A stretch of DNA of 64,000 nt. It comes from Tunturiibacter gelidiferens (GTDB lineage Bacteria > Acidobacteriota > Terriglobia > Terriglobales > Acidobacteriaceae). The translations under genes and the position numbers were made by a program. Numbering within the stretch: position 1 is the first letter of the stretch; each line of letters starts with the position of its first letter. Of the stretch, positions 1-64,000 are shown piece by piece. The notes under the pieces were generated by a model, which worked only from the letters and a program-made list of their open reading frames with translations, did no database searches and was not told the DNA's origin. Location: the NCBI RefSeq assembly GCF_013410115.1, contig NZ_JACCCV010000001.1:62001-126000 (forward strand), written 5' to 3'.

Positions 1-204
1 CAGGTCCTGCGCCTGTGTCCCCAGGATCTCTTTCAATGCGGCATCATCCTTCGCCTTGACCGCCAACACAAACGCGCCCGCCGCCGCCCGATAGGTCGGA
101 AATGTCTTCACCTGCGAGTCCTGCGCCAACGCAGACGCCGCACCGAAGGTCAGCAGTGTCGCAACAAGGGATCGAGACCACCAATCACGCCTGTAAAGTT
201 TCAT
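1..204 (-). CDS. DUF2950 family secreted protein, 3' part beyond window
   Basis: The gene runs off the left edge; 68 codons are visible, starting MKLYRRDWWSRS. A basic N-terminus and hydrophobic stretch ending in ALAQ look like a cleavable signal peptide of about 26 residues. The mature part begins DSQVKTFPTYRAAAGAFV, which resembles the start of DUF2950 proteins. Its ATG overlaps the TGA of the upstream DUF3300 gene as ATGA at 201-204, so the two are probably translationally coupled. DUF3300 and DUF2950 are known frequent neighbours; the function of both is unknown. The assignment rests on this pairing and a short stretch of sequence. Confidence 0.75.
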   Translation of the reverse strand, partial: MKLYRRDWWSRSLVATLLTFGAASALAQDSQVKTFPTYRAAAGAFVLAVKAKDDAALKEILGTQAQDL

Positions 205-1622
205 CTCGATCTACCTCCCGGACGTCCACCGGCACTGGCTTGGCCGCGACTGCTGGCCTGACGCGTTGCCGCGCCATTGTTGTTGCCACCAAACCCGCCC
301 GGCCGCGAACCAGTCTGCGGCTGAGGCCGTTGCGCCGGCTTCGCACCACCCTGTGGATGCCCGGAATAAGACCCTCCCGGCGCAGGACGACTTGGTGCAG
401 GCCGCGTAGTAGGCGTAGGGCGAGCCGTTGGCGCGGGCCGAGTAGTAGGAGTAGGAGTAGGACGAGGGGCTGGTGCCGGCCGAGTGGTAGGAGTCGGCCT
501 GCCACCTCCACCATTCCCAGGAGGTCGAGTCCCTCCCCCATTCCCGGGATTTCCGCCATTACCCGGCGGACGAGTCCCGCCTCCATTTCCATTCCCAGGA
601 GGCCGAGTCCCGTTACCATTCCCCGGACGATTCCCGCCGTTGCCGTTGCCAGGCGGCCGCGTCCCGACATTGCCCCCCGGTGGCCTTCCACCATTCCCAT
701 TATTCGGCGGACGTCCACCATTGTTCGGCGGCGGTCGATAACCCGGCTTGTTCGGTCCATTCGGTCGATACCCCGGCGGCGGCGGACGATACCCAGGACG
801 GTTATTCCAATTATTCGGCGGTCGCGCATAAATAGGCCGGCCATACATCGGCGGCCGCGGCCGATACGGTGGATAAGGACTGTGGTAGTGGTTGTTGTAC
901 ACCCAAACATTGTTATGGACGATCACACCGCGCCCACCCCAACCCCAACCCCATCCGCCCCACCCGTACGGCTGGTTGTTGTTGATCAGCGCCCCAATCG
1001 CGATCCCAGCCCCAAAGCTCAGCAAGGACGCCGCGACCACATCCCCCGTGCTCGGTCCGCTGACATAAACCTGCTGCGGCTGGTACTGCGGAACGTAAAC
1101 CACCTGCGGATTCGCCGGCTGCACCACCACCACCTTCGTCCCACCGTCCTGCTGCACCGAAACCGTCTGGTACTCATTGCTGTCCAGCGTACCCGAGGCA
1201 TACGCCTGCTGCCTCAACGTCTGTATCGCCGACATCACCGTCTGCTGGTTCGCCTTGAACGCCGCCCCCAGCGCCGCATAGTCATCAATATGCGTCGCCA
1301 TCATGTCCAGCACCTGCGGAAAAGTCACCAGCGAGACAAAAGCCGGATCAAACCCACCCTTCAAAGCCGCATCCTGCAACGCCTGCCCCTGCAGCCCGGA
1401 GTTCTGTTTCACCCAGTTGTTCGCATCGATGATCTGCTGAGGATCCGTCGATGCCGCGCAGATCTGCGCCAGCAGAGTATCCGGATACAACGCGATCGGT
1501 GCTACCAGTTGGGTCAACTGGTCTCCCGTAGGAATAGCCTGGGCATGACTTACGCTGCCGGAAACCCAGTGGCACGCGATCAAAGCGGCCAGGACAATCA
1601 CCATAACCCTGCGAAGGCACAT
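201..1622 (-). CDS. DUF3300 family secreted protein
   Basis: 473 residues. Residues 1-27 form a signal peptide ending in SHAQA. Residues about 35-190 carry the DUF3300 signature (LVAPIALYPDTLLAQI, then ASTDPQQI and a PQVVYVPQYQPQQVYV stretch). A hydrophobic glycine segment (SFGAGIAIGALI) follows near residue 205, then a Trp/Gly patch, then about 200 residues of low-complexity Gly/Asn/Pro/Arg/Thr sequence with RPPGNGNGG units. The product is expected in the envelope or outside the cell; its function is unknown. It overlaps the downstream DUF2950 start by 4 bases. A long open frame on the opposite strand is an antisense artefact of the repetitive tail. Confidence 0.9.
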   Translation of the reverse strand: MCLRRVMVIVLAALIACHWVSGSVSHAQAIPTGDQLTQLVAPIALYPDTLLAQICAASTDPQQIIDANNWVKQNSGLQGQALQDAALKGGFDPAFVSLVTFPQVLDMMATHIDDYAALGAAFKANQQTVMSAIQTLRQQAYASGTLDSNEYQTVSVQQDGGTKVVVVQPANPQVVYVPQYQPQQVYVSGPSTGDVVAASLLSFGAGIAIGALINNNQPYGWGGWGWGWGGRGVIVHNNVWVYNNHYHSPYPPYRPRPPMYGRPIYARPPNNWNNRPGYRPPPPGYRPNGPNKPGYRPPPNNGGRPPNNGNGGRPPGGNVGTRPPGNGNGGNRPGNGNGTRPPGNGNGGGTRPPGNGGNPGNGGGTRPPGNGGGGRPTPTTRPAPAPRPTPTPTTRPAPTARPTPTTRPAPSRPAPGGSYSGHPQGGAKPAQRPQPQTGSRPGGFGGNNNGAATRQASSRGQASAGGRPGGRSR

Positions 1623-1787
1623 CGAGTATCACCTCGAAACTGTCATATGAAACCATGTACAACAACCCGCGAGTTAACGAATTATCGGAGTGAAGGCACT
1701 CTAAGCCTGCCAATTATATGTCAATCTCCTCATCGTCCACCTCATACGCTTTCAACAACCCGGTCGCGATCTTCGAAGGAATCAAAC

Positions 1788-2192
1788 CTGCAGACCCATG
1801 CCAACGGAACGTTTGAAGTGAAGACCACCCCTCAGCCCGCTGACTCCGATGCTGGAGGCGAGGCCCTGGGCCGTCTCCTCCTCGACAAGCAGTTCCACGG
1901 CGACCTCGAAGGCACCAGCAAAGGCACGATGCTTGCTGCCGGAACAGCCGTCAAAGGCTCCGCCGGCTACGTCGCCATCGAGATCGTCACCGGAACCCTC
2001 AACGGCCGCACCTGCACCTTCGCCCTCCAACACACCGGCACCATGACGCGCGGCACCCCAAGCCTCAGCGTCACCGTCGTACCCGACTCCGGCACCGGCC
2101 AGCTCACAGGCCTCTCAGGAAAGATGTCCATCAACATCGCCGACGGCAAGCACTCCTATGACTTCGAGTACACCCTCCCCGAAACCCAATAA
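1788..2192 (+). CDS. DUF3224 family protein
   Basis: The protein begins (L/M)QTHANGTFEVKTTPQP and continues with LDKQFHGDLEGTSKGTMLAA and GSAGYVAIEIVTGTL, matching the compact beta-barrel DUF3224 family (about 130 residues; function unknown). No ATG stands at the family's usual N-terminus. A CTG at 1788 is preceded by AAGGAA at 1776-1781 with good spacing, so I place the start there. An in-frame ATG at 1647 would add 47 residues with no family resemblance. The frame stays open upstream only because it runs antisense to the DUF3300 gene. The gene is divergent from DUF3300, so 1623-1787 must hold both promoters. Confidence 0.7.
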   Translation: MQTHANGTFEVKTTPQPADSDAGGEALGRLLLDKQFHGDLEGTSKGTMLAAGTAVKGSAGYVAIEIVTGTLNGRTCTFALQHTGTMTRGTPSLSVTVVPDSGTGQLTGLSGKMSINIADGKHSYDFEYTLPETQ

Positions 2193-2294
2193 CTATCATT
2201 TGTCTCCGGCATGCAAACTTTCCGTCTTTTTTCGGGTTACAACTATCGGAGCTTGGACCCTCTCCCGTCTCATGGATAACAGAAAGGGGTAACC

Positions 2295-2726
2295 ATGCAT
2301 TACCCAATTCAAATCGGCAGAATCAGCGTCACCTTCCTCCAAAGCCGCCACGAAACCGGAGGCGCCTTCGATCTCTTCGAACTCATCGTCCCGCCTAACT
2401 TCTACCTCAGCGTCCCGCACCTGCACCGCGACTACGACGAGACCATCCTCGGCCTTAACGGCATCGCCACCTGGACCATCAACGGCGAAGAGATTCAGGT
2501 CAAACCAGGCCAACTACTCACCATCCCCCGCGGCACCGTGCACTCCCAGAACAATCTGCATAACGACACCGCCCGCATGATGTGCCTCCTAACCCCCGGA
2601 CTCCTCGGCCCCGAATACTTCCGCGAACTAGCCGCAACCCTCAACACCGACGGCCCACCCGACATCGCCGGCATCGGCAACATTATGGTCCGCTACGGCG
2701 TCATCCCCATCTCAGCCGAGCGATAG
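2295..2726 (+). CDS. cupin-domain protein
   Basis: 143 residues with one cupin barrel. Motif 1 is seen as H42-x-H44-x4-E49-x6-G56 and motif 2 as P78-R-G-T-V-H83, so all four usual metal ligands are present. The protein has no signal peptide and should be cytoplasmic. Substrate cannot be read from sequence; small single-domain cupins include dioxygenases, isomerases and sensors. An AAAGGGG ribosome site lies 7 bases before the ATG. The previous gene is 100 bp upstream and the next starts 36 bp downstream. Confidence 0.85.
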   Translation: MHYPIQIGRISVTFLQSRHETGGAFDLFELIVPPNFYLSVPHLHRDYDETILGLNGIATWTINGEEIQVKPGQLLTIPRGTVHSQNNLHNDTARMMCLLTPGLLGPEYFRELAATLNTDGPPDIAGIGNIMVRYGVIPISAER

Positions 2727-2762
2727 CAGCCGAACAGCCAGTCATGCCGTAAACTCATTGCA

Positions 2763-4556
2763 ATGTCAATGAACCGCACTCTCCTGGCAACCCTCGTGCT
2801 CACGCCAATCCTGCTCGCATCGGCTCCCCAGGCCCACGCCCAGCACCTCTCCGCCGACGGCGGTGTCCAGACGTTCAACTACCTCGCCGACCAGTACTTC
2901 TCCGACGTCTACTTTCACTTCGGCCCCACCGCCGGCACCTCCGCCGGTCTACACCAGTACGACGACAAGCTCGAGGACTACTCCGCCACAAACATCCAGA
3001 GAGAGATCGCCGCCCTCCACACCTACGAGAAAAAAGTCGAAGCCATCGACCCCTCCGCCCTCGACGCCTCCGTAGCCGGCGACCGCGCCATCCTCCTCAA
3101 CAGCATCCGCAGCACCCTCCTCACCCTCGAGGTCATCCGCCCCTGGGAGAAGAACCCCGACAACTACTCCTCCGGCATCACCAACTCCGCCTTCGTCATC
3201 ATGGAGCGCCCCTACGCCTCCGCCGACATCCGCCTCAAAGCCCTCGTGGCCCGCGAAAACCAGATGCCGCAAGTCCTCCTCGAAGCCCGCAAGAACCTCA
3301 AAAATCCCCCACACATCTACACCGAGATCGCCCTCGAACAGATCGACGACATCATCGGCTTCTTCCAGACCGACGTCCCCTCCGCCTTTACCGACGCCAC
3401 CGACGCAGACACCAAAGCCGCCTTCGCAAAATCAAACGCCGCCGTCATCGAAGCCCTCAAGTCCTACGCCGCCTGGCTTAAATCCGACCTCCTCCCCCGC
3501 TCCAACGGCGACTTCAAGTTCGGCGCCGACACCTTCGCCAAAAAACTCAGCTACGACGAGATGGTCGACATCCCCCTCGACCGCCTCCTCGACATCGCCT
3601 TCGCCGACCTGCACAAAAACCAAGCCGAGTTCGCCCGCGTAGCCAAAGAAGTCGACCCCTCCAAGACCCCGCAGCAGGTCCTCGCCGAACTAGCCACCAT
3701 CCACCCCGCCCCCGACAAACTCCTCAGCACCTTCAACGACACCTTCGCCAGCCTCATCGACTTCATCAACACCCACCACATCATCACCATTCCCTCCAAG
3801 GTCGAACCCACCTTAGAGGAGACTCCACCCTTCATGCGCGCCACCACGCAAGCATCGATGGACCCTCCCGGCCCCTTCGAAACCCACTCCACCAAGGCCT
3901 ACTTCAACGTAACCCTGCCTGAAAAATCCTGGACGCCCGAACACATCGCCGAGCACATGGCCGCATTCAACGTCGGCACGGTCATCAGCACCAGCGTCCA
4001 CGAGGCCTACCCCGGCCACTACGTCCAGTTCCTCTGGACCCCACAATTCCCCTCCACCGTCCGCAAGATCCTCGGCGCCAACACCAACATCGAAGGCTGG
4101 GCCCACTACACCGAACAGATGATGCTCGACCAGGGATACGGCCAACCCGGAACCGGAGCCCAAAACGAGCGCGAAGCCAAACTCATCCGCCTCGGCCAGA
4201 TCCAGGACGCCCTTCTCCGCGACGCCCGCTTTGTCAACTCCATCAAGCTCCACACCGGACAAGGCGCCCCCGGAGGCCAGTGGACGATCGATCAGGCCGT
4301 CAACTTCTTCGTCACAGACGGCTACCAATCCCACTCCGTCGCCCTCGTCGAAACCAAGCGCGGCACCGCCGACGCCACCTACCTCTACTACACCCTCGGC
4401 AAACTCGAGATCATGAAGCTTCGCGCCGACATGATGAAGAAACAAGGCGCAGCCTTCAACCTCCAGACCTTCCACGACGACTTCATGCGCCAGGGCTTCG
4501 CCCCAATCAAAATCGTCCGCAAAGCCATGCTCCACGACGACTCGCCAGTCCTGTAG
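2763..4556 (+). CDS. DUF885 family secreted metallopeptidase-like protein
   Basis: 597 residues, about the usual length for DUF885. A signal peptide covers residues 1-27 (ends QAHAQ), so the protein is exported. The diagnostic motif H413-E-A-Y-P-G-H419 is present, a zincin-like HExxxGH arrangement, followed by GWAHYTEQMMLD, another conserved DUF885 block. The family is annotated as predicted zinc peptidases of the periplasm, but few members have been tested. Codons end strongly in C, as in the neighbouring plus-strand genes. A TAAACT box lies just before the start, so the leader may be very short. Two ATGs (2763, 2769) are possible starts. Confidence 0.88.
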   Translation: MSMNRTLLATLVLTPILLASAPQAHAQHLSADGGVQTFNYLADQYFSDVYFHFGPTAGTSAGLHQYDDKLEDYSATNIQREIAALHTYEKKVEAIDPSALDASVAGDRAILLNSIRSTLLTLEVIRPWEKNPDNYSSGITNSAFVIMERPYASADIRLKALVARENQMPQVLLEARKNLKNPPHIYTEIALEQIDDIIGFFQTDVPSAFTDATDADTKAAFAKSNAAVIEALKSYAAWLKSDLLPRSNGDFKFGADTFAKKLSYDEMVDIPLDRLLDIAFADLHKNQAEFARVAKEVDPSKTPQQVLAELATIHPAPDKLLSTFNDTFASLIDFINTHHIITIPSKVEPTLEETPPFMRATTQASMDPPGPFETHSTKAYFNVTLPEKSWTPEHIAEHMAAFNVGTVISTSVHEAYPGHYVQFLWTPQFPSTVRKILGANTNIEGWAHYTEQMMLDQGYGQPGTGAQNEREAKLIRLGQIQDALLRDARFVNSIKLHTGQGAPGGQWTIDQAVNFFVTDGYQSHSVALVETKRGTADATYLYYTLGKLEIMKLRADMMKKQGAAFNLQTFHDDFMRQGFAPIKIVRKAMLHDDSPVL

Positions 4557-4559
4557 ACG

Positions 4560-5237
4560 ATGAAATTGTCGAGACAAACTAGAGCACGGTTAGCGTGGAT
4601 TAAATCTTTCTTTAAGGCCTCCTGGCGCTTCGAAGACTATCCTATTGATTACATCGACCAGGGAGAAAGTTCATCCGATCTCCCAGAACGCCTCCAAAAG
4701 AAGCGATGGCGCGCAGACCTCTTGGGTGCATATTACCTATCGGGCTTAGGTGATGATCATCGATCCGCATTGGATGACGCAAAGCGCAAGTACACTGATT
4801 TTGTAGCTACTGGACAGAGAATGCCCCGACCCGGTTCGAAACCAAAAATCACCTTCGCGTCCGATGAGCGAGTCTCGCGCTTCCCGGAACTGCGGGACAA
4901 CTTCATCAAGGAAGTCCTGCAGCTGGAATGGGCATTGGTCACCGATGAATCTTCACTCTGGGATTTTCATACCGATACCGACAACAGAAACATGTATTTG
5001 AAAATTGCCGGGGTTTACGGAGTAGACGTGTCCCACATCATAAGCGCAAACCTCGCCGATATATTGAACGGCATCATGGACGAGATTGGCACTTTTCCTG
5101 AAGACGATATATCAAAGGCTATTAGGCTTGGTCGGGATGCGCGCGCCCGCTACAACATGGGACTGCCCCGAACAACCGTGGAATCCGTATCAATAACATT
5201 TCTGACAGGTTTGTTAAACTACCTAACAGCCAATTGA
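4560..5237 (+). CDS. ORFan hypothetical protein of atypical composition
   Basis: 225 residues that I do not recognise. It has no signal peptide or membrane segment. The N-terminus is basic (MKLSRQTRARLAWIKSFFK); the middle holds alternating charged and aromatic residues; the C-terminus (about 150-225) looks helical. The start lies 3 bases after the DUF885 stop with no visible ribosome site, so translation may be coupled to the gene before it. Composition differs sharply from the neighbours: I count 29/60 G+C at 4621-4680 against 39/60 at 3481-3540 in DUF885, with A/T-ending codons frequent. This points to recent acquisition between DUF885 and galU. Confidence 0.65.
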   Translation: MKLSRQTRARLAWIKSFFKASWRFEDYPIDYIDQGESSSDLPERLQKKRWRADLLGAYYLSGLGDDHRSALDDAKRKYTDFVATGQRMPRPGSKPKITFASDERVSRFPELRDNFIKEVLQLEWALVTDESSLWDFHTDTDNRNMYLKIAGVYGVDVSHIISANLADILNGIMDEIGTFPEDDISKAIRLGRDARARYNMGLPRTTVESVSITFLTGLLNYLTAN

Positions 5238-5254
5238 ATCGAGATTGCTGAACC

Positions 5255-6136
5255 ATGACTCCCCAGAAAATCCGCAAAGCCGTCTTCCCCGCCGCAGGCA
5301 TGGGCACCCGCTTCCTCCCCGCCACCAAGGCCATGCCCAAAGAGATGCTCTGCCTCGTCGACAAGCCCCTCATCCAGTACGGCGTCGAAGAGGCAGTAGC
5401 CGCCGGCTGCACCGAGATCATCATCGTCACCGGACGCGGCAAGTCCACCATGGAAGATCACTTCGACCGCAGCCCCGAGCTTGAAGCCTCCCTCGCCGCA
5501 AAGAATAAAACCGCCCTCCTCGAAGTCGCGCGCTCCGTCGCAAAGCTCGCCAAGATCACCTACACCCGCCAGCCCGAACCCCTCGGCCTCGGCCACGCCG
5601 TCCTCATGGCCAAAGAGCTCGTCGGCGACGAACCCTTCGCCGTCCTCCTCCCCGACGACATCGTCGACGCCACCATCCCCTGCATGAAGCAGATGGTCGA
5701 AGCCTTCAACGAAACCCAATCCAGCATCCTCGGCTCCGAGATCGTCGAAGGCGCAGCCATCCAGAACTACGGCTGCCTCGACTGCACGCCCGATCCCAAA
5801 AACCCGCGCCTGCTCGCCGTCAAAAACCTCGTCGAAAAACCCAAACCCCAAGACGCCCCATCGCAGAATGCGATCATCGGCCGTTACATTCTCACCCCGC
5901 GCATCTTCGAGATGCTCGAGCACATCACCCCCGGCGCAGGCGGCGAACTCCAGCTCACCGACGGCATCAAAGCCCTCCTTCAACACGAAAAAGTCTACGG
6001 ATTCAGCTACCAGGGCAAGCGCCACGATGCAGGCGACAAGCAAGGCTTTCTCCGCGCCACCGTAGAGCTCGCCCTCAAGCACAAAGACCTCGGTCCCTCC
6101 TTCCGCGCCTGGCTCAAAGCCCTACCCATCCAATGA
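5255..6136 (+). CDS. galU: UTP--glucose-1-phosphate uridylyltransferase
   Basis: 293 residues, typical GalU length. It forms UDP-glucose from UTP and glucose-1-phosphate in the cytoplasm, for exopolysaccharide, LPS sugar and trehalose pathways. The nucleotide-binding signature AAGMGTRFLPATKAMPKEM lies near residues 12-30, followed by DKPLIQYGVEEA (substrate site), LLPDDIV near residue 130 and VEKPKPQDAPS near 195. The start ATG sits 17 bp after the ORFan stop. An open frame overlapping its stop (from 6133) continues towards the ferritin-like gene but has no family resemblance before 6442. Confidence 0.96.
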   Translation: MTPQKIRKAVFPAAGMGTRFLPATKAMPKEMLCLVDKPLIQYGVEEAVAAGCTEIIIVTGRGKSTMEDHFDRSPELEASLAAKNKTALLEVARSVAKLAKITYTRQPEPLGLGHAVLMAKELVGDEPFAVLLPDDIVDATIPCMKQMVEAFNETQSSILGSEIVEGAAIQNYGCLDCTPDPKNPRLLAVKNLVEKPKPQDAPSQNAIIGRYILTPRIFEMLEHITPGAGGELQLTDGIKALLQHEKVYGFSYQGKRHDAGDKQGFLRATVELALKHKDLGPSFRAWLKALPIQ

Positions 6137-6441
6137 CGCAGCTTCGCCGCCGGTCAGCCGCTCCTGACGAGAGCAAAGCCGACGCCGTAGCCTTCGGCAA
6201 ACTCTTCATCTCCAACCCCGGCCTGCCCGCGCGCCCCGATGCCACAACGTTCTACGTTCAGGCACCACCGGCTGCACCGATTACCCCATGTAAACCGATT
6301 CCGCAACAGCCGCAATCATTCTCTTCCAATGATTGCGGCTCCCACATCCTCTGCCATGCTCAATCAACCCTTCATAAACTCCAGCTACACTTCCTGCATC
6401 TCACAACTGACACCACTACCGCAGCAAGCACTGGAGAACAC
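6137..6441. other. galU to ferritin-like gene intergenic region
   Basis: 305 bp without a recognisable gene. It contains a perfect hairpin at 6308-6340 (separate entry). The rest is proline/threonine-like noise if translated. The promoter of the ferritin-like gene should lie between the hairpin and 6442, but no convincing -35/-10 pair is visible. Confidence 0.5.
6308..6340. terminator. 13-bp perfect inverted repeat after galU
   Basis: AGCCGCAATCATT at 6308-6320 pairs perfectly with AATGATTGCGGCT at 6328-6340 across a 7-base loop. There is no T-run on either strand, so it is either a weak or factor-assisted terminator of galU or a processing hairpin. Confidence 0.55.
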
Positions 6442-6915
6442 ATGCCTGATAAAGCAACCGCACCCTCGGTCATCACCCGCGAAAAACTAGTCGATCTCCT
6501 TAACGAAGATCTCTCCCGCGAATATCAGGCCATCATCGCCTATGTCGTCTACTCGCAGGTCCTCAAAGGCGCTCAATATATGAATATCGCCGACGAGCTC
6601 GCCGTCCACGCCACCGAAGAGCTCGCCCATGCCATCGCCCTCTCCAATCACATCGACTATCTCGGCGGCATGCCATCCGTCACCCCCAAGCCAGTCAAGA
6701 CCTCCGAGAAGGCCGAGGATATGCTGCGCTTCGACCTCGAAAACGAGAAGAAGACCATCGCCAACTACCGCCGCCGCATCCGCCAGTGCGACGAGCTCAA
6801 CGAGTTCGCCATCGGCGAGTCCCTCCGCGAGATCCTCATGCAGGAGCAGGACCACCTCATCGCCCTCGCCACTGCCCTGGGCGTAGACCCACCCGACCCA
6901 GGCATCGCCGACTAG
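6442..6915 (+). CDS. ferritin-like (bacterioferritin-type) protein
   Basis: 157 residues forming a four-helix bundle. Di-iron ligand motifs fall where the ferritin superfamily has them: SREYQAIIAY in helix 1, ATEELAHA (E-x2-H type) in helix 2, ENEKKTIANYRRRI in helix 3 and QEQDHLIAL in helix 4. The likely role is iron storage or detoxification in the cytoplasm. There is no haem-binding Met that I can place with confidence, so I do not call it Bfr. The start at 6442 has a GGAGA site 5 bases upstream; the frame is open further upstream to 6133 but that part is not protein-like. Repeat A1 follows the stop. Confidence 0.85.
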   Translation: MPDKATAPSVITREKLVDLLNEDLSREYQAIIAYVVYSQVLKGAQYMNIADELAVHATEELAHAIALSNHIDYLGGMPSVTPKPVKTSEKAEDMLRFDLENEKKTIANYRRRIRQCDELNEFAIGESLREILMQEQDHLIALATALGVDPPDPGIAD

Positions 6916-6936
6916 ATCTGTCCCGGCGCAGCAAGC

Positions 6937-7045
6937 CTGGAGTCCTCCTTCCGACCAACGGGAGGACCCAGGCATCTCGCCATCAAGACCGGTGTACAAG
7001 TCACGAAGTGACCGCCCCACGCGTAGTGGGCCCGTCCGGCAGGAC
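6937..7045. repeat. fold-back repeat A, copy 1 (partial, right half)
   Basis: The best-conserved part is 7000-7045: GTCACGAAGTGACC, then CCCCACGCGTAGTGGG, then CCCGTCCGGCAGGAC. It matches the right arm of copy 2 base for base over most of its length. An inner piece (GACCAACGGGAGGAC, about 6957) is also present, but the left arm is missing. It lies between the converging stops of the ferritin-like gene (6915) and the minus-strand gene ending at 7048. Confidence 0.85.
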
Positions 7046-7047
7046 AG

Positions 7048-7434
7048 CTACTTGCTTATCTTCAAATCGATATAAAACTGATTTTTATTGTCGAAAGAGC
7101 TGATCGTCTTCACGCCGCTCTTCTTCCCGTTACTCTCAGCCCAGATCTCATAATCCGTATTCTGCACCAGCTGCCCGAAACGGTAGCCGCCCGCATCGTC
7201 TGAAAAGTAGCTCTTCACCGCGAGGCTATGATCGTCCTTCAAGTAGACCACCGCGCCCTTCACGGCCGTCCCTTCGGCATCGACAACTTTGCCCTGGACA
7301 ACCCGTTGCACTGGACCCCGCTGCTCCGCAACTGCGGAAATCGACTGCACAGCACCAAAGACAGTCATCAGCGAGCAAGACGCGAGAATCACCCTACCGG
7401 TAAACGAACGGAGCAAGAGATCAGTACGCTTCAT
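7048..7434 (-). CDS. secreted carboxypeptidase-regulatory-like domain protein
   Basis: 128 residues. A long signal peptide covers about residues 1-37. The mature part begins QRGPVQRVVQGKVVDAEGTAVKGAVVYLKDD and continues DDAGGYRFGQLVQNTDYEIWAES, the pattern of a single CarboxypepD_reg beta-sandwich. Acidobacteria carry many such short exported domains; the role of stand-alone ones is not known. Stop is 2 bp from repeat A1. It is followed on the same strand, upstream, by the LysW-like gene at 7473. Confidence 0.82.
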   Translation of the reverse strand: MKRTDLLLRSFTGRVILASCSLMTVFGAVQSISAVAEQRGPVQRVVQGKVVDAEGTAVKGAVVYLKDDHSLAVKSYFSDDAGGYRFGQLVQNTDYEIWAESNGKKSGVKTISSFDNKNQFYIDLKISK

Positions 7435-7472
7435 GTCTTCCAGTATACGGCTATCACCATCCAGATCAGCCG

Positions 7473-7673
7473 TTACTCCTCTTCCTCCTCGTCGGTATGC
7501 GTTACATCTTCATCGTCATAACCCGCATCGTCGACAGCCGCCAATTCCAGTGGATCAACAGAAACAACCTCGAGATCGACGCCGCACTCATCGCACTGCA
7601 CCGTCTCTCCCTCTTCCACTTCATCGACGTCAACAACAATCGGGTTATCGCATTCCGGACAAACAACAGCCAT
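7473..7673 (-). CDS. LysW-like acidic zinc-ribbon protein
   Basis: 66 residues. Two CxxC pairs (C5/C8 and C27/C30) form a zinc ribbon closely resembling LysW, the amino-group carrier protein of lysine/arginine biosynthesis; [18 protein letters not shown] is the LysW-like block. The C-terminal 20 residues are almost all Asp/Glu and end in EEEEE. LysW proper ends in a DWGE-type motif whose last Glu is the attachment point; here only the terminal Glu is kept. No lysX, lysZ or argE-like gene is nearby. Ribosome site GGAGG precedes the ATG. It could be a carrier protein or an unrelated acidic zinc ribbon. Confidence 0.78.
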
Positions 7674-7830
7674 GGTCGTGCCTCCAGGGTCTTTGGGCCC
7701 ACTCGCCCGTCTATAGGATTACAGGAACATCCCGACGGACGCCCTTGCTATTTATTTAGCGGCCATCCCGTTCCCACGTCAAGCATACGATTCACCCGGC
7801 ACCCCGGTTTTGCAAAAGGAGAAAAATTTC

Positions 7831-9378
7831 GTGATCGCAGCATCCGTCTCGCCCGCACGCCCGGCCCGCTCTCGCTTCCTCGGAACCACCGCCCTCCTCG
7901 CCTGCACCCTCCTGCACGCACAACAGCCGCTCGCCACCGGCAAGCCCATCACCCCCGCACCAGCCGACCCCGCCATCGCCGCAGCCCTCGCGCAAATCTC
8001 CCCCGACCACATCAAAGCCACCATCACCAAACTCGTCTCCTTCAACAACCGCAGCACCCTCTCCAGCATGGACACTGACCTCGCCCCCAACACCGGCGTC
8101 AACGCCGCTGCCGACTGGATCGAGTCCGAGTTCAAATCCATCTCCACCGCCTGCAACAACTGCCTCGAAGTAAAGCGCGACACCTTCACCGAACCCGCCA
8201 GCTCCGTACCAAATGCCCGCATCACCAAACCCACAAAGATCTCGAACGTCTACGCCATCCTCCGCGGCACCGACCCCGCACAGGTCGCCCGCATGGTCCT
8301 CGTCACCGGCCACTACGACTCCCGCAACTCGAAGAACGAAAACACCCACGACCCCGCCCCCGGAGCCAACGACGACGCCAGCGGAGTAGCCGTCTCCCTC
8401 GAATCCGCCCGCGTCCTCTCCAAACTCAAGTTCCCCGGCACCATCGTCTTCGTAGCCGTAGCCGGAGAAGAACAAGGCCTAAACGGCAGCGCCCACCTGG
8501 CCAAACTCGCGCGTGAAGAAAACTGGCAGCTCGAAGCCGTCCTCAACAACGACATCGTCGGCGGCGACACCACCCCCGGCAGCACCACGCCGCCCAACAT
8601 CCAGGACAAGACCACCGTCCGCGTCTTCTCCGAAGGCATCCCCGCCAATGCCACCCCCGACCAACTCCGCACCATCGAAAATCTCGGCGCCGAAGGCGAC
8701 TCCCCCTCCCGCGAACTCGCCCGCGCCATCGTCGACGTCTCCTCCACCTACTTCCACCCCACCTCGCAGCGCCTCTCCGCCGGAACCCCCGCCAACCGCC
8801 CCCACAGCACGGCCATGCACATGATCCCCGCCTTCCACCCCGTCCTCATCTTCCGTCGCGACCGCTTCCTCCGCGGCGGCGACCACACCAGCTTCAACCA
8901 GGAGGGCTTCGCCGCCGTCCGCTTCACCGAGTGGACCGAAAACTTCAACCACCAGCACCAGGACGTCCGCGTAGAAAACGGCACCCAATACGGCGACCTC
9001 CTCCAGTTCGTCGACTTCAACTACGTCGCCAACGTAGCCCGCCTCAACGCCGCCACCCTCGCCACCCTCGCCTCCGCCCCCGGCGAGCCGCAGAATGTCC
9101 GCACCCTCACCACCGCCCTCGACAACAACACCGAGCTCACCTGGCAGCCCCCCGCCGGCGCTCCCGCCAGCACCACCTACGAGGTCGTCTTTCGCGAGAC
9201 CGACCAGCCCGTCTGGACCGACTCCGAGGCCGCAGGCTCCTCCCTCAACCTCAAGCTAGCCATCTCCAAAGACAACGTAGTCTTCGCCGTCCGTTCCGTC
9301 GACCCCGCCGGCCACCGCAGCATAGCCGTCCTCCCCACACCCGAACGCGGCCAGCGCCCCCCAACCCCGGCAAAATAG
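7831..9378 (+). CDS. M28 family secreted aminopeptidase-like protein
   Basis: 515 residues. I chose GTG 7831 because AAGGAG at 7816-7821 sits 9 bases before it; an in-frame TTG at 7810 would put that site inside the gene. A signal peptide covers about residues 1-29. The M28 metal ligands are all visible: H161 (TGHYDS), D181 (GANDDASG), E213/E214 (GEEQG), D241 (NNDIVGGD) and H352 (GDHTSF). The last ~90 residues (from about 425) look like a fibronectin-III-type sandwich ([20 protein letters not shown]). It should be an exported zinc exopeptidase that trims peptides for nutrition. Repeat A2 starts 5 bp after its stop. Confidence 0.9.
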
Positions 9379-9382
9379 TAAT

Positions 9383-9575
9383 GTCCTGCCGGACGGTCCT
9401 CCTGCGCGGAGGGCGGTCACTTCGTGACGCGTATACCAGTCTTGCCGGAATGAGCGGCACGGGTCCTCCCGCTGGTCGGAAACATCTTCCTTCGCGACCA
9501 ACGGAAGCGCCGAGCAAAGCCCTACACAAGTCACGAAGTGACCGCCCCACGCGTAGTGGGCCCGTCCGGCAGGAC
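9383..9575. repeat. fold-back repeat A, copy 2 (complete, archetype)
   Basis: 193 bp that folds on itself. Left outer arm GTCCTGCCGGACGG (9383) pairs with right outer arm CCGTCCGGCAGGAC (ends 9575); left middle arm GCGGTCACTTCGTGAC (9413-9428) pairs with GTCACGAAGTGACCGC (9530-9545). Inner pieces related to CTCCCGNTGGTCG and CGACCAACGGAAG face each other. Several arms are also self-palindromic (GTCACTTCGTGAC, GTCCTGCCGGAC), so cruciform and cloverleaf-like foldings compete. It starts 5 bp after the M28 stop. Confidence 0.92.
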
Positions 9576-9650
9576 ACAGCGCTCGAAAACAGCTTATATT
9601 GCTTCCAGGCAAAACGGAGTTCCTGGCCGGATGACAGGAGGTCACACCCA

Positions 9651-9920
9651 ATGCTGAACAAAACTTTCACCGCCACCCTGCAAAAGAGCCCTGCCAAAGG
9701 TGGTTGGACCTACGTCGTCTGGCCCGACTCAGTAAAATTCTTCGGCACGCGAGGACTCGTCAAAGTCACCGGAAAGATCGATGGCCACCCCTTCCGCAGT
9801 TCTTTCATGGCCCTCGGCGACGGCACCCATAAACTGCCCGTCAAGGCAGACATCCGTAAAACCATCAACAAACAGCCAGGCGACAAGGTAAAGGTGCTGC
9901 TCGAAGATCGCATCGACTAA
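9651..9920 (+). CDS. DUF1905 domain protein
   Basis: 89 residues comprising one DUF1905 domain: [20 protein letters not shown] at the N-terminus, then [21 protein letters not shown] and [20 protein letters not shown]. The family is a small beta-barrel often fused to YdeI/OmpD-like DUF domains; its biochemical role is unknown. AGGAGG (9636-9641) gives a strong ribosome site 9 bases before the ATG. It is isolated: repeat A2 upstream, 144 bp to the next gene. Confidence 0.88.
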
Positions 9921-10064
9921 ATCCGGAAACAACAGCGTGTAAATCCGCAGACCAACAGCAAGGCGTCCCGTTTTGATGAAAAAATCAGCGCCGTCCGCGC
10001 AAATCGGCGCAAACTCTCCCCGCCACCGGACCGGAGAACCTATGATGAAATAAGAAAAGCATCC

Positions 10065-10892
10065 ATGCCTCGCTCCGGCCCCATCTCGCTCGCTCTCCCC
10101 GCCTTCGAAGGCACCACCCGCAAGCTCATCCTTCTGAACGTCGGAACCTTCTTCGGCCTTCTCCTCCTCCGCTGGCTCGCCCCGGGACTTCAGGCCGTCC
10201 TCCTCGCCCACCTCATCCTCGAGCCCCTCGCCGTCCTCCACGGCGAAATCTGGCAGCTCCTCACCTACTCCTTCGTCGAGCAGGGCATCCTCGGCATCCT
10301 CTTCGGTATGCTCACCCTCTGGTTCACCGGCTCCCTCCTCGAGCCCTCCTTCGGCGGCCGCTGGCTGGCCGAGCTCTACCTCACCTCCGTCATCGGCGGC
10401 GCCATCCTCGCCTCCGCCCTCTCCTTCACCCACGTCCTCGGCCTGCGTCCCGACATCGTCGCCGCCGGAGCCTGGTCCGGCATCTTCGGCCTCATGGTCG
10501 CCATCGCCATGATCTTCGGCGACCAGGAGTTTCTCCTCTGGTTTGTCCTTCGCATCAAGGCCAAGTACATGGTCGCGATCTACATCCTCATCGCCATCGC
10601 CATTCTGCTCAAGCAGGCCGACAGCTTCAACGCTCTCATCCAGCTCTCGGGCGCCCTCTGCGGTGCGCTCTTCGTCAAATTCGCTCCCCGCCGCGGCCTC
10701 GCCTTCGCCGTCTCCGAGCGCTACTTCGGCGTCCGCAACCGCTACTACCGCTGGAAGCGCCGCCGCGCCGCCCGCAAGTTCGAGGTCTACATGAAGAAGC
10801 AGAACCGCGAGGTCCACTTCGACAAAGACGGCCGCTACGTCGACCCCGACGAGCTCCGCAAGAACCCCAACGACAAGCGCTGGATGAACTAG
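10065..10892 (+). CDS. rhomboid-fold membrane protein, catalytic residues degenerate
   Basis: 275 residues with six hydrophobic segments in the rhomboid arrangement. EIWQLLTYSFVEQG matches the rhomboid L1/TM2 region, GMLTLWFTGSLLE follows, and the serine motif appears as A136-W-S138-G139 instead of GxSG. The His/Asn residues of TM2 (HxxxHxxxN) are replaced by E, G and G, and the TM6 catalytic His is Q193 (IQLSGALCG). The cytoplasmic tail (about 225-275) is basic and ends DELRKNPNDKRWMN, like the short domain that often follows acidobacterial rhomboids. The fold is clear; protease activity is doubtful. Could act as a client-binding pseudoprotease. Confidence 0.82.
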   Translation: MPRSGPISLALPAFEGTTRKLILLNVGTFFGLLLLRWLAPGLQAVLLAHLILEPLAVLHGEIWQLLTYSFVEQGILGILFGMLTLWFTGSLLEPSFGGRWLAELYLTSVIGGAILASALSFTHVLGLRPDIVAAGAWSGIFGLMVAIAMIFGDQEFLLWFVLRIKAKYMVAIYILIAIAILLKQADSFNALIQLSGALCGALFVKFAPRRGLAFAVSERYFGVRNRYYRWKRRRAARKFEVYMKKQNREVHFDKDGRYVDPDELRKNPNDKRWMN

Positions 10893-10973
10893 CCAAGCGC
10901 TGGATGAAAAGGAGTGCACGTCACCGCAGGGTGCTCTAGCGGCATTCCGTTGACGGCGAAGAGATCTCTCATC

Positions 10974-11046
10974 GCGACCATCGGGAGCGCCAACCTAAGG
11001 GGTATACCCGTCACGAAGTGACCGCCCCGCGCGCAGCGGAGAGACC
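10974..11046. repeat. fold-back repeat A, copy 3 (partial, right half)
   Basis: GCGACCATCGGGAGCG, GGTATACCCGTCACGAAG and TGACCGCCCCGCGCGCAG are right-arm and inner pieces of repeat A; the outer GTCCGGCAGGAC is lost. It lies between the rhomboid-like gene (stop 10892) and the converging lipoprotein gene (stop 11074). Confidence 0.82.
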
Positions 11047-11073
11047 TGCTCCCCTCAAAACGGCCCAGGCCAT

Positions 11074-11634
11074 CTACCGCGAAGCCACCGTCAAGCTGCC
11101 AAACGCCTGCTGATAATTCGCGCTCCAAACCCCCTCCGCATCCTCGCTCTGCAGATAAACCCGCTTCTCCCCGGCAAACTCCGGTGCAAACTCCACCACA
11201 AGATTCACCGTCAAACTCTTCCCCTCAATCTCCGACGAAGCCCCCGCCGCCATCACCGTGCACTGCGAGTTCTTCAACATCGCCCCGCTCCCCACCCTCG
11301 CCGCATGACTCCCCCACACTCCACCCATATTCGGCACCAGGTCAATCTCCTGCGCCCGCACGTCGTATCGCACCAGGCACTCCTTCGCCGACCACCCCCT
11401 CTGCTCTCCCGGCCGCACGTTACTCGACATCACCGACACCGTGACCTCACGAATATGCCCGCCCCCTTTAGGATCCTGAAAGGTCGCCGCAATTCTCTGC
11501 TCGTATCCCTCGCCACGCGACACAACAACCGACACCGGAGTCGACGAATCCATCCTCATAGGAGCCACCCGCCTGCATCCCGTCAGCAAAGACCCGCAGA
11601 CAATCGCCACCGCAATCACCCTCACATCCCGCAC
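11074..11634 (-). CDS. lipoprotein with acidobacterial beta-sandwich domain
   Basis: 186 residues. A lipoprotein signal ends in L17-T-G-C20, so the mature protein should be lipid-anchored. The remainder reads like the exported domain found many times in acidobacterial proteins: FQDPKGGGHIREVTVSV, VRYDV, LVPNMGGVWG, LKNSQCTVMAAG and LTVNLVVEF. The pattern (NSQC followed by an alternating LTVNL strand) is what I rely on. No enzyme motif is present; a binding or structural role is the most I would infer. It converges on the rhomboid-like gene with repeat A3 between them. Confidence 0.75.
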   Translation of the reverse strand: MRDVRVIAVAIVCGSLLTGCRRVAPMRMDSSTPVSVVVSRGEGYEQRIAATFQDPKGGGHIREVTVSVMSSNVRPGEQRGWSAKECLVRYDVRAQEIDLVPNMGGVWGSHAARVGSGAMLKNSQCTVMAAGASSEIEGKSLTVNLVVEFAPEFAGEKRVYLQSEDAEGVWSANYQQAFGSLTVASR

Positions 11635-11800
11635 GCCAGCCCTCCCAGAACCAACCTGCCCTCTTCAGCCAGCCCTCAGATTCAAGAAACTTACCGAAGA
11701 AGGCTTCGCTCTGCCTAGACCTCAAGAACGAATTCCGGAGATTTCTCACTGCCCTAAAATTCAACCGCCTCACTTGTTGAACCACCGTTCCCGTAACCGT

Positions 11801-11840
11801 GTCATTCCGACTAAAGCGCAGCGAAGTGAAGGAACCAGCA
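11801..11840 (-). repeat. degenerate repeat B copy
   Basis: GTCATTCCGACTAAAGCGCA followed by GCGAAGTGAAGGAACCAGCA is a diverged, inverted version of repeat B (compare 20033-20079). The two ends match and the centre is expanded. Confidence 0.5.
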
Positions 11841-11983
11841 TCTCGCCAGACCCCACAAAACCGAGCATTCCCCAGAAAAAACACTGTCAACCCCACAAAC
11901 CATCTAACCAAAACAAAACAAACAAGATCGACGTGGCGCATTAGTTTCACTCAACTTGGTAAACTTGAAAGGTAGAGATCTCA

Positions 11984-12018
11984 AAAGCCCCGAGCCAAAG
12001 CTTGGGGCTTTCGTTTTT
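11984..12018 (+). terminator. Rho-independent terminator
   Basis: AAAGCCCC (11984-11991) pairs with GGGGCTTT (12004-12011), followed by CGTTTTT. No plus-strand gene lies directly upstream, so it either ends a small RNA started near 11950 (a TAAACT box is present) or attenuates transcription into the gene at 12161. Confidence 0.8.
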
Positions 12019-12160
12019 AAACCTAAACCCTTTAGAAAGACGTATTTGCCGCTAACCCCAATGGTTGCACGAATTTAGCAAAACGACAATTTGTCATCTT
12101 GTTGCAAACATTCAACTTATACGGAAATAACCCCCCAGGGGGTACTCCAGGAGAGGCACC

Positions 12161-12607
12161 ATGGAATATCCAATCTGCCGTCACATCAAGACCAACGGTC
12201 TGCAATGCCACGCGCCCGCCCTCACCGGCGGCGACTACTGCTACTTCCACAATCGCCTCCACGTCCGCCACGCGCAGTTCCGGCCCAACGACATCTCTCG
12301 CCCCTACTTCACTGCCGGCCGAGATCTGGAGCTGTGCGCTCTCGAAGACCGCGAGGCGGTTCAGTTTGCACTCTCCGTGGTCATCAACGCGCTCGCCACC
12401 AACCGCATCGACACCAAGCGCGCCACGGCGCTCCTCTACGGACTTCAGCTGGCCTCGTCCAACGCCGTCCGTCTCAACAACACTCCGGAGACACCCGATG
12501 TGGTCCGCGCCGTCGAGTCCTCGAACGACGGCCTCGACCTCGCCGAACCCGGAGCCATCATGGAAGTCTTCACTCGCCTTGAGCTCGAGCAGAGCACAAG
12601 CTCATAG
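12161..12607 (+). CDS. acidobacterial C3H zinc-knuckle protein, function unknown
   Basis: 148 residues. The N-terminus has a compact metal-binding pattern C6-x9-C16-x10-C27-x2-H30 (ICRHIKTNGLQC, then GGDYCYFH), similar to DUF5763-like knuckles. The second half holds ALEDREAVQFALSVVINALA and DTKRATALLYGLQLAS, helical blocks that I associate with a family found in many copies in acidobacterial genomes. Function is unknown; the knuckle suggests nucleic-acid or protein binding. An AGGAGAG ribosome site precedes the ATG. Repeat A4 begins 7 bp after the stop. Confidence 0.78.
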   Translation: MEYPICRHIKTNGLQCHAPALTGGDYCYFHNRLHVRHAQFRPNDISRPYFTAGRDLELCALEDREAVQFALSVVINALATNRIDTKRATALLYGLQLASSNAVRLNNTPETPDVVRAVESSNDGLDLAEPGAIMEVFTRLELEQSTSS

Positions 12608-12613
12608 ATGCCT

Positions 12614-12835
12614 GTCCTGCCGGACGGGCCCGCTACGCGCGGCGCGGTCACTTCGTGACTTGTATACCGGCTTCGCCCCGGCGCTCCCGATGGTCGCGAA
12701 CGAATCTTGATCCCGACCATCGGGAGGACCAGCCGAAGGGGTATACCCGTCACGAAGTGACCGCGCGAATCGGGGTCCCCACAAACAGGTCTTCGTTTGT
12801 GGGGTGACAAAGCGCAGTGGGCCCAAGCGGCAGCG
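12614..12835. repeat. fold-back repeat A, copy 4 (complete, with nested insertion)
   Basis: 222 bp. Left arm GTCCTGCCGGACGGGCCC (12614) and GCGGTCACTTCGTGAC are present; the inner pair CTCCCGATGGTCG / CGACCATCGGGAG is perfect; GGTATACCCGTCACGAAG (12740) begins the right arm. The right arm is then interrupted near 12765-12810 by a different palindrome, CCCCACAAAC / GTTTGTGGGG around a short loop, before AGTGGGCCCAAGCGGCAG resumes. It fills the whole space between the stop of the zinc-knuckle gene and the stop of aspS. Confidence 0.9.
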
Positions 12836-14692
12836 CTAGCTTCTAACCGAGGTCTTCAAATGCAGCTCCCGCATCTGCTGATCGCTAACCGGCGTAGGCG
12901 CATCGACCATCAGGTCGATCGCCTTCGCCGTCTTCGGAAACGCAATCACCTCACGGAGGCTAGTCGCACCAGCAAGTATCATCACAATCCGGTCCAGCCC
13001 CAGCGCAATGCCGCCATGCGGAGGCGTGCCGTACTCCAGCGCATCCAGGAAGAAGCCAAACCGCTCCTTCGCCTCTGCGTCCGACATGCCCAGCGACCGG
13101 AAGATCTCGGCCTGCACATCCTGCCGGTGAATACGAATCGAGCCCGAACCAAGCTCCGTTCCATTCAGCACGATGTCGTAAGCAAGCGCCCGCACAGCGC
13201 CCTTATCGTTCGTTAGCTTGCCCGACTTGATGTCCTCTTCATGCGGAGAGGTGAACGGATGATGCGCCGCATTCCAAACCTTGGTCTCCTCATCCCACTC
13301 ATACATCGGGAAGTCGGTGACCCAGAGAAACTTGAAGTCAGCCTCGGTACCAGTCTTCACAAACCGTCCATGCTTGTCGGCAAACTTAGTGGCAAGCTGC
13401 AACCGCAAAGCACCAACCCGCTTATAGATCCACTGCGGATCGAAGTTCCACTTAGCCGGAGCACCAATCTTGGGAGTAACAACAATGATCAGATCGGCAG
13501 CATCAACCTGGCTCGCAGCACCTTCAAACCGAGTCTGCTCCTCCGACAGCTTCGCCTCAATCACAGAAGCTAACGGAGCAAACGCATCATTCGTCTTCAA
13601 CCGAGCCACATCCAGAAAGTCCAAGCCGCAGTCGCCAAACGTAGCGCGAATCTCCTCCACCAGCGCACGCTTCTGCGTCCCGCTCAGCATACCCGCCTTG
13701 GGAATTACAAACCCAAGCACCGGCAGCTCTTTCTCAATCTTCAACGTCTCCCTCAACTCAGGAGTCAACTCATCAGTCAGCGAAACCATCGCCGGCAGCC
13801 GCATATCCGGCTTGTCGATCCCGTAGTTCTTGATCGCATCGTCATAAGTCATCTGCACAAAAGGAGTCGTCAACGAGATCGAAGCCGTCTTGAACGCAGC
13901 AGTCAGAAAACCCTCGACGACGCGAAACACCTTCTCCTGCTGGGGAAAGCTCATCTCAAGGTCGATCTGGGTAAACTCCGGCTGCCGATCTGCACGTAGA
14001 TCCTCATCGCGGAAGCAACGAGCAATCTGAAAATACTTATCGAATCCCGAGATCATCAGGATCTGCTTGAAGATCTGCGGCGACTGCGGCAGCGCATAGA
14101 AGCTGCCCGCATGCACCCTGCTCGGCACCAGGTAGTCACGCGCTCCCTCAGGCGTAGAACGCGTCATGAAAGGAGTCTCAATCTCAAGAAAGCCCTGCTC
14201 AACAAGGAAGTTGCGAATCGCCATCGCAACCCTGCTGCGCAGCGCGAAGTTATGCTGCATCTCCGTGCGTCGCAGATCGAGATAGCGATACTTCAACCGC
14301 ACCTCTTCGTTCGCAATCGCATCTTCCGCAGGGGAGAATGGAGGAGTCTTAGCCTCGTTCAGTAGCAACAACTCGCTCGCAACCACCTCAATCGCACCAG
14401 TAGGCATATTGGGGTTCTCAAGCCCCGCACCACGCCGCCGAACCTTACCCTTCACCGCAACAACGTACTCCGACCGCGCAGCCTCAGCCTTAGCATGTGC
14501 CTCGCCGGACACCTCTTTGTCGAGCACGACCTGAGTAATCCCACTCCGGTCCCGCACATCGAGAAAGATCAGGTTCCCATGGTCGCGACGGCGATTCACC
14601 CAGCCCATCAACACCACCGGCTGCCCATCTTGCTCCACGCGAAGCTCGCCACATATATGGGTCCGCTGCAAACTACCTAAAAAATCCAACAT
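12836..14692 (-). CDS. aspS: aspartate--tRNA ligase
   Basis: 618 residues from the ATG at 14692 (MLDFLGSLQRTHICGELR). It charges tRNA-Asp (class II enzyme). The N-terminal OB fold (VVLMGWVNRRRDHGNLIFLD) is followed by class II motifs: GFLEIETPFMTRSTPEGARD, CFRDEDLRADRQPEFTQID and GIALGLDRIVMILAG. The region between about residues 290 and 430 is the GAD-type insertion of bacterial AspRS, so this is the full bacterial enzyme. In-frame codons continue to 14776, inside hisS, but match no AspRS. A GTG at 14704 is an alternative start. It lies 61 bp downstream of hisS and is likely co-transcribed. Confidence 0.97.
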   Translation of the reverse strand: MLDFLGSLQRTHICGELRVEQDGQPVVLMGWVNRRRDHGNLIFLDVRDRSGITQVVLDKEVSGEAHAKAEAARSEYVVAVKGKVRRRGAGLENPNMPTGAIEVVASELLLLNEAKTPPFSPAEDAIANEEVRLKYRYLDLRRTEMQHNFALRSRVAMAIRNFLVEQGFLEIETPFMTRSTPEGARDYLVPSRVHAGSFYALPQSPQIFKQILMISGFDKYFQIARCFRDEDLRADRQPEFTQIDLEMSFPQQEKVFRVVEGFLTAAFKTASISLTTPFVQMTYDDAIKNYGIDKPDMRLPAMVSLTDELTPELRETLKIEKELPVLGFVIPKAGMLSGTQKRALVEEIRATFGDCGLDFLDVARLKTNDAFAPLASVIEAKLSEEQTRFEGAASQVDAADLIIVVTPKIGAPAKWNFDPQWIYKRVGALRLQLATKFADKHGRFVKTGTEADFKFLWVTDFPMYEWDEETKVWNAAHHPFTSPHEEDIKSGKLTNDKGAVRALAYDIVLNGTELGSGSIRIHRQDVQAEIFRSLGMSDAEAKERFGFFLDALEYGTPPHGGIALGLDRIVMILAGATSLREVIAFPKTAKAIDLMVDAPTPVSDQQMRELHLKTSVRS

Positions 14693-14753
14693 GATCTCAT
14701 TCACTTTCAAAATCGAAGTCGCTCGCGAGGAGCTAATCAGGAAGCAGAGTTCA

Positions 14754-16046
14754 CTAAGCGCGCAGAAAGCCTGCAAGCTCAGCGCGAGGAACCTTCGTCT
14801 GCTCTCCAGCGCTAAAGTCTTTAACCGTCAGAATACCCGATGAAACCTCATCTTCGCCGACAATCACCATTCTCCGAGCGAGCTTATCGGCAGCCTCGAA
14901 GGACTTCTTCAGCCGGAAACTTCCATCTCCAACCTCAACCGAAAGTCCCGCGCGACGAAGCTCCTGAGCCAGCGCAAGCGCAGCAGCATTTCGCTCAACT
15001 CCCATCGGAGCAACGAACGCATCGAGCTTCCGCTCCTTCGCCGCAGATTCCTGCGCCTGAAGCGTAAGGATCAACCGATCTTCGCCAATCGCGAACCCGA
15101 TTCCAGGAGCCTTCGGACCACCAAGCATCTCCGACAATCCGTCGTATCTTCCTCCACCAAGCAAAGCGTTCTGAGTCCCCAAACCGCTTCCATCAGGCAC
15201 AGTGAACTCGAACGTCGTCCGTGTGTAGTAGTCCAAACCACGAACCAGCCGAGGATTCACCGTATAAGCAACTCCACAAACATCAAGCGCAGCAAGCACC
15301 TGCGCAAAGTGCTCCTTGCTCGCCTCATCCAGGAAGTCGGCGATCTTCGGCAGACCGTTGATGATCTCCTGATCTCCAGCATCCTTCGAGTCCAGCACGC
15401 GCAGCGGATTCGTCTCCGCGCGACGTTGGTTATCTGCACTCATCTTGTCCTTCACCGGAGCCAAAGCCTCACGCAGCGCAGCAATGTACTTCGGCCGATC
15501 CGTCGACGAACCAACCGAGTTCACCTCAAGCTTCCACCCCTTCACGCCCAACTCGTTCAGGAAGGTAGAAAGCATCTCCAGAACCTCAGCATCACGCAGG
15601 GCACTATCAGCACCAGACCAGGCCGGACCAAGCACTTCCGCCCCAATCTGCCAGAACTGACGATATCGTCCACGCTGCGGTCGCTCGCGCCGGAACTGCG
15701 GCCCAATGTAGAACAGCTTCTGCAGCATTCCAGTATCCGCAAGCTTGTGCTCGATATACGCACGCACAACTCCAGCCGTATTCTCCGGCCGCAACGTCAG
15801 GCTCTGCGCGGTATCACTATCAGCCCGCGTGCGATCCTCCCACGTATACATCTCCTTGGAGACAATGTCCGTCTCCTCGCCCACACCACGCGCGAACAGC
15901 GACGTGTCCTCGAAGATCGGTGTGCGAATCTCCCCAAATCCATAGCGTGCAAAGACGGCTCTCGCCGTAGCCTCCACATAGTTCCAAAGCGCCGTCTCGG
16001 GAGGCAACAAGTCCCGAGTCCCGCGTACTGCCTTCAAAGTAGCCAT
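14754..16046 (-). CDS. hisS: histidine--tRNA ligase
   Basis: 430 residues from the ATG at 16046 (MATLKAVRGTRDLLPPE), the usual HisRS N-terminus; upstream in-frame codons overlap nothing conserved. Class II motifs are visible: RTPIFEDTSLFARGVGEETD, RERPQRGRYRQFWQIGAE (motif 2), the histidine-specific LVRGLDYYTRTTFEF and GGGRYDGLSEMLGG (motif 3). The C-terminal anticodon-binding domain begins near residue 330. It lies 31 bp after the gamma carbonic anhydrase gene and 61 bp before aspS on the same strand. Confidence 0.97.
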   Translation of the reverse strand: MATLKAVRGTRDLLPPETALWNYVEATARAVFARYGFGEIRTPIFEDTSLFARGVGEETDIVSKEMYTWEDRTRADSDTAQSLTLRPENTAGVVRAYIEHKLADTGMLQKLFYIGPQFRRERPQRGRYRQFWQIGAEVLGPAWSGADSALRDAEVLEMLSTFLNELGVKGWKLEVNSVGSSTDRPKYIAALREALAPVKDKMSADNQRRAETNPLRVLDSKDAGDQEIINGLPKIADFLDEASKEHFAQVLAALDVCGVAYTVNPRLVRGLDYYTRTTFEFTVPDGSGLGTQNALLGGGRYDGLSEMLGGPKAPGIGFAIGEDRLILTLQAQESAAKERKLDAFVAPMGVERNAAALALAQELRRAGLSVEVGDGSFRLKKSFEAADKLARRMVIVGEDEVSSGILTVKDFSAGEQTKVPRAELAGFLRA

Positions 16047-16077
16047 CACTTCCAGTGTAGCGAAAGCCTCACCTGAT

Positions 16078-16599
16078 TTACGCACCAGCAGCTTCGGCCA
16101 GGTAAATCGCCGTGTAATCCAGATAGTTCTGTGCGTACTTCAGGATCAACTCCCGATCCGCATCGCCCAGTGTTCGCCTCACCTTCCCCGGAACACCCGC
16201 AACCAACGAGTTCGGCGGAATCACCGTATGCTCTGGAATGACCGCTCCCGCCGCGATGATAGATCCCTCCCCAATTCGGGCGTCGTTCAAGATGGTCGCG
16301 CCGATGCCAACCAGAACCATATCTTCCAACACGCATCCGTGCACGGTGGCATTGTGTCCGATGGTCACCAGCTCCCCTACGATCACCGGATAGAGATTGC
16401 GCATACCATGCAGAACCGCACAGTCTTGTACATTGCTCTTCGCACCGATGCGGATCGAATTCACGTCACCCCGGACGACCGCGTTCATCCAGACACTCGC
16501 TTGTTCGCCGAGGATAACGTCACCGATGATTTGAGCTGACAGATCGACGTAGGAGCTGGCAGGAATTGTCGGTGTGTGTGTCTGGTAAGTGCGAATCAT
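16078..16599 (-). CDS. gamma carbonic anhydrase family protein
   Basis: 173 residues in hexapeptide-repeat units that form a left-handed beta-helix (SAQIIGDVILGEQASVWMNAV and following). The three zinc-binding His are present as H64, H82 and H87 (AVLHGMRN; TIGHNATVHG), with the family's 5-residue spacing between the last two. Members reversibly hydrate CO2 or act as acyl/ferripyochelin-binding homologues; activity cannot be read from sequence. An in-frame TTG at 16605 is better spaced from GAGGG and could be the real start, adding two residues. Upstream is the divergent rpsU. Confidence 0.88.
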   Translation of the reverse strand: MIRTYQTHTPTIPASSYVDLSAQIIGDVILGEQASVWMNAVVRGDVNSIRIGAKSNVQDCAVLHGMRNLYPVIVGELVTIGHNATVHGCVLEDMVLVGIGATILNDARIGEGSIIAAGAVIPEHTVIPPNSLVAGVPGKVRRTLGDADRELILKYAQNYLDYTAIYLAEAAGA

Positions 16600-16689
16600 G
16601 AACAAATTCTACCCTCGGAATGCAAAAGATTTCAGCTTTCGCAAGAGTCGGTATCCGGCCTCGAATTACCAACGATTTATGTGATTTTC

Positions 16690-16718
16690 TTGACGAAGGG
16701 GCGTATTCTGGATATATC
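16690..16718 (+). promoter_or_regulatory. sigma-70-type promoter of rpsU
   Basis: TTGACG (16690-16695), a 17-bp spacer and TATATC (16713-16718). The start of transcription would be near 16725, about 25 bases before the rpsU start codon, leaving room for GGAGG. Confidence 0.65.
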
Positions 16719-16749
16719 CCGATTGGGAGTGTTTGGAGGTGTATTTTTG

Positions 16750-16947
16750 TTGGCAGAGGTTCGAGTACAAGAAGGCGAACCCCTTGAGAATGCCCTGCGG
16801 CGCTTTAAGCGCAAGGTGCAGACGGAAGACATCATCAAGGAAGTCAAGCGTCACTCTTTTTATCTGAAACCAGGTGAGAAGAAGCGTGTGAAAGAAGCGC
16901 TTGCACGCAAGCGCAATCGCAAGAAGGTCCGTAAGGAGCAGGATTAG
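16750..16947 (+). CDS. rpsU: 30S ribosomal protein S21
   Basis: 65 residues from a TTG start (16750) with GGAGG about 10 bases upstream. The sequence AEVRVQEGEPLENALRRFKR, then KVQTEDIIKEVKRHSFYLKP and the lysine/arginine-rich tail KRNRKKVRKEQD is typical S21, the small-subunit protein needed for start-site recognition. Upstream in-frame codons to 16576 overlap the promoter and are not S21-like. It is monocistronic. Confidence 0.95.
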   Translation: MAEVRVQEGEPLENALRRFKRKVQTEDIIKEVKRHSFYLKPGEKKRVKEALARKRNRKKVRKEQD

Positions 16948-17231
16948 TTAGCTCCCCAACCACGACGTGCCGTCTCTTCCTCTATCAGCGAGTTTGAAGA
17001 GACGGCCGCCTGAACCGCTAGAGATGGACTCCCGCCATTGACTAGCCCCGGCAGACAGAGCCTGATTACGGGTTCACATTGACCGGCAAATCTGAGCAAA
17101 TTCCACGAACTCGCAGTTTCGGGCCCCCTTCAAATCCAAAGTAATGGTCATCAGCAAAGGTAAGCCCCTTGCGGCGTTGCCACGATCGAGCCCTCGGGTG
17201 TTCTTCCTTTCCGTAGGACGGGAGAAGCGGC

Positions 17232-17645
17232 ATGGAATTTCTGGATCGGCTATTAACCTGTGCAGATTGCGGCGGCGAGTTCATCTTCACCGCCGGGGAA
17301 CAACTCTTTTTCTTCGACAAACAATTCAAGAACGACCCGAAGCGCTGTAAGCCATGCAAGTCCAAACGGTCCGGGGTGGGGCTTAAGGCTGGCGCGGGAC
17401 CGGCGGCGGCAGGCCTGTCAAGAACCGAGACTCGTACCGAGTGCTCCGAGTGCGGGGTGGAGACTACTGTGCCGTTCAAGCCGACACAGGGGCGGCCGGT
17501 GCTTTGCAGGCAGTGCTTCCAGAGCAAGCGTGCTCCTACGTCGGGGGCGCTGGTGACCGCGGCAGCGACAGCGGGAATGGTCGCTGGTGCTCCTGGAGAG
17601 CACGTTGCGGCCAGCGTAGAGTTGCTGGCGGCTTCGCGGGTCTGA
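17232..17645 (+). CDS. double zinc-ribbon protein (CxxC-x17-CxxC type)
   Basis: 137 residues. Domain 1 (about 1-42) is LLTCADCGGEFIFTAGEQ, then FFFDKQFKNDPKRCKPCK, the probable zinc-ribbon fold of the zf-trcl family. Domain 2 (about 68-98) is ECSECGVETTVPFKPTQGRP followed by LCRQCF, a CxxC-x17-CxxC ribbon. All eight cysteines are present. The tail is alanine-rich and unstructured. The protein should be cytoplasmic and bind two zinc ions; its role is unknown. A GGGAG ribosome site lies 8 bases before the ATG. Confidence 0.85.
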   Translation: MEFLDRLLTCADCGGEFIFTAGEQLFFFDKQFKNDPKRCKPCKSKRSGVGLKAGAGPAAAGLSRTETRTECSECGVETTVPFKPTQGRPVLCRQCFQSKRAPTSGALVTAAATAGMVAGAPGEHVAASVELLAASRV

Positions 17646-17696
17646 CTGTCTACCTCTCGACTATATCCCTCACAGTAGGATGTGAGTGAGGGACTT

Positions 17697-18605
17697 ATGG
17701 CCTTTGGGGACGGAAGCGGGCTGCACGATGCGGCCGCGGAGTTGGTTCGGGCGCGGACTAAGGTTGGGGACTTCGAGCTGACAGTTTGTACGGATGGGAC
17801 ATACAAGCTCGATGGCGGCGCTATGTTCGGCGTGGTGCCGAAGCCGTTGTGGGAGAAGCGGGCCGCGGCGGATGAGCAGAACCGTATTCTGCTGGGGCTG
17901 AATACGGTGGTGGTGCGAACCGGCAGGAATACGGTGGTGATCGAGACCGGAGTCGGCAACAAGCTGTCGGCGAAGATGCGGGAGATCCAGTGCAACCAGG
18001 AGCTTCTGCCCCAGTCGCTCGCTGCGGCGGGCGTGAAGGTTGAGGAGGTGGATGTTGTGGTGAACACTCACCTCCACTTTGATCACTGCGGTTGGAATAC
18101 CACGCTGCATCCGAATGGTTCGGTAGCTCCGACGTTCCCGAATGCGCGGTACTTTGCGCATCGTGGCGAGGTGGAACATGGTCGTCTGCAGCTGGATCGG
18201 GATCGGGTGAGTTATCTGTCGCCGAACTATGATCCGCTGGTTGAGTCGGGGCAGATGACGCTGCTCGACGATGCTGGAATCAGGGCGAATCCGGGGATCT
18301 GTCCGGGCGTTAGTGTGGAGGTTTTCCCTGGTCACACGGCGCAGTTGATGGCGGTTCATATCGAGTCGAAGGGTCAACATGCCTGCTATATTTCGGATTT
18401 AATTCCAACTAGTTCGCATCTGGATCCGACCTGGGTGATGGGGTACGACCTGGATCCGGTGGAGACGATTGCGCAGCGGAAGCGGTTTTATGCGCGGGCG
18501 ATTCCGGAGAGCTGGCTGGTGCTGTTTACGCACGATCACGAGACGCCGATGGGGCGAATTGGGTTGAATGAGAAGAACAAGCCTGTTTTGGTTGCGAGGA
18601 AGTAA
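17697..18605 (+). CDS. MBL-fold metallo-hydrolase
   Basis: 302 residues. The zinc-binding signature THLHFDHCG lies near residue 125, with later ligands in PGHTAQLMAVHI and ISDLIPTSSHL. The overall pattern (LGLNTVVVRTGRNTVVIETG, then NKLSAKM) matches the lactonase-like/MBL hydrolase group with a 300-residue cytoplasmic protein. Substrate unknown. I start at ATG 17697, which has GAGGG just upstream; a GTG at 17682 with a poorly placed AGGA is the alternative. Confidence 0.85.
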   Translation: MAFGDGSGLHDAAAELVRARTKVGDFELTVCTDGTYKLDGGAMFGVVPKPLWEKRAAADEQNRILLGLNTVVVRTGRNTVVIETGVGNKLSAKMREIQCNQELLPQSLAAAGVKVEEVDVVVNTHLHFDHCGWNTTLHPNGSVAPTFPNARYFAHRGEVEHGRLQLDRDRVSYLSPNYDPLVESGQMTLLDDAGIRANPGICPGVSVEVFPGHTAQLMAVHIESKGQHACYISDLIPTSSHLDPTWVMGYDLDPVETIAQRKRFYARAIPESWLVLFTHDHETPMGRIGLNEKNKPVLVARK

Positions 18606-18626
18606 GGTCGGACGACAGTCCGAGAC

Positions 18627-18652
18627 TAGAAAACCCTGCCGAGGCAGGGTTT
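18627..18652 (-). terminator. terminator of rplU-rpmA operon
   Basis: AAACCCTGC / GCAGGGTTT form a perfect 9-bp stem with a 4-base loop. Read on the minus strand it is followed by TTTTCT, fitting termination after rpmA (stop 18715). It may also serve the plus-strand MBL gene (stop 18605). Confidence 0.75.
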
Positions 18653-18714
18653 CCAATCCAAAATCGCGGTGACTTTATGGTGACTTTTGGCCAGTTGTTG
18701 GTGACTGCTGGCGA

Positions 18715-18990
18715 CTAGACAGGAACGGAAGTAAGCTCGGCTGGATCGACGTTGACGAAGCGGCCGTGCTGGCCCTTGTCCTGGAACCGGACGATGCCGT
18801 CGACTTTGGCGAAGAGAGTGTCATCTTTGCCGCGACCGACGTTGGCGCCGGGCTTGAGCGGGGTGCCACGCTGACGGACGATGATGCCGCCGCCGAGGAT
18901 CGTCTGACCACCGAATACTTTGACTCCGAGCCGCTGGGCGTTTGAGTCGCGGCCGTTTTTGGAAGAACCTAAACCTTTTTTATGTGCCAT
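18715..18990 (-). CDS. rpmA: 50S ribosomal protein L27
   Basis: 91 residues. [20 protein letters not shown] followed by [20 protein letters not shown] is the L27 signature near the peptidyl-transferase centre. The N-terminus lacks the Firmicutes-type cleaved extension. It lies 94 bp downstream of rplU on the minus strand in the universal L21-L27 order. Confidence 0.97.
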
Positions 18991-19084
18991 TCGATTGCCT
19001 CTTTCGCGCTGCCCTCTGGGCTTTTGCGCTCACTGAATCTGGAAACGGAAGTAAAACAAAACTTTTCGCAGAGAAGCTGTTTCT

Positions 19085-19411
19085 TTATGCTTCCTTGAAG
19101 CTCTTGCCGTTGACGAGGATCTCGTTGATCTTGACCTCGACGAAGTTCTGGCGGTGGCCCTGCATCTTCTTGTACTGCTTCTTGCGCTTGAGCTTGAAGA
19201 CGAGGATCTTTTCGCCGCGGCCTTCGCCGACGACGGATGCGAGAACCTTGGCGCCGGTGAGGTCGGACTCGAACTTGCCTGCTTCACCGCTGACGGCGAG
19301 GACGTCTGAGAACTCGATGTTGCCGTTCTCGTGGGCGGTGGTTTCAATCTTCAACTTCTCGCCAGGGGAGACCAGATACTGTTTGCCGCCGGTGCGGATG
19401 ACTGCGTACAT
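19085..19411 (-). CDS. rplU: 50S ribosomal protein L21
   Basis: 108 residues from ATG 19411 (MYAVIRTGGKQYLVSPGEK). The conserved end KLKRKKQYKKMQGHRQNF with VEVKINEI matches L21. The frame is open upstream to 19510 but without L21 resemblance. It is first in the rplU-rpmA operon; the promoter should lie in 19412-19600, where CTGCAACCC / GGGTTGCAG (19561-19595) forms a 9-bp hairpin that could be part of an autoregulatory leader. Confidence 0.96.
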   Translation of the reverse strand: MYAVIRTGGKQYLVSPGEKLKIETTAHENGNIEFSDVLAVSGEAGKFESDLTGAKVLASVVGEGRGEKILVFKLKRKKQYKKMQGHRQNFVEVKINEILVNGKSFKEA

Positions 19412-19668
19412 GACTAGAACCTCAAGCGATCGCGTGCTGACCGCTTTCTTCAAAGTAGATTGTGCTGCATGGGGCGCATACAGGAGCACTGCAGTAAGCC
19501 AACCGGTCAAGCCATCGCAGTCTGAGTTTCCAATGACCGCCGGGCCTAAGCCTGTCGTCCCTGCAACCCTTGAGATGAAGACACAGGGGTTGCAGCGCCA
19601 AACTTAATGAGTGTATCGCGTTCCGCGAGGGGGGTCAACGTTGTTTGGTGGTGAAAGTCTGCTGGTGC

Positions 19669-19931
19669 GGGGTGCCGCCCCCCGGGGGGGACCCCAAACT
19701 AAGTCGCTTCGTTTCAATAATATCCTAAAATCGGTCCTTCCAAAATATTGCATTCAAAGGGGTTAGAGGCAAATACGTCATATCAAACGGGTTAGCGTTT
19801 CTGTTGGATGGGATAGAGTCTGTACGACACTTTTTCATCTATACCTTTCCATTTTACCTTGTGGAATGAAACTAATACGCCACGCGAAAAGCCGCGGCTG
19901 GAGCGGGTTTTGTTGTGTTTGGGGCTTGACA
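19669..19931 (+). repeat. composite repeat C, copy 1
   Basis: Parts in order: a GC palindrome GGGGTGCCGCCCCCCGGG (about 19669-19696), about 165 bp of AT-rich sequence, TGGAATGAAACTAA (19862-19875), then GTTTGGGGCTTGACA (19917-19931). The same parts in the same order, with the first interval near 176 bp, occur at 40274-40564. Confidence 0.6.
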
Positions 19932-20032
19932 AGAGTTTGGGACGCGTGAGGAAAGGGGTTTCTCCACTGCGCGGCTCACGGTGTTGCTGTGAGCCGGTCG
20001 CAAGAACTTTTGTCGAACGGCAAAAATGAAGG

Positions 20033-20079
20033 GCAACAGCAGATTCCTCCGCTGCGCTGCGGAATGACAACAAAAAGGC
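20033..20079 (+). repeat. repeat B, copy 1
   Basis: GCAACAGCAGATTCCTCCGC followed by TGCGCTGCGGAATGACAACA and AAAAGGC. The core CCGC-TGCGC-TGCGG is palindromic. It is identical to 27561-27608 except for one fewer A in the A-run. Confidence 0.9.
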
Positions 20080-20200
20080 AACGGCAAAGACAAGCACAAA
20101 TACAAATGCGAATACGGGGATCCTTCGGCTGCGTTGCTCACAAGATGCCGTGAGCAACTTCCCTCAGGATGACGTGGCTTTGATTGTTGAGAGAAAGAAG

Positions 20201-20327
20201 GCAACCTCAACGGCAACAGCAACAGCAACGGCAACAGCAACGGCAACAGCGGCCTCAGCAACGGCGACGGCAGCCTCAACAGCAACGGCAACAACAACTG
20301 CAACAGCGACTGCAGCGACAACGGCGA
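20201..20327 (+). repeat. degenerate GGCAAC/AGCAAC tandem array
   Basis: A run of 6-base units (GGCAAC, AGCAAC, AACAAC and single-base variants) over about 125 bp. The same unit occurs as a perfect 7-copy array at 32888-32929, in both cases downstream of repeat B. Confidence 0.75.
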
Positions 20328-20403
20328 TTGACGGTTGCGGTGGCAGTGGCAATGGCGTAATTGACTCGCTGGTGGAAGGGGCGGTGCAGTAATCTCGGGA
20401 GGT

Positions 20404-21174
20404 ATGAAGGTTGCGATTGTTACGGGGGCGGCGCAGGGGATTGGGCGTAGGGCGGCGGAGGTTTTGGCTGCGGCGGGGTATGGGTTGTTGCTGATGGATC
20501 TGCGGGCTTGTACGGCTACGGTGGAGGCGGTGAAGAAGGCTGGGGCCGAGGTCGAAGAGGTGTTGGGGGATATCTCGGATGAGGCAGTGGTGAAGCGGGC
20601 GGTGGAGGTGGTGCGTTCGCGGTGGGGTCGCGTGGATGTGCTGGTGAATAATGCGGGCATCAGCTTTATTGCTCCGGCGGAGACGGTGGAGGGGAGGGCG
20701 TTTCTGCGGGTGCTGGAGGTGAATCTGCTGGCTCCGTTTTTGCTGGCGAAGGCGTTCGGCGCGATGATGCTGGAGCAGAGGAGCGGGAGCATCGTGAACG
20801 TGGCTTCGATTGCGGGGCTGGTGGGGATTGGCGATCGTTCGGCGTATAACGCCTCGAAGCATGGGTTGATCGGGTTGACGAGGACGCTGGCGGCGGAGTG
20901 GGGTGGGCGCGGTGTGAGGTGCAATGCGGTGTGTCCTGGATGGGTGAAGACGGAGATGGATGTGGCGGACCAGGCGGGTGGTGGTTACAACGATGCGGAT
21001 ATCGAGGGCGTGAATCCGATGGGGCGGTTTGCTGCGCCGGAGGATATTGCGCAGGCGATCTTGTTTCTGGCGGAGCCGGAGCGGAGTGGTTTTGTGAATG
21101 GGCAGGCACTGGCGGTGGATGGCGGGTGGACGGTGGATGGAAGTTGGCAGAGCTTGAGGATGCGGAAGCGATAA
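20404..21174 (+). CDS. SDR family oxidoreductase
   Basis: 256 residues of the classical short-chain dehydrogenase type. TGAAQGIG near residues 7-14 binds the dinucleotide, NNAG and SIAGLVG follow, and the catalytic pair is Y148-x3-K152 (YNASK). PGWVKTEM and the end FVNGQALAVDGGW are typical. Asp after the second strand (LLMDLRA) favours NAD over NADP. Substrate unknown. The start has GGGAGG 3 bases upstream. It converges with the WYL regulator. Confidence 0.9.
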   Translation: MKVAIVTGAAQGIGRRAAEVLAAAGYGLLLMDLRACTATVEAVKKAGAEVEEVLGDISDEAVVKRAVEVVRSRWGRVDVLVNNAGISFIAPAETVEGRAFLRVLEVNLLAPFLLAKAFGAMMLEQRSGSIVNVASIAGLVGIGDRSAYNASKHGLIGLTRTLAAEWGGRGVRCNAVCPGWVKTEMDVADQAGGGYNDADIEGVNPMGRFAAPEDIAQAILFLAEPERSGFVNGQALAVDGGWTVDGSWQSLRMRKR

Positions 21175-21208
21175 CGTCGCTTTTTATGAGAACGAGTTGA
21201 ACCGCGAA

Positions 21209-21265
21209 ATCGTGTCTGACTGGAGTTGATTCGACTTTGCATTCGAAGTCGTTACGAGACACGAT
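21209..21265. terminator. inverted repeat between converging genes
   Basis: ATCGTGTCT (21209-21217) pairs perfectly with AGACACGAT (21257-21265), and CGACTT / AAGTCG forms an inner stem. It spans the end of the WYL gene. No clear T-run, so termination is inferred from position. Confidence 0.45.
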
Positions 21266-22208
21266 GCATGCGGCGGATTTCGGCTTTGATGTCTTTGCGG
21301 AGGTCGGGTGGCGCAATGGCGGCTGCCCGAGAGCCCAGGCCCAGGACGACGAAGCGGGCTTGCCGGTAGCTTTCGAACTCCACGTGGAAGAGACGCCAGC
21401 CCTTGTGCAGGGTTCGTGCTGCGCGATGGTTGAGCGCAGGAACCATGGGACACCAACGTTCGATGGATGCGACGGCTTCGTCCGAGAGCGCAAGGATGGT
21501 GGAGATGGTCTGGTGGCGGTCTTTGAGTGCTGCGGTACTTTGCTTCCAGTAGGCGGCGAGATCGAAGTTGGACGGCCGGGTAGATGAGAGAGCCAGGACG
21601 ACAACTTCGTGCATGCGAGAGATCCGGTAGGTGCGGGTGCCTGCCTGGGATTGCGCGATGAGATACCAGACGGTTTGTTTGCAGACGAGGCCAAGAGGAT
21701 CGACGGTGCGGGTGCTGATGTCGCCGTCGGCGCGGGTGTAGAGAAAGGTGAGCTTGCAGTCGCGGGCGAGGGCGTCCTGCACGATGGGGAGCATAGAGAG
21801 GTCTTCGGGGGAGGGTCTCCAGCCGGTGGGGTCGATGTGAAGTCGGGCCTGAATGGAGTGGGCCTGAAGGCGCATGGCGGTTGGCATGGAGGCCATGAGC
21901 TTGTCGAAGGCGCGCTGGGCGGCGGCGGTGAGTTTGCGGTCGCCGAGAGCGCTGGGCTGGGCCATGAGGAGGGCCTGGAGTTCGGCGTCGTCGAGGCCGG
22001 GGACTTTGGTGCGCCAGCCTCTTTGCAGCTCCCAGCCGCCGGTTGCGCCGCGATGGGCGATGAGGGGAATGCCCGCTGTACATAAAGCTTCCATATCGCG
22101 ATGGGCGGTGCGCTGCGAGATCTCGAGGCGCTCGGCTACCTCGCGGGTGGAGAGACGGCCGTGAGCTTGAAGCAGCATGAGGGTGGAGAGGAGGCGGTCG
22201 GACTTCAT
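21252..22208 (-). CDS. HTH-WYL transcriptional regulator (YafY type)
   Basis: 318 residues. Residues about 1-60 form a winged helix-turn-helix (RLSTREVAERLEISQRTAHR, then DMEALCTAGIPL). The central/C-terminal part carries the WYL domain with VWYLIAQSQAG and RTYRISRM, thought to bind a ligand or nucleic-acid signal. It is divergent from a DinB gene with 116 bp between them, and that gap contains a perfect operator-like palindrome at 22250-22270. YafY-type regulators commonly control such divergent neighbours, so autoregulation plus control of the DinB gene is the natural inference. Confidence 0.9.
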   Translation of the reverse strand: MKSDRLLSTLMLLQAHGRLSTREVAERLEISQRTAHRDMEALCTAGIPLIAHRGATGGWELQRGWRTKVPGLDDAELQALLMAQPSALGDRKLTAAAQRAFDKLMASMPTAMRLQAHSIQARLHIDPTGWRPSPEDLSMLPIVQDALARDCKLTFLYTRADGDISTRTVDPLGLVCKQTVWYLIAQSQAGTRTYRISRMHEVVVLALSSTRPSNFDLAAYWKQSTAALKDRHQTISTILALSDEAVASIERWCPMVPALNHRAARTLHKGWRLFHVEFESYRQARFVVLGLGSRAAAIAPPDLRKDIKAEIRRMHRVS

Positions 22209-22249
22209 TGGATTGGCTGCCCTCGCTTCCCAACAGAGTTATTTCTTTA

Positions 22250-22270
22250 ATATGACAGCAGATGTCATAT
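22250..22270. promoter_or_regulatory. operator-like palindrome between WYL and DinB genes
   Basis: ATATGACA (22250-22257) and TGTCATAT (22263-22270) are perfect inverted 8-mers separated by 5 bases. It lies 42 bp before the regulator start and 55 bp before the DinB start, a good place for an autoregulatory operator. Confidence 0.7.
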
Positions 22271-22324
22271 ATGGGCGACTAACTTTCGAAGTGAGAGCCC
22301 GAGGCTTTCTGAGGAGGAAGTGCG

Positions 22325-22828
22325 ATGGAGTTCAAGAGATATTTTCTGGAGCAGTTGGAGTGCGAAGCGGAGGCGTCACGGAAGGCGATTGAGAGGGTGC
22401 CTGAGGGGCAGAATTCCTGGAAGCCGCATGAGAAGTCGATGGAGTTGGGGAAGCTGGCGGCGCTAGTGGCGACGATGCCTGGCTGGGTGGCGTTAATGAT
22501 CGATCACGACGAACTGGATTTAAATGGGAATGGAAAGAGTTTTCAGACGAAGGCGGTGGAGACGCGGGCGGAGTTGCTTTTGCTGCTTGAGGATGGGCTA
22601 AAGGCTTCGCGGAAGGCGCTGGAGAATACGACGGAAGACCATTTGATGAAGACGTGGCGGCTGAAGATGGATTCGCAGGTGCTATCGGAGGGGCCGAGAT
22701 ACGTCACGATTTCGAATGGCGCGCTGAGTCATCTGGCACATCATCGTGGGCAGCTTACGGTTTATCTGAGGCTGAACGATGCGAAGGTGCCGGCGATCTA
22801 TGGGCCTAGCGCGGATGAGTTTCACTAG
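22325..22828 (+). CDS. DinB family protein
   Basis: 167 residues, four-helix DinB/YfiT-like fold. FLEQLECEAEASRKAIERVP at the N-terminus, an internal LAALVATMPGWV and the C-terminal HLAHHRGQLTVYLRL are family landmarks; the two His in HLAHHRGQ belong to the usual His-rich metal site. Some relatives are metal-dependent thiol-transferases; others are of unknown function. An AGGAGG ribosome site is present. It is divergent from the WYL regulator and probably controlled by it. A second DinB paralogue is at 31206-31700. Confidence 0.88.
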   Translation: MEFKRYFLEQLECEAEASRKAIERVPEGQNSWKPHEKSMELGKLAALVATMPGWVALMIDHDELDLNGNGKSFQTKAVETRAELLLLLEDGLKASRKALENTTEDHLMKTWRLKMDSQVLSEGPRYVTISNGALSHLAHHRGQLTVYLRLNDAKVPAIYGPSADEFH

Positions 22829-22836
22829 ACTACGGG

Positions 22837-22868
22837 AGCAGATAGCGGGGTGATTCCTGCTATCTGCT
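22837..22868. terminator. hairpin between converging genes
   Basis: AGCAGATAGC (22837-22846) pairs with GCTATCTGCT (22859-22868), ten perfect base pairs, placed between the DinB stop and the stop of the minus-strand gene at 22870. No T-run on either side. Confidence 0.55.
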
Positions 22869-22869
22869 G

Positions 22870-23364
22870 TCAGGCGGCGAGGGCGAGGGTGTGGGTGTGG
22901 AGGTCTGCCAGCCAGCGGGCGAGGTCGAGCTTGCGCGTGGTGAGGTCGCGGGTGGCGATGAGGCTGAGGATGGCGTCCTGCAGCTCGGCGGGTAGCTCGG
23001 TGAAGGAGTAGCCGGTGCGAGTGCGGGTGATGGTTTCGATCTCGTCGAGGCCGAGGCGGTAGTCGAAGGTGATGGGGGGCGCGGGCGCGTCGGGTTCGGC
23101 CTCGCTGGCGCTGGTGGCGAGGGTTGCGTCGAGTCGGGAGGCGGCGTAGCGCGAGCCCGGATAGGAGAGGAGCAGGGTGATGGCTTGCAGGGTTGCGAAC
23201 TGATTGGGGTTGAGGTTTTGGGGGATGTAAAGGGTGCCGCTGTCGATGAGGCGTTTCAACCAGACGGTTGGCAAAGGGTCAGTTGTTCGGTGCAAAGGAG
23301 TTGCAGTCAGCTGGTCGGCGTTGATGGCCACGATACGACTCTCCTGTTGTTTCGGGCACTGCAT
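22870..23364 (-). CDS. possible gluconate 2-dehydrogenase subunit 3-like protein
   Basis: 164 residues from ATG 23364 (MQCPKQQESRIVAINADQ); GAGGG lies about 10 bases upstream. The pattern LQAITLLLSYPGSRYAASRL, then FDYRLGLDEIETI, GYSFTELPAELQDAILSLI resembles the subunit-3 family of membrane gluconate dehydrogenases. However, there is no Tat signal, and no GMC oxidoreductase or cytochrome partner nearby, so it would be an orphan. The open frame continues upstream to 23745 only through the dut promoter and gene in antisense. If the family guess is wrong, it is simply a small helical protein of unknown function. Confidence 0.5.
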   Translation of the reverse strand: MQCPKQQESRIVAINADQLTATPLHRTTDPLPTVWLKRLIDSGTLYIPQNLNPNQFATLQAITLLLSYPGSRYAASRLDATLATSASEAEPDAPAPPITFDYRLGLDEIETITRTRTGYSFTELPAELQDAILSLIATRDLTTRKLDLARWLADLHTHTLALAA

Positions 23365-23547
23365 ATCAAGACGTCCCTCGCTTCTGATTGGACGCTGGGA
23401 GACGGAGGAAAAGCCGAAAAATGAGCACGTGGTTCTCCCCCAAAGGTGGGATACCGGAATGTTGGATGCTATGGGGGATGTGGATAACGAGGTAGTAACT
23501 CCGGTTCGGGTGAGAATAGAGTTTCGTCGGATTTTTTTGGAGGATGG

Positions 23548-24000
23548 ATGGCATTGGAGTTGGGAGATGTGGTGCGGATTCGGGTGGTGAAGTTGCGGCC
23601 GGAGGCTCAGATGCCGAGGTACGCGCATACGGGAGAGTTTGGGGACCTGGCGGCGGATCTTTATGCGGTGGATGGGGCGACGCTGGAGGCGGGAGCGACG
23701 ATGCCAGTGGCCACGGGAGTGGCGATGGAGTTTCCTTCGACGCATGGGGCGCTGGTGGAAGATCGGTCGGGGCTTGCGGTGCGCGGGGTGACGACGCTGG
23801 CAGGGGTGATCGACCCGGGGTATCGAGGGGAGATCAAGGTAGTGATGACGAATTTGAGCGCGGCGGCGGTGGAGATCACGGCCGGGGATCGCATTGCGCA
23901 GTTGCGGATTGTGCGGCGGATTGAGGCGGCGTTTGAAGAGGTGAGTGAGTTGGTGGAGGCTCCGCGGGGCGCGAAGGGGTTTGGGAGTACGGGGAGCTAG
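23548..24000 (+). CDS. dut: dUTP diphosphatase
   Basis: 150 residues, trimeric dUTPase. All five motifs are visible: DLAADLYA, EDRSGLAVRGV, GVIDPGYRGEIKVVMTN, GDRIAQLRI and the C-terminal arm RGAKGFGSTG. It hydrolyses dUTP to dUMP, keeping uracil out of DNA and feeding thymidylate synthesis. A GGAGG site precedes the ATG with short spacing. Divergent from the minus-strand gene ending at 22870. Confidence 0.95.
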   Translation: MALELGDVVRIRVVKLRPEAQMPRYAHTGEFGDLAADLYAVDGATLEAGATMPVATGVAMEFPSTHGALVEDRSGLAVRGVTTLAGVIDPGYRGEIKVVMTNLSAAAVEITAGDRIAQLRIVRRIEAAFEEVSELVEAPRGAKGFGSTGS

Positions 24001-24055
24001 GCTTGCGGTTGCGGCGTATGCTTCGGCGTGTGGTTTGTGAGTCGCGGGAGGGGTT

Positions 24056-24952
24056 ATGAGTGGAGTTTCGCAGTGGCCTGAGTTGGCGTGGGGGGACTGG
24101 GCGGCGACGGCGGATACGCTGCATATGTGGACGCAGATTGTGGGGAAGACGCGATTGGCGCTGACTCCGCTGCAGAATCACTGGTGGAACGTGCCGCTGT
24201 ATGTGACCGCGCGGGGGCTGGGGACTTCGGCGATGGACTATGGGGATGATGTGCTGGATATCGAGTTTGATTTTTTGGCGCATGAGCTGCATCTGCGGAT
24301 GGGGTCGGGTGGGACGCAGGTGATGAAGCTGAAGGCGCGAACGGTGGCGGATTTTTATGAGGAGTACCTGGGTTGCCTGAAGGAGCTTGGGGTTTCGGTG
24401 AAGATCGATCCGATGCCTTGCGAGTTGGCGAAGCCGGTCAGGTTTGATCTTGATACGGAACACGCTTCTTATGATCCGGAGTATGTGCATCGCTTCTGGC
24501 AGGTGTTGGTGCATGCAGAGAAGGTGTTTCGTGCGTGGGGGACAGGGTTTCTGGGGAAGGTGAGCCCGGTGCACTTCTTCTGGGGGAGTTTCGATCTGGC
24601 GGTGACGCGGTTTTCCGGGCGGGCGGCACCGCCTCGTCCCGGTGCGGACAAGATTCAGCGGGAGGCTTACTCGCATGAGGTGATCTCGGCGGGGTTCTGG
24701 CCGGGGAATGGCGGGTTTGGAACGGCGGCGTTCTATTGTTATGCGGCTCCGGTGCCGGAGGGGCTGGCGGAGGCGAAGATTCGGCCCGATGGGGCGGGAT
24801 GGGATAAAGCGTTGGGGGAGTTTGTGTTCAAGTACGACGCGGTGCGGGCGCTGGCGGCTCCCGAGAAGGCGATGATGGAGTTTCTGGAGAGCTCGTATGG
24901 CGCGGCAGCGGATGTGGCGAGGTGGGATCGGGCGGCGCTGGAGCGGCGGTAA
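24056..24952 (+). CDS. DUF5996 family protein
   Basis: 298 residues. WPELAWGDWAATADTLHMWT, then TPLQNHWWNVPLYVTARGL and PVHFFWGSFDLAVTRFSGR are hallmark DUF5996 blocks. It has no signal peptide. The family has unknown function, though its many conserved Trp/His residues suggest a binding pocket. 55 bp separate it from dut and 44 bp from purL, so it could be co-transcribed with either. Confidence 0.85.
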   Translation: MSGVSQWPELAWGDWAATADTLHMWTQIVGKTRLALTPLQNHWWNVPLYVTARGLGTSAMDYGDDVLDIEFDFLAHELHLRMGSGGTQVMKLKARTVADFYEEYLGCLKELGVSVKIDPMPCELAKPVRFDLDTEHASYDPEYVHRFWQVLVHAEKVFRAWGTGFLGKVSPVHFFWGSFDLAVTRFSGRAAPPRPGADKIQREAYSHEVISAGFWPGNGGFGTAAFYCYAAPVPEGLAEAKIRPDGAGWDKALGEFVFKYDAVRALAAPEKAMMEFLESSYGAAADVARWDRAALERR

Positions 24953-24996
24953 GGTGCAGCAGGGGGCTTAGCGTGCGACAATCTTAATAGCGAGCC

Positions 24997-27516
24997 ATGC
25001 CAAATCTGCAAGCCCAGCAAGACAAAGCCCCCTCCCCAGCTACCATTACTCCGGAGCTGCTCAAGCAGCACAGTATCACTCCGGAGGAGTACGCGCGCAT
25101 CGAAGCAGCACTCGGACGCACCCCTTCCCTGACTGAGTTGGGGATTTTTTCTGTGATGTGGTCGGAGCACTGCTCGTACAAGTCTTCGCGCGTGCATTTG
25201 AAGCGGCTGCCGACGAAGGGTGAGCGCACGACGGGGCCGGGGAGCGTGGTGCAGGGGCCGGGGGAGAACGCGGGGATTATCGACGTGGGCGATGGATGGG
25301 CTTGTGCGTTCAAGATTGAGTCGCACAATCATCCGAGCTACATCGAGCCTTATCAGGGTGCGGCTACGGGTGTGGGCGGGATTCTGCGAGACATCTTTAC
25401 GATGAATGCGCGGCCGCTGGCGGTGATGGATTCGCTGCGGTTCGGGCCACTGGATGAGTCTGAGCCGGATGAGGCGCTGCGGCGGAGGAATCACCAGATC
25501 GCTACGGGTGTGGTGCATGGCGTGGCCGGGTATGGGAATTGTTTTGGCGTTCCGAACGTTGGGGGAGAGACGCGATTTGAGGCCTGTTATTCGGGCAATC
25601 CGTTGCTGAATGCGTTTGCGCTGGGGCTGGTGCGCAGCGATGAGATCTTTTATGCGAAGGCTACGGGCGTTGGGAATCCTGTGATCTACGTTGGCGCGAA
25701 GACGGGCCGTGATGGGATTCACGGGGCCACGATGGCGTCTGAGGAGTTCACCGAAGGTTCGGAGCAGAAGCGGCCTAATGTGCAGATGGGCGATCCATTC
25801 CTGGAGAAGCTGCTGCTGGAGGCTTGCCTGGAGGCGATGGCCACCGGTGCTGTGCTTGGGATTCAGGATATGGGCGCGGCTGGGTTGACTTGCTCGACGT
25901 GCGAGATGGGCGCGAGAGGCGATCTTGGATTGACCGTGGAGTTGGATCTGGTGCCGCAGCGCGAGACATCGATGTCGAGCTACGAGATTATGTTGTCGGA
26001 GTCGCAGGAGCGAATGCTGCTGGTGGCCGACAAGGCGCGGGCGCAAGAGGTTCTGGATGTGTTCGCGAAGTGGGGGCTGGATGCTTCGATCGTCGGGGTG
26101 GTGACGGAGAAGCCGAACATGGTGATCACGCAGCATGGGGAGCTGGTGGCGGATATTCCGAATCGATCGCTGACCGACGATGCGCCGCTGTATCACCGGC
26201 CGGTTGGAGTCTGGAAGGCTCCGGTGCCGCTGGATCCTCCGGCACATGTGCTGGAAGAGTTGAAGAAGCATCGGGACTACACGGCGGATTTGAAGAAGCT
26301 GCTGGCGAGTGCCAATATCTGCGATAAGCGTTGGGTGTTCGAGCAGTATGACTCGATGGTGCAGACCAATACTGTGCAGGGGCCGGGTGGTGAGGCAGGT
26401 GTGATCCGGATTAAAGGGACCGGGAAGAGTGCGAGAGCGGCGCGTCATCAGGGACTGCTCGGCAAGCTGGCCGACCTGGTGGCCTCTTCGACCCCTAAGG
26501 GTGAGGCGACGCTTGCGACTGATAACCTGGACGCAACGAATCCTGTGGTTTCGCCGGATGGCTCGCATGAGTTTGCGGAGACGGCGAAGGGCGATCGTGG
26601 ATTGGCGATGGCGCTGGCGGGCAATGGACGCTGGACGTATCTCGATCCCAAGCTCGGTGCAATGCATGCTGTTGCTGAGGCGGCGCGGAAGGTGGCGTGT
26701 ACGGGCGCGATGCCGGTGTCGGCTACGAACTGTTTGAACTTTGGCAATCCTGAAAAGCCGGAGATTATGGCGCAGCTCTCGCAGGCGATTGATGGAATTG
26801 CTGAAGCTTGTATTGCACTGGGAACGCCTGTGACGGGCGGGAATGTTTCGCTCTACAACGAGACTAAGGGTGAGGGGATTTATCCGACGCCGGTGCTGGG
26901 GATCGTTGGAATTATTGATGACGTGACGAAGGCGGTGCCTTCTGCGTTCCGCAAGGCGGGCGATGTGATTCTGTTCCTCTCGGCGTTTCAGGGCGAAGGA
27001 CGAAATATCGAACGGGAGTTCGGTTCGACCGAGTACGCGAAGACTGTGATGGGTGAGCTTTGGGGGCAGCCCCCGTTACTGAATCTTACGGAGGAGGCTG
27101 CACTGCATAAGGCGCTTGCGGCTCTTTCGGCCAAGGGTGTGTTGGCTTCGGCTACAGACATCTCGGACGGGGGCTCATTGGTTGCATTTGCGAAGGCGTG
27201 TTTTCCTCGCGAGTTGGGTATACGCACGTCGATGAACGTGTCGGAGATGGAGCCGTTCGCGTTGAAGGAGCGATTCTTTAGTGAGATTGGATCCTCGGTG
27301 ATCGTCTCTACGGATAAACAGCATGTGGAGTCGATTCGGAGTGTTCTCGCCGAGCATCCTAAGGTGTGGATGGCCCCGCTGGGCGAGGTCACCGCGGGAA
27401 ACTACGAAGTTGTGATCAATGGGAAGAAGATTATCGATGAACCTGTCTCCGCGCTGAAGGGTTCGTGGACGGGCGCGCTGGAAGAGCAGTTGGCCGCAGA
27501 GGTGGTAACGGCATGA
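24997..27516 (+). CDS. purL: phosphoribosylformylglycinamidine synthase subunit II
   Basis: 839 residues, the small (PurQ/PurS-dependent) form. [53 protein letters not shown] and GNVSLYNET are diagnostic. It performs the fourth step of purine synthesis, with ATP and glutamine-derived ammonia. purQ and purS are not in the window. An AATCTTAATAGC stretch lies just before the ATG, so the mRNA leader may be very short. The stop overlaps the purF start as ATGA (27513-27516). Confidence 0.96.
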
Positions 27517-29099
27517 GCGATCTTCTGTTGCGGGATGAGTTGGTGATTGGGCAAGAAGGTGCAACAGCAGATTCCTCCGCTGCGCTGCGGAATGACAACA
27601 AAAAAGGCGGGCGAAAGCCCGTTGACCTGGGCGTTGATCTGCATGACGAGGAGGACGAGACGCCGTTCGATAAGCTTCGCGAAGAGTGCGGAGTAATGGC
27701 GATTTATAACCATCCTGATGCGGCTCGGATGACCTACTGGGGGCTTTATTCGCTGCAGCACCGGGGGCAGGAGTCGGCGGGGATTGCCAGCGCGGATGGG
27801 TACCAGGTGAACGACATCAAAGGTATGGGGTTGGTGTCGGAGATCTTTACGGATGATGTGCTGGGCAGGCTGCCGGGGCATATTGCGATTGGGCATACGC
27901 GGTACTCGACCACGGGTGACTCTGCGCTGTTGAATGCGCAGCCGATCTCGGTGGAGAGTACGAAGGGTCTGATTGCGATCGCGCACAATGGCAACCTGAT
28001 CAACCTGGGCACGGCGAAGGAGAGGCTGGAGCGCGATGGAGCGATCTTCCAGACGACATCGGACTCCGAGATCATCATTCAGTTGATTGCGCATTCGACG
28101 AAGAACACCCTGATTGACTGCATGGCTGAGGCGCTGATGCAGGTGGAGGGCGCGTTCTCGATTGTGATGATGACGCGCAACCGCATCTTCGCGGCGAGGG
28201 ACCCGCATGGGTTTCGGCCGCTGGCGATGGGGCGGATCGAGGGTAAAGACGGCGCGCCGGATACGTTTGTTTTTGCGAGTGAGACGTGTGCGTTCGACCT
28301 GCTGCATGCGAAGTACGAGCGCGATGTAAAGCCGGGTGAGCTGGTGATGGTGTCGGAAGATGGCGTGACGAGCCGCTACTTCAACACGACAACCGAGCAG
28401 GCGAGCTGCGTGTTCGAGCATGTTTATTTTGCGCGGCCTGACTCGAAGATCTATGGGCGTTGGGTGCAGCAGTCGCGCGAAGAGATGGGGCGGCAGCTGG
28501 CGCGGGAGTCGGGTGTGCCGGCGGATCTGGTTGTGCCGGTGCCAGACTCGGGCGTGACCGCGGCGATTGGATATGCAGCGGAATCAGGGATTCCGTTTAA
28601 TTTTGGGCTGATTCGAAACCACTATGTGGGGCGGACGTTTATTCAGCCGGAGCAGCGGGTGCGGGACTTCGGCGTGAGGATGAAGCTGAACCCGATGCGG
28701 AATTTGCTGGAAGGCAAGCGCGTGATTCTGATCGATGACTCGATCATTCGCGGGACTACATCCAGAAAAATTGTGAGGATGGTGCGAGCTGCGGGGGCGA
28801 CGGAGGTGCATCTGCGGATCTCTTGTCCGCCGACGATTTCGCCTTGTTTTTACGGGGTGGATACGCCGAGTAAGAAAGATCTGATTGCGGCGAATAAGTC
28901 GGTTGCGGAGATCTGCGAGTTTGTCGAGGCGGATTCGCTGGCGTACCTGAGCCTGGTGGGGCTGACGCATGCGTGTACGAAGGGAGAGCCGGCGCATGGG
29001 CTGTCGCCGGGGAGCTTCTGCACGGCTTGTTATACGGGGGACTATCCGACGCAGTGGGTGGATGTGTCGGAGATTCTGCCTGCGGTGACTACGGCTTAG
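27513..29099 (+). CDS. purF: amidophosphoribosyltransferase with repeat-derived propeptide
   Basis: 528 residues. It makes phosphoribosylamine from PRPP and glutamine, the first purine step. The N-terminal nucleophile is C59 ([14 protein letters not shown]), so a 58-residue propeptide would be removed; typical propeptides are about 10 residues. Part of this extension is translated from repeat B. Other motifs: [31 protein letters not shown], and the PRPP loop [18 protein letters not shown]. Late cysteines ([23 protein letters not shown]) suggest an Fe-S cluster as in Bacillus PurF. Start overlaps the purL stop. Repeat A5 follows. Confidence 0.95.
27561..27608 (+). repeat. repeat B, copy 2, inside purF
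   Basis: The sequence from 27561 to 27608 is the same as 20033-20079 with one additional A. It is read in frame as [16 protein letters not shown] (purF residues 17-32), between a start region and the conserved enzyme. Confidence 0.92.
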
Positions 29100-29106
29100 A
29101 GATCCT

Positions 29107-29289
29107 GTCCTGCCGGACGGGCCTCCTGCGCGGAGGGCGGTCACTTCGTGACTTGTATACCTTGTTTTGGGTGGGATGAACTGCAAGGGACCTCCCGTTG
29201 GTCGGCTTGATCTTGCTTCCGACCATCGGGAGGACCGAGCGAAGCCTTAAGAAGGCGTGCGAACGCCCGCCCCACGCGTAGTGGGGTTT
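29107..29289. repeat. fold-back repeat A, copy 5
   Basis: Left arm GTCCTGCCGGACGGGCC (29107) and GCGGTCACTTCGTGAC (29137-29152) are intact; the inner ACCATCGGGAGGACC is present; the right arm is diverged but ends CCGCCCCACGCGTAGTGGGG followed by TTTTC, which on the plus strand is a terminator-like hairpin (CCCCAC / GTGGGG). It fills the space between the stops of purF (29099) and the converging gene (29290). Confidence 0.88.
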
Positions 29290-30165
29290 TCAGGCCTTGA
29301 TGGTCTGGAGGTAGGCGAAGTTTTCTTTGAGGCTGTCGAGGATCGGAAGCGTGGTGTCGTCCTGATCGAGGTAGGCGTAGCGGATACCCTGCTTGTGAGC
29401 CTCGGCGAAGATCGCTGGCCAGTTTAGCGTCCCTTTGCCCATTTCGGTGATGTGTTTGGCGGTGGGGCCCATGACGAAGCCGGTGGGGGCATTGGCGATG
29501 CGGTCTTTGAGGTGGAGGAGACAGACGCGGTTGGCGTAACGGGTGAGCATGGTGAGGGGATCCTGGCCGGCCTGGGCGAGCCAGTACATGTCGAACTCGA
29601 GCTTCACCAAGGCCGGGTCGGTGTGCTTCATGAGTTCGTCGAAACCTGTGGTGGTGCCGTCGGTGGTGGTTGCCTGCGGGGCGAACTCGTAGCAGTGGTT
29701 GTGAAAGACGAATTGCATGCCGGCGTCGTGGACGCTGTGGCCCCAGGTGTTGAAGTCGTCGGCCGCTTTGTGGAAACCATCAAGATTCCATTGATCTTTG
29801 GGGATCATGGGGCAGACCATGTACTCGAGGCCGAGCTGGTGGGCGTAGTCGATCTTTGTGGGTACGCTGGCGTAGTCGAAGTGGGCGGAGACTAGGCCGA
29901 GGCCGGAGTCGGCGACGATGCGGCGGAGCTCGGGCGCGGGGTGGGTGTAGACGATGGGGAAGAGCTCGATTTGGGTGAACCCGACCTGCCGGATGGCGTG
30001 GAGGATGCCTGGGAGATCCTGCGGGGCCTCTTTGCGAACCATGTAGAGCTGGACGCCGTAGATGAAGGGAGCTTCGGCGGCGAAGGCGGAGGGAATGCGG
30101 CCGAGGGTGCAGCCAGCGGCGGTGGCGAGGGCGGAGAGGCGGAGGAAGTCGCGGCGGGTGGGCAT
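29290..30165 (-). CDS. exported sugar phosphate isomerase/epimerase-like protein
   Basis: 291 residues. The N-terminus MPTRRDFLRLSALATAAG is a twin-arginine (Tat) signal, so it is exported folded. The rest is a TIM barrel of the AP-endonuclease-2/xylose-isomerase-like family: YGVQLYMVRKE, IELFPIVY, VSAHFDY, FVFHNHCYEF, KLEFDMYW and LLHLKDR, where the His, Glu and Asp residues mark a divalent-metal site. Substrate is unknown; exported relatives are thought to process sugars. The upstream VOC gene begins after about 50 bp on the same strand. Confidence 0.88.
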   Translation of the reverse strand: MPTRRDFLRLSALATAAGCTLGRIPSAFAAEAPFIYGVQLYMVRKEAPQDLPGILHAIRQVGFTQIELFPIVYTHPAPELRRIVADSGLGLVSAHFDYASVPTKIDYAHQLGLEYMVCPMIPKDQWNLDGFHKAADDFNTWGHSVHDAGMQFVFHNHCYEFAPQATTTDGTTTGFDELMKHTDPALVKLEFDMYWLAQAGQDPLTMLTRYANRVCLLHLKDRIANAPTGFVMGPTAKHITEMGKGTLNWPAIFAEAHKQGIRYAYLDQDDTTLPILDSLKENFAYLQTIKA

Positions 30166-30215
30166 TGTCGGTGCTCCTGGAGTTCTTCGAGCTGGGGTAT
30201 TAGCGGTTCAGCTGT

Positions 30216-31127
30216 CTAGCGGTTTTCGGCTTCGGTGGGAGCCTTGCCGAGGATTGGGGAGCAACAGGGTGTGCCGGAGGGCTTGAACTCCATGTATTCG
30301 ACGCGGGTGAGGTCGGGGTCGAAGAGGTTGAGCTGGACCTTGCCGTCTTTGCCCATCTGGGTTTTGGCGCAGTTGGGGCCTTCGCATTTGTTGCGAGCGA
30401 GGGATGCAACGACGTCGCTCATCTGGTTGGTACCGAGTGATAAGTGGTTCAGTACGCCGAGCTGTTTTGCGGAGGGGGTGGCGATGTCGTAGAGCATGTA
30501 CTCGAGCCAGTCGGTGCCGTCTGGAACCTGCTGGCTGACCCAGTCGGTCTTGCCCTCCTGCATGCCGCCGTGCCAGTAGGGGCGGAAGCCGAGGAGGTCC
30601 TTGTAGAAGCGGTCTTCGGTGGCGGCGTCTTTGACGAGGAATCCGGTGTGGATGATGCGATGGGAGGTGGCGTTGGGCGAGGTGATGGGAAGGCCGGGGA
30701 TTTTGGTTCCCTCTTGCACGAAGTAGACGAGGTTGCCTTCGGGGTCGTGGACGGCGAAGATGCCGTGGGCGAGAGGTTGCTCGATGACGACGTTGTGGGC
30801 CTTGAGGAAGCGCTCGAGAGCTGGGGCGTCGTGGGTGGTGAAGCCGATGGCTGCGAGGCGACTGGCAGGTGCGGGGGTGGGCAGGGCTTCAACCTCGAGC
30901 CATTGGAGGTCGTTGACGGAGTAGCGAGTGATGCCGTCGCTTTCTGCGTGACCAAGGCCGAGAGTTTTGCCGTAGAAGATAGCGGAGGCAGCGGGATCGG
31001 CGGTGTACATGCGGATGAAGGCGATGCCGGTGATGGCGGGGCGCTCTTGTGCGAGGGAGAGACCGGAGAGGCTGAGTAGGAGGCAAAGTGCGAGGGAGAG
31101 CGGAAGACGAGGCCTGACTCTGCGCAT
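30216..31127 (-). CDS. secreted VOC-family protein, two domains
   Basis: 303 residues from ATG 31127 (MRRVRPRLPLSLALCLLLSL). A signal peptide covers about residues 1-27 (ends SLAQE). Two glyoxalase/bleomycin-type halves follow: the first begins ITGIAFIRMYTADPAASAIF and ends near residue 140; the second starts HRIIHTGFLVKDAATEDRFY and contains LNLFDPDLTRVEYMEF. VOC proteins bind a metal and catalyse isomerisations, ring openings or just bind small molecules; no activity can be assigned. A GTG at 31136 is an alternative start. No strong ribosome site is seen. Confidence 0.85.
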   Translation of the reverse strand: MRRVRPRLPLSLALCLLLSLSGLSLAQERPAITGIAFIRMYTADPAASAIFYGKTLGLGHAESDGITRYSVNDLQWLEVEALPTPAPASRLAAIGFTTHDAPALERFLKAHNVVIEQPLAHGIFAVHDPEGNLVYFVQEGTKIPGLPITSPNATSHRIIHTGFLVKDAATEDRFYKDLLGFRPYWHGGMQEGKTDWVSQQVPDGTDWLEYMLYDIATPSAKQLGVLNHLSLGTNQMSDVVASLARNKCEGPNCAKTQMGKDGKVQLNLFDPDLTRVEYMEFKPSGTPCCSPILGKAPTEAENR

Positions 31128-31205
31128 GGGAGTCACTTTAGTTGGTGGTCCGACCTTTTGTCAAAAAAGATGCGTGACAAGGGTTGATTTGACGAACTGG
31201 ACGGA

Positions 31206-31700
31206 TCAGACCGCCTCGAGGTTCATGAGCAGGTAGTCCATTCCCCAGGCGGGCTTGATGCCTTGCTGACGGGCGAGGGTGGCGAGTTGTGCGTAGTGAC
31301 GGATGCTGTGCAGTAGAAGGTGAAACAGGATGGTTTTGGGAGTGGACCGTGCGGGGCCCATGACGCGGGTCGAAAACTCGATGGGTTGGTCCCAGTCCAT
31401 CTCGGAGGCGAGGAGTTTGTGGACGAGTGCGAAGGCGTGGTCGTGGGTGGCGTATATTTTTTCGACTGAGTCGTAGGAGATGCTGGTGTAGTCGGTCGCG
31501 GTGAGATCGGAGAGGCGCTCGGCGAAACGAAGCTCAACGGCGACGATGTGCTGCAGGAGCTGGGCGACGGATTGAACGTTGTTAACGTCGCAGGGCACAG
31601 CGAGCAGTTCTGGGTGGGCGGCTAAGAGGTTGCGCCAGCCGGTGGATGTTTTTTCGACCCAGGCGATGAGTTCGTGCGCGGTGAGAGCTGGTTCGGTCAT
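31206..31700 (-). CDS. DinB family protein (second paralogue)
   Basis: 164 residues from ATG 31700, which has GGGAGAAG 4 bases upstream. TEPALTAHELIAWVEKTSTG, then LLQHIVAVELRFAERLSDL and the C-terminal LHSIRHYAQLATLARQQG are DinB-type; conserved His at LLQHI and SIRHYAQ fit the metal site. A TTATGACATC sequence lies 26-35 bases upstream of the start, sharing TATGACA with the operator-like palindrome of the other DinB gene. The two genes are only distantly similar. Confidence 0.86.
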   Translation of the reverse strand: MTEPALTAHELIAWVEKTSTGWRNLLAAHPELLAVPCDVNNVQSVAQLLQHIVAVELRFAERLSDLTATDYTSISYDSVEKIYATHDHAFALVHKLLASEMDWDQPIEFSTRVMGPARSTPKTILFHLLLHSIRHYAQLATLARQQGIKPAWGMDYLLMNLEAV

Positions 31701-31815
31701 GGTCTTCTCCCTTTTCCTATTTACGAAAGATGTCATAAGAATGTTCGACTGGTCGCGACAGGGCTGCGCATAAAAAGCGCGTGTATTTGCTGCAGCCCTG
31801 TCTTGATGTTTCGGT

Positions 31816-32766
31816 TTATGGATGTGCGGCGAGGAAGGCGTTGATCTCCGCGTATTCGGCTTCGGTGAGGCGGAAGGTGACGGCGGGGGTGACGCCTTCG
31901 ACCTGTTCGGCGTTGCGGCCTCCGACGATGGCTGCGGTGATGGCGGGGTTGTGGAGCGTCCAGGCGATGGCTACGACGCCGGCAGTTACGTTGTGACGTG
32001 TGCCGACGGTTTTCAGGAAGTCGGCGATGGAAAGGTTGCGGGAGAGGAGCGGCTCCTGGTAGTTCTTTGCGTTGCGGCGGAAGTCGTCGCTGGGGAAGGA
32101 GGCGACGCGCTCTTTGGTCATGGCTCCGGTGAGCAGGCCGGAGTGCATGGGGGCGTAGTTGATGGTGCCGATGTTGTGTTTGTGGGTGAAGGGGAGAATC
32201 TCGGCTTCGATGGCGCGGTTGAGCATGGAGTAAGGCGGCTGGTTGGAGGTGATGGGGGCGATTTTGAGGGCGCGCTCCATCTGCGAGACGCTGAAGTTGG
32301 AGACGCCGATCCAGCGGACCTTTCCTTCGCGCTGCAGGTCGGCCATTACCGTCCAGCCTTCTTCGATGTCTTCGTCTGGCTTGGGCCAGTGGACTTGATA
32401 GAGGTCGATGGCTTCGACTTGGAGGCGGCGAAGACTGTCTTCGACTTCGCGGCGGATTTGTTTGAGCGAGTTCGTGATCTCGCGCTTGTCGTCCCACACC
32501 ATGGAACACTTGGTGAAGAGGTAGGGTTTTTGTGATGCGGATTTGACGGCTTTGCCGACGACCTCTTCGGAATGGCCTAGGCCATAGACGGCGGCGGTGT
32601 CGATCCAGTTGATGCCGAGGTCGAGTGCTTTGTGGATGGCGGTGATTGAGTCGTTGTCGTCCTGGGGGCCCCAGGAGAAGGCCCAGTCGCCGCCACCGAT
32701 AGCCCATGCGCCGAAGCCAATGGGGGAGATTAAGAGATCAGATTTGCCGAGTTGTTTCTTGTCCAT
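31816..32766 (-). CDS. aldo/keto reductase
   Basis: 316 residues from ATG 32766 (MDKKQLGKSDLLISPIGFG). AKR TIM barrel with the catalytic tetrad in NWIDTAAVYG (Asp, Tyr), LFTKCS (Lys) and YQVHWPKP (His). NADPH-dependent carbonyl reduction is expected; the substrate is unknown. The frame remains open upstream to 32922 only through repeat B and the hexamer array, which translate as LPLPLPLP and SFRSAAEES; those residues are not AKR-like. Confidence 0.9.
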   Translation of the reverse strand: MDKKQLGKSDLLISPIGFGAWAIGGGDWAFSWGPQDDNDSITAIHKALDLGINWIDTAAVYGLGHSEEVVGKAVKSASQKPYLFTKCSMVWDDKREITNSLKQIRREVEDSLRRLQVEAIDLYQVHWPKPDEDIEEGWTVMADLQREGKVRWIGVSNFSVSQMERALKIAPITSNQPPYSMLNRAIEAEILPFTHKHNIGTINYAPMHSGLLTGAMTKERVASFPSDDFRRNAKNYQEPLLSRNLSIADFLKTVGTRHNVTAGVVAIAWTLHNPAITAAIVGGRNAEQVEGVTPAVTFRLTEAEYAEINAFLAAHP

Positions 32767-32842
32767 TTTTATTGGACGCTTCGAGGGCAACGGAGGCTTC
32801 AACAGGAGATGAATAGCTGGGTTATAGGTTTGTGGTAGAGAA

Positions 32843-32929
<87 letters not shown>

Positions 32930-32940
32930 TATGTTGGTTC

Positions 32941-34233
32941 TTAGCGTAAGGCACGGTGGCCGATGTCGCGGCGGAACTGCATGCCTTCGAAGGATATCTT
33001 CGCGAGTTGGGCGTAGGCCTTGTCGAGGGCGGTTTGCAGATCGGGCGCGAAGGCGGAGATGGCGAGGACTCGGCCTCCGGCGGTGACGGTCTTTCCGTCT
33101 TTGAGGGCTGTCCCGGAGTGGAAGATGACCACGTCTTCCTCTTTGGCTTTGTCTCTCGCGTCGCCGATCGAGTTGTCGGGCAGGCCGGAGATGGGATAGC
33201 CCGAGGCGTACTTGCCGGGGTAGCCGCCGCTGGCCGCGATGACGCAGACGCTGGCTCCGGGGCGCATGTTGATGCTGAGCTCGTTGGCGGTGCCGTCGAT
33301 GGAGGCGTTGAAGAGATCGAGGATGTCGGTCTCGAGACGGAGGAGGATAGCTTCGGTTTCGGGATCGCCGAAGCGGGTGTTGAACTCGAGGACCATGGGG
33401 CCGCGCGGTGTCATCATGATGCCGCAGAAGAGGATGCCTTTGAAGGGTTCGCCTTCGGAGTGTATGCCGTCGACTACCTTTTGCGCGACGTTGTGGAGCA
33501 GCCAGCTGCGCATGGCCGGCGTGGCGATGCCGTCGGTGGAGTAGGCTCCCATGCCGCCGGTGTTGGGGCCGGTGTCACCTTCGCCGATGCGCTTGTGGTC
33601 CTGCGCGGAGGCTATTTCGATGGCGTGAGTGCCGTCGCAGAGAGCGAAGAAGGAGAGCTCTTCGCCGGTGAGGAACTCCTCGAGAACGACTGCCTCCTCC
33701 GTCGTGCCGAGGAGGGAGCCGCTGAACATCTCGGCAGCGGCGGCTTCGGCCTGAAGGTGAGTCTCGCAGATGACGACGCCTTTGCCGGCGGCGAGGCCGG
33801 AGGCTTTGACGACGATGGGGACGGCGAAGCGAGGGAGCTCTTCGCGGACCTGCGCGAGGGTGGTGCAGATGCCATACTCCGCGGTGGGAATGGCGTGGCG
33901 TTGCATGAACTCTTTGGCGAAGGCTTTGCTGGTCTCGAGCTGGGCTGCGCCTTGCGTGGGGCCGAAGACGCGGTGGCCGCGTTTGGTGAACTCGTCGACG
34001 ATGCCGATGGAGAGTGGGAGCTCGGGACCGATGACGGTGAGCGCGGGCTGCTCGATGGACACGATGTTGACGAGCTCGTGGAGGTTGCCGGGGTCGCAGG
34101 GGATGCAGCGGGCGAGCGCGGCGATGCCGCCGTTACCGGGAGCGCAGAGGACCTCGGTGACCTGAGACGATTTTAGGAGAGCCCAGACGATAGCGTGCTC
34201 GCGACCGCCGCCGCCAATTACCAGAACCTTCAT
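32941..34233 (-). CDS. purD: phosphoribosylamine--glycine ligase
   Basis: 430 residues from ATG 34233 (MKVLVIGGGGREHAIVWAL), the standard GARS start; AAGG lies 5 bases upstream. The second purine step: ATP-dependent joining of phosphoribosylamine and glycine. ATP-grasp landmarks: VVKASGLAAGKGVVIC, VVLEEFLTGEELSFFALCDG, NTGGMGAYS and LEFNTRFGDPETEAIL. It is 3.8 kb from purF on the opposite strand, so it is not in the same operon. Confidence 0.96.
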   Translation of the reverse strand: MKVLVIGGGGREHAIVWALLKSSQVTEVLCAPGNGGIAALARCIPCDPGNLHELVNIVSIEQPALTVIGPELPLSIGIVDEFTKRGHRVFGPTQGAAQLETSKAFAKEFMQRHAIPTAEYGICTTLAQVREELPRFAVPIVVKASGLAAGKGVVICETHLQAEAAAAEMFSGSLLGTTEEAVVLEEFLTGEELSFFALCDGTHAIEIASAQDHKRIGEGDTGPNTGGMGAYSTDGIATPAMRSWLLHNVAQKVVDGIHSEGEPFKGILFCGIMMTPRGPMVLEFNTRFGDPETEAILLRLETDILDLFNASIDGTANELSINMRPGASVCVIAASGGYPGKYASGYPISGLPDNSIGDARDKAKEEDVVIFHSGTALKDGKTVTAGGRVLAISAFAPDLQTALDKAYAQLAKISFEGMQFRRDIGHRALR

Positions 34234-34357
34234 TCCTTGACCTTCATTTGCTGATGCGCTCCTGTGGATGCGAAATTTGCTTCGCAACTTCGAGGCTAGC
34301 ATCGTGGGAGATGAAGTCAAACCGAGTCGGCTGTAAGCTATTGACCGAGGGAAGAGA

Positions 34358-34963
34358 ATGATTGGCGATGCAGCGCAGTATCAGGAGCTGGTGAAGCTCT
34401 ACGCGGCCTATGGGGATGACGAGTTGTTGGGGCTGGCTCGGGGGATGAGTGACCTTACGGATATGGCGCAGGAGGCGCTGCGCGGAGAGATGTCGCGGCG
34501 TGGGCTTAAGGCTTCGTCAGCGCCGGAGCGTTCGGAGCAGAGGGTACTGAGTGATGACGATCTGGCGGATTTGAGGGCGTTTGCCGCGCTGGCTCCGGCG
34601 GAGTGTATCTTTGAGTACAAAGATGGGCGCGGGGCGGTGGCTGCCTCGCTGGCGCTGCGAGAGGCAGGGATTGAGTCTATCGTCTTGCAGCGAGATGGAT
34701 CGCGGATCGACGTGCAAGGGCCTCGTGTTGTGGTCGCTCCAGAGAATGCGGAGGACGCGGCGATACTGTTGTCGCAGCCGTTGGCGGAGCGGTTCAAGGC
34801 GGAGGTTGACGAGTCTGCGTCGGGAGAGTTTACGTTGCCAGCCTGCCCGATATGCGGGAGCCACGAGACCCTGCTGGAGGCGGTGGAACCAGCAAACCGA
34901 TGGCGATGCGATGACTGCGATCATGACTGGCTGGAGGGAGAGGCTTCGTCAGCGGTGGAGTGA
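34358..34963 (+). CDS. DUF2007-like protein with C-terminal zinc ribbon
   Basis: 201 residues. Residues about 1-55 are helical and acidic; about 80-140 (ECIFEYKDGRGAVAASLALR, AGIESIVLQRDG, VVVAPENAEDAAILL) resemble the DUF2007 putative signal-transducing fold; the end holds a four-Cys zinc ribbon (PACPICGSHETLL, then RWRCDDCDHDW). The combination is common in acidobacterial cytoplasmic proteins; function unknown. It converges on the YXWGXW gene with a bidirectional terminator between. Confidence 0.75.
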   Translation: MIGDAAQYQELVKLYAAYGDDELLGLARGMSDLTDMAQEALRGEMSRRGLKASSAPERSEQRVLSDDDLADLRAFAALAPAECIFEYKDGRGAVAASLALREAGIESIVLQRDGSRIDVQGPRVVVAPENAEDAAILLSQPLAERFKAEVDESASGEFTLPACPICGSHETLLEAVEPANRWRCDDCDHDWLEGEASSAVE

Positions 34964-34983
34964 TTTTTTGATGGAGAGGAATA

Positions 34984-35010
34984 AAAAGACCCGCGCCAGG
35001 CGGGTCTTTT
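34984..35010. terminator. bidirectional Rho-independent terminator
   Basis: AAAAGACCCGC (34984-34994) pairs perfectly with GCGGGTCTTTT (35000-35010) around GCCAG; A-run on one side and T-run on the other, between two converging genes. Confidence 0.92.
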
Positions 35011-35032
35011 CACGTGCAACGGCGAAAGTAGC

Positions 35033-36907
35033 TTAGTGTGGCTTTCCTTCTCCGTGTGGAGCGGGTCTCGCCTCAGCCTGCTGCCTAGCTTGAGGTGCCG
35101 GACGCGACTGTGGTTGAGGTGCCGGGCGTGACTGGGGTTGAGGCGCCGGACGCGATTGCGGCTGAGGCGCGGGGCGCGATTGTGGTTGAGGGCGTGGCTG
35201 CGGTTGGGACTGAGGACGGGCTACGTTCTGCGGGGTTGGTTCAGGTCTGCTCTGCGGTTCAGGTCTGCTCTGCGGTGCAGGGCGAACCTGGAGCTGAGGC
35301 TGGGGTTGGACAGGACGGGTTTGGGGTTGCGGCTGGACCGGTCGTACCTGCGGTTGGACTGGTCTGGTTTCGGGTTGGGCGGGTCGTACCTGTGGTTGAA
35401 CCGGTCTGGTTTCGGGTTGGACTGGTCGCACCTGCGGTTGGACCGGTTTGGTTTCGGGCTGAGTGGGTCGTACCTGGGGCTGAACCGGACGAGTCTCGGG
35501 TTGCACGGGACGAGTTTGAGGCTGGGCTGGACGGCTGACTTCGCCGGGCCTCGTGTTGGGCTGACCAGGGTTTGGTTGAGCAGGACGAGTTTCAGGCTGT
35601 GTGGGGCGGCCTGGCTGGACGGCCGGCTGACCAGGACGTGCAGGTTGTATAGATGGCTGGCCGGGGCGATTATTTTCGCCGGGCCGCGTATTTGGCTGGC
35701 CGGCGTTTGGCTGACCGGGTCGCGTTTCAGGCTGGACGGGGCGGCCGGATTGCACTGCCGGCTGGCCAGGGCGGGATGGCTGTATGGCAGGTTGGCCGGG
35801 ACGGTTGATCTCGCCAGGACGCGTGTTTGGTTGGACGGGCTGAGTGGCACGGACTGGTTGCACGGCTGGACGAGCGACCGCGGCGATAGGACGGGGTGAG
35901 GCGACCAGAGCGGGACGGCCCTTGTTCACGTTGTAGAACTGCTGGCGATTCTGTGCGGCCTCGCGCTGGTTCTGAAGTTGCGTGGTCATGGGCGGGACGC
36001 GAGGGCCGCGGTTGGCTGCGACCTCGGCGGGCTGGGGGCGTACGTTGACGCCGCCGCGGCCGCCGTTGTAGGAGACCCGGTTGATGGTGGTGTTGTTAAC
36101 GACGACCGTGCGGTTGTAAACGTTGGTGATGCGTGTGACGTTAACGTTGTTGACCGAGCGATTGTAGTAGAAGTTGCGGCCCTGCCAGTAGCCACCGTGA
36201 TAGCCGCTGCCGGTGTAGCCGAAGCCGTAGTTCACGCCGCCGTAGAAGCCGATGTGCGGGCCCCAGAAGCCGCGATGAAGGATGTAACGGCCTCCGAAGA
36301 AGCCCCAGTAGCCGGGGGTCCAGAGAGCTCCGTAAAAGGGTGGAGCGCACCAGGCTCCGGGTACCCAATAGTAGCCGACGGGGGCGTATCCCCAGTAGCC
36401 GGGCGTCCATAGATAGTTGGGCGCAGGGGCTTCGGGCTGCTCGTATTGAGGGAGGGGTGGGGGAGGCTCGTTGGCCTCTTCGAGAGCCTGCTGACCGGCG
36501 TCTACCTGCGACTCGTCGTAGTTGCCGGGTGCGTTGTAGTCGTAGTTCTGATCGTAGTTCTGGTCGTTGTTCTGAACGGGGGGCTGGGCGCTCTGGGCGG
36601 CAGTGTAGGCCTCGTTTTGAGGCGGCGGGGCGGCTGCTTGCGGAGCGTACTGCTCGGAGTTTTGCTCCGGCGTGGATTGGGAGCGGATGCCGAGGACTCT
36701 TCCCTGCACGGGCTGTGGGGCAGGGGCGGCCTGGGGCTGGCTGTTGTCTACCGGGGCCGTGTTGGCATCAGCAGGGTCGGGACCGGAGTTGTCGGGAATG
36801 GCTGCAGGCTCTACGCCCTTGTGGCAGCCTGAGAGTGTCACTGTTGCTGCGAGTGATGCAATGCCAAGCGATAGACCTAGAAAAATCCTGGGAAATGATT
36901 TGTACAT
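35033..36907 (-). CDS. YXWGXW repeat lipoprotein with long PQR-rich tail
   Basis: 624 residues from ATG 36907 (MYKSFPRIFLGLSLG). A lipobox LSGC28 anchors it to a membrane. Residues about 165-245 hold the YXWGXW motifs (LWTPGYWGYAPVGYYWVPGA, ALWTPGYWGFFGGRYI, HRGFWGP). The rest is a low-complexity Pro/Gln/Arg tail made of a 45-residue tandem repeat and many QPETRPVQPQVRP units, ending near a QSRPAPQ cluster. Related BcpO-type proteins are envelope components of unknown role; the basic, unstructured tail could span or bind the cell wall. GAGGAGA precedes the start. Confidence 0.85.
   Translation of the reverse strand: MYKSFPRIFLGLSLGIASLAATVTLSGCHKGVEPAAIPDNSGPDPADANTAPVDNSQPQAAPAPQPVQGRVLGIRSQSTPEQNSEQYAPQAAAPPPQNEAYTAAQSAQPPVQNNDQNYDQNYDYNAPGNYDESQVDAGQQALEEANEPPPPLPQYEQPEAPAPNYLWTPGYWGYAPVGYYWVPGAWCAPPFYGALWTPGYWGFFGGRYILHRGFWGPHIGFYGGVNYGFGYTGSGYHGGYWQGRNFYYNRSVNNVNVTRITNVYNRTVVVNNTTINRVSYNGGRGGVNVRPQPAEVAANRGPRVPPMTTQLQNQREAAQNRQQFYNVNKGRPALVASPRPIAAVARPAVQPVRATQPVQPNTRPGEINRPGQPAIQPSRPGQPAVQSGRPVQPETRPGQPNAGQPNTRPGENNRPGQPSIQPARPGQPAVQPGRPTQPETRPAQPNPGQPNTRPGEVSRPAQPQTRPVQPETRPVQPQVRPTQPETKPVQPQVRPVQPETRPVQPQVRPAQPETRPVQPQVRPVQPQPQTRPVQPQPQLQVRPAPQSRPEPQSRPEPTPQNVARPQSQPQPRPQPQSRPAPQPQSRPAPQPQSRPAPQPQSRPAPQARQQAEARPAPHGEGKPH
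35558..35827 (-). repeat. 135-bp tandem repeat in lipoprotein tail
   Basis: Two adjacent 45-codon units (35693-35827 and 35558-35692), each starting NTRPGE and ending GQP, with a third partial unit below 35557. The proteins of the two units differ at 8 of 45 positions as I align them. Confidence 0.85.
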
Positions 36908-37326
36908 ACTGCCAGTCTCCTCGTACCTGCTGCGGGTATAAACACGAACTTCTTGAATGAGATGCATTTTTCTTACAATTGCGGACTTTGCGAGTGATGA
37001 CGCAATAGCCAAAGCGGCGCGTTGTGCTGTGGAGTCTGATAGTTGCGAAGCTTTGGACGCCAGCCTGCCGCGTTTTGCAATCACCCTTTGGTGGGAGGGT
37101 CAGGCGCTTTACCGCAACCGGACGGAACGCAGTAAAATTAGTTTGATGGCAGGCTGTCTTCCCAACACGAAGCGCTTTCGCCACGGTCGCCCTGACCGCG
37201 GACGCTGCTAATTCGACCCCTCCCCTGAAAACTTGATAGGCTTCAGCCGTCGCCGTCTGCGGTTCGAAGATGTGACCACGGCCCCAACCATCGCGCTTCC
37301 GAAGAGCGCGCCTCGGAGAAGATACC
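36908..37326. other. divergent intergenic region, lipoprotein and acnA
   Basis: 419 bp without a gene. It must hold the promoters of the minus-strand lipoprotein (left) and acnA (right). A TAAAAT box near 37131 could serve acnA with a leader of about 190 bases, but its -35 is weak. No strong hairpin or repeat family is seen. Confidence 0.45.
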
Positions 37327-40233
37327 ATGCCGACACAATCGCATCCTGATTCGTTTAAGAGCTTATCCACACTAGCTGTAGGGAAGAGCACGTACGATGT
37401 ATTTCGACTGAAGGCGCTGGAGGGGACGGGTGTTGACCTTGGCCGGCTTCCCTTCTCACTGCGGATTCTGCTGGAGAACCTGCTGCGGCATGAGGATGGC
37501 CGCACCGTGACTGCTGAAGATATTCAATTTCTGGCGTGCTGGGATCCGAATGCGGAGCCTTCGCGAGAGATTGCTTACATGCCGGCGCGAGTGTTGATGC
37601 AGGACTTTACCGGCGTGCCTGCTGTTGTCGATCTGGCTGCGATGCGGGATGCGATGAAGGCGCTGGGCGGTGATCCGGAGAAGATCAATCCGCTGCAGCC
37701 GGCAGAGCTGGTGATCGACCACTCGGTTCAGGTGGATGAGTTTGGAACACAGCGGGCGTATGACCTGAATGCGGCGCTGGAGTTTCAGCGCAATCGCGAG
37801 CGCTATGCGTTTTTGAAGTGGGGGCAGACGGCGTTCGATAATTTTTCAGCTGTGCCGCCTGGAATGGGGATCTGTCATCAGGTGAACCTGGAGTACCTGG
37901 CGCGGGTCGTGTTTACGACGACGCCGGATGCGCAGGGGAAGGTGTTCGCATATCCCGACACTTTGGTGGGAACCGACTCGCACACGACGATGGTGAATGG
38001 TTTGGGCGTGCTGGGCTGGGGCGTAGGCGGCATTGAGGCAGAGGCAGCGATGCTGGGACAGCCGGTGAGCATGCTGGTGCCACAGGTGGTTGGGTTCAAG
38101 CTGACGGGCAAGCTGAAAGAGGGCACGACTGCTACGGACCTGGTACTGACCGTGACGGAGATGTTGCGGAAGCTCGGTGTGGTGGGTAAGTTCGTGGAGT
38201 TTTATGGGTCGGGGATTACAGAGCTGCCGCTGGCTGACCGCGCGACGATTGCGAATATGGCTCCGGAGTACGGGGCTACTTGCGGAATCTTCCCGGTGGA
38301 TGCGGAGACGCTGAAGTATCTGCGACTGACCGGGCGCAATGAAGAGCAGATTGCACTCGTAGAGGCTTACTACCGCGAGCAGGGGCTGTTTCATACGGCG
38401 GATGCGAAGGAGGCCGTTTACTCGGCGACGATTTCGCTGGATCTGGCGACGGTAGAGCCGAGTGTGGCCGGTCCGAAGAGGCCGCAGGATCGAGTTGCAC
38501 TGTCGCAGGCAGGTGCGAGCTTCAAGGAGCAACTACCCGGGCTGCTGGGGCCGAATGGAAACAAGCATGTGATTCGGCAGATGGTGCGCTGGGAGGGAGA
38601 GGGTGGGACGGCTTCGGAATCGGGCGATCTGAGCAGCAGCGTAGGGGCTTCGGCTCCTGTGGTGGAGGCTCCGGTAGTGCCGGTGATTACGATCAGCGAT
38701 CAGACCATACCGCTGCTTGAGGCTCCGCATGTGTCGATTCGGAGCAGGTTTGGCGTAGATCCGGATCAGTATCTCGATCATGGATCGATTGTGATTGCGG
38801 CGATCACCTCCTGCACGAATACTTCGAATCCTTACGTGATGATGGCTGCAGGTTTGCTTGCGAAGAAGGCTGTGGAGAAGGGGCTGAGCACGCCGCCGTG
38901 GGTGAAGACTTCGCTGGCTCCGGGTTCGCGCGTGGTGACTGATTACTACGTGAAGGCCGGGTTGATGCCGTATCTCGATCAGCTGCGTTTTCAGGTGGTG
39001 GGGTATGGATGTACGACGTGCATAGGAAACTCGGGACCGCTGCCCACAGATGTTTCGAAGTCGATCGAGGATCATGGATTGGTGGCAGTGTCGGTGTTGT
39101 CGGGGAACCGTAACTTTGAGGGGCGAATCTCGCCGGAGGTGAGGGCGAACTACCTGATGAGTCCTCCGCTTGTGGTTGCGTATGCGCTGGCGGGGCATAT
39201 TGCGCACAACTTCGAGACGGAGGCACTGGGCCGCGATCTCGACGGCAAGCCTGTCTTCCTGCGCGACATCTGGCCTACGCAGGCAGAGGTCTCGGCGGCG
39301 GTGAATTCTTCGATCGATTCCGGGATGTTCCGTCGGCAGTACTCCACGGTCTCGGAAGGCGACAACAACTGGAAGAGCCTGAAGTTTCCGGATGGCGAGA
39401 CGTATGGGTGGGAGCCGGATTCGACCTATATTCGCAAGGCTCCTTACTTCGACGGGATGCCAGCGACGCCTGCTCCGGTTGGAGATATTCATGGGGCTCG
39501 CGTGCTGGCGGTGCTGGGAGATTCGGTGACGACGGATCATATCTCGCCGGCGGGTTCGATCAAGCTGAATGGGCCTGCTGGGAAGTACCTGACCGAGCAT
39601 GGGGTGAAGCCGTCGGACTTCAACAGCTATGGATCGCGGCGCGGCAACCATGAGGTGATGGTGCGCGGCACGTTTGCCAATGTGCGGTTGCGGAACAAGC
39701 TCGCTCCTGGAACTGAAGGCGGTGTGACGCGGCTGCTGCCGGAAGATGTGCCGATGTCGATCTACGATGCGAGCGTGGAGTATGCGAAGCGTGAAACGCC
39801 GCTGGCGATTCTTGCGGGCAAGGAGTACGGCTCGGGCTCTTCGCGCGACTGGGCGGCGAAGGGGCCGCGGCTGCTGGGGATCAAGTTTGTGATCGCGGAG
39901 AGCTATGAGCGGATTCACCGGTCGAACCTGGTCGGGATGGGGATTCTGCCGCTGCAGTTCCTGCCGGGTCAGAACGTCGAGTCGCTGCATTTGACGGGCG
40001 AGGAGTTGTTTGCGATCGGGGATGCGCCGGGTCAGTTGAAGGCGATGCTCGATGGCAAGTTCGCCGATGGCAAGGTGGTGACGGTGTTCGCGGAGTCCGA
40101 TCTGGGCAAGACGATTGAGTTCTCCGCTACCGTGCGCATCGATACGCCGCAGGAGATTCTGTACTACCAGAACGGCGGAATCCTGCAATACGTGTTGCGG
40201 CAACTGGCGGGGAAGGTTCCGGCCTCGGCTTAG
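37327..40233 (+). CDS. acnA: aconitate hydratase (AcnA type)
   Basis: 968 residues, longer than the usual 890-900. It interconverts citrate and isocitrate in the TCA cycle. The Fe-S ligands are C496 (AITSCTNTSNP), C562 and C565 (GYGCTTCIGNSGP), with AcnA-type spacing. LPFSLRILLENLLRHEDGR and PAGSIKLNGPAGKYL are further landmarks; AGKEYGSGSSRDWAAKGP holds active-site residues. An extra Ser/Ala/Val-rich stretch (about residues 417-460: EGGTASESGDLSSSVGASAP) lies between domains, before C496. The ATG is preceded by GGAGA. Confidence 0.96.
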   Translation: MPTQSHPDSFKSLSTLAVGKSTYDVFRLKALEGTGVDLGRLPFSLRILLENLLRHEDGRTVTAEDIQFLACWDPNAEPSREIAYMPARVLMQDFTGVPAVVDLAAMRDAMKALGGDPEKINPLQPAELVIDHSVQVDEFGTQRAYDLNAALEFQRNRERYAFLKWGQTAFDNFSAVPPGMGICHQVNLEYLARVVFTTTPDAQGKVFAYPDTLVGTDSHTTMVNGLGVLGWGVGGIEAEAAMLGQPVSMLVPQVVGFKLTGKLKEGTTATDLVLTVTEMLRKLGVVGKFVEFYGSGITELPLADRATIANMAPEYGATCGIFPVDAETLKYLRLTGRNEEQIALVEAYYREQGLFHTADAKEAVYSATISLDLATVEPSVAGPKRPQDRVALSQAGASFKEQLPGLLGPNGNKHVIRQMVRWEGEGGTASESGDLSSSVGASAPVVEAPVVPVITISDQTIPLLEAPHVSIRSRFGVDPDQYLDHGSIVIAAITSCTNTSNPYVMMAAGLLAKKAVEKGLSTPPWVKTSLAPGSRVVTDYYVKAGLMPYLDQLRFQVVGYGCTTCIGNSGPLPTDVSKSIEDHGLVAVSVLSGNRNFEGRISPEVRANYLMSPPLVVAYALAGHIAHNFETEALGRDLDGKPVFLRDIWPTQAEVSAAVNSSIDSGMFRRQYSTVSEGDNNWKSLKFPDGETYGWEPDSTYIRKAPYFDGMPATPAPVGDIHGARVLAVLGDSVTTDHISPAGSIKLNGPAGKYLTEHGVKPSDFNSYGSRRGNHEVMVRGTFANVRLRNKLAPGTEGGVTRLLPEDVPMSIYDASVEYAKRETPLAILAGKEYGSGSSRDWAAKGPRLLGIKFVIAESYERIHRSNLVGMGILPLQFLPGQNVESLHLTGEELFAIGDAPGQLKAMLDGKFADGKVVTVFAESDLGKTIEFSATVRIDTPQEILYYQNGGILQYVLRQLAGKVPASA

Positions 40234-40273
40234 CTGTCGGTACTACCGTTTCTCCTTTCTCCCTATCTCCAGT

Positions 40274-40564
40274 GGGGGAGGGGTACACCCCCCTCCCCCA
40301 TGTTACCGGGGGATAAAGCGCTTGTATTCAACAGCTTGGAGATAGTCGATGTCTGCAAAATATAGATAATACATGGTTTGCGTACAGAATCCTTGTTATC
40401 AACAAGTTAGCCCCGGAGGGAGTCTATCCCTGCGGGGCCTGCTTGTTTTTGATCTCTGTATCAAGTGTAGCGAATGGAGTGAAACTAAAGTGCCAAGTTT
40501 GGCAGAATCTATCTATTTTGTTATGTGTGGGTTAATGAGTTTTTGAGAGGTTTGGGGCTTGACA
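40274..40564 (+). repeat. composite repeat C, copy 2
   Basis: GGGGGAGGGG / CCCCTCCCCC palindrome (40274-40299), TGGAGTGAAACTAA (40475-40488) and GTTTGGGGCTTGACA (40550-40564). Order and first spacing match 19669-19931. Confidence 0.6.
40401..40450 (+). terminator. terminator after acnA with competing upstream hairpin
   Basis: AACAAG, GCCCCG and AGGGA of the left arm (40401-40421) pair with TCCCT, CGGGGC and CTTGTT of the right arm (40427-40447), followed by TTT. A second hairpin CTTGTT-ATC-AACAAG (40392-40406) uses the first six bases of the left arm, so the two structures exclude each other at the base. Confidence 0.75.
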
Positions 40565-40654
40565 GGATTTCTGTGGAGGAGCTGACGCGGCAGAACGAAC
40601 AATCACACCTCCTGCAACGCTCACTCTCGAGTAGCCCGTCTTAGCAACATAGCC

Positions 40655-40683
40655 TTGCGTCTTACCCCGAAGTTGTATATAAA
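40655..40683 (+). promoter_or_regulatory. sigma-70-type promoter of the GH87 gene
   Basis: TTGCGT (40655-40660), 17-bp spacer, TATAAA (40678-40683). Transcription would start near 40690, giving a leader of about 105 bases that ends in AGGAGG before the ATG at 40796. Confidence 0.7.
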
Positions 40684-40795
40684 AGGTCCGCCCGCGCTCG
40701 ACCGGATATCTAAAGCGCGTGGCTCGAGGCAGCCTGCTCGGTGGGTCCAACCGTCCTCTTTGTGTGCCAAAAGAAAAAGCTAATCAGGAGGCATC

Positions 40796-42811
40796 ATGAA
40801 ATTTCAGGGATTCCTGAGTCGCGCGTCTCGCTTTGTCCTGTGCCTGACCGCATCGTATGCTCTACCCCTCTACGCAGCTCCCCAAACCCCTTCGGTAACC
40901 CGCGCGGCGCTTGACCCGTCGCTGGTCGATGATCGTGGGGCGAACGCTCACTTTGTTGAGCAGGAGGCTGAGAATGCGGTGACCGACGGCACGATCATTG
41001 GCCCCGCCCGGACCGCATACACGCTTCCCGCCGAAGCGTCGGGTCGCGCGGCGGTCCAGCTCCTCCCCGGACAATATGTCGAGTTCACCCTGCCCGAAGC
41101 GGCCAATGCGATTACGGTGCGTTACAGCATCCCGGATGCGCCAACCGGCGGAGGTATTACGGCACCGCTTGAGGTCTCAGTTAACGGCCGTTCTCTTGTC
41201 ACCATGACGCTCACTTCGCAGTACGCATGGCTCTATAACCAGTACCCGTTCTCCAATGATCCGAACGCCGGCCTGTTGTTTCCCGATCAATATATTACCG
41301 AGTGTGCCTGCGTACCGTCGGCCACGACCCCGCCGCCGGTGATCACCAAACCGTTCCGACCGAACCACTTCTACGACGAACAGCGTTTGCTGCTCGGTCA
41401 CAGATACCATGAGGGCGACAAAATCCGCCTCACCGCTCCGGCCTCGAGCAATGCCGCCTGGACAGTAATTGACTTGCTTGACTCCGAGTTGGTTGGCCCC
41501 CCGCAGCACCGCGACGAGCCTGCCGTGAACGTGCAGCGGTTCGGTGCCGATCCGACCGGGCAGCGCGATTCGGCGGACGCGTTTGACACAGCGATCGCAT
41601 TCGCGAAGGCCTGGCACCGCGAGGTCTACTTGCCGCCAGGCACATATCAGGTGAACCGCCATATTCTCGTTGACAACGTCACGATCGAAGGTGCGGGTAG
41701 CTGGTACACGATCGTCAAGGGACACCAGGTGACCCTAAGTACTCCTTTGCCCGATGGCTCGGTGCACACCGGCGTCGGTTTCTACGGCAAGTACGTTGCC
41801 GACGGTGGCAGCTCGAATGTCCATCTCTCCGGCTTCGCCATCGAGGGTGATGTCCGGGAGCGCATTGATAGCGACCAAGTAAACGGCATAGGCGGCTCGT
41901 TGAGCCATTCGACGATCGAAGGGCTCTACATCCATCACACGAAGGTGGGCATGTGGTTCGATGGCCCGATGTCGAACCTAAGAATCCGCAACAACATCAT
42001 CGTGGACCAGATCGCCGATGGGATCAACTTCCACACCGGCGTCACCAACTCGGTCGTGGCGAATAACTTTGTTCGCAACACCGGGGACGACGCCCTAGCT
42101 ATGTGGTCGGATAAGATTGAGGATGCCAACAACACCTTCGATCACAACACGGTGCAGACACCGGTGTTGGCCAACGGCATCGCCCTCTACGGTGGCACGG
42201 ACAACACCATTTCGAACAACCTCGTGGCCGATCCGATCCGCGAAGGCAGCGGATTACAGGTTGGTTCCCGCTTTGGAGCCCAGCCGTTCACCGGGAGCTT
42301 ATGGATCACGAACAACACTACGGTTCGGTCTGGCCCGTTTGAGCTGAACTGGAACATCGGCCTGGGCGCCATCTGGATCTACGCGTTGGAGGGAAGTATT
42401 AACGCGGACCTTGAGGTGGTCGGCAACAGCTTTCTTGACAACACCTACAACGCGATCATGCTGGTCAGCGATTTCCCCGTAAAAGACCTGTACACGATCA
42501 CGAACGTGCACTTCAAGGATGACCGGGTTGACGGCACGGGCACCTCGGTGGTCAGCGCACGGGTGGCCGGTTCGGCATCCTTCGAGAACGTGGAGGCCCG
42601 CAACGTAGGCGCCGTTGGCGTCAATAACTGCGGTTCGTTCCACTTCACTCCGGCCGGGTCGGAGTTCACGCTGACCGATCTTGGCGGCAATGTTGGCGGC
42701 GGCACTACCGGACCCTGGCTGGCCCCGTGGGAGCTGCCCAATACTATTACTTGCGACGACCGTCCACCGGTCGTTCCACCACCGCCGCCTTCTCCCTGGG
42801 TTACGCCCTAG
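40796..42811 (+). CDS. secreted GH87-type alpha-1,3-glucanase (mycodextranase-like)
   Basis: 671 residues with a signal peptide (1-28). Residues about 50-235 look like a CBM6/35-type sandwich (FVEQEAENAVTDGTIIGPAR, PGQYVEFTLPEAANAITVRY). Residues about 240-600 form a right-handed beta-helix beginning NVQRFGADPTGQRDSADAFD. The candidate catalytic triad is D408 (ADGINFH) and D431/D432 (NTGDDALAMWS); the 23/24-residue spacing equals that reported for GH87 enzymes. Expected role: cleaving alpha-1,3-glucan of fungal walls or dental-type mutan. Codon use and strand bias differ from neighbours (12 G / 21 C at 41341-41400, surroundings G-rich), suggesting transfer, perhaps from an actinobacterium. 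Confidence 0.82.
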   Translation: MKFQGFLSRASRFVLCLTASYALPLYAAPQTPSVTRAALDPSLVDDRGANAHFVEQEAENAVTDGTIIGPARTAYTLPAEASGRAAVQLLPGQYVEFTLPEAANAITVRYSIPDAPTGGGITAPLEVSVNGRSLVTMTLTSQYAWLYNQYPFSNDPNAGLLFPDQYITECACVPSATTPPPVITKPFRPNHFYDEQRLLLGHRYHEGDKIRLTAPASSNAAWTVIDLLDSELVGPPQHRDEPAVNVQRFGADPTGQRDSADAFDTAIAFAKAWHREVYLPPGTYQVNRHILVDNVTIEGAGSWYTIVKGHQVTLSTPLPDGSVHTGVGFYGKYVADGGSSNVHLSGFAIEGDVRERIDSDQVNGIGGSLSHSTIEGLYIHHTKVGMWFDGPMSNLRIRNNIIVDQIADGINFHTGVTNSVVANNFVRNTGDDALAMWSDKIEDANNTFDHNTVQTPVLANGIALYGGTDNTISNNLVADPIREGSGLQVGSRFGAQPFTGSLWITNNTTVRSGPFELNWNIGLGAIWIYALEGSINADLEVVGNSFLDNTYNAIMLVSDFPVKDLYTITNVHFKDDRVDGTGTSVVSARVAGSASFENVEARNVGAVGVNNCGSFHFTPAGSEFTLTDLGGNVGGGTTGPWLAPWELPNTITCDDRPPVVPPPPPSPWVTP

Positions 42812-42843
42812 TAGTACGCAGCGGAAAGATGTTCTGTTCAACC

Positions 42844-42895
42844 CCGATTCCCCACGTCTCTTACGAACTTTGAGACGTGGGGATCGGCGTTTTTC
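42844..42895 (+). terminator. strong Rho-independent terminator after GH87 gene
   Basis: CCGATTCCCCACGTCTC (42844-42860) pairs with GAGACGTGGGGATCGG (42872-42887), one bulge, followed by CGTTTTTC. Confidence 0.9.
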
Positions 42896-43327
42896 TGGCG
42901 ATCGTTTCAGTAGGAGTAGGCCGCGTCCGCCACAAGGAGCGTGTAATAGGCGGGGTCAGCCAAGCCCGCATCGCTGCTGGTAAAGGAGTCGACTCCTGGA
43001 GTTGGGAGCCTCCATGGTATCGCCGAGCTAACAAGAACCAAGCGATTTACGCGCAGCCGTCAGAAAGAGCGCGTGAGGGCGCTCGTCGAGCTCTTCACTT
43101 TCCCAAGATGAAACGGCACAAGTGGTGAAAGCGCGATGACTGTAATAGGCGCGCGCTCGTCTTTTCGCGAGCTAGGCGAGATGAGTCCTCACAAACGCGC
43201 TTCTCGTCGGTGGACTTCCGGTTTGTCGGAATTCCCCAAAGTTGGGGGCGTGGCAGATCTCCTTGAAGCGCATAGCCTTCTTTCGTTATGGCTGTTAAGG
43301 GGTTGACCGGTCGGCCTATAATGAACT
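42896..43327. other. intergenic region GH87 to rel
   Basis: 432 bp. No gene is recognisable; short open frames have no ribosome site or familiar protein. Direct repetition of GTAATAGGCG (about 42943 and 43141) is the only internal repeat I noticed. The rel promoter lies at the right end. Confidence 0.5.
43317..43322 (+). promoter_or_regulatory. -10 box of rel, 5 bases before the ATG
   Basis: A consensus TATAAT ends at 43322 and the ATG begins at 43328, so transcription should start at or next to the A of the start codon. The -35 is weak (TTAAGG at 16 bp). No ribosome site is present. Confidence 0.6.
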
Positions 43328-45805
43328 ATGGCAATCGCTCCTCCGGCCTCTTCGCAGGCTGGCCCGCAGCCGAAGCCGCACGACGAACCGAAGAGCCAAC
43401 CGGATGTGGAACATACCGATACGGGGATCGAGCTGGAGACAGCTCTTCCGGTCGCGGAACCACCGGTTGGATCGGACACGACCTCTCGCGTGAAGAAGAA
43501 GAAGCCTGCGGTGCCTGATTCCTCGGCGCTGGTGATTGCGGGCGTGGAGGAGTCGTCGGCGACCCATCTGGCGGGCAGTTCGGCGAAGGATATTCATGCG
43601 GTGGATGCGAAGTTTCACCGACTTTTGGAGACAGTGCATGAGAACCGGCCGGCGGATGATCTGGAGATCATTCGCGGAGCGTGGGCGTTCTGCCTGCAGC
43701 AGCATGAGGGACAGAAGCGGGCTAGTGGCGAGCCTTACATCATTCACCCACTGGAAGTGGCGCAGGTGCTGGCCGAGTTGAAGATGGATTCGACTGCGAT
43801 TGCAGCGGGTTTGCTGCATGACGCGGTTGAGGATACCGATGTCACCTCTGCTGAAATAGCCAAGCGGTTTGGGGACCAGGTGGCGCACATCGTCGAGGGT
43901 GTGACGAAGCTCGAAAAGATCAAGTTTGCAAATCGCGAGGATCACCAGGCGGAGAACATTCGCAAGATGCTGCTGGCGATGGTGACCGATGTTCGCGTGG
44001 TGATCATCAAGCTCGCGGACCGGCTGCACAACATGCGAACGCTTGAGCACCTGAAGCCGGAGAAGCAGCAGAAGATCGCGCGGGAGACGCTGGATATCTA
44101 CGCTCCTTTGGCGCACCGGCTGGGTATGGGCAAGCTGCGTGGGGAGTTGGAGGATCTGGCGTTTCGATACACCGATCCTTATGCGTATGAGCAGGTGTCG
44201 ACCGAGGTAGACGCACTACGCGGCGCCGGCGAAGAGTTTCTGCAGAAGATCGTGACGCAGCTTGAGGCGAAGCTGAAGGAGTTCAAGATCCAGGGTCGGG
44301 TGGAGTCGCGGATCAAGCGGCTTTATTCGATTCAACAGAAACTGGTGGATCAGAAGATCCCCGTCGATCAGGTCTACGATTTGCTTGCGATTCGCGTGAT
44401 CTGTAACTCGGTGCAGGATTGTTATGCGCTGCTTGGGTTGCTGCACTCGATCTGGCGTCCGGTGCCAGGCAGGATTAAGGACTTCATCGCGATGCCTCGG
44501 CCGAACCTCTATCAGTCGTTGCATACGACGTTGATTGCTGAAGGTGGTCATCAGTTCGAGGTGCAGATTCGTACCGAGGATATGCATCGTGTCGCGGAAG
44601 AGGGTATCGCGGCGCACTGGAAGTACAAGGCCTCGGACAATGTGAGTGCGAAGGACGAGCAGAGGCTGGCCTGGGTGCGGCAGTTGATGGAATGGCAGCG
44701 GGAGATGACCGATCCCAATGAGTTCATGTCGACGCTGAAGATCGATTTGTATCCGGAGGAGGTTTACACCTTCACGCCGAAGGGCAAGGTGGTGGTTCTG
44801 CCGAAGGACGCGAGCCCGATCGATTTCGCGTATACGATTCATACCGAAGTTGGAAACACGACGGTGGGCGCGAAGGTGAATGGTCGGATTGTTCCGCTGC
44901 GGACGAAGTTGCGCAACGGCGACATCGTCGAGATTACGACGCAAGCAGGGCATGCTCCTAGCCGCGACTGGCTTAGCTTTACGAAGAGTTCGCGGGCGCG
45001 GAACAAGATCAAGCACTGGCTGAATGAGCATCAGCGGGAGCGGGCGATCGAGATCGGCAAGAAGCTGCTGGATCGCGAGGCCAGGAAGTACAAGCTGTCG
45101 CTGGGCAGGTTTCATGAGGCTGACTATGACAAGGTCGCCAGTGAGTATGGGTTAGGGACTCAGGCGGAGCTGCTGGCGGGTGTCGGGTTTGGGAAGTTTT
45201 CGGCTCGACAGGTGTTGAATAAGCTGGAGCCGGGTTCGACGATGTCGGCGGAGCCTGCGGCGCCGGAGGGTGGAGTCGGCAATACGGTTGGGCAGATGTC
45301 GGAGGCGGTGAAGCGGGTCTTCTTCGGCAAGGGATCTGACTCGTTGCAGGTGGAGGGGCAGGACGATCTGCTGGTGTACCGGGCGCGTTGTTGTAACCCA
45401 ATTCGTGGTGAGGAGATTGTGGGTTACGTAACGCGAGGAAAGGGCGTGGCGGTGCATGCGAGAAGTTGTCCGAATGTGCAGAATTTGCTGTATGAGTCGG
45501 ATAGAAGGATTCAGGTGGAGTGGTCGCCTTCTCCGACGGAGCCGGGAACGAATAAGGCCCAGACGTATCCGGTTAAGCTGACGGTGTTGTGTGACGACCG
45601 AGCGGGTATGTTAAAGGAGTTTACGGCTATCATCTCCGATGATGGGACTAATATCCGGAGTGTGGATACGAAACCGATGCCGGATGGTCAGGTGATGGTG
45701 GACTTTGTGGTGGAGACGGTGGACGTACGGCACCTGAACAAGCTGGTGCAGAATTTGCGAAAGGTGCCGGGGGTTCGGGATGTTCAGCGAGTGCAGAAGA
45801 TCTAG
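43328..45805 (+). CDS. rel: bifunctional (p)ppGpp synthetase/hydrolase
   Basis: 825 residues of the RelA/SpoT (Rel) type. An unusual N-terminal extension of about 85 residues, Pro/Glu/Lys-rich, precedes the enzyme. Hydrolase HD motif: HPLEVA and H164-D165 (LLHDAVEDTD), intact, so it should degrade (p)ppGpp. Synthetase: RIKRLYSIQQK, IAMPRPNLYQSLHTTLI and FEVQIRTEDMH, also intact. TGS (YTFTPKGKVVVLPKDASPID) and a C-terminal ACT domain follow (about 745-825). It is the only stringent-response enzyme in the window. A -10 box lies 5 bases from the start (leaderless candidate). Confidence 0.95.
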   Translation: MAIAPPASSQAGPQPKPHDEPKSQPDVEHTDTGIELETALPVAEPPVGSDTTSRVKKKKPAVPDSSALVIAGVEESSATHLAGSSAKDIHAVDAKFHRLLETVHENRPADDLEIIRGAWAFCLQQHEGQKRASGEPYIIHPLEVAQVLAELKMDSTAIAAGLLHDAVEDTDVTSAEIAKRFGDQVAHIVEGVTKLEKIKFANREDHQAENIRKMLLAMVTDVRVVIIKLADRLHNMRTLEHLKPEKQQKIARETLDIYAPLAHRLGMGKLRGELEDLAFRYTDPYAYEQVSTEVDALRGAGEEFLQKIVTQLEAKLKEFKIQGRVESRIKRLYSIQQKLVDQKIPVDQVYDLLAIRVICNSVQDCYALLGLLHSIWRPVPGRIKDFIAMPRPNLYQSLHTTLIAEGGHQFEVQIRTEDMHRVAEEGIAAHWKYKASDNVSAKDEQRLAWVRQLMEWQREMTDPNEFMSTLKIDLYPEEVYTFTPKGKVVVLPKDASPIDFAYTIHTEVGNTTVGAKVNGRIVPLRTKLRNGDIVEITTQAGHAPSRDWLSFTKSSRARNKIKHWLNEHQRERAIEIGKKLLDREARKYKLSLGRFHEADYDKVASEYGLGTQAELLAGVGFGKFSARQVLNKLEPGSTMSAEPAAPEGGVGNTVGQMSEAVKRVFFGKGSDSLQVEGQDDLLVYRARCCNPIRGEEIVGYVTRGKGVAVHARSCPNVQNLLYESDRRIQVEWSPSPTEPGTNKAQTYPVKLTVLCDDRAGMLKEFTAIISDDGTNIRSVDTKPMPDGQVMVDFVVETVDVRHLNKLVQNLRKVPGVRDVQRVQKI

Positions 45806-45895
45806 CTTCGTGACTGTCGGGGTTGCAGAGGCGGCGAGCAGGATGTATGGTTGATACCAAGATGATTACTCAGTCCAGCCGAATTTCGTTTATTC

Positions 45896-45931
45896 TCCGC
45901 TATTGGCGCACAATAGCGGCCTCGGCGGAGT
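45896..45931 (+). promoter_or_regulatory. nested hairpin in trpB leader
   Basis: CTCCGC...GCGGAG encloses CGCTATT / AATAGCG (7 bp, loop 45906-45912); the two stems share CGC and compete. It lies 51 bp before the terminator at 45982. Confidence 0.5.
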
Positions 45932-45981
45932 AGCTTCATCTGAGAGATATCTGTAACTTCAGTTGATTCGACATCCTAACG

Positions 45982-46016
45982 AGCCGCGACCTTCCAAGTC
46001 GCGGCTTTCGTTTTTT
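45982..46016 (+). terminator. terminator in the leader of trpBA (possible attenuator)
   Basis: AGCCGCGAC (45982-45990) and GTCGCGGCT (45998-46006) form a perfect 9-bp stem followed by TTCGTTTTTT. It ends only 28 bases before the trpB ATG. It either ends rel transcription (177 bp after its stop) or regulates trpBA by attenuation. Confidence 0.85.
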
Positions 46017-46044
46017 ACGCAAGGCGAGATTGCAGGAGAGACCA

Positions 46045-47283
46045 ATGAGTGTCAGTTCGACGGCAGGTGTGACGGCGGCGGTGGCGGGGCGGTTTGGAGC
46101 GTATGGCGGGAGATATGTTCCGGAGACGCTGATGGCGGCGCTGGAGGAGCTGGAACAGGCGTATGCGTTGGCTCAGAGTGATCCGGAGTTTCAGGCTGAG
46201 CTGGATGACCTGTTGCACAACTACTGTGGACGGCCCACTCCACTGTACTTTGCGAAGAGGCTGACCGGGCAACTGGGCGGGGCGAAGATCTATTTGAAGC
46301 GCGAAGATCTGCTGCATACCGGCGCGCACAAGATCAATAATGCGCTGGGCCAGGGGTTGCTAGCGCGGCGGATGGGGAAGCAACGGATCATTGCGGAGAC
46401 GGGTGCCGGGCAGCATGGGGTGGCGACGGCGACCGTTTGTGCCTTGCTGGGTCTGGAGTGCGTCGTCTATATGGGCGAGGAGGACATGCGGCGGCAGGAG
46501 TTGAATGTCTACCGGATGCGCCTATTGGGGGCTGAGGTGCGGGGGGTTTCGGCTGGGTCGGCTACGTTGAAGGATGCGATCAATGAGGCGATGCGGGACT
46601 GGGTGACGAATGTTCGAACGACCTACTACATTCTTGGAAGCGCTCTGGGGGCGCACCCTTATCCGACGATGGTGCGGGACTTTCATCGCGTGATCAGCCG
46701 CGAAGCACGCGCGCAGATGCTGGAGCAGGAGGGAAAGCTGCCGACGGCGATTGTGGCTTGTGTGGGAGGTGGGTCGAATGCGATTGGAGCGTTCTACGAG
46801 TTTTTACCGGACGCGAGTGTGCAGTTGATTGGTGTTGAGGCGGGTGGGCGCGGGACGGCGTTAGGAGAGCATGCGGCGCGTTTCCAAAAGGTTGGGGGTG
46901 GCCTGCCGGGTGTGCTGCAGGGTACGTACTCGTATGTGTTACAAAATGACGCTGGGCAGGTGAGCAGCACGCACTCGGTCTCTGCGGGGCTGGACTATGC
47001 GAGCGTGGGGCCAGAGCACGCGATGCTGCATGATTCCGGGCGGGCAAGTTATGTCTCGTGTTCGGATGATGCTGCGCTGAAGGCGACGGTGACGTTGTCG
47101 AGGACGGAGGGGATTCTGCCCGCGCTTGAGAGTGCTCATGCGGTTGCGGAGGCGATTCGACTAGCTCCGACGATGGCAAAGACGGATGTACTGATGGTGA
47201 ACCTATCGGGACGGGGGGATAAGGATATGGGGATCCTAGCGAGGGAGCTTGATTTGAAGGGCAGTGAGAGAGCGAAAGGCTAA
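46045..47283 (+). CDS. trpB: tryptophan synthase beta subunit
   Basis: 412 residues from ATG 46045 ([20 protein letters not shown]) with AGGAGAG upstream. It joins indole and serine with PLP. The PLP lysine is K96 (HKINNALGQ); [20 protein letters not shown] at the start, GGGSNAIG phosphate loop and the cation/serine region ([15 protein letters not shown]) are standard. First gene of a tightly packed aromatic amino acid cluster; trpA starts 10 bp after its stop. No trpC, trpD or trpE is nearby. Confidence 0.97.
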
Positions 47284-47293
47284 GTACAGGACG

Positions 47294-48055
47294 ATGGCGA
47301 TTGAGTTTAGAAAGAAGCCGGGGATTGTTGCTTATTTGACGGCGGGCGATCCGCACCTGGCGACGACCAAGGATATTGCGCTGGCTGCGATCGATAACGG
47401 TGCGGACGTGATTGAGCTGGGTGTTCCCTTTAGCGACCCGCTGGCGGATGGACCAGTGATTCAGCGAGCCAGTGAGCGGGCCGTGGCGCGAGGAGTGAGG
47501 TTGACCGATGTGCTAGAGCTGGCGAAGGAGCTGCGTGCGTTGCGGCCAGCTGCGGGATTGGTGCTGTTTTCTTACCTGAACCCCGTAGTACGGATGGGAA
47601 TGAAGACGTTTTGTGCACGCGCGGCCGAAGCCGGGGCCGACGGAGTGCTGTTGACGGACATGATTGTCGAAGAGGCGGGCGAATATCTGGAGGAGATGAA
47701 GGCGAACAGACTGGCGCCAATCTTTCTGGCGGCACCGACGAGTCCGGACGCTCGGCTGAAGGCGATCGCTGGGGTGTCGCAAGGGTTTGTGTATGCGATC
47801 TCCCGGGTCGGGATTACCGGAACACAGCAGAAGGTGGCCGGAGATGCTTCGGAGTTGGTGTCGCGACTGCGACAGTTTACGAAATTGCCGATTGCCGTGG
47901 GATTCGGCATCTCCAATGCTGAGCATGTGAGGGCGGTGGGTGAGTTTGCGGACGCAGCGATCGTCGGGAGCGCTCTCGTGGCTCTGATTGAAAAGACTCC
48001 GCCGCCAGAGGCGTCGACCGTAATCGGGCAGTTCATCGCGGGGTTGAGAGCATGA
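47294..48055 (+). CDS. trpA: tryptophan synthase alpha subunit
   Basis: 253 residues from ATG 47294 (MAIEFRKKPGIVAYLTAGDP). It releases indole from indole-3-glycerol phosphate for TrpB. The catalytic acids are E41 and D52 (VIELGVPFSDPLADGPVIQ). GTG 47264 is an alternative start with AAGGG upstream that would overlap trpB by 20 bases. LSRVGITGTQ-type loop appears as ISRVGITGTQQ; GFGISNAEHVRAVGEFADAA is the phosphate site. Confidence 0.95.
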   Translation: MAIEFRKKPGIVAYLTAGDPHLATTKDIALAAIDNGADVIELGVPFSDPLADGPVIQRASERAVARGVRLTDVLELAKELRALRPAAGLVLFSYLNPVVRMGMKTFCARAAEAGADGVLLTDMIVEEAGEYLEEMKANRLAPIFLAAPTSPDARLKAIAGVSQGFVYAISRVGITGTQQKVAGDASELVSRLRQFTKLPIAVGFGISNAEHVRAVGEFADAAIVGSALVALIEKTPPPEASTVIGQFIAGLRA

Positions 48056-48170
48056 GGATCGTCAGTGTGTCGGGACGAAGCGGCGCGATGGGACGTTTAT
48101 CATGGTTAGTACAAAATACTCTGCGGCGAGCTGCGTTTAGACGTGCTGCGTTGCACTGCGAGGCGAGTGG

Positions 48171-48434
48171 ATGGATATCTCCGACTGGAGACAGAAGATT
48201 GATGAGCTGGATGTTGAGATCGTTCGACTCATCAGCCGGCGAGCGGAAGCTGCACGTGCAATTGGAGAGCTCAAAAAGACTGCGGATCTGCCGGTCTATG
48301 AGCCGCGGCGGGAGCAGGAGGTCTTCGATCGTGTCCGCAAGGCAAATCCGGGACCGCTGGCGGACGCTGAGCTGCTGCATGTGTACGAGCGGATCATCGA
48401 CGTAATGCGAACGCTGCAGCGAAGAGACCTTTAG
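48171..48434 (+). CDS. aroQ: chorismate mutase (AroQ class)
   Basis: 87 residues, all-helical AroQ fold. WRQKIDELDVEIVRLISRRA, then AARAIGELKK and VYEPRREQEVFDRV carry the arginines and lysine of the active site. It converts chorismate to prephenate for tyrosine and phenylalanine. The product feeds tyrA, three genes on. GAGG lies about 7 bases upstream. The 115 bp between trpA and this gene have no other gene; an overlapping frame there is out of frame and unsupported. Confidence 0.92.
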   Translation: MDISDWRQKIDELDVEIVRLISRRAEAARAIGELKKTADLPVYEPRREQEVFDRVRKANPGPLADAELLHVYERIIDVMRTLQRRDL

Positions 48435-48522
48435 CTGGCCACACCGGTACTGGAAGCAATGCGACCTCCGAAACCGGTTTGTATCTAATTTAGTTACGTA
48501 CAAAGAGAGTGAAGCGAAGACA

Positions 48523-49542
48523 ATGATAGTTGCGATGCATGACCGGGCGACGGAAGAGAATATTCAGCAGGTGATTGAACGAATGGTGGAGCTCGGCTTC
48601 AACGTTCACCGCACTACAGGCGCGGCACAGACGATTCTGGCGGGCGTGGGAACTCCAGAGCACTTCGAGGTCGCGGAGTTTAAGGTGTTGGCTGGCGTTT
48701 ATGACGCTTATCGAATCTCGTCGCCGTACAAGCTGGCTGGGCGGAACTTCCGACCCGAAGGAACTACGATTACATTTCCAAATGGCGTGGTGGTAGGCGG
48801 AGAGGAAGTTGTCGTGATGGCAGGGCCGTGCTCGGTGGAGTCACGGGAGCAGATTCTGACCAGCGCAAAACAGGTTGCCGCAGCAGGAGCGAAGTTTTTG
48901 CGGGGTGGTGCTTTTAAACCTCGCAGTTCGCCCTATAGCTTTCAGGGCATGGGGCTCGATGGACTGAAGCTGCTGCGTGAGGTCTCCGATGAGACGGGGC
49001 TGCTGGTTATCACGGAGGTGATGGAGATCTCGCAGATCGAGTTGATGCTGCCCTATATCGACTGCTTCCAGGTGGGCGCGCGCAATATGCAGAACTTCAA
49101 CCTGCTGCGCGAGCTTGGGCATGTGCGAAAGCCGGTGCTAATGAAACGCGGGATCTCCGCGACCATCGAAGAGGTGCTGTTGAGCGCCGAGTACATTTTG
49201 TCAGGCGGCAACTACAGCCTGATGCTCTGCGAACGAGGGATCCGGACGTACGAGACCTATACGCGGAATACGATGGATATCTCGGCGATTCCGGTGCTGA
49301 AGAAGCTGACCCACCTTCCTGTGCTGGGTGATCCGTCGCATGGCGTCGGGATTCGCGATCTGGTGCCGCCGATGGCTCTCGCGAGCGTGGCAGCGGGGGC
49401 GGACGGGTTGTTGATGGAGATGCATCCTAACCCCGATAAAGCGATGAGCGATGGAGCGCAGAGTTTGTATCCCGAACAGCTACAAAAGCTTATGGCACAG
49501 CTAAGGTTGCTGGCGCCGGTGGTGAAGAGGACGATTGCTTAA
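48523..49542 (+). CDS. aroF: 3-deoxy-7-phosphoheptulonate synthase (type I-beta)
   Basis: 339 residues. Residues about 1-90 form the ferredoxin-like regulatory domain of the beta subclass (MIVAMHDRATEENIQQVIER); the TIM barrel begins VVVMAGPCSVESREQIL and contains AKFLRGGAFKPRSSPYSF, KRGISATIEE and DPSHGVGIRDLV. It condenses PEP and erythrose-4-phosphate, the first shikimate step. The N-terminal domain is where tyrosine or phenylalanine feedback acts in relatives. A chorismate mutase just upstream fits the known pairing in which the two proteins may form a complex. Confidence 0.95.
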   Translation: MIVAMHDRATEENIQQVIERMVELGFNVHRTTGAAQTILAGVGTPEHFEVAEFKVLAGVYDAYRISSPYKLAGRNFRPEGTTITFPNGVVVGGEEVVVMAGPCSVESREQILTSAKQVAAAGAKFLRGGAFKPRSSPYSFQGMGLDGLKLLREVSDETGLLVITEVMEISQIELMLPYIDCFQVGARNMQNFNLLRELGHVRKPVLMKRGISATIEEVLLSAEYILSGGNYSLMLCERGIRTYETYTRNTMDISAIPVLKKLTHLPVLGDPSHGVGIRDLVPPMALASVAAGADGLLMEMHPNPDKAMSDGAQSLYPEQLQKLMAQLRLLAPVVKRTIA

Positions 49543-49560
49543 GGCGAGGATTCCAGGATA

Positions 49561-50415
49561 ATGGAGCGGGTATTCATCATTGGGACAGGGCTTATTGGCG
49601 CTTCGACGGGCCTGGCGCTACGTGCGGCTGGTTTTGGGGGCCGCATCGACGGGTGGGATACGAGTCAGCTCGAGATGGCTTCGGCCGTGCAGATGGGCGC
49701 GATCGACGGCAGGGCTGCGAGTCGAGAGAATGCTCTGGAACTAGCGCGACTGGCTGATGTAATTGTTCTGGCGGTCCCGGTGCTTGCGATCAAAGACTGG
49801 ATGCAGCAACTGGCGCCCGTGCTCCACACTGGGCAACTTGTGACTGATGTAGGGAGCACGAAGCTTGAGATCGTGGAGTTGGCTCGGCAATTATTCGCAG
49901 GAGATGCTGATGCTGTTTTTCTTCCTGGACATCCGATGGCGGGCAAAGAGTCTGGAGGCGCTTTGCTGGCGGAGGCGGGATTGTTTGATGGCGCGATGTG
50001 GCTGTTTACGCCGATAGCGGTCGAGATGACAGCGATTGAGAAAGACTGGCGCGGGTGGATTGGGTGCTTCGGGTCGCGGATGCTGGATATGGATGCGACG
50101 CGGCACGACGAGATGTGCGCCTGGGTGAGTCATCTGCCGCAGATGCTGTCGACTGCGCTGGCGGCGCTGCTTGAGGAGAAGTTTGGCGATGCTCCGGAGA
50201 TTGCGGCGATTGGCGGGCGCGCGCTGCGAGAGACGACGCGGCTGGGAGCCAGTCCATACAGCATGTGGCGAGATGTAGCGATGACGAACACCGGGCCGGT
50301 CGCGGATACTCTGCTGGCGTTGGAGCAAAGATTGCAGCACGTGCGGGAGAATCTGCGGACGCCGGAGTTGCGGGATGAGTTTGTGCTGGCTAACCGGTTT
50401 CGTCAGCGGCGGTGA
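49561..50415 (+). CDS. tyrA: prephenate dehydrogenase
   Basis: 284 residues. GTGLIGAS near residues 8-15 is the NAD(P) loop, LPGHPMAGKESGGALLAEA is the prephenate site with its conserved His, and HDEMCAWVSHLPQMLSTALA is the helical domain. It makes 4-hydroxyphenylpyruvate for tyrosine. No ACT domain, so it is probably not itself tyrosine-inhibited in the long-form manner. 18 bp after aroF, so co-transcribed. Confidence 0.94.
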   Translation: MERVFIIGTGLIGASTGLALRAAGFGGRIDGWDTSQLEMASAVQMGAIDGRAASRENALELARLADVIVLAVPVLAIKDWMQQLAPVLHTGQLVTDVGSTKLEIVELARQLFAGDADAVFLPGHPMAGKESGGALLAEAGLFDGAMWLFTPIAVEMTAIEKDWRGWIGCFGSRMLDMDATRHDEMCAWVSHLPQMLSTALAALLEEKFGDAPEIAAIGGRALRETTRLGASPYSMWRDVAMTNTGPVADTLLALEQRLQHVRENLRTPELRDEFVLANRFRQRR

Positions 50416-50464
50416 TTGAGCGTTGCGCTAGAAGATTGATGTTTTGCGAGTTTGAAGAGAGATC

Positions 50465-51706
50465 ATGATGCCTGTGAAGGATTCAATAAGCCAATTGAGT
50501 ATCGGCCTTGCGGACGTCGCTGCTGCGCGAGAGCGGGTACGTGGAGCGATTTACTATTCGCCTTGCCCGCACTCGCAGATGCTGTCTGCGCTGACAGGGC
50601 AACAGGTGTATTTGAAGCTCGAAAATCTGCAGATGACCGGCTCGTTCAAAGAACGCGGGGCGCTGAACCGGATTGCGATGCTGACGGCGGAGCAAGCTGC
50701 GCGTGGCGTGGTGGCGGCAAGCGCGGGGAACCATGCTCAGGGTGTGGCCTACCACGCGACGAAGCGAGGGATTCGTGCGCTGATCGTGATGCCACTGGCG
50801 ACGCCTCTTGTAAAGGTAACGGCGACGCGTGGATTTGGCGCGGAGGTGGTGCTGCACGGGGCGAACTATGACGAGGCTTGCGAGGAGGCTACACGGCTTT
50901 GCGAGGCGGAGGGAATGACGTTTATTCATCCGTTCGACGATGCGATGGTAATGGCCGGCCAGGGCACGATTGGACTGGAGCTGCTGGAGCAGGTGCCTCA
51001 GTTGGAAGCGGTGGTGGTTCCTATTGGCGGCGGGGGGTTGATTGGCGGGATCGCCTGCGCGATCAAAGAGTCGCGCCCGGAGGTTCGTGTGATTGGAGTT
51101 CAGACCTCGAGACTGCCTTCGATGGTGGCGGCGCGAACGGTTGGACATCCGGTGACGCTGGAGCCTTCGACGACGATCGCAGATGGTATTGCGGTGCGGC
51201 GTGCGGGAGATACGACCTTTCCAGTGGTCGAGCGCTATGTCGATGAGATTGTGACCGTTGATGAGGATGAGATTGCTTCGGCGATTCTTGTTTTGCTCGA
51301 GCGCGAAAAAACATTGGCCGAAGGCGCGGGAGCTGCGGCATTGGCGGCGTTACTACAGAGGAAGACTACGTTGAATGGGGCGCATACTGCGGTGATGGTG
51401 TGCGGCGGAAATATCGATGTGACGCTGCTGAGCAGGATTATTGAACGCGGCCTCGTGCAGGACGGAAGGATGATCCGGTTGAGGATTCATCTGCTGGATA
51501 AGCCCGGGGCGCTTGCGGAGCTGACGCTGTTGATTGCGAAGTACCGCGCGAACATCGTGGATACGCTCTACAACCGGGCATATTACGGGGTAAACCTGGG
51601 CGATACGACGATCGATATCACCCTGGAGACGCGCGGACGAGAGCAGGTAGAGGAGTTGCTGGCCGCGATGACGGCTGGCGGTTACAGGTACAGCCAAGTG
51701 ATTTAG
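50465..51706 (+). CDS. ilvA: threonine ammonia-lyase with C-terminal ACT domain
   Basis: 413 residues of the PLP fold type II. The PLP lysine is K62 (GSFKERGALNR), AASAGNHAQGVAYHA and VPIGGGGLIGGIACAIKE are cofactor loops. A single ACT domain covers about 330-413 (MIRLRIHLLDKPGALAELTL). It makes 2-oxobutanoate, the precursor of isoleucine, in the cytoplasm. A second ATG at 50468 is equally possible as start. It ends the amino acid cluster and converges on tonB. Confidence 0.92.
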   Translation: MMPVKDSISQLSIGLADVAAARERVRGAIYYSPCPHSQMLSALTGQQVYLKLENLQMTGSFKERGALNRIAMLTAEQAARGVVAASAGNHAQGVAYHATKRGIRALIVMPLATPLVKVTATRGFGAEVVLHGANYDEACEEATRLCEAEGMTFIHPFDDAMVMAGQGTIGLELLEQVPQLEAVVVPIGGGGLIGGIACAIKESRPEVRVIGVQTSRLPSMVAARTVGHPVTLEPSTTIADGIAVRRAGDTTFPVVERYVDEIVTVDEDEIASAILVLLEREKTLAEGAGAAALAALLQRKTTLNGAHTAVMVCGGNIDVTLLSRIIERGLVQDGRMIRLRIHLLDKPGALAELTLLIAKYRANIVDTLYNRAYYGVNLGDTTIDITLETRGREQVEELLAAMTAGGYRYSQVI

Positions 51707-51730
51707 CGGTCTGCGCTGGCGCTTTGGCTG

Positions 51731-52372
51731 TCAGGCTTTTTCGTAGTGGAAGTGAAGTTCCTGCTCGCTGGCTACGGGCTGGCCGTCTTTGGTGGCGGGA
51801 TGGAAGGTCCAGTGCTGAACGGTGGCGATGACGTTTTCATCGATGCCGTGGCCGAGACCGCTGGTCATTTTTATGTCGGCGATCTTGCCTGTAGTGTCGA
51901 TGACGATGTCGAGGATGACGTCGCCTTTGGTGCCATGTGGGAGCGCGGACAGATCAGGTTTCGGCGGCGGGAAGTAACTTACCAGAGCGATGTTGATGTT
52001 TCCGGAGCCGAGTGAGTCGGCGCCAGCGGTCGAGTCAGGCTGGGCGGAGGCTGGGGAAACGGCGTTGGGTGAGGCGGTCGGCTCTTTGGGCTTTTGCGTG
52101 GGTGGCGATGGCAGCGGAGTGGTGGACTTGGCCTGTTTGGGCTGGGTCTTGGGGTTTGGTGCCGAGGTTTGTAGCGGGGCTTTGCCCGGGGAGTACGTCA
52201 GAAGCAGATTGGTTCCGTGCGGACTGCCGGGGAGGCGGATGGGTGCGATCCAGGAGGCGTGTTGGTGGACGAGAACGGCGATGAGAAGCAGATGCAGAAG
52301 GGACGAGGCTATAGCGTAGGTCGGCGTGCGGTGTGGAGCTGTGACGGGTTTGCCGATGGTATCTATACTCAA
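51731..52372 (-). CDS. TonB family energy-transducing protein
   Basis: 213 residues. One N-terminal membrane helix (YAIASSLLHLLLIAVLVHQH) is followed by a Pro/Lys/Thr/Ser-rich periplasmic linker (about 70-120) and a TonB C-terminal domain (about 130-213: GDVILDIVIDTTGKIADIKM, then VIATVQHWTFHPATKDGQPV). It should couple the ExbB/D proton motive force to outer-membrane receptors or serve as a periplasmic domain in another system; no exbB/exbD is nearby. Acidobacteria carry many such TonB-like proteins. Confidence 0.85.
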   Translation of the reverse strand: MSIDTIGKPVTAPHRTPTYAIASSLLHLLLIAVLVHQHASWIAPIRLPGSPHGTNLLLTYSPGKAPLQTSAPNPKTQPKQAKSTTPLPSPPTQKPKEPTASPNAVSPASAQPDSTAGADSLGSGNINIALVSYFPPPKPDLSALPHGTKGDVILDIVIDTTGKIADIKMTSGLGHGIDENVIATVQHWTFHPATKDGQPVASEQELHFHYEKA

Positions 52373-52413
52373 TCTCCTCCTTTATCTGAGATGTGACCGC
52401 AATGCGATCTCTG

Positions 52414-53628
52414 TTAGACGCGAGTGAAGGTGGTCTGTTGTTTTTCTTGGTGGCGTTCGGCGGCAAGGGCGATGAGGCGGTCGATGAGTTGTCTATAGGG
52501 TAGGCCGGAGGCTTCCCATAGCTTTGGGTACATGCTGATGCTGGTGAAGCCGGGCATGGTGTTGATTTCGTTGAGGTAGATGTGGGCGGCTTTTGATTCT
52601 TTGCCCTTCTTATTTACCACCGCCGGTTCCATGAGGAAGTCGACACGGGCTAGACCCGCGCAGTCGCAGGCGCGGAAGGCGGCAATGGCCATCTCGCGGA
52701 TTTGTTTTGATTCGGATTTGGAGAGCTTCGCCGGGATGATGGGGATGGAGGCGTCGGAGTGGTACTTGGCGTTGTAGTCGTAGAATTCGGCGCCGGGGAC
52801 GATCTCGCCGACGACGGAGGCCTCGGGGGAGTCGTTGCCGAGGACGGCTACTTCGAGTTCGCGGGGTTTGGCGCCGGGGCCGCCTACTCCCTGCTCGATG
52901 ATGAGCTTGCGGTCGAAGCTGGCGGCGAGGTCCATGGCGGGGGCGAGTTCACTGCGGTCGTGAACTTTGCTGATGCCTACAGACGAGCCTAGATTCGCTG
53001 GTTTTACGAAGACGGGGTACGAGAGCTTCTTCTCGATGCGCTTGATGCAGCGCTTGGCTTCGGCCTTCCACTCGCTGCGCAGGAGATTGACGTGTGGGGT
53101 TTGGGGCAAGCCAGCTGCGGCGAAGAGCTGCTTCATCACAGACTTGTCCATGCCGGTGGCGGAGCCGAGGACGCCAGAGCCTACGTAGGCGATGTCGGCT
53201 AGTTCGAAGAGGCCCTGGATGGTGCCGTCTTCGCCGAAGGTGCCGTGGAGGACGGGGAAGATGACGTCGAGGGATTGGGCGAGGGAGCCGTTTTGCTGCG
53301 CGAGAGCTTCGTGGCTACTGGTGCTGGTGCGGAGTGCGACGGATTTAGTGGTGGTGCGTTTCTTCTGGATTGGCGCGGGTTTTGTGTTGCCTGCGAGCAG
53401 GTGCTGGGCGTCGGTGGAGGTGAGCCACTGGCCTTGTTTTGTGATTCCGACGGGAATTACTTCGTATTTTGTCTGGTCAATGGAGTTGAGGATGGAGGCG
53501 GCGGAGAGGAGAGAGACCTCGTGTTCGCCGGAGCGGCCACCGAAGAGGATGCCGATGCGAAGTTTTTTGGGGGAGGGCCTGGTGGCCTGTTTTTTGGTCT
53601 GTTTTTTCTGTTTCGTCTGTCTGGTCAT
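52414..53628 (-). CDS. ddl: D-alanine--D-alanine ligase
   Basis: 404 residues from ATG 53628. A basic N-terminus (about 25 residues, KQKKQTKKQ) precedes RIGILFGGRSGEHEVSLLSA, then the ATP-grasp: ADIAYVGSGVLGSATGMDKS, YPVFVKPANLGSSVGISKVH, ARVDFLME and LNEINTMPGFTSISMYPK. It builds the D-Ala-D-Ala dipeptide of peptidoglycan. The ribosome site AGGAGA is well spaced for an in-frame TTG at 53640 but 16 bases from the ATG, so the true start could be 53640. 42 bp before the tonB-like gene. Confidence 0.95.
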   Translation of the reverse strand: MTRQTKQKKQTKKQATRPSPKKLRIGILFGGRSGEHEVSLLSAASILNSIDQTKYEVIPVGITKQGQWLTSTDAQHLLAGNTKPAPIQKKRTTTKSVALRTSTSSHEALAQQNGSLAQSLDVIFPVLHGTFGEDGTIQGLFELADIAYVGSGVLGSATGMDKSVMKQLFAAAGLPQTPHVNLLRSEWKAEAKRCIKRIEKKLSYPVFVKPANLGSSVGISKVHDRSELAPAMDLAASFDRKLIIEQGVGGPGAKPRELEVAVLGNDSPEASVVGEIVPGAEFYDYNAKYHSDASIPIIPAKLSKSESKQIREMAIAAFRACDCAGLARVDFLMEPAVVNKKGKESKAAHIYLNEINTMPGFTSISMYPKLWEASGLPYRQLIDRLIALAAERHQEKQQTTFTRV

Positions 53629-53896
53629 GGATAGGTACAAGTCTCTCCTAAATTGGAGAGGTTCTGCGGGAAAAAAAATGCCGGGTATCGAAGTGGTCTT
53701 TTGCTGTGGGTTTTGCTGATTCTGGTGCGTTTCGTGGTGGTTTTTTGTGGTGAGGTTGTGGTGATTTGCGTGGCTGATGTGGTGTTTTAGCAGTCACTTT
53801 TCGAGGTCAAAAAAATACGCCAACTTTTTGTAATAATTTTCCGGGATTCCGCCCGGATCGGTGAATGGTTCTGGAGCTTTCTGCATCTTTCCCTTT

Positions 53897-54307
53897 ATGC
53901 CGGACCGGAGACGCAAACCCGAACGTACGACTCCGCACAAGGACAAGATCTGCAAGACGTGTGGGCGCTCGTTTGAGTGGCGCAAGAAGTGGGAGCGGGA
54001 CTGGGATGTGATCAAGTACTGCAGCGATGAGTGCCGGGGGCATAAGCCGGGGGAGTCGGATGCTGAGCTTGAGGCGGCGATTCTTGAGTTGTTGGCGGAG
54101 CGCGGGCGGGATAAGACGATCTGTCCTTCGGAGGCGGCCAAGGCGGTGGGTGGGCTGGCGAGCCGCCGGGACTGGGAGGGCTTGATGGAACCGGCACGAG
54201 CTGCGGCGCGACACCTGGTTGCGGCAGGGAAGATCGTTATGACACAGCGTGGACATGTGGTTGATCCTTCCACTGCAAAGGGAGCCATTCGTTTACGATT
54301 GCGTTGA
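53897..54307 (+). CDS. DUF2256-DUF3253 fusion protein
   Basis: 136 residues from ATG 53897. N-terminal half (about 12-50): [20 protein letters not shown], then YCSDECR, a DUF2256 zinc motif with all four Cys. Second half (about 60-136): [20 protein letters not shown], then [27 protein letters not shown] and TQRGHVVD, a DUF3253 winged-helix-like domain. The zinc/winged helix arrangement suggests nucleic-acid binding, but both families are uncharacterised. No ribosome site is seen; the frame is open upstream to 53861. Confidence 0.82.
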
Positions 54308-54373
54308 AATTTTTGGGGTGGGGGGCGACAAGTCTATTTTCTCGCTGCTCATCTTCGACGTGGATGCTTCTAA

Positions 54374-54772
54374 ATGAGGATGACAATCGCAAAGAAGTCA
54401 GCAGCCAGGAGTACGCCGTCAAAGCCTTCCAGGTCTTCCAGGATAAAAGTGAGCCCGAAGCGGAACAGCTCAACGCGAACTCGCGGGGCAGGTCATAGTT
54501 CGTCCAGCGAGACGGCTCATAAGACCGGTAAGAAGACTGCGAAGGGGCAGGCGTGGACCGAGGAGCACTCTGAGAACAAGAGTTCGACCGGACACGGCAG
54601 AGCTAAGAAGCAACCAGCGAAGCAGGAGTCGCGTTGCTGGCCGGGGTATGAGCCGGTTCCGGGGAAGAGTCGAGGGGAGAAGGGGAGCTGCAAGCCTAAG
54701 GCTCGTCAGACGGCGGCCGAGAAGAAGTCGGACGCGATGGCCTCGGCGGCGAATAAGCTGCGGAAGAGTTGA
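54374..54772 (+). CDS. small lysine/serine-rich protein with WPGYEPVPG motif
   Basis: 132 residues. The first 85 are low-complexity Lys/Ser/Arg/Thr (AKKSAARSTPSKPSRSSRIK), then SRCWPGYEPVPGKSRGEKGS followed by CKPKA, a short motif I know from other small bacterial proteins of unknown function, and a helix ending MASAANKLRKS. It could be a nucleic-acid-binding or structural protein like a small basic protein. ATG 54374 or 54380. Its last eight codons are duplicated at 55585 (see direct repeat). Confidence 0.6.
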   Translation: MRMTIAKKSAARSTPSKPSRSSRIKVSPKRNSSTRTRGAGHSSSSETAHKTGKKTAKGQAWTEEHSENKSSTGHGRAKKQPAKQESRCWPGYEPVPGKSRGEKGSCKPKARQTAAEKKSDAMASAANKLRKS

Positions 54773-54815
54773 ACGGTGGGTTTTATACTCCGGGGATGGA
54801 TCTCGAGCGAATTCG
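54745..54815 (+). repeat. 71-bp direct repeat, left copy
   Basis: The segment from GGCGGCGAATAAGCTGCGG to GATCTCGAGCGAATTCG covers the last codons of the preceding gene, its stop, a TTTTATACT -10 box and the first codons MDLERIR. The right copy is 55585-55655 (8 mismatches of 71 in my alignment). Confidence 0.88.
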
Positions 54816-55323
54816 TCTCCGGGGTGCCACACAGATTCAAAAGAAAATTGCTCGAATGCCGGGGAACCGTGCTAAAAAACTAGCCATGACACCGCCGGCA
54901 CGCAAATGGGTGATCGAAAAGATACAAGAGCTTGCACTTTGGACAGTGTTCGTGGTGCTGGCCGGCCTGTTTCCCATCTGGGTCGTTTACGATCACAAGC
55001 GCCTCACGAGTCTGAGTCCCGTCAGCACAACCCAGCTGATAATCCAAGGTGAGTTGTTGCTGGTCGCATTCGCAATCGCGGCAGATTCCACCTCCCGCGT
55101 AATGTCTCGAGTCTTCAACAGCGGAGGGAAGGCTAAGCGACAAACCTGGCAATTGCTTGGGATTCTGGCCAGCATCGTCTTTCTAGTCATGGCGGGGTGT
55201 GAATATACCACTGTCATAGCAGTTGGGCGAGCGATGGTGAACCCGGACTATGTCGCTAATCAGTCGCTCATTCTGTTCGTGGCGGCGCTATTTACCGGCG
55301 GCGGTCTAATTCTGCTGGATTAA
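54796..55323 (+). CDS. four-helix membrane protein of inserted cassette
   Basis: 175 residues if started at ATG 54796, with MDLERIR copied from the mmcQ-like gene; ATGs at 54856 and 54886 (MTPPARKWVIEKIQE) are alternative starts without ribosome sites. Four membrane helices: about 46-65, 79-97, 118-142 and 157-175. The soluble loops are basic. I recognise no family. A small membrane protein gene follows 11 bp later, so this is probably a two-gene cassette. The promoter in front (TATACT, six bases before ATG 54796) is a copy of the mmcQ-like promoter. Confidence 0.6.
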   Translation: MDLERIRLRGATQIQKKIARMPGNRAKKLAMTPPARKWVIEKIQELALWTVFVVLAGLFPIWVVYDHKRLTSLSPVSTTQLIIQGELLLVAFAIAADSTSRVMSRVFNSGGKAKRQTWQLLGILASIVFLVMAGCEYTTVIAVGRAMVNPDYVANQSLILFVAALFTGGGLILLD

Positions 55324-55334
55324 GGAGAGTCCGA

Positions 55335-55493
55335 ATGGATACTTTCACTGTTTTGGCGCTGATTGCTGGACTCGTTACGTTCGCCGCGGGGGTCGGTCGA
55401 GTGTACGAGCACGCCAGAAAAATCTCTCGAGAAGGCCCAGACACCGAATCCTCGAATAATCGATTTGGGGGCGGGGCGCCGCTCCGAAGGTGA
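55335..55493 (+). CDS. 52-residue single-helix membrane protein
   Basis: A small ORF starting MDTFTVLALIAGLVTFAAGV, with one membrane helix and a basic/polar tail (RVYEHARKISREG). AGGAG lies 8 bases before the ATG, better than the site of the gene before. It is 11 bp downstream of the four-helix protein gene. No family recognised. Confidence 0.55.
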   Translation: MDTFTVLALIAGLVTFAAGVGRVYEHARKISREGPDTESSNNRFGGGAPLRR

Positions 55494-55510
55494 TTGCAAG
55501 TCAGGGTGAC

Positions 55511-55612
55511 ATGCCCACGGAACAAGCGGTTTTGATCGAGAGCGCGCCCGCACAGCTCTCTCAGTTCTGGAATTGGGCGGTGGAGGCGGCGAATAAGCTG
55601 CGGAAGGGCTGA
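55511..55612 (+). pseudogene. short frame fused to duplicated C-terminus (remnant)
   Basis: 33 codons (MPTEQAVLIESAPAQLSQFW, then NWAVEAANKLRKG). The last eight codons copy the end of the lysine-rich gene at 54374 and keep its frame. There is no ribosome site, so it is most likely junk created by the duplication. Confidence 0.45.
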
Positions 55613-55655
55613 GCGCCGGGTTTTATACTGCGGGGATGGATCTCGAACGGATTCG
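55585..55655 (+). repeat. 71-bp direct repeat, right copy
   Basis: Same extent as 54745-54815. It covers AANKLRKG plus stop, the TTTTATACT box and MDLERIR of the mmcQ-like gene. The two differences inside MDLERIR are synonymous (gag/gaa, cga/cgg). Confidence 0.88.
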
Positions 55656-56094
55656 CGCTTACCTGCTGACGCTGCCCCATGTGGTGGATACGGTGCAGTG
55701 GAGTGGGAGCCTTGTCTTCTGGGTAGGAGATAAGGCGATTGGCGGCAAGATGTTTGCCATGTCGCGGGTTGATCAGGGGGGAAGCCCTGAGCGAGACGAT
55801 AAGAGTCGCGTTATCTCCTACTCGGCCGGCAGGGAGCGCTACTACGAGTTGCTGGAGAGGGAGGGGATCTTTCCGGCTCCTTATGCGGCGCGGATCTTCT
55901 GGGTTGCCGTGAGGAGCTGGGACGTTTTTCGGAAGGCGGAGTGGGAGCATGAGCTGAGTGCTGGGCATGCGCTTACGTTGGCGAAGCTGCCGCCGAAGGT
56001 TCGGGCGGTGCTTGAGATGCCTGCGGGTCAGCAGAAGCGATTGATCGCGGAGCGGAGGAAGTTGCTGGCTGCGAAGAATGCTAAAGGACGGTGA
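55636..56094 (+). CDS. MmcQ/YjbR family DNA-binding-like protein
   Basis: 152 residues. MDLERIRAYLLTLPHVVDTV, then QWSGSLVFWVGDKAIGGKMF and SAGRERYYELLEREGIFPAP match MmcQ/YjbR, a small fold distantly related to DNA-binding domains; function not established. The start is preceded by TATACT with only six bases to the ATG, so the mRNA is probably leaderless. The first seven codons and promoter are duplicated at 54785-54815. Confidence 0.87.
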   Translation: MDLERIRAYLLTLPHVVDTVQWSGSLVFWVGDKAIGGKMFAMSRVDQGGSPERDDKSRVISYSAGRERYYELLEREGIFPAPYAARIFWVAVRSWDVFRKAEWEHELSAGHALTLAKLPPKVRAVLEMPAGQQKRLIAERRKLLAAKNAKGR

Positions 56095-56232
56095 ACGGTC
56101 ACCGGTACGCTCGCCTAATAGACTATGCCTGATTTCTCTGGCTTAATTGCTATTCAGGCGTCCTGATGAATCAGATGAGGGCGGTGGGCATCTACTTGTC
56201 GAGACACCAATTCGGTCCCAATCGAGGTTTTC

Positions 56233-57177
56233 ATGATCGAATCTTCCGATTTTCGGACTACGAAAATATCGCTCAACCACGGAGCGGGCCATATGCCCGC
56301 ACTCGGATTTGGCACTCTGATCCCCGATGCAGCAGCGACGATAAGTGCTACCAAAAACGCGCTGGAGGCCGGATTTCGACACTTCGACTGTGCGGAACGA
56401 TACCGGAACGAGCGTGAGGTGGGCGAGGCCTTGCAGGCAGGACTTGCTGCTGGGGGGATTGCGCGCGAGGACATCTTCGTCACAACAAAATTGTGGAATA
56501 GCAATCATCGGCCCGAGCGCGTGGAACCGGCTTTCGAGGCGAGCCTGGACAGACTCAGGCTCAACTATCTGGATCTCTATCTCATTCACACGCCATTTGC
56601 GTTTCAACCGGGGGAGGAGCAGGATCCGCGGGATGAAAACGGCAATGTTATTTACGACCGCGATGTGACTTTGCTCGACACCTGGAGGGCGATGGAGGGT
56701 CTTGTGGATCGTGGCAGATGCCGCGCTATTGGACTGTCTGACATCACCCTGGACGGGCTTTTGCCCGTCTACGAATCGGCGAGAATCAAGCCAGCGGTCG
56801 TCCAAGTCGAGTCGCATCCGCATCTTCCGGAGACGGAGCTTCTGGAGTTCTGCAAGGAGAAGCGCATTGTGTTATTGGCTTTCGCACCTTTGGGTCATGG
56901 AATGCGGCCAGGGCCGCTTGAGGATCCAGTGATTGTGGCGATCGCCTCGCGAATTGGAAAGACGCCAGCGCAGGTGCTGCTGGCCTGGGCGGTGCAACGC
57001 GGCACGGCTTTGCTTACCACGCCAAAGACTGCGGACCGGGCGAGAGAGAATTTCAATATCTCTCCGCTTCCAGAAGACGCCTTTGACGAGATTAGCCGCA
57101 TTCAGACCAGACAGAGGCTGAACGACGTGGTGAATACCGGCAGCCCAGGTTTCATTCCACGAGTTGGATCAGCATGA
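56233..57177 (+). CDS. aldo/keto reductase (second)
   Basis: 314 residues, AKR barrel. GHMPALGFGTLIPDAAATIS at the start, FRHFDCAERYRNEREVGEAL with the catalytic Asp and Tyr, VTTKLWN (Lys) and YLIHTPFAFQ (His) show the tetrad. This AKR differs from that at 31816 in having the AKR1/5-like IPKT-equivalent LTTPKTADRARENF. NADPH-dependent reduction of small carbonyls is likely. A short ATG-started gene follows at 57203. Confidence 0.9.
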   Translation: MIESSDFRTTKISLNHGAGHMPALGFGTLIPDAAATISATKNALEAGFRHFDCAERYRNEREVGEALQAGLAAGGIAREDIFVTTKLWNSNHRPERVEPAFEASLDRLRLNYLDLYLIHTPFAFQPGEEQDPRDENGNVIYDRDVTLLDTWRAMEGLVDRGRCRAIGLSDITLDGLLPVYESARIKPAVVQVESHPHLPETELLEFCKEKRIVLLAFAPLGHGMRPGPLEDPVIVAIASRIGKTPAQVLLAWAVQRGTALLTTPKTADRARENFNISPLPEDAFDEISRIQTRQRLNDVVNTGSPGFIPRVGSA

Positions 57178-57202
57178 GAGCCAAACAGTACTGGAGCAAG
57201 CC

Positions 57203-57586
57203 ATGCAAGAAGAACAAATACGCGAAGCATTGAACGCGCATTGGCGCGCGTCGGCAGCAGGCGATGCAAACGCAGAGCACGATATTTACGATGACGACTC
57301 GATCTGTGATTATCCGCAATCAGGCGAGCGAATCTTCGGGCGAAGCAATTTGCAGGCCTTGCGGAGTCATCATCCCGGCAAGCCGTCGGGGTTCGAGGTC
57401 AAGCGAATTGTCGGGAAAGGTGATCTCTGGGTCACGGAATACACCATCGTCTACCAGGGGCGAGCAGCATACACCGTGAGCATTATGGAGTTCCGCAACG
57501 GCAAGGTCGTGCACGAGACACAGTATTTCGCGGATCCGTTTGAGGCGCCATCCTGGCGAAGCCAATGGGTTCAGCGGATGGCGTGA
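57203..57586 (+). CDS. SnoaL/NTF2-like domain protein
   Basis: 127 residues from ATG 57203 (MQEEQIREALNAHWRASAAG), with GGAG 8 bases upstream; a TTG at 57164 would overlap the previous gene. The pattern EHDIYDDDSICDYPQSGERI, GRSNLQALRSHHPGKPSGFE and YTVSIMEFRNGKVVHETQYF is a nuclear transport factor 2-like cone with a central pocket. Such proteins are enzymes or binding proteins; function unknown. It starts 25 bp after the AKR stop and may share its transcript. Confidence 0.85.
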   Translation: MQEEQIREALNAHWRASAAGDANAEHDIYDDDSICDYPQSGERIFGRSNLQALRSHHPGKPSGFEVKRIVGKGDLWVTEYTIVYQGRAAYTVSIMEFRNGKVVHETQYFADPFEAPSWRSQWVQRMA

Positions 57587-57734
57587 TGCCGGCATTGAGA
57601 ATCGACTCGTACCGAGAGGGTCGGCTTATCGCAAGTGACACAGTATGGCGAGAAGGCTGTTGTAGGACCTATTTCTTTGTTTCTCGTGTAGTGGCACCAC
57701 GTTACATTCGACTCAAGCCGACGGTGGAGTTCCG

Positions 57735-58136
57735 ATGAGAACGGAGTTACTGCGATTTAACGGCGCCGTCGAACACGACCCCTCCATCGATGCGTGGATG
57801 AAAGAGCATGGAGGTGAGTTGGGAGCGATGGCGCAGCAGTGGTTTGAGAGGATGCGAAGATGCGGGGACGAAGTCCGGGAACTTCTGCATGACGGATGTC
57901 CGGTTGCATGTTTGGGAGATGCGCCTTTCGGCTATGTCAATGTATTCGCTTCGCACGTAAACATAGGATTCTTTCACGGCGCAGCGCTACCGGATCCGGC
58001 CCGCTTGTTGCAAGGTACCGGCAAGTTCATGCGCCATGTGAAGCTGAGACCGGGAACAGCAACAGACGCCGCATCGCTCAGCAGTCTGATCGAGACGGCG
58101 TACTCGGACATAAAGGCTCGCGTGGAAAACGGTTAG
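57735..58136 (+). CDS. DUF1801 domain protein
   Basis: 133 residues. APFGYVNVFASHVNIGFFHG followed by AALPDPARLLQGTGKFMRHV is diagnostic for DUF1801/YdhG-like proteins of unknown function. No signal peptide. A small hairpin CTCAGAG / CTCTGAG (58137-58155) follows the stop, without a T-run, before the converging DoxX-like gene. Confidence 0.83.
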   Translation: MRTELLRFNGAVEHDPSIDAWMKEHGGELGAMAQQWFERMRRCGDEVRELLHDGCPVACLGDAPFGYVNVFASHVNIGFFHGAALPDPARLLQGTGKFMRHVKLRPGTATDAASLSSLIETAYSDIKARVENG

Positions 58137-58221
58137 CTCAGAGAGATGCTCTGAGGGTCGTCGCCGGATGGGGAGCCGGCCGCAACGGCGGTGGAGTTAG
58201 CGGCAACAGCCGCGGAGGCAG

Positions 58222-58611
58222 TTAGGCTCGGCGGCCGTCCGGGGTGAAGATTCCTTCGAAGGCAGGCCAGTAGGCCCAGATGAGGAAGATCTCGAGGAGA
58301 GCGCAGACCAGGCCGGGTCCGATTCCTGCGCCTCCGGTCAGGGTCAGGTGAAACAGCAGGATGTTGACCAGGATGGGGCCCAAGATTACGAGTCCGACGG
58401 GGACGTATCGGCCCACGAGCAACAGGAGCCCCGCGATGGTATAGAGGATTCCGTGGAAGGTCAGCCATCCATGCGCGAACATGATGTTGGCCAAGACGCC
58501 AGCGTCGCCGGGTATCGGCGGATTGGGCATGAAGTGGAAGAAGTTGTTGAGCCCAAAGACGAAAAAGAGGAGTCCAAGCAGAATGCGGGCGATCAGGACA
58601 GCGATTTTCAT
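58222..58611 (-). CDS. DoxX family membrane protein
   Basis: 129 residues from ATG 58611 (MKIAVLIARILLGLLFFVFG). Four membrane helices: about 3-22, 45-68, 75-95 and 100-120. FVFGLNNFFHFMPNPPIPGD, then ANIMFAHGWLTFHGILYTIA and NILLFHLTLTGG match DoxX-like proteins; roles proposed include quinone-linked redox and detoxification, none proven here. AAGGAG lies 10 bases upstream of the ATG. Confidence 0.85.
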   Translation of the reverse strand: MKIAVLIARILLGLLFFVFGLNNFFHFMPNPPIPGDAGVLANIMFAHGWLTFHGILYTIAGLLLLVGRYVPVGLVILGPILVNILLFHLTLTGGAGIGPGLVCALLEIFLIWAYWPAFEGIFTPDGRRA

Positions 58612-58665
58612 GAGCGACAAACTCCTTCAGAGAGATTAGTAGAGAATTCTCTGTGTGTGCTTCAA

Positions 58666-58694
58666 TTGCGTCAAGCAGATTGATGGGATATATC
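58666..58694 (+). promoter_or_regulatory. promoter of SDR gene at 58701
   Basis: TTGCGT (58666-58671), 17-bp spacer, TATATC (58689-58694). The ATG at 58701 follows after six bases, so the mRNA is likely leaderless. Confidence 0.6.
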
Positions 58695-58700
58695 GAATCT

Positions 58701-59504
58701 ATGTTGAATGACGGTAACGCTGGCGTTGCGATGTCGCTGGCTGGGAAGGTCGCATTGATTACGGGCGGTTCGCGCGGAATTGGCGCAGCTACGGTTCGGA
58801 TGTTTTGTCGGGCAGGGGCGAAGGTGGTGTTCAACTATCGCTTTGCGGCGGAGCAGGCTAAGGCTCTCGTTGCGGAGTGCGGTGGCCCGGAGGTTTGTCG
58901 TGCGGTGGAGCAGACGCTTTCTACCCCGGAGGATGGCGCGGCGCTGGTTGCGGCGGCGGTGGCTGCGTTTGAGCGACTCGACTGCGCGATTCTGAATCAC
59001 GGCATCTGGCCTGCGCATGATGCGCCGATTGCTGAGATGACGAGCGAGCAGTGGCGCACGACGCTTGGCACAAATCTGGATAGTGTCTTCGGAGTGGTGC
59101 GGTCTGCGGTGGCGCAGATGAAGGCTCAGCCGCAGATTGGGCCTGCTCGCGGGCATGTTGTTTTGATCAGTTCAACCGCCGGGCAGCGTGGCGAGGCGTT
59201 TCATGCGGACTACGCGGCTACTAAGGGGGCTCTGATCAGTTTGACCAAAAGTCTTTCGACGGAGCTGATTGGCGAGGGGATCTACTGCAACTGCGTAGCG
59301 CCTGGCTGGGTGGCGACCGATGCTACCGTTGGAGTGCTTCGCGATCCGGAGGTTTCGAAGAGGCTACTCTCTTTGATTCCGCTGGGGCGTCCGGCGCATG
59401 TGGATGAGATTGCGGCTCCTATACTTTTTCTCTGTACTCCCTTCGCGGGGTTTATCTCGGGCGAGATCTTCAACGTCAACGGTGGGGCGGTGCTGGTCGG
59501 ATGA
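58701..59504 (+). CDS. SDR family oxidoreductase
   Basis: 267 residues from ATG 58701. Classical SDR: TGGSRGIG (about residues 20-27), NHGIWPAHDAP near 100, catalytic Tyr and Lys in YAATKGALI, and PGWVATDA. It ends GEIFNVNGGAVLVG. Cofactor-specific Arg after the second strand (NYRFAAEQ) favours NADP. ATGs at 58683 and 58731 are alternatives; the promoter spacing points to 58701. Its stop overlaps the next start as ATGA (59501-59504). Confidence 0.88.
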   Translation: MLNDGNAGVAMSLAGKVALITGGSRGIGAATVRMFCRAGAKVVFNYRFAAEQAKALVAECGGPEVCRAVEQTLSTPEDGAALVAAAVAAFERLDCAILNHGIWPAHDAPIAEMTSEQWRTTLGTNLDSVFGVVRSAVAQMKAQPQIGPARGHVVLISSTAGQRGEAFHADYAATKGALISLTKSLSTELIGEGIYCNCVAPGWVATDATVGVLRDPEVSKRLLSLIPLGRPAHVDEIAAPILFLCTPFAGFISGEIFNVNGGAVLVG

Positions 59505-60388
59505 GCGGAGTCTCGATGAAACAGGTTGCGGTTAGAATCGGCGTCGGGCTTGCTCTTGGTCTGGGCCTTGGTCTGGGGACGACTCAACCGCTGTGGTCGC
59601 AGGCGAACGACATTCCCAGTGCTGCTCCTGTGATGCCTGCGGGACAGACGCCGGAGCAACATGGGCGCAAGGTGCTGGATGAGATGGTCGAGGCGCTGGG
59701 CGGGGACGCGTGGCTGCATCGGCGCAATATGCGTGAGTTGGGGCATATTGGACGCTTCTTTCGTGGCACGCCGACGGGCGTCGTGATTGATTTTACTTCG
59801 ACGCGCCAGTTTGCTACTGCTGATCGCTTTGAGGCGCTGCGGGTTGGATTTATCACCGATAAGAGCATTCTTTTGCCGGGGAAGAAGATCGATATTGTGC
59901 AGATCTGGACGGCCGGGAAGGGGTATGAGGTGACTTACAAGGGGAGAGTCGAACTGCCGAAAGATCAGGTGGAGGACTTTTATCGACGCCGGGATCACTC
60001 GGTCGAAGCGGTAGTGAATACGTGGCTGAAGGCTCCGGGCGTGGTGGTGGTCTATGAAGGGACGAGCATGGTGGAGCGGCGTCTCGCCGAGAAGGTGACG
60101 ATCCTGAACGATAACAATGACGCGGTGACGCTCGATCTGGACGTCACGACGCACCTGCCGCTACGCCGTACCTTCGAGTGGAGGAATGAGACGTTCAAGG
60201 ACTTGGACGAAGACGCTGAGGAGTATGCGGACTATCACACGATCCAGGGGCTGCCGACGGCGTTTACGATCAGCCGATATCACAATGGCGACCTGACGAG
60301 TCAGACGTTTTTGCTGAAGGTGGAGTATGACGTGGATGCGGCTCCAGATATGTTCAACCCGGATGTGTTGTTGAAGAAAAAACAGTAG
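59501..60388 (+). CDS. secreted protein, outer-membrane lipoprotein-sorting-like
   Basis: 295 residues. Signal peptide about 1-34 (ends LWSQA). The mature part (HGRKVLDEMVEALGGDAWLH, LGHIGRFFRGTPTGVVIDFT, VTYKGRVELPKDQVEDFYRR, then THLPLRRTFEWRNETFKDLD) resembles the LolA/DUF-type half-barrel found in many exported acidobacterial proteins. Probably periplasmic, binding a hydrophobic partner; unproven. Translationally coupled to the SDR gene (ATGA overlap). Confidence 0.7.
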   Translation: MSGVSMKQVAVRIGVGLALGLGLGLGTTQPLWSQANDIPSAAPVMPAGQTPEQHGRKVLDEMVEALGGDAWLHRRNMRELGHIGRFFRGTPTGVVIDFTSTRQFATADRFEALRVGFITDKSILLPGKKIDIVQIWTAGKGYEVTYKGRVELPKDQVEDFYRRRDHSVEAVVNTWLKAPGVVVVYEGTSMVERRLAEKVTILNDNNDAVTLDLDVTTHLPLRRTFEWRNETFKDLDEDAEEYADYHTIQGLPTAFTISRYHNGDLTSQTFLLKVEYDVDAAPDMFNPDVLLKKKQ

Positions 60389-60438
60389 GGATAGCCGGGC
60401 GTGAGTAGACTCTGTGCAGGCCGAAGGAGCGACACGAT

Positions 60439-61494
60439 ATGAAACGGAAGTTTGCAAATATTCTGGAGACCGTGGGAAATACGCCGGTGGTTCGTATCAA
60501 CAAGCTTGGGCCGCCGGATGTGAATCTGTTTGTCAAGATTGAGGCGTTCAATCCGCTGGGGTCGGTGAAGGACCGGCTTGCGCTGGGTGTGATCGAGGAT
60601 GCTGAGCGACGTGGGACGCTGAAGCCGGGACAGACGGTGATTGAGGCTACGAGCGGCAATACGGGCATTGGGCTTGCTATGGTGTGTGCGCAGAAGGGAT
60701 ACCCGCTGGTGGTGGTGATGGCGGAGACGTTCAGCGTTGAGCGGAGAAAACTGATGCGGTTTCTCGGCGCGAAGATTGTGCTGACACCTGCGGCGGAGAG
60801 GGCGGTGGGGATGGTCAGGAAGACGGATGAACTGGCGGAGAAACATGGGTGGTTTCGGACGCGGCAGTTTGAGAATGAAGCGAATGCGGATATGCACTCG
60901 CGCACGACGGCGCAGGAGATTCTGAATGATTTTGAGGGCGATCGGCTGGACTATTGGGTGACGGGGTTCGGCACGGGTGGGACGCTGAAGGGAGTGGCGC
61001 GGGTGCTGGCGGAGAAGAGGTCGGAGACGAAGATTATTGTGTGCGAGCCGGATGCGGCACCGATGATCTCGAGCGGGGAGGCGCAGCCGCGGAATGCAGA
61101 TCGAACGGCTTCGGGGAGCCATCCGGCGTGGACTCCCCATCCGCAACAGGGGTGGAGCCCGGACTTTATCTCGAGTCTGACGCAGGATGCGATCGATGAA
61201 CACCGGATTGACCAGGTGCTGCGGATTACGAACGGCGATGCCATGAAGTGCAGCAGGGAGCTGGCGCTGAAGGAAGGGATCTTCGTGGGAATTACTTCAG
61301 GGGCGACCTTTGCTGGTGCGCTGCGGGTGTGTGCTGAGGCTGCGAAGGGATCGACGGTGCTGTGCATGCTGCCGGATACGGGGGAGCGGTACCTGAGTAC
61401 GCCGCTGTTTGCGGATATTGCGGTGGATATGACGCCTGAGGAGCTGGAGATCTCGCGATCGACTCCGAGGGCGCAGCTTCAGCCAGCGGGGTGA
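60439..61494 (+). CDS. cysK: cysteine synthase family protein
   Basis: 351 residues of the PLP fold type II. The PLP lysine is K44 (NPLGSVKDRLA), ATSGNTGIGLAM is the substrate loop, and GTGGTLKGV the phosphate loop. It should make cysteine from O-acetylserine (or phosphoserine) and sulfide. Compared with usual CysK (about 310 residues) it has an insertion of about 25 residues near 215-240 (QPRNADRTASGSHPAWTPHP), as seen in long-form relatives. Repeat A6 follows 15 bp after its stop. Confidence 0.9.
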   Translation: MKRKFANILETVGNTPVVRINKLGPPDVNLFVKIEAFNPLGSVKDRLALGVIEDAERRGTLKPGQTVIEATSGNTGIGLAMVCAQKGYPLVVVMAETFSVERRKLMRFLGAKIVLTPAAERAVGMVRKTDELAEKHGWFRTRQFENEANADMHSRTTAQEILNDFEGDRLDYWVTGFGTGGTLKGVARVLAEKRSETKIIVCEPDAAPMISSGEAQPRNADRTASGSHPAWTPHPQQGWSPDFISSLTQDAIDEHRIDQVLRITNGDAMKCSRELALKEGIFVGITSGATFAGALRVCAEAAKGSTVLCMLPDTGERYLSTPLFADIAVDMTPEELEISRSTPRAQLQPAG

Positions 61495-61508
61495 TGGTTC
61501 TTATGTTG

Positions 61509-61585
61509 CGGGTCCGCTTCGCGCGGGGCGGTCACTTCGTGACGGGTATACCCCTTCGGTTGGCGCTCCCGTTGGTCGCGAAGAC
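61509..61585. repeat. fold-back repeat A, copy 6 (partial, left half)
   Basis: GCGGGTCCGCTTCGCGCGGG, GCGGTCACTTCGTGACGGG, TATACCCC and GCGCTCCCGTTGGTCGCG are the left and inner parts of repeat A; the right half is missing. It begins 15 bp after the cysK stop. Confidence 0.82.
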
Positions 61586-61654
61586 AATAGCTAGGCCGAC
61601 CGCTGCAGTGCGGAAATCTCTCAGCGCGGTCCGGCGTTTATACTCATCCTTGCT

Positions 61655-62176
61655 ATGAGCGAGACGACGACGGATCCGATTGCCGACGAACAGACTGCGG
61701 CACGCACTACGATGGACATTCTCGAGATCATGTCCCTGCTGCCGCACCGCTATCCTTTTCTACTGATCGATCGCGTGATCGAGATGGAGCGGAAGCAACG
61801 GATTGTGGCGATTAAGAATGTGACGATCAACGAGCCGCACTTTCAGGGACACTTTCCAGACTATCCGATTATGCCTGGGGTTCTGATGGTGGAGGCTATC
61901 GCGCAGACGGGCGGAGCTCTGCTGCTGACCGAGATTCCTGACCGCGACCAGAAGCTGATGGTGTTTACGGGGATTGAGAATGCAAGGTTTCGGCGGCCGG
62001 TGGTGCCGGGAGATCAGCTTCGCATTGAGGTGACGGTGCTTCAGTGGAGAAGCCGCGCTGTAAAGATGTTGGGTAACATCACGGTGGATGGCAAGCTGGT
62101 CTGCGATGCTACGGTGATGTGCCAAGTGGTGCCGCGGGTTGTGAAGAAAGCTACGCGGGAGGCTCCGGCAGAGTGA
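61655..62176 (+). CDS. fabZ: 3-hydroxyacyl-ACP dehydratase
   Basis: 173 residues. After about 20 unconserved residues comes the hot-dog fold: IMSLLPHRYPFLLIDRVIEM (catalytic His), HFQGHFPDYPIMPGVLMVEA (catalytic Glu near the end), and ENARFRRPVVPGDQLRIEV. It removes water from 3-hydroxyacyl-ACPs in fatty-acid synthesis. TATACT lies 10 bases before the ATG, so the leader is at most a few bases. The stop overlaps the lpxA start (GTGA, 62173-62176). Confidence 0.96.
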   Translation: MSETTTDPIADEQTAARTTMDILEIMSLLPHRYPFLLIDRVIEMERKQRIVAIKNVTINEPHFQGHFPDYPIMPGVLMVEAIAQTGGALLLTEIPDRDQKLMVFTGIENARFRRPVVPGDQLRIEVTVLQWRSRAVKMLGNITVDGKLVCDATVMCQVVPRVVKKATREAPAE

Positions 62177-62958
62177 GTATTCATCCCACAGCCATCGTCG
62201 CGGCGGGGGCGCAGATCCCTGGCAGCTGCACGGTTGGTCCTTATTGCACGATAGGTCCTGATGTTGTGTTTGGCGAGGAGTGTGAGCTGGTATCGCATGT
62301 TGTGCTCGACGGGCATCTTACGATGGGGCGTGGGAATCGCATCTTCTCGTTTGCCTGCCTCGGGATCTCGCCTCAGGATTTGAAGTACGCCGGCGAGCCT
62401 ACGCGGCTTGAGATCGGCGATGGCAACACGATTCGGGAGTATGTGACGATCTCGCGTGGGACCAAGGGCGGCGGGGGAGTTACCAGGGTCGGGAGTGAGT
62501 GCCTGATCATGGCCTATACGCACATTGGACATGACTCGCAGATTGGGAATGGTTGTATTCTTGCGAACTCCGCTACGCTGGCGGGCCATGTGACGGTGGA
62601 AGATTACGCGGTTGTGGGTGCGCTGTGTCCGGTGCATCAGTTCTGCCGGATTGGACGGTACTCCTACATCGGTGGGGGCACAACGATTACGCAGAATGTG
62701 CTTCCCTACTCGCTGACCTCGATTGAGCGGAATAATCACGCTTACGGGTTGAACAAAGTGGGGCTGGAGCGAAAGGGGTTTACTCCGCAACAGTTGAAGG
62801 AGCTGCGCGCGGCTTATCGTACGCTGCTTGCATCGAAGCTTAATATCTCTGATGCGCTCGCGGCGATTCGGGAAACCGTTGCCTCCGGCGGAGCGGGCGA
62901 ACACGTTGCCTATCTCGCGGATTTTATCGCCAACAGTGAACGTGGGATTATCAAGTAA
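62173..62958 (+). CDS. lpxA: acyl-ACP--UDP-N-acetylglucosamine O-acyltransferase
   Basis: 261 residues from a GTG start overlapping fabZ. First step of lipid A synthesis, so the organism should have an outer membrane. Left-handed beta-helix of hexapeptide repeats (IHPTAIVAAGAQIPGSCTVG), FACLGISPQDLKYAGEPTRL, the catalytic His region MAYTHIGHDSQIGNG, and a helical C-terminal domain (LNKVGLERKGFTPQQLKELR). Length fits the E. coli protein. fabZ-lpxA order is the classical one; lpxD and lpxB are not in view. Confidence 0.96.
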   Translation: MSIHPTAIVAAGAQIPGSCTVGPYCTIGPDVVFGEECELVSHVVLDGHLTMGRGNRIFSFACLGISPQDLKYAGEPTRLEIGDGNTIREYVTISRGTKGGGGVTRVGSECLIMAYTHIGHDSQIGNGCILANSATLAGHVTVEDYAVVGALCPVHQFCRIGRYSYIGGGTTITQNVLPYSLTSIERNNHAYGLNKVGLERKGFTPQQLKELRAAYRTLLASKLNISDALAAIRETVASGGAGEHVAYLADFIANSERGIIK

Positions 62959-63009
62959 GCGTTTCGCGAGTCTTTGATACACAGCATCAGATTGGAGTTT
63001 TGGCCCGTT

Positions 63010-64000
63010 ATGATCTCGTCGGTTAGAAATCGTCTCCTCTTCGCAGCTTCCTTTCTGGCAGCAACCTTCTCTTTTTCTACGAGCGCAGATGCTCAGACGG
63101 CTCCGCCGACACGTGTGGCAATTGTCGGGCTGGTTCATGGCCATGTGCAGGGCTTTCTGCATAATCTCGCCGCGCACCCGGAGATTGCTCTTGTGGGCAT
63201 CTCTGAACCTGATCCGGCGCTGCGCCAGAAGTATATTGCGAAGACACACCTGTCTGGCGATCTGTTCTTCGCGACTGAAGCTGAGATGCTGAAGCATACG
63301 CAGCCGCAGGCGATTCTGGTTTATACCTCGATCGCGGGACATCGAGCGGCTATTGAGGAGGCTGCGCCGTTGCACATCGCGGCCATGGTGGAGAAGCCGC
63401 TGGCCACTACGGTGGAAGACGCGCTTGCCATTCAGGCGCTCTCGGAGAGGTACAACGTTCCTGTCCTGACGAACTACGAGACGACCTGGTACAACTCGAA
63501 TACTGCAGCGGTAAAGATGCTAGAAGAGGGAAAGATTGGCGATCTGCGGAAGCTGGTCGTGCATGATGGTCACGAGGGTCCGAAGGAGATTGGGGTCGAT
63601 CCGGAGTTTTTGAGCTGGCTCACCGATCCGAAGCAGAATGGCGCGGGTGCTCTGTTCGACTTTGGTTGCTATGGGGTGGACCTTGCGACGTGGATCCTGC
63701 ATGGGGAGCTGCCAACAACTGTGACCGCGGTTACGCTGCAGATTAAGCCGAAGATTTATCCCAACGTTGATGATGACAGCACGGTTGTGCTGACCTATCC
63801 GCATGCACAGGCGATCCTTCAGGGCTCGTGGAACTGGCCTTTTGCACGCAAGGATATGGAGATCTACGGGGCCACCGGGTATGTGGACACGGTGTATGAC
63901 GATGCAGCGCCAGGTGCGAAGCTTCGCGCTCGTTTGAGCGGAGAGAAATCTGAACACGTTGAGACTGCGCCGGCGCTCCAGGCTCCGCAAAATGATTCGC
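63010..64000 (+). CDS. secreted Gfo/Idh/MocA family oxidoreductase, 3' part beyond window
   Basis: 330 codons to the window edge without a stop. MISSVRNRLLFAASFLAATF begins a signal peptide (about 1-30, ends SADAQ). The Rossmann core starts RVAIVGLVHGHVQGFLHNLA, and VEKPLATTVEDALAI is the typical EKP motif; DFGCYGVDLATWILHGE belongs to the C-terminal domain. The glycine motif is imperfect (GLVHGH), which occurs in this family. Substrate probably a sugar. It starts 51 bp after lpxA, so could be in that operon, but its export makes a lipid A role unlikely. Confidence 0.82.
   Translation, partial: MISSVRNRLLFAASFLAATFSFSTSADAQTAPPTRVAIVGLVHGHVQGFLHNLAAHPEIALVGISEPDPALRQKYIAKTHLSGDLFFATEAEMLKHTQPQAILVYTSIAGHRAAIEEAAPLHIAAMVEKPLATTVEDALAIQALSERYNVPVLTNYETTWYNSNTAAVKMLEEGKIGDLRKLVVHDGHEGPKEIGVDPEFLSWLTDPKQNGAGALFDFGCYGVDLATWILHGELPTTVTAVTLQIKPKIYPNVDDDSTVVLTYPHAQAILQGSWNWPFARKDMEIYGATGYVDTVYDDAAPGAKLRARLSGEKSEHVETAPALQAPQNDS

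Follow-up and report, generated by a model that had tools for sequence, protein, structure and literature searches.

Six copies of a fold-back repeat in the window

The window (the whole stretch of DNA that was analyzed, 64,000 nucleotides of the Tunturiibacter gelidiferens genome) carries six copies of an interspersed repeat, A1 to A6 (Table 1), all of which were found where an earlier note on this DNA had placed them. In agreement with that note, each copy lies in a gap bounded by at least one stop codon, and four of the gaps (those of A1, A3, A4 and A5) separate converging genes; the gene calls are our own, and 10 of the 12 neighbors of these copies have Pfam matches. A1 is located between the ends of a ferritin-like gene (6915) and a CarboxypepD_reg gene (7048), whereas A2 occupies a tandem gap, 4 bp past the stop codon of an M28 peptidase gene (9378) and 75 bp before a DUF1905 gene, and A6 occupies another tandem gap, after a PLP-enzyme gene (stop codon at 61494) and before a FabA-like gene. 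The claim that all six copies share the same motifs has to be narrowed: they do form one family, but the end GTCCTGCCGGAC is absent from A3 and A6.

Table 1. Repeat copies and their component hairpins in the window
Feature	Position	Strand	Basis
A1, single arm	6937..7045	-	sequence; gene calls; site also occupied in the same-species genome
End hairpin H1 of A1, GTCC-TGCC-GGAC	7034..7045	-	sequence; H1 pairing count
A2, full two-arm copy	9383..9575	+	sequence, gene calls, folds
Left end hairpin H1 of A2	9383..9394	+	sequence
Core hairpin H3 of A2, left arm, GTCAC-TTC-GTGAC	9416..9428	+	sequence
Core hairpin H3 of A2, right arm	9530..9542	-	sequence
Right end hairpin H1 of A2	9564..9575	-	sequence
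A3, single arm without H1	10974..11046	-	sequence; comparison with relatives
A4, full two-arm copy between converging genes (stops 12607, 12836)	12614..12835	+	sequence, gene calls, fold
Extra hairpin in the H2 loop, A4 right arm	12777..12804	-	sequence; same-species genome without the insert
A5, two arms, between converging genes (stops 29099, 29290)	29107..29289	+	sequence, gene calls
Alternative hairpin-3 module GGGCGTTCGCACGCC in A5	29254..29268	-	sequence; module recurs in other copies
A6, single arm without H1	61509..61585	+	sequence, gene calls

A full copy consists of two inverted arms that face each other over about 190 bp, and the other copies consist of one arm. The arm, with about 62 conserved nt, reads, in order, TGTCCTGCCGGACGGGC, a variable stem enclosing TGCGC, GGTCACTTCGTGAC, two further bases, GTATACC, a spacer that varies and CTCCCGTTGGTCG, and comprises three short local hairpins, namely H1 (GTCC/GGAC), the variable H2, and H3 (GTCAC/GTGAC). 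The highly conserved dyads are mainly GTCACTTCGTGAC; the TTC loop of H3 is asymmetric yet conserved, and the outer pair of H3 is kept in 64 of the 66 aligned units. In 21 of 25 full copies, a T immediately precedes the left end, and in 22, an A follows the right end. Among the variants are the alternative H3 module and an additional hairpin within the H2 loop; A4 is longer than usual because it carries the latter, and the right arm of A5 is degenerate, with the former in place of H3 and the right end missing. At GCGCAGCGG, A3 continues into a repeat-like tail of another kind, which a relative also has, so that two repeat families seem to have fused at this common sequence. With its tail (window 10974-11074), A3 ends in CGCAGCGGAGAGACC, which resembles the tail of a CGTC-type repeat occupying the same gap in a relative (gap compared in L083-L089). 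At three sites (L017, L030 and L039), the outer end of the unit adjoins another interspersed sequence, which is AAAAACGTGGCGTA-like and rich in CACCAC/GTGGTG words.

The proposal that complete copies fold on themselves over about 190 bp was borne out by comparison with shuffled sequences (z of -10.6 for the RNA fold and -9.1 for the DNA fold of A2, and -10.4 for A4), while the single arms A1, A3 and A6 fold no better than shuffles (z of -0.6, 1.5 and 0.5, respectively). In the stretches analyzed, 64 of 73 facing unit pairs are 90-140 bp apart. Of the remaining pairs, six are more than 4 kb apart and three, at 1-2 kb, surround ordinary genes, for a POTRA protein and an aldo/keto reductase (two of the three represent one site in two genomes).

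Copy number and distribution

Searching the genome and its relatives with patterns derived from the copies, as the earlier note had proposed, yielded 159 exact matches to the 15-base core CGGTCACTTCGTGAC in the 5.29 Mb genome, compared to none for the reversed control. Many copies thus lie elsewhere in the genome, and scarcity outside the window, which the earlier note had named as fatal to its reading, was not observed. The core is present in 22 of the 61 genomes examined, all within one genus and 12 of them with at least three copies, and in none of 24 genomes outside the genus; the reversed core has one match across the 61 genomes, in G013. A covariance model (R1) built on 66 units of the T. 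gelidiferens genome (the consensus alignment includes 66 of its 78 units, those with shifted ends being left out) detected units in 38 of 62 genomes of the genus and none in 24, with at least 87 units in each of 13 of the 62. The distribution within the genus is patchy. A longer pattern was found in at least 107 stretches, and its carriers among the matches listed (80 of 107) are Edaphobacter lichenicola strains, Granulicella, an Acidipila strain, Acidobacteriaceae strains and MAGs. The window probably falls within this Edaphobacter/Granulicella group.

With the reversed-core control empty in the home genome, the same sites occupied in an independent genome, and the family present in many other species, chance or an assembly artefact is refuted as a source of the repeat; nothing was found in its favor, and we consider its probability negligible. 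A phage origin was rejected as well, given that viral contigs contain no match to the unit. No Rfam family matched the 64-kb window at the gathering score, and neither a description of the repeat family nor the core string was found in the literature searched; a table row for Granulicella aggregans in PMC12306157 names no family.

Placement relative to genes

The placement of the repeat was analyzed in 766 kb of sequence, comprising the window and 40 stretches selected for carrying the core. The list of elements, which took in 103 of 110 R1 matches, contains 70 elements (33 full copies, 35 single arms and 2 truncated ones), compared to 67 in an earlier motif-based list that missed degenerate arms. 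With one element at a stretch edge left out, the 69 sampled copies are all located between called genes and none inside them: 33 in converging, 24 in tandem and 12 in diverging gaps. Converging non-overlapping gaps carry a copy more often (33 of 110) than the other gaps do (36 of 426; odds ratio 4.6, Fisher p 3e-8). Copies often begin within 20 bp of a stop codon; in 20 of the 24 tandem gaps, the copy is nearer the upstream stop codon, and both flanks measure at most 35 bp in 21 of the 33 converging gaps. In tandem gaps, the outer end of single arms points towards the stop codon in 8 cases and away from it in 7, so no orientation preference is visible on the motif-based list of 67 elements. 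The placement is thus non-random with respect to gene ends, as the earlier note had anticipated, but its claim that the repeat is found only just after stop codons does not hold genome-wide, considering the 12 copies between diverging genes.

Comparison with relatives and relationship to terminators

Comparison between species reveals copies both beside terminator-like hairpins and in place of them. In the A1 gap, three copy-free relatives contain a plain hairpin instead. The A4 site is also occupied in G068, G002 and G066, with no copy in G071. At a converging site in another stretch (L064 14764-14976), a terminator-like hairpin accompanies the copy in four genomes and occurs alone in three. 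At L064 8182-8395, the copy is present in four genomes and missing in six (gaps of 49-149 bp); four of these six copy-free gaps contain no perfect stem longer than 6 bp, the stem in G071 is 8 bp long, and visual inspection of the G025 gap shows a 10-bp stem with a T-run. Replacement of an ancestral terminator by the copy fits A1 but not L064 14764-14976, with mixed evidence at L064 8182-8395, and was dropped as a general rule. Copies can thus accompany terminators or occupy their place, and are more than simple substitutes for them.

No U-tract terminator was detected at the four copies in 5000-24900, in a weak scan that reports 24 sites compared to 18.8 in shuffled sequence. This result speaks against the role in transcription termination proposed in the earlier note, as far as ordinary intrinsic terminators are concerned, and so does the copy at L064 14764-14976, which adjoins a terminator that the copy-free relatives also possess.

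Retention, probable deletion and possible stem exchange within the species

In a second genome of the same species (G065), 57 of the 69 sites could be compared. The copy is kept at 53 of these, a collapsed remnant is found at two, and the gap is wholly different at two. Of the remnants, one is in a diverging gap (L036), where the copy is cut to the 12-bp end GTCCGGCAGGAC, and the other in a tandem gap (L051), where it is collapsed at the TGCC repeat; the simplest interpretation of both is deletion across a hairpin, between short direct repeats. The two wholly different gaps are those of A3 and A5. The A3 copy is missing in five relatives, the same species included. In place of the A5 gap (window 29100-29290), G065 has 577 bases with a 154-aa open reading frame, and the gap is similarly long in several other species; here, the open reading frame is gone and the repeat is in place. 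Simple insertion does not explain the loss of resident DNA that accompanies the copy at A3 and A5.

Among the retained units with parsed H2 stems (n=61; gaps with differing unit numbers and 11 unparsed stems were left out), 48 stems are the same, seven, at six sites, differ by whole-pair swaps, and six show other differences. H3 is unchanged in 64 of 72 cases, with one change that keeps the pairing (in A4), two changes to the alternative module and five other differences. The mean identity to G065 is 96.6% for the elements and 96.6% for the rest of the gaps (47 compared), with the identity of individual elements ranging from 77% to 100%. At three of the swap sites (L048, L050 and L057), 211-426 bases of the gap's longer flank could be aligned, with 94-97% identity, and the differences are confined to one stem, one arm or patches (mainly one stem in L048 and mainly one arm in L050). 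Whole-pair swaps with nearly unchanged flanks at these sites suggest gene conversion between copies. At the other three sites (L032, L039 and L064 3174), the remaining gap is diverged, with 71-90% identity on at least one side, so that allelic import from unsampled strains fits equally well. Template switching that keeps stems paired has been described (PMC8794818). A switch within a hairpin copies one side onto the other and cannot yield two new ones; hence, a source in another element or in an unsampled allele would be needed. The single-arm and single-stem differences within the species uphold the suggestion of the earlier note that a recombination process can act on one arm.

The extra hairpin in the H2 loop (window 12777-12804; L048 4059-4266; L049 1749-1956) is present in one and absent from the other of the two same-species genomes, in both directions. 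It was considered as an independent repeat, but a 14-mer from it has only two exact matches in the T. gelidiferens genome while units of several relatives carry the same H2-loop insert, so the extra hairpin is taken as a variant of H2.

Pairing and covariation in the hairpins

The local stems of the repeat are paired nearly throughout. In the 66 units of the T. gelidiferens genome, 96.1% of 923 cells are paired, compared to 88% in shuffles and at most 42.5% with slid partners, and two-sided changes affect 73 cells, compared to 2 with one-sided changes. For other records (150 units), pairing reaches 95.6% of 2035 cells, with 245 two-sided and 19 one-sided changes, although this alignment (150 of 177 matches) was fitted to the structure and is biased towards pairing. 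H2 stem triplets are perfectly paired in 80 of 85 units of the T. gelidiferens genome, whereas the two arms of a copy share the H2 triplet in 6 of 25 pairs, close to the 5.9 expected from shuffling; it is thus the local hairpin, and not the long fold-back, that is conserved. In the other records, H2 triplets are perfectly paired in 118 of 135 units and the arms share the triplet in 12 of 27 copies against 5.4 expected, indicating that the arms are not independent there or that species differ.

Had compensation proceeded stepwise through G-U pairs, one-sided (G-U) changes would be expected to be more frequent. Because they are so rare and the two-sided ones within the species are whole-stem swaps, the covariation does not have to reflect selection on RNA.

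Search for a mobilizing transposase

The T. gelidiferens genome contains no Y1_Tnp gene (PF01797), in a search that was positive in 5 of 14 control genomes. Across the genus, Y1_Tnp genes are present in 51 of 62 genomes; among the 18 unit-rich genomes (at least 30 units), four, including that of T. gelidiferens, have none, and of the other 44 genomes, 37 have one. Nor does the unit occur on both sides of a Y1 gene in any of the 30 distinct loci examined out of 132 matches listed, some of the examined stretches ending at contig ends. The near misses are an H1-like match in L228, some 440 bp away from the Y1 gene, an H3-like match inside the Y1 gene of L241, and parts of a two-arm copy about 2.7 kb away in L234. 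Inverted repeats of other kinds bracket the Y1 gene in 7 of 14 loci. On these grounds (no Y1 gene here and no unit-bracketed Y1 locus), a RAYT or TIRYT was rejected as the present partner of the repeat, and the search for a RAYT elsewhere that the earlier note had recommended yielded none in the home genome and none bracketed by the unit among the 30 Y1 loci of relatives.

The inverted repeats bracketing Y1 genes in L225, L228, L230, L231 and L236-L238 are mainly GGGTGCCCCA... and GGGGCTTTAGCCCC..., as expected of TIRYT elements. The GGGTGCCCCA... kind also sits in the copy-free A3 gap of relatives.

Two other transposase families, which likewise leave no target duplication, were considered and rejected since neither is present in all unit-rich genomes. 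Y2_Tnp (19 of 62 genomes of the genus and 8 of the 18 unit-rich ones) does not track the unit; IS110 (39 of 62) leans towards unit-rich genomes, with 15 of the 18 unit-rich genomes against 24 of the other 44, but is missing from three. No target site duplication of 3 bp or more was found directly at the ends of any of the 25 full copies, and a loose test for 4-9 bp repeats within 2 bp of the ends returned 2 of 25, against a shuffled mean of 1.4. Among facing pairs up to 2 kb apart, no autonomous parent with the same ends was seen (64 of the 73 pairs are too close to enclose a gene, and the three at 1-2 kb enclose ordinary genes).

Relationship to known repeat families

The analogy with REP/BIME elements drawn in the earlier note is a good one: inverted pairs, extragenic location, enrichment in converging gaps and a frequent position within 20 bp past a stop codon are all evident here. 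Like REPINs and BIMEs, for which these features are described in PMC3116915, the repeat occurs as inverted pairs and singlets in extragenic DNA, at high copy number and with occasional excision, and may adopt either a long hairpin or a clover of local hairpins. The fixed spacing of inverted pairs typical of REPINs is also found, with 33 of the 70 elements being two-armed. The differences are equally clear: the arm contains three hairpins, compared to the one short palindrome of a REPIN, whole stems differ within one species, there is no RAYT in the genome, and the repeat-flanked RAYT of a REPIN system has no counterpart among the Y1 loci examined.

Placement is shared with the GTAG and CGTC REP super-families, in which, according to PMC3733652, heterodimers are common and converging REPs of two families lie mostly less than 20 bp from both ORF ends. 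CGTC REPs also occur without a transposase, and REPtrons can be lost (PMC3733652). However, the unpaired tag of GTAG REPs is missing, with no GTAG in the 66-unit consensus, and so is the Y1 transposase that GTAG REPs and REPINs have in the genome. In CGTC REPs, the terminal CGTC is unpaired and precedes a stem of 8-9 bp that starts with A-T (PMC3733652), whereas the CGTC of this repeat overlaps the 4-bp H1 stem, with G-C as the outer pair. The repeat is thus real, abundant and REPIN-like, yet it has neither the REP tag nor the transposase.

The terminal inverted repeats of TIRYTs in Acidobacteria are likewise longer and partly self-complementary and occur as singles and dimers (PMC3733652), but the repeats that bracket Y1 genes here are other sequences (30 loci searched for the unit and 14 for any inverted repeat). 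The absence of a target site duplication in 25 full copies differs from a DDE-transposase MITE, and the four copies in 5000-24900 do not have the G+C stem plus U-tract of an intrinsic terminator. ERIC and BOX are intergenic imperfect palindromes or modular stem-loops without a transposase. The present repeat resembles them in consisting of modular stem-loops in intergenic DNA without a transposase, and differs in its sequence, its hosts and its three-hairpin inverted arms.

Possible origin, maintenance and function

We moderately favor the interpretation that this is an interspersed repeat that evolves by conversion and hairpin-stimulated deletion and probably serves as a passive barrier at 3' ends. 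Under this scenario, the family would have first multiplied as a non-autonomous REPIN-like element whose mobilizer was possibly lost; stem differences would arise by non-allelic conversion from other copies, and copies would be lost by hairpin-stimulated deletion. The placement would reflect tolerance, because an element just past a stop codon or between converging genes would disrupt neither coding regions nor promoters, and the transcribed hairpins might block 3' exonucleases or read-through, so that any function at gene ends is likely passive. Several results weigh against this interpretation: the missing U-tracts at the four scanned copies, the shuffle-like folding of the single arms, the terminator shared with copy-free relatives at L064 14764-14976, the loss of resident DNA at A3 and A5, the diverged gaps at three of the six swap sites, the excess of stem sharing between arms in other records, and a mean divergence of elements that is no greater than that of their gaps; the placement data, in addition, come from stretches selected for the core. 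A more radical version, which we regard as possible but rather doubtful, envisages a transposase-less recombining pool in which stems and arms would be copied between distant elements, with the pairing kept by conversion, and conversion would also seed new gaps that contain a short hairpin motif.

About as tentative is the alternative that the repeat is a functional RNA element of 3' ends, with hairpins selected as bidirectional terminators or stabilizers and the compensatory changes reflecting selection on RNA. The enrichment in converging gaps and the tight distance to stop codons are compatible with such a role, as are the plain hairpins in the A1 gaps of three copy-free relatives, and the short flanks in 21 of 33 converging gaps leave little room for another terminator. 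Nevertheless, one-sided changes are rare in both sets of units and the two-sided changes within the species are whole-stem swaps, the four scanned copies have no U-tracts, 12 of 69 copies are located between diverging genes, one converging site has a terminator with and without the copy, and at another, most of the copy-free relatives have no perfect stem of more than 6 bp. Mobilization by a Y1 transposase (RAYT or TIRYT) that has since been lost here, with the repeat being a REPIN or TIR family, would account for the REPIN-like architecture and for the lack of target duplication, as for Y1 elements, and Y1_Tnp genes are widespread in the genus, with TIRYTs on record in Acidobacteria (PMC3733652). 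We nonetheless deem this origin unlikely, considering that Y1_Tnp is absent here and in three more of the 18 unit-rich genomes, that the unit brackets none of the 30 Y1 loci, and that the bracketing repeats in 7 of 14 loci are of other kinds. Less probable still is a double-stranded DNA site for a nucleoid protein, gyrase or a condensin-like protein, with the symmetry reflecting a dimer. BIMEs in E. coli bind gyrase and IHF, and the dyads, mainly GTCACTTCGTGAC, are highly conserved; yet H2 and some H3 stems vary widely with the pairing kept, which a sequence-specific protein would hardly tolerate, and the conserved H3 loop is asymmetric.

Conversion with hairpin-stimulated deletion, the reading we favor, bears on the question of how REP-like repeats persist without a REP transposase, a problem that CGTC REPs also raise (PMC3733652). 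The two genomes of the same species provide a direct record, in which most copies stay, a few differ by whole stems, and two have collapsed at 4-bp repeats, and this record makes conversion versus transposition testable. It also carries a warning, namely that strong covariation in such repeats does not necessarily imply selection on RNA.
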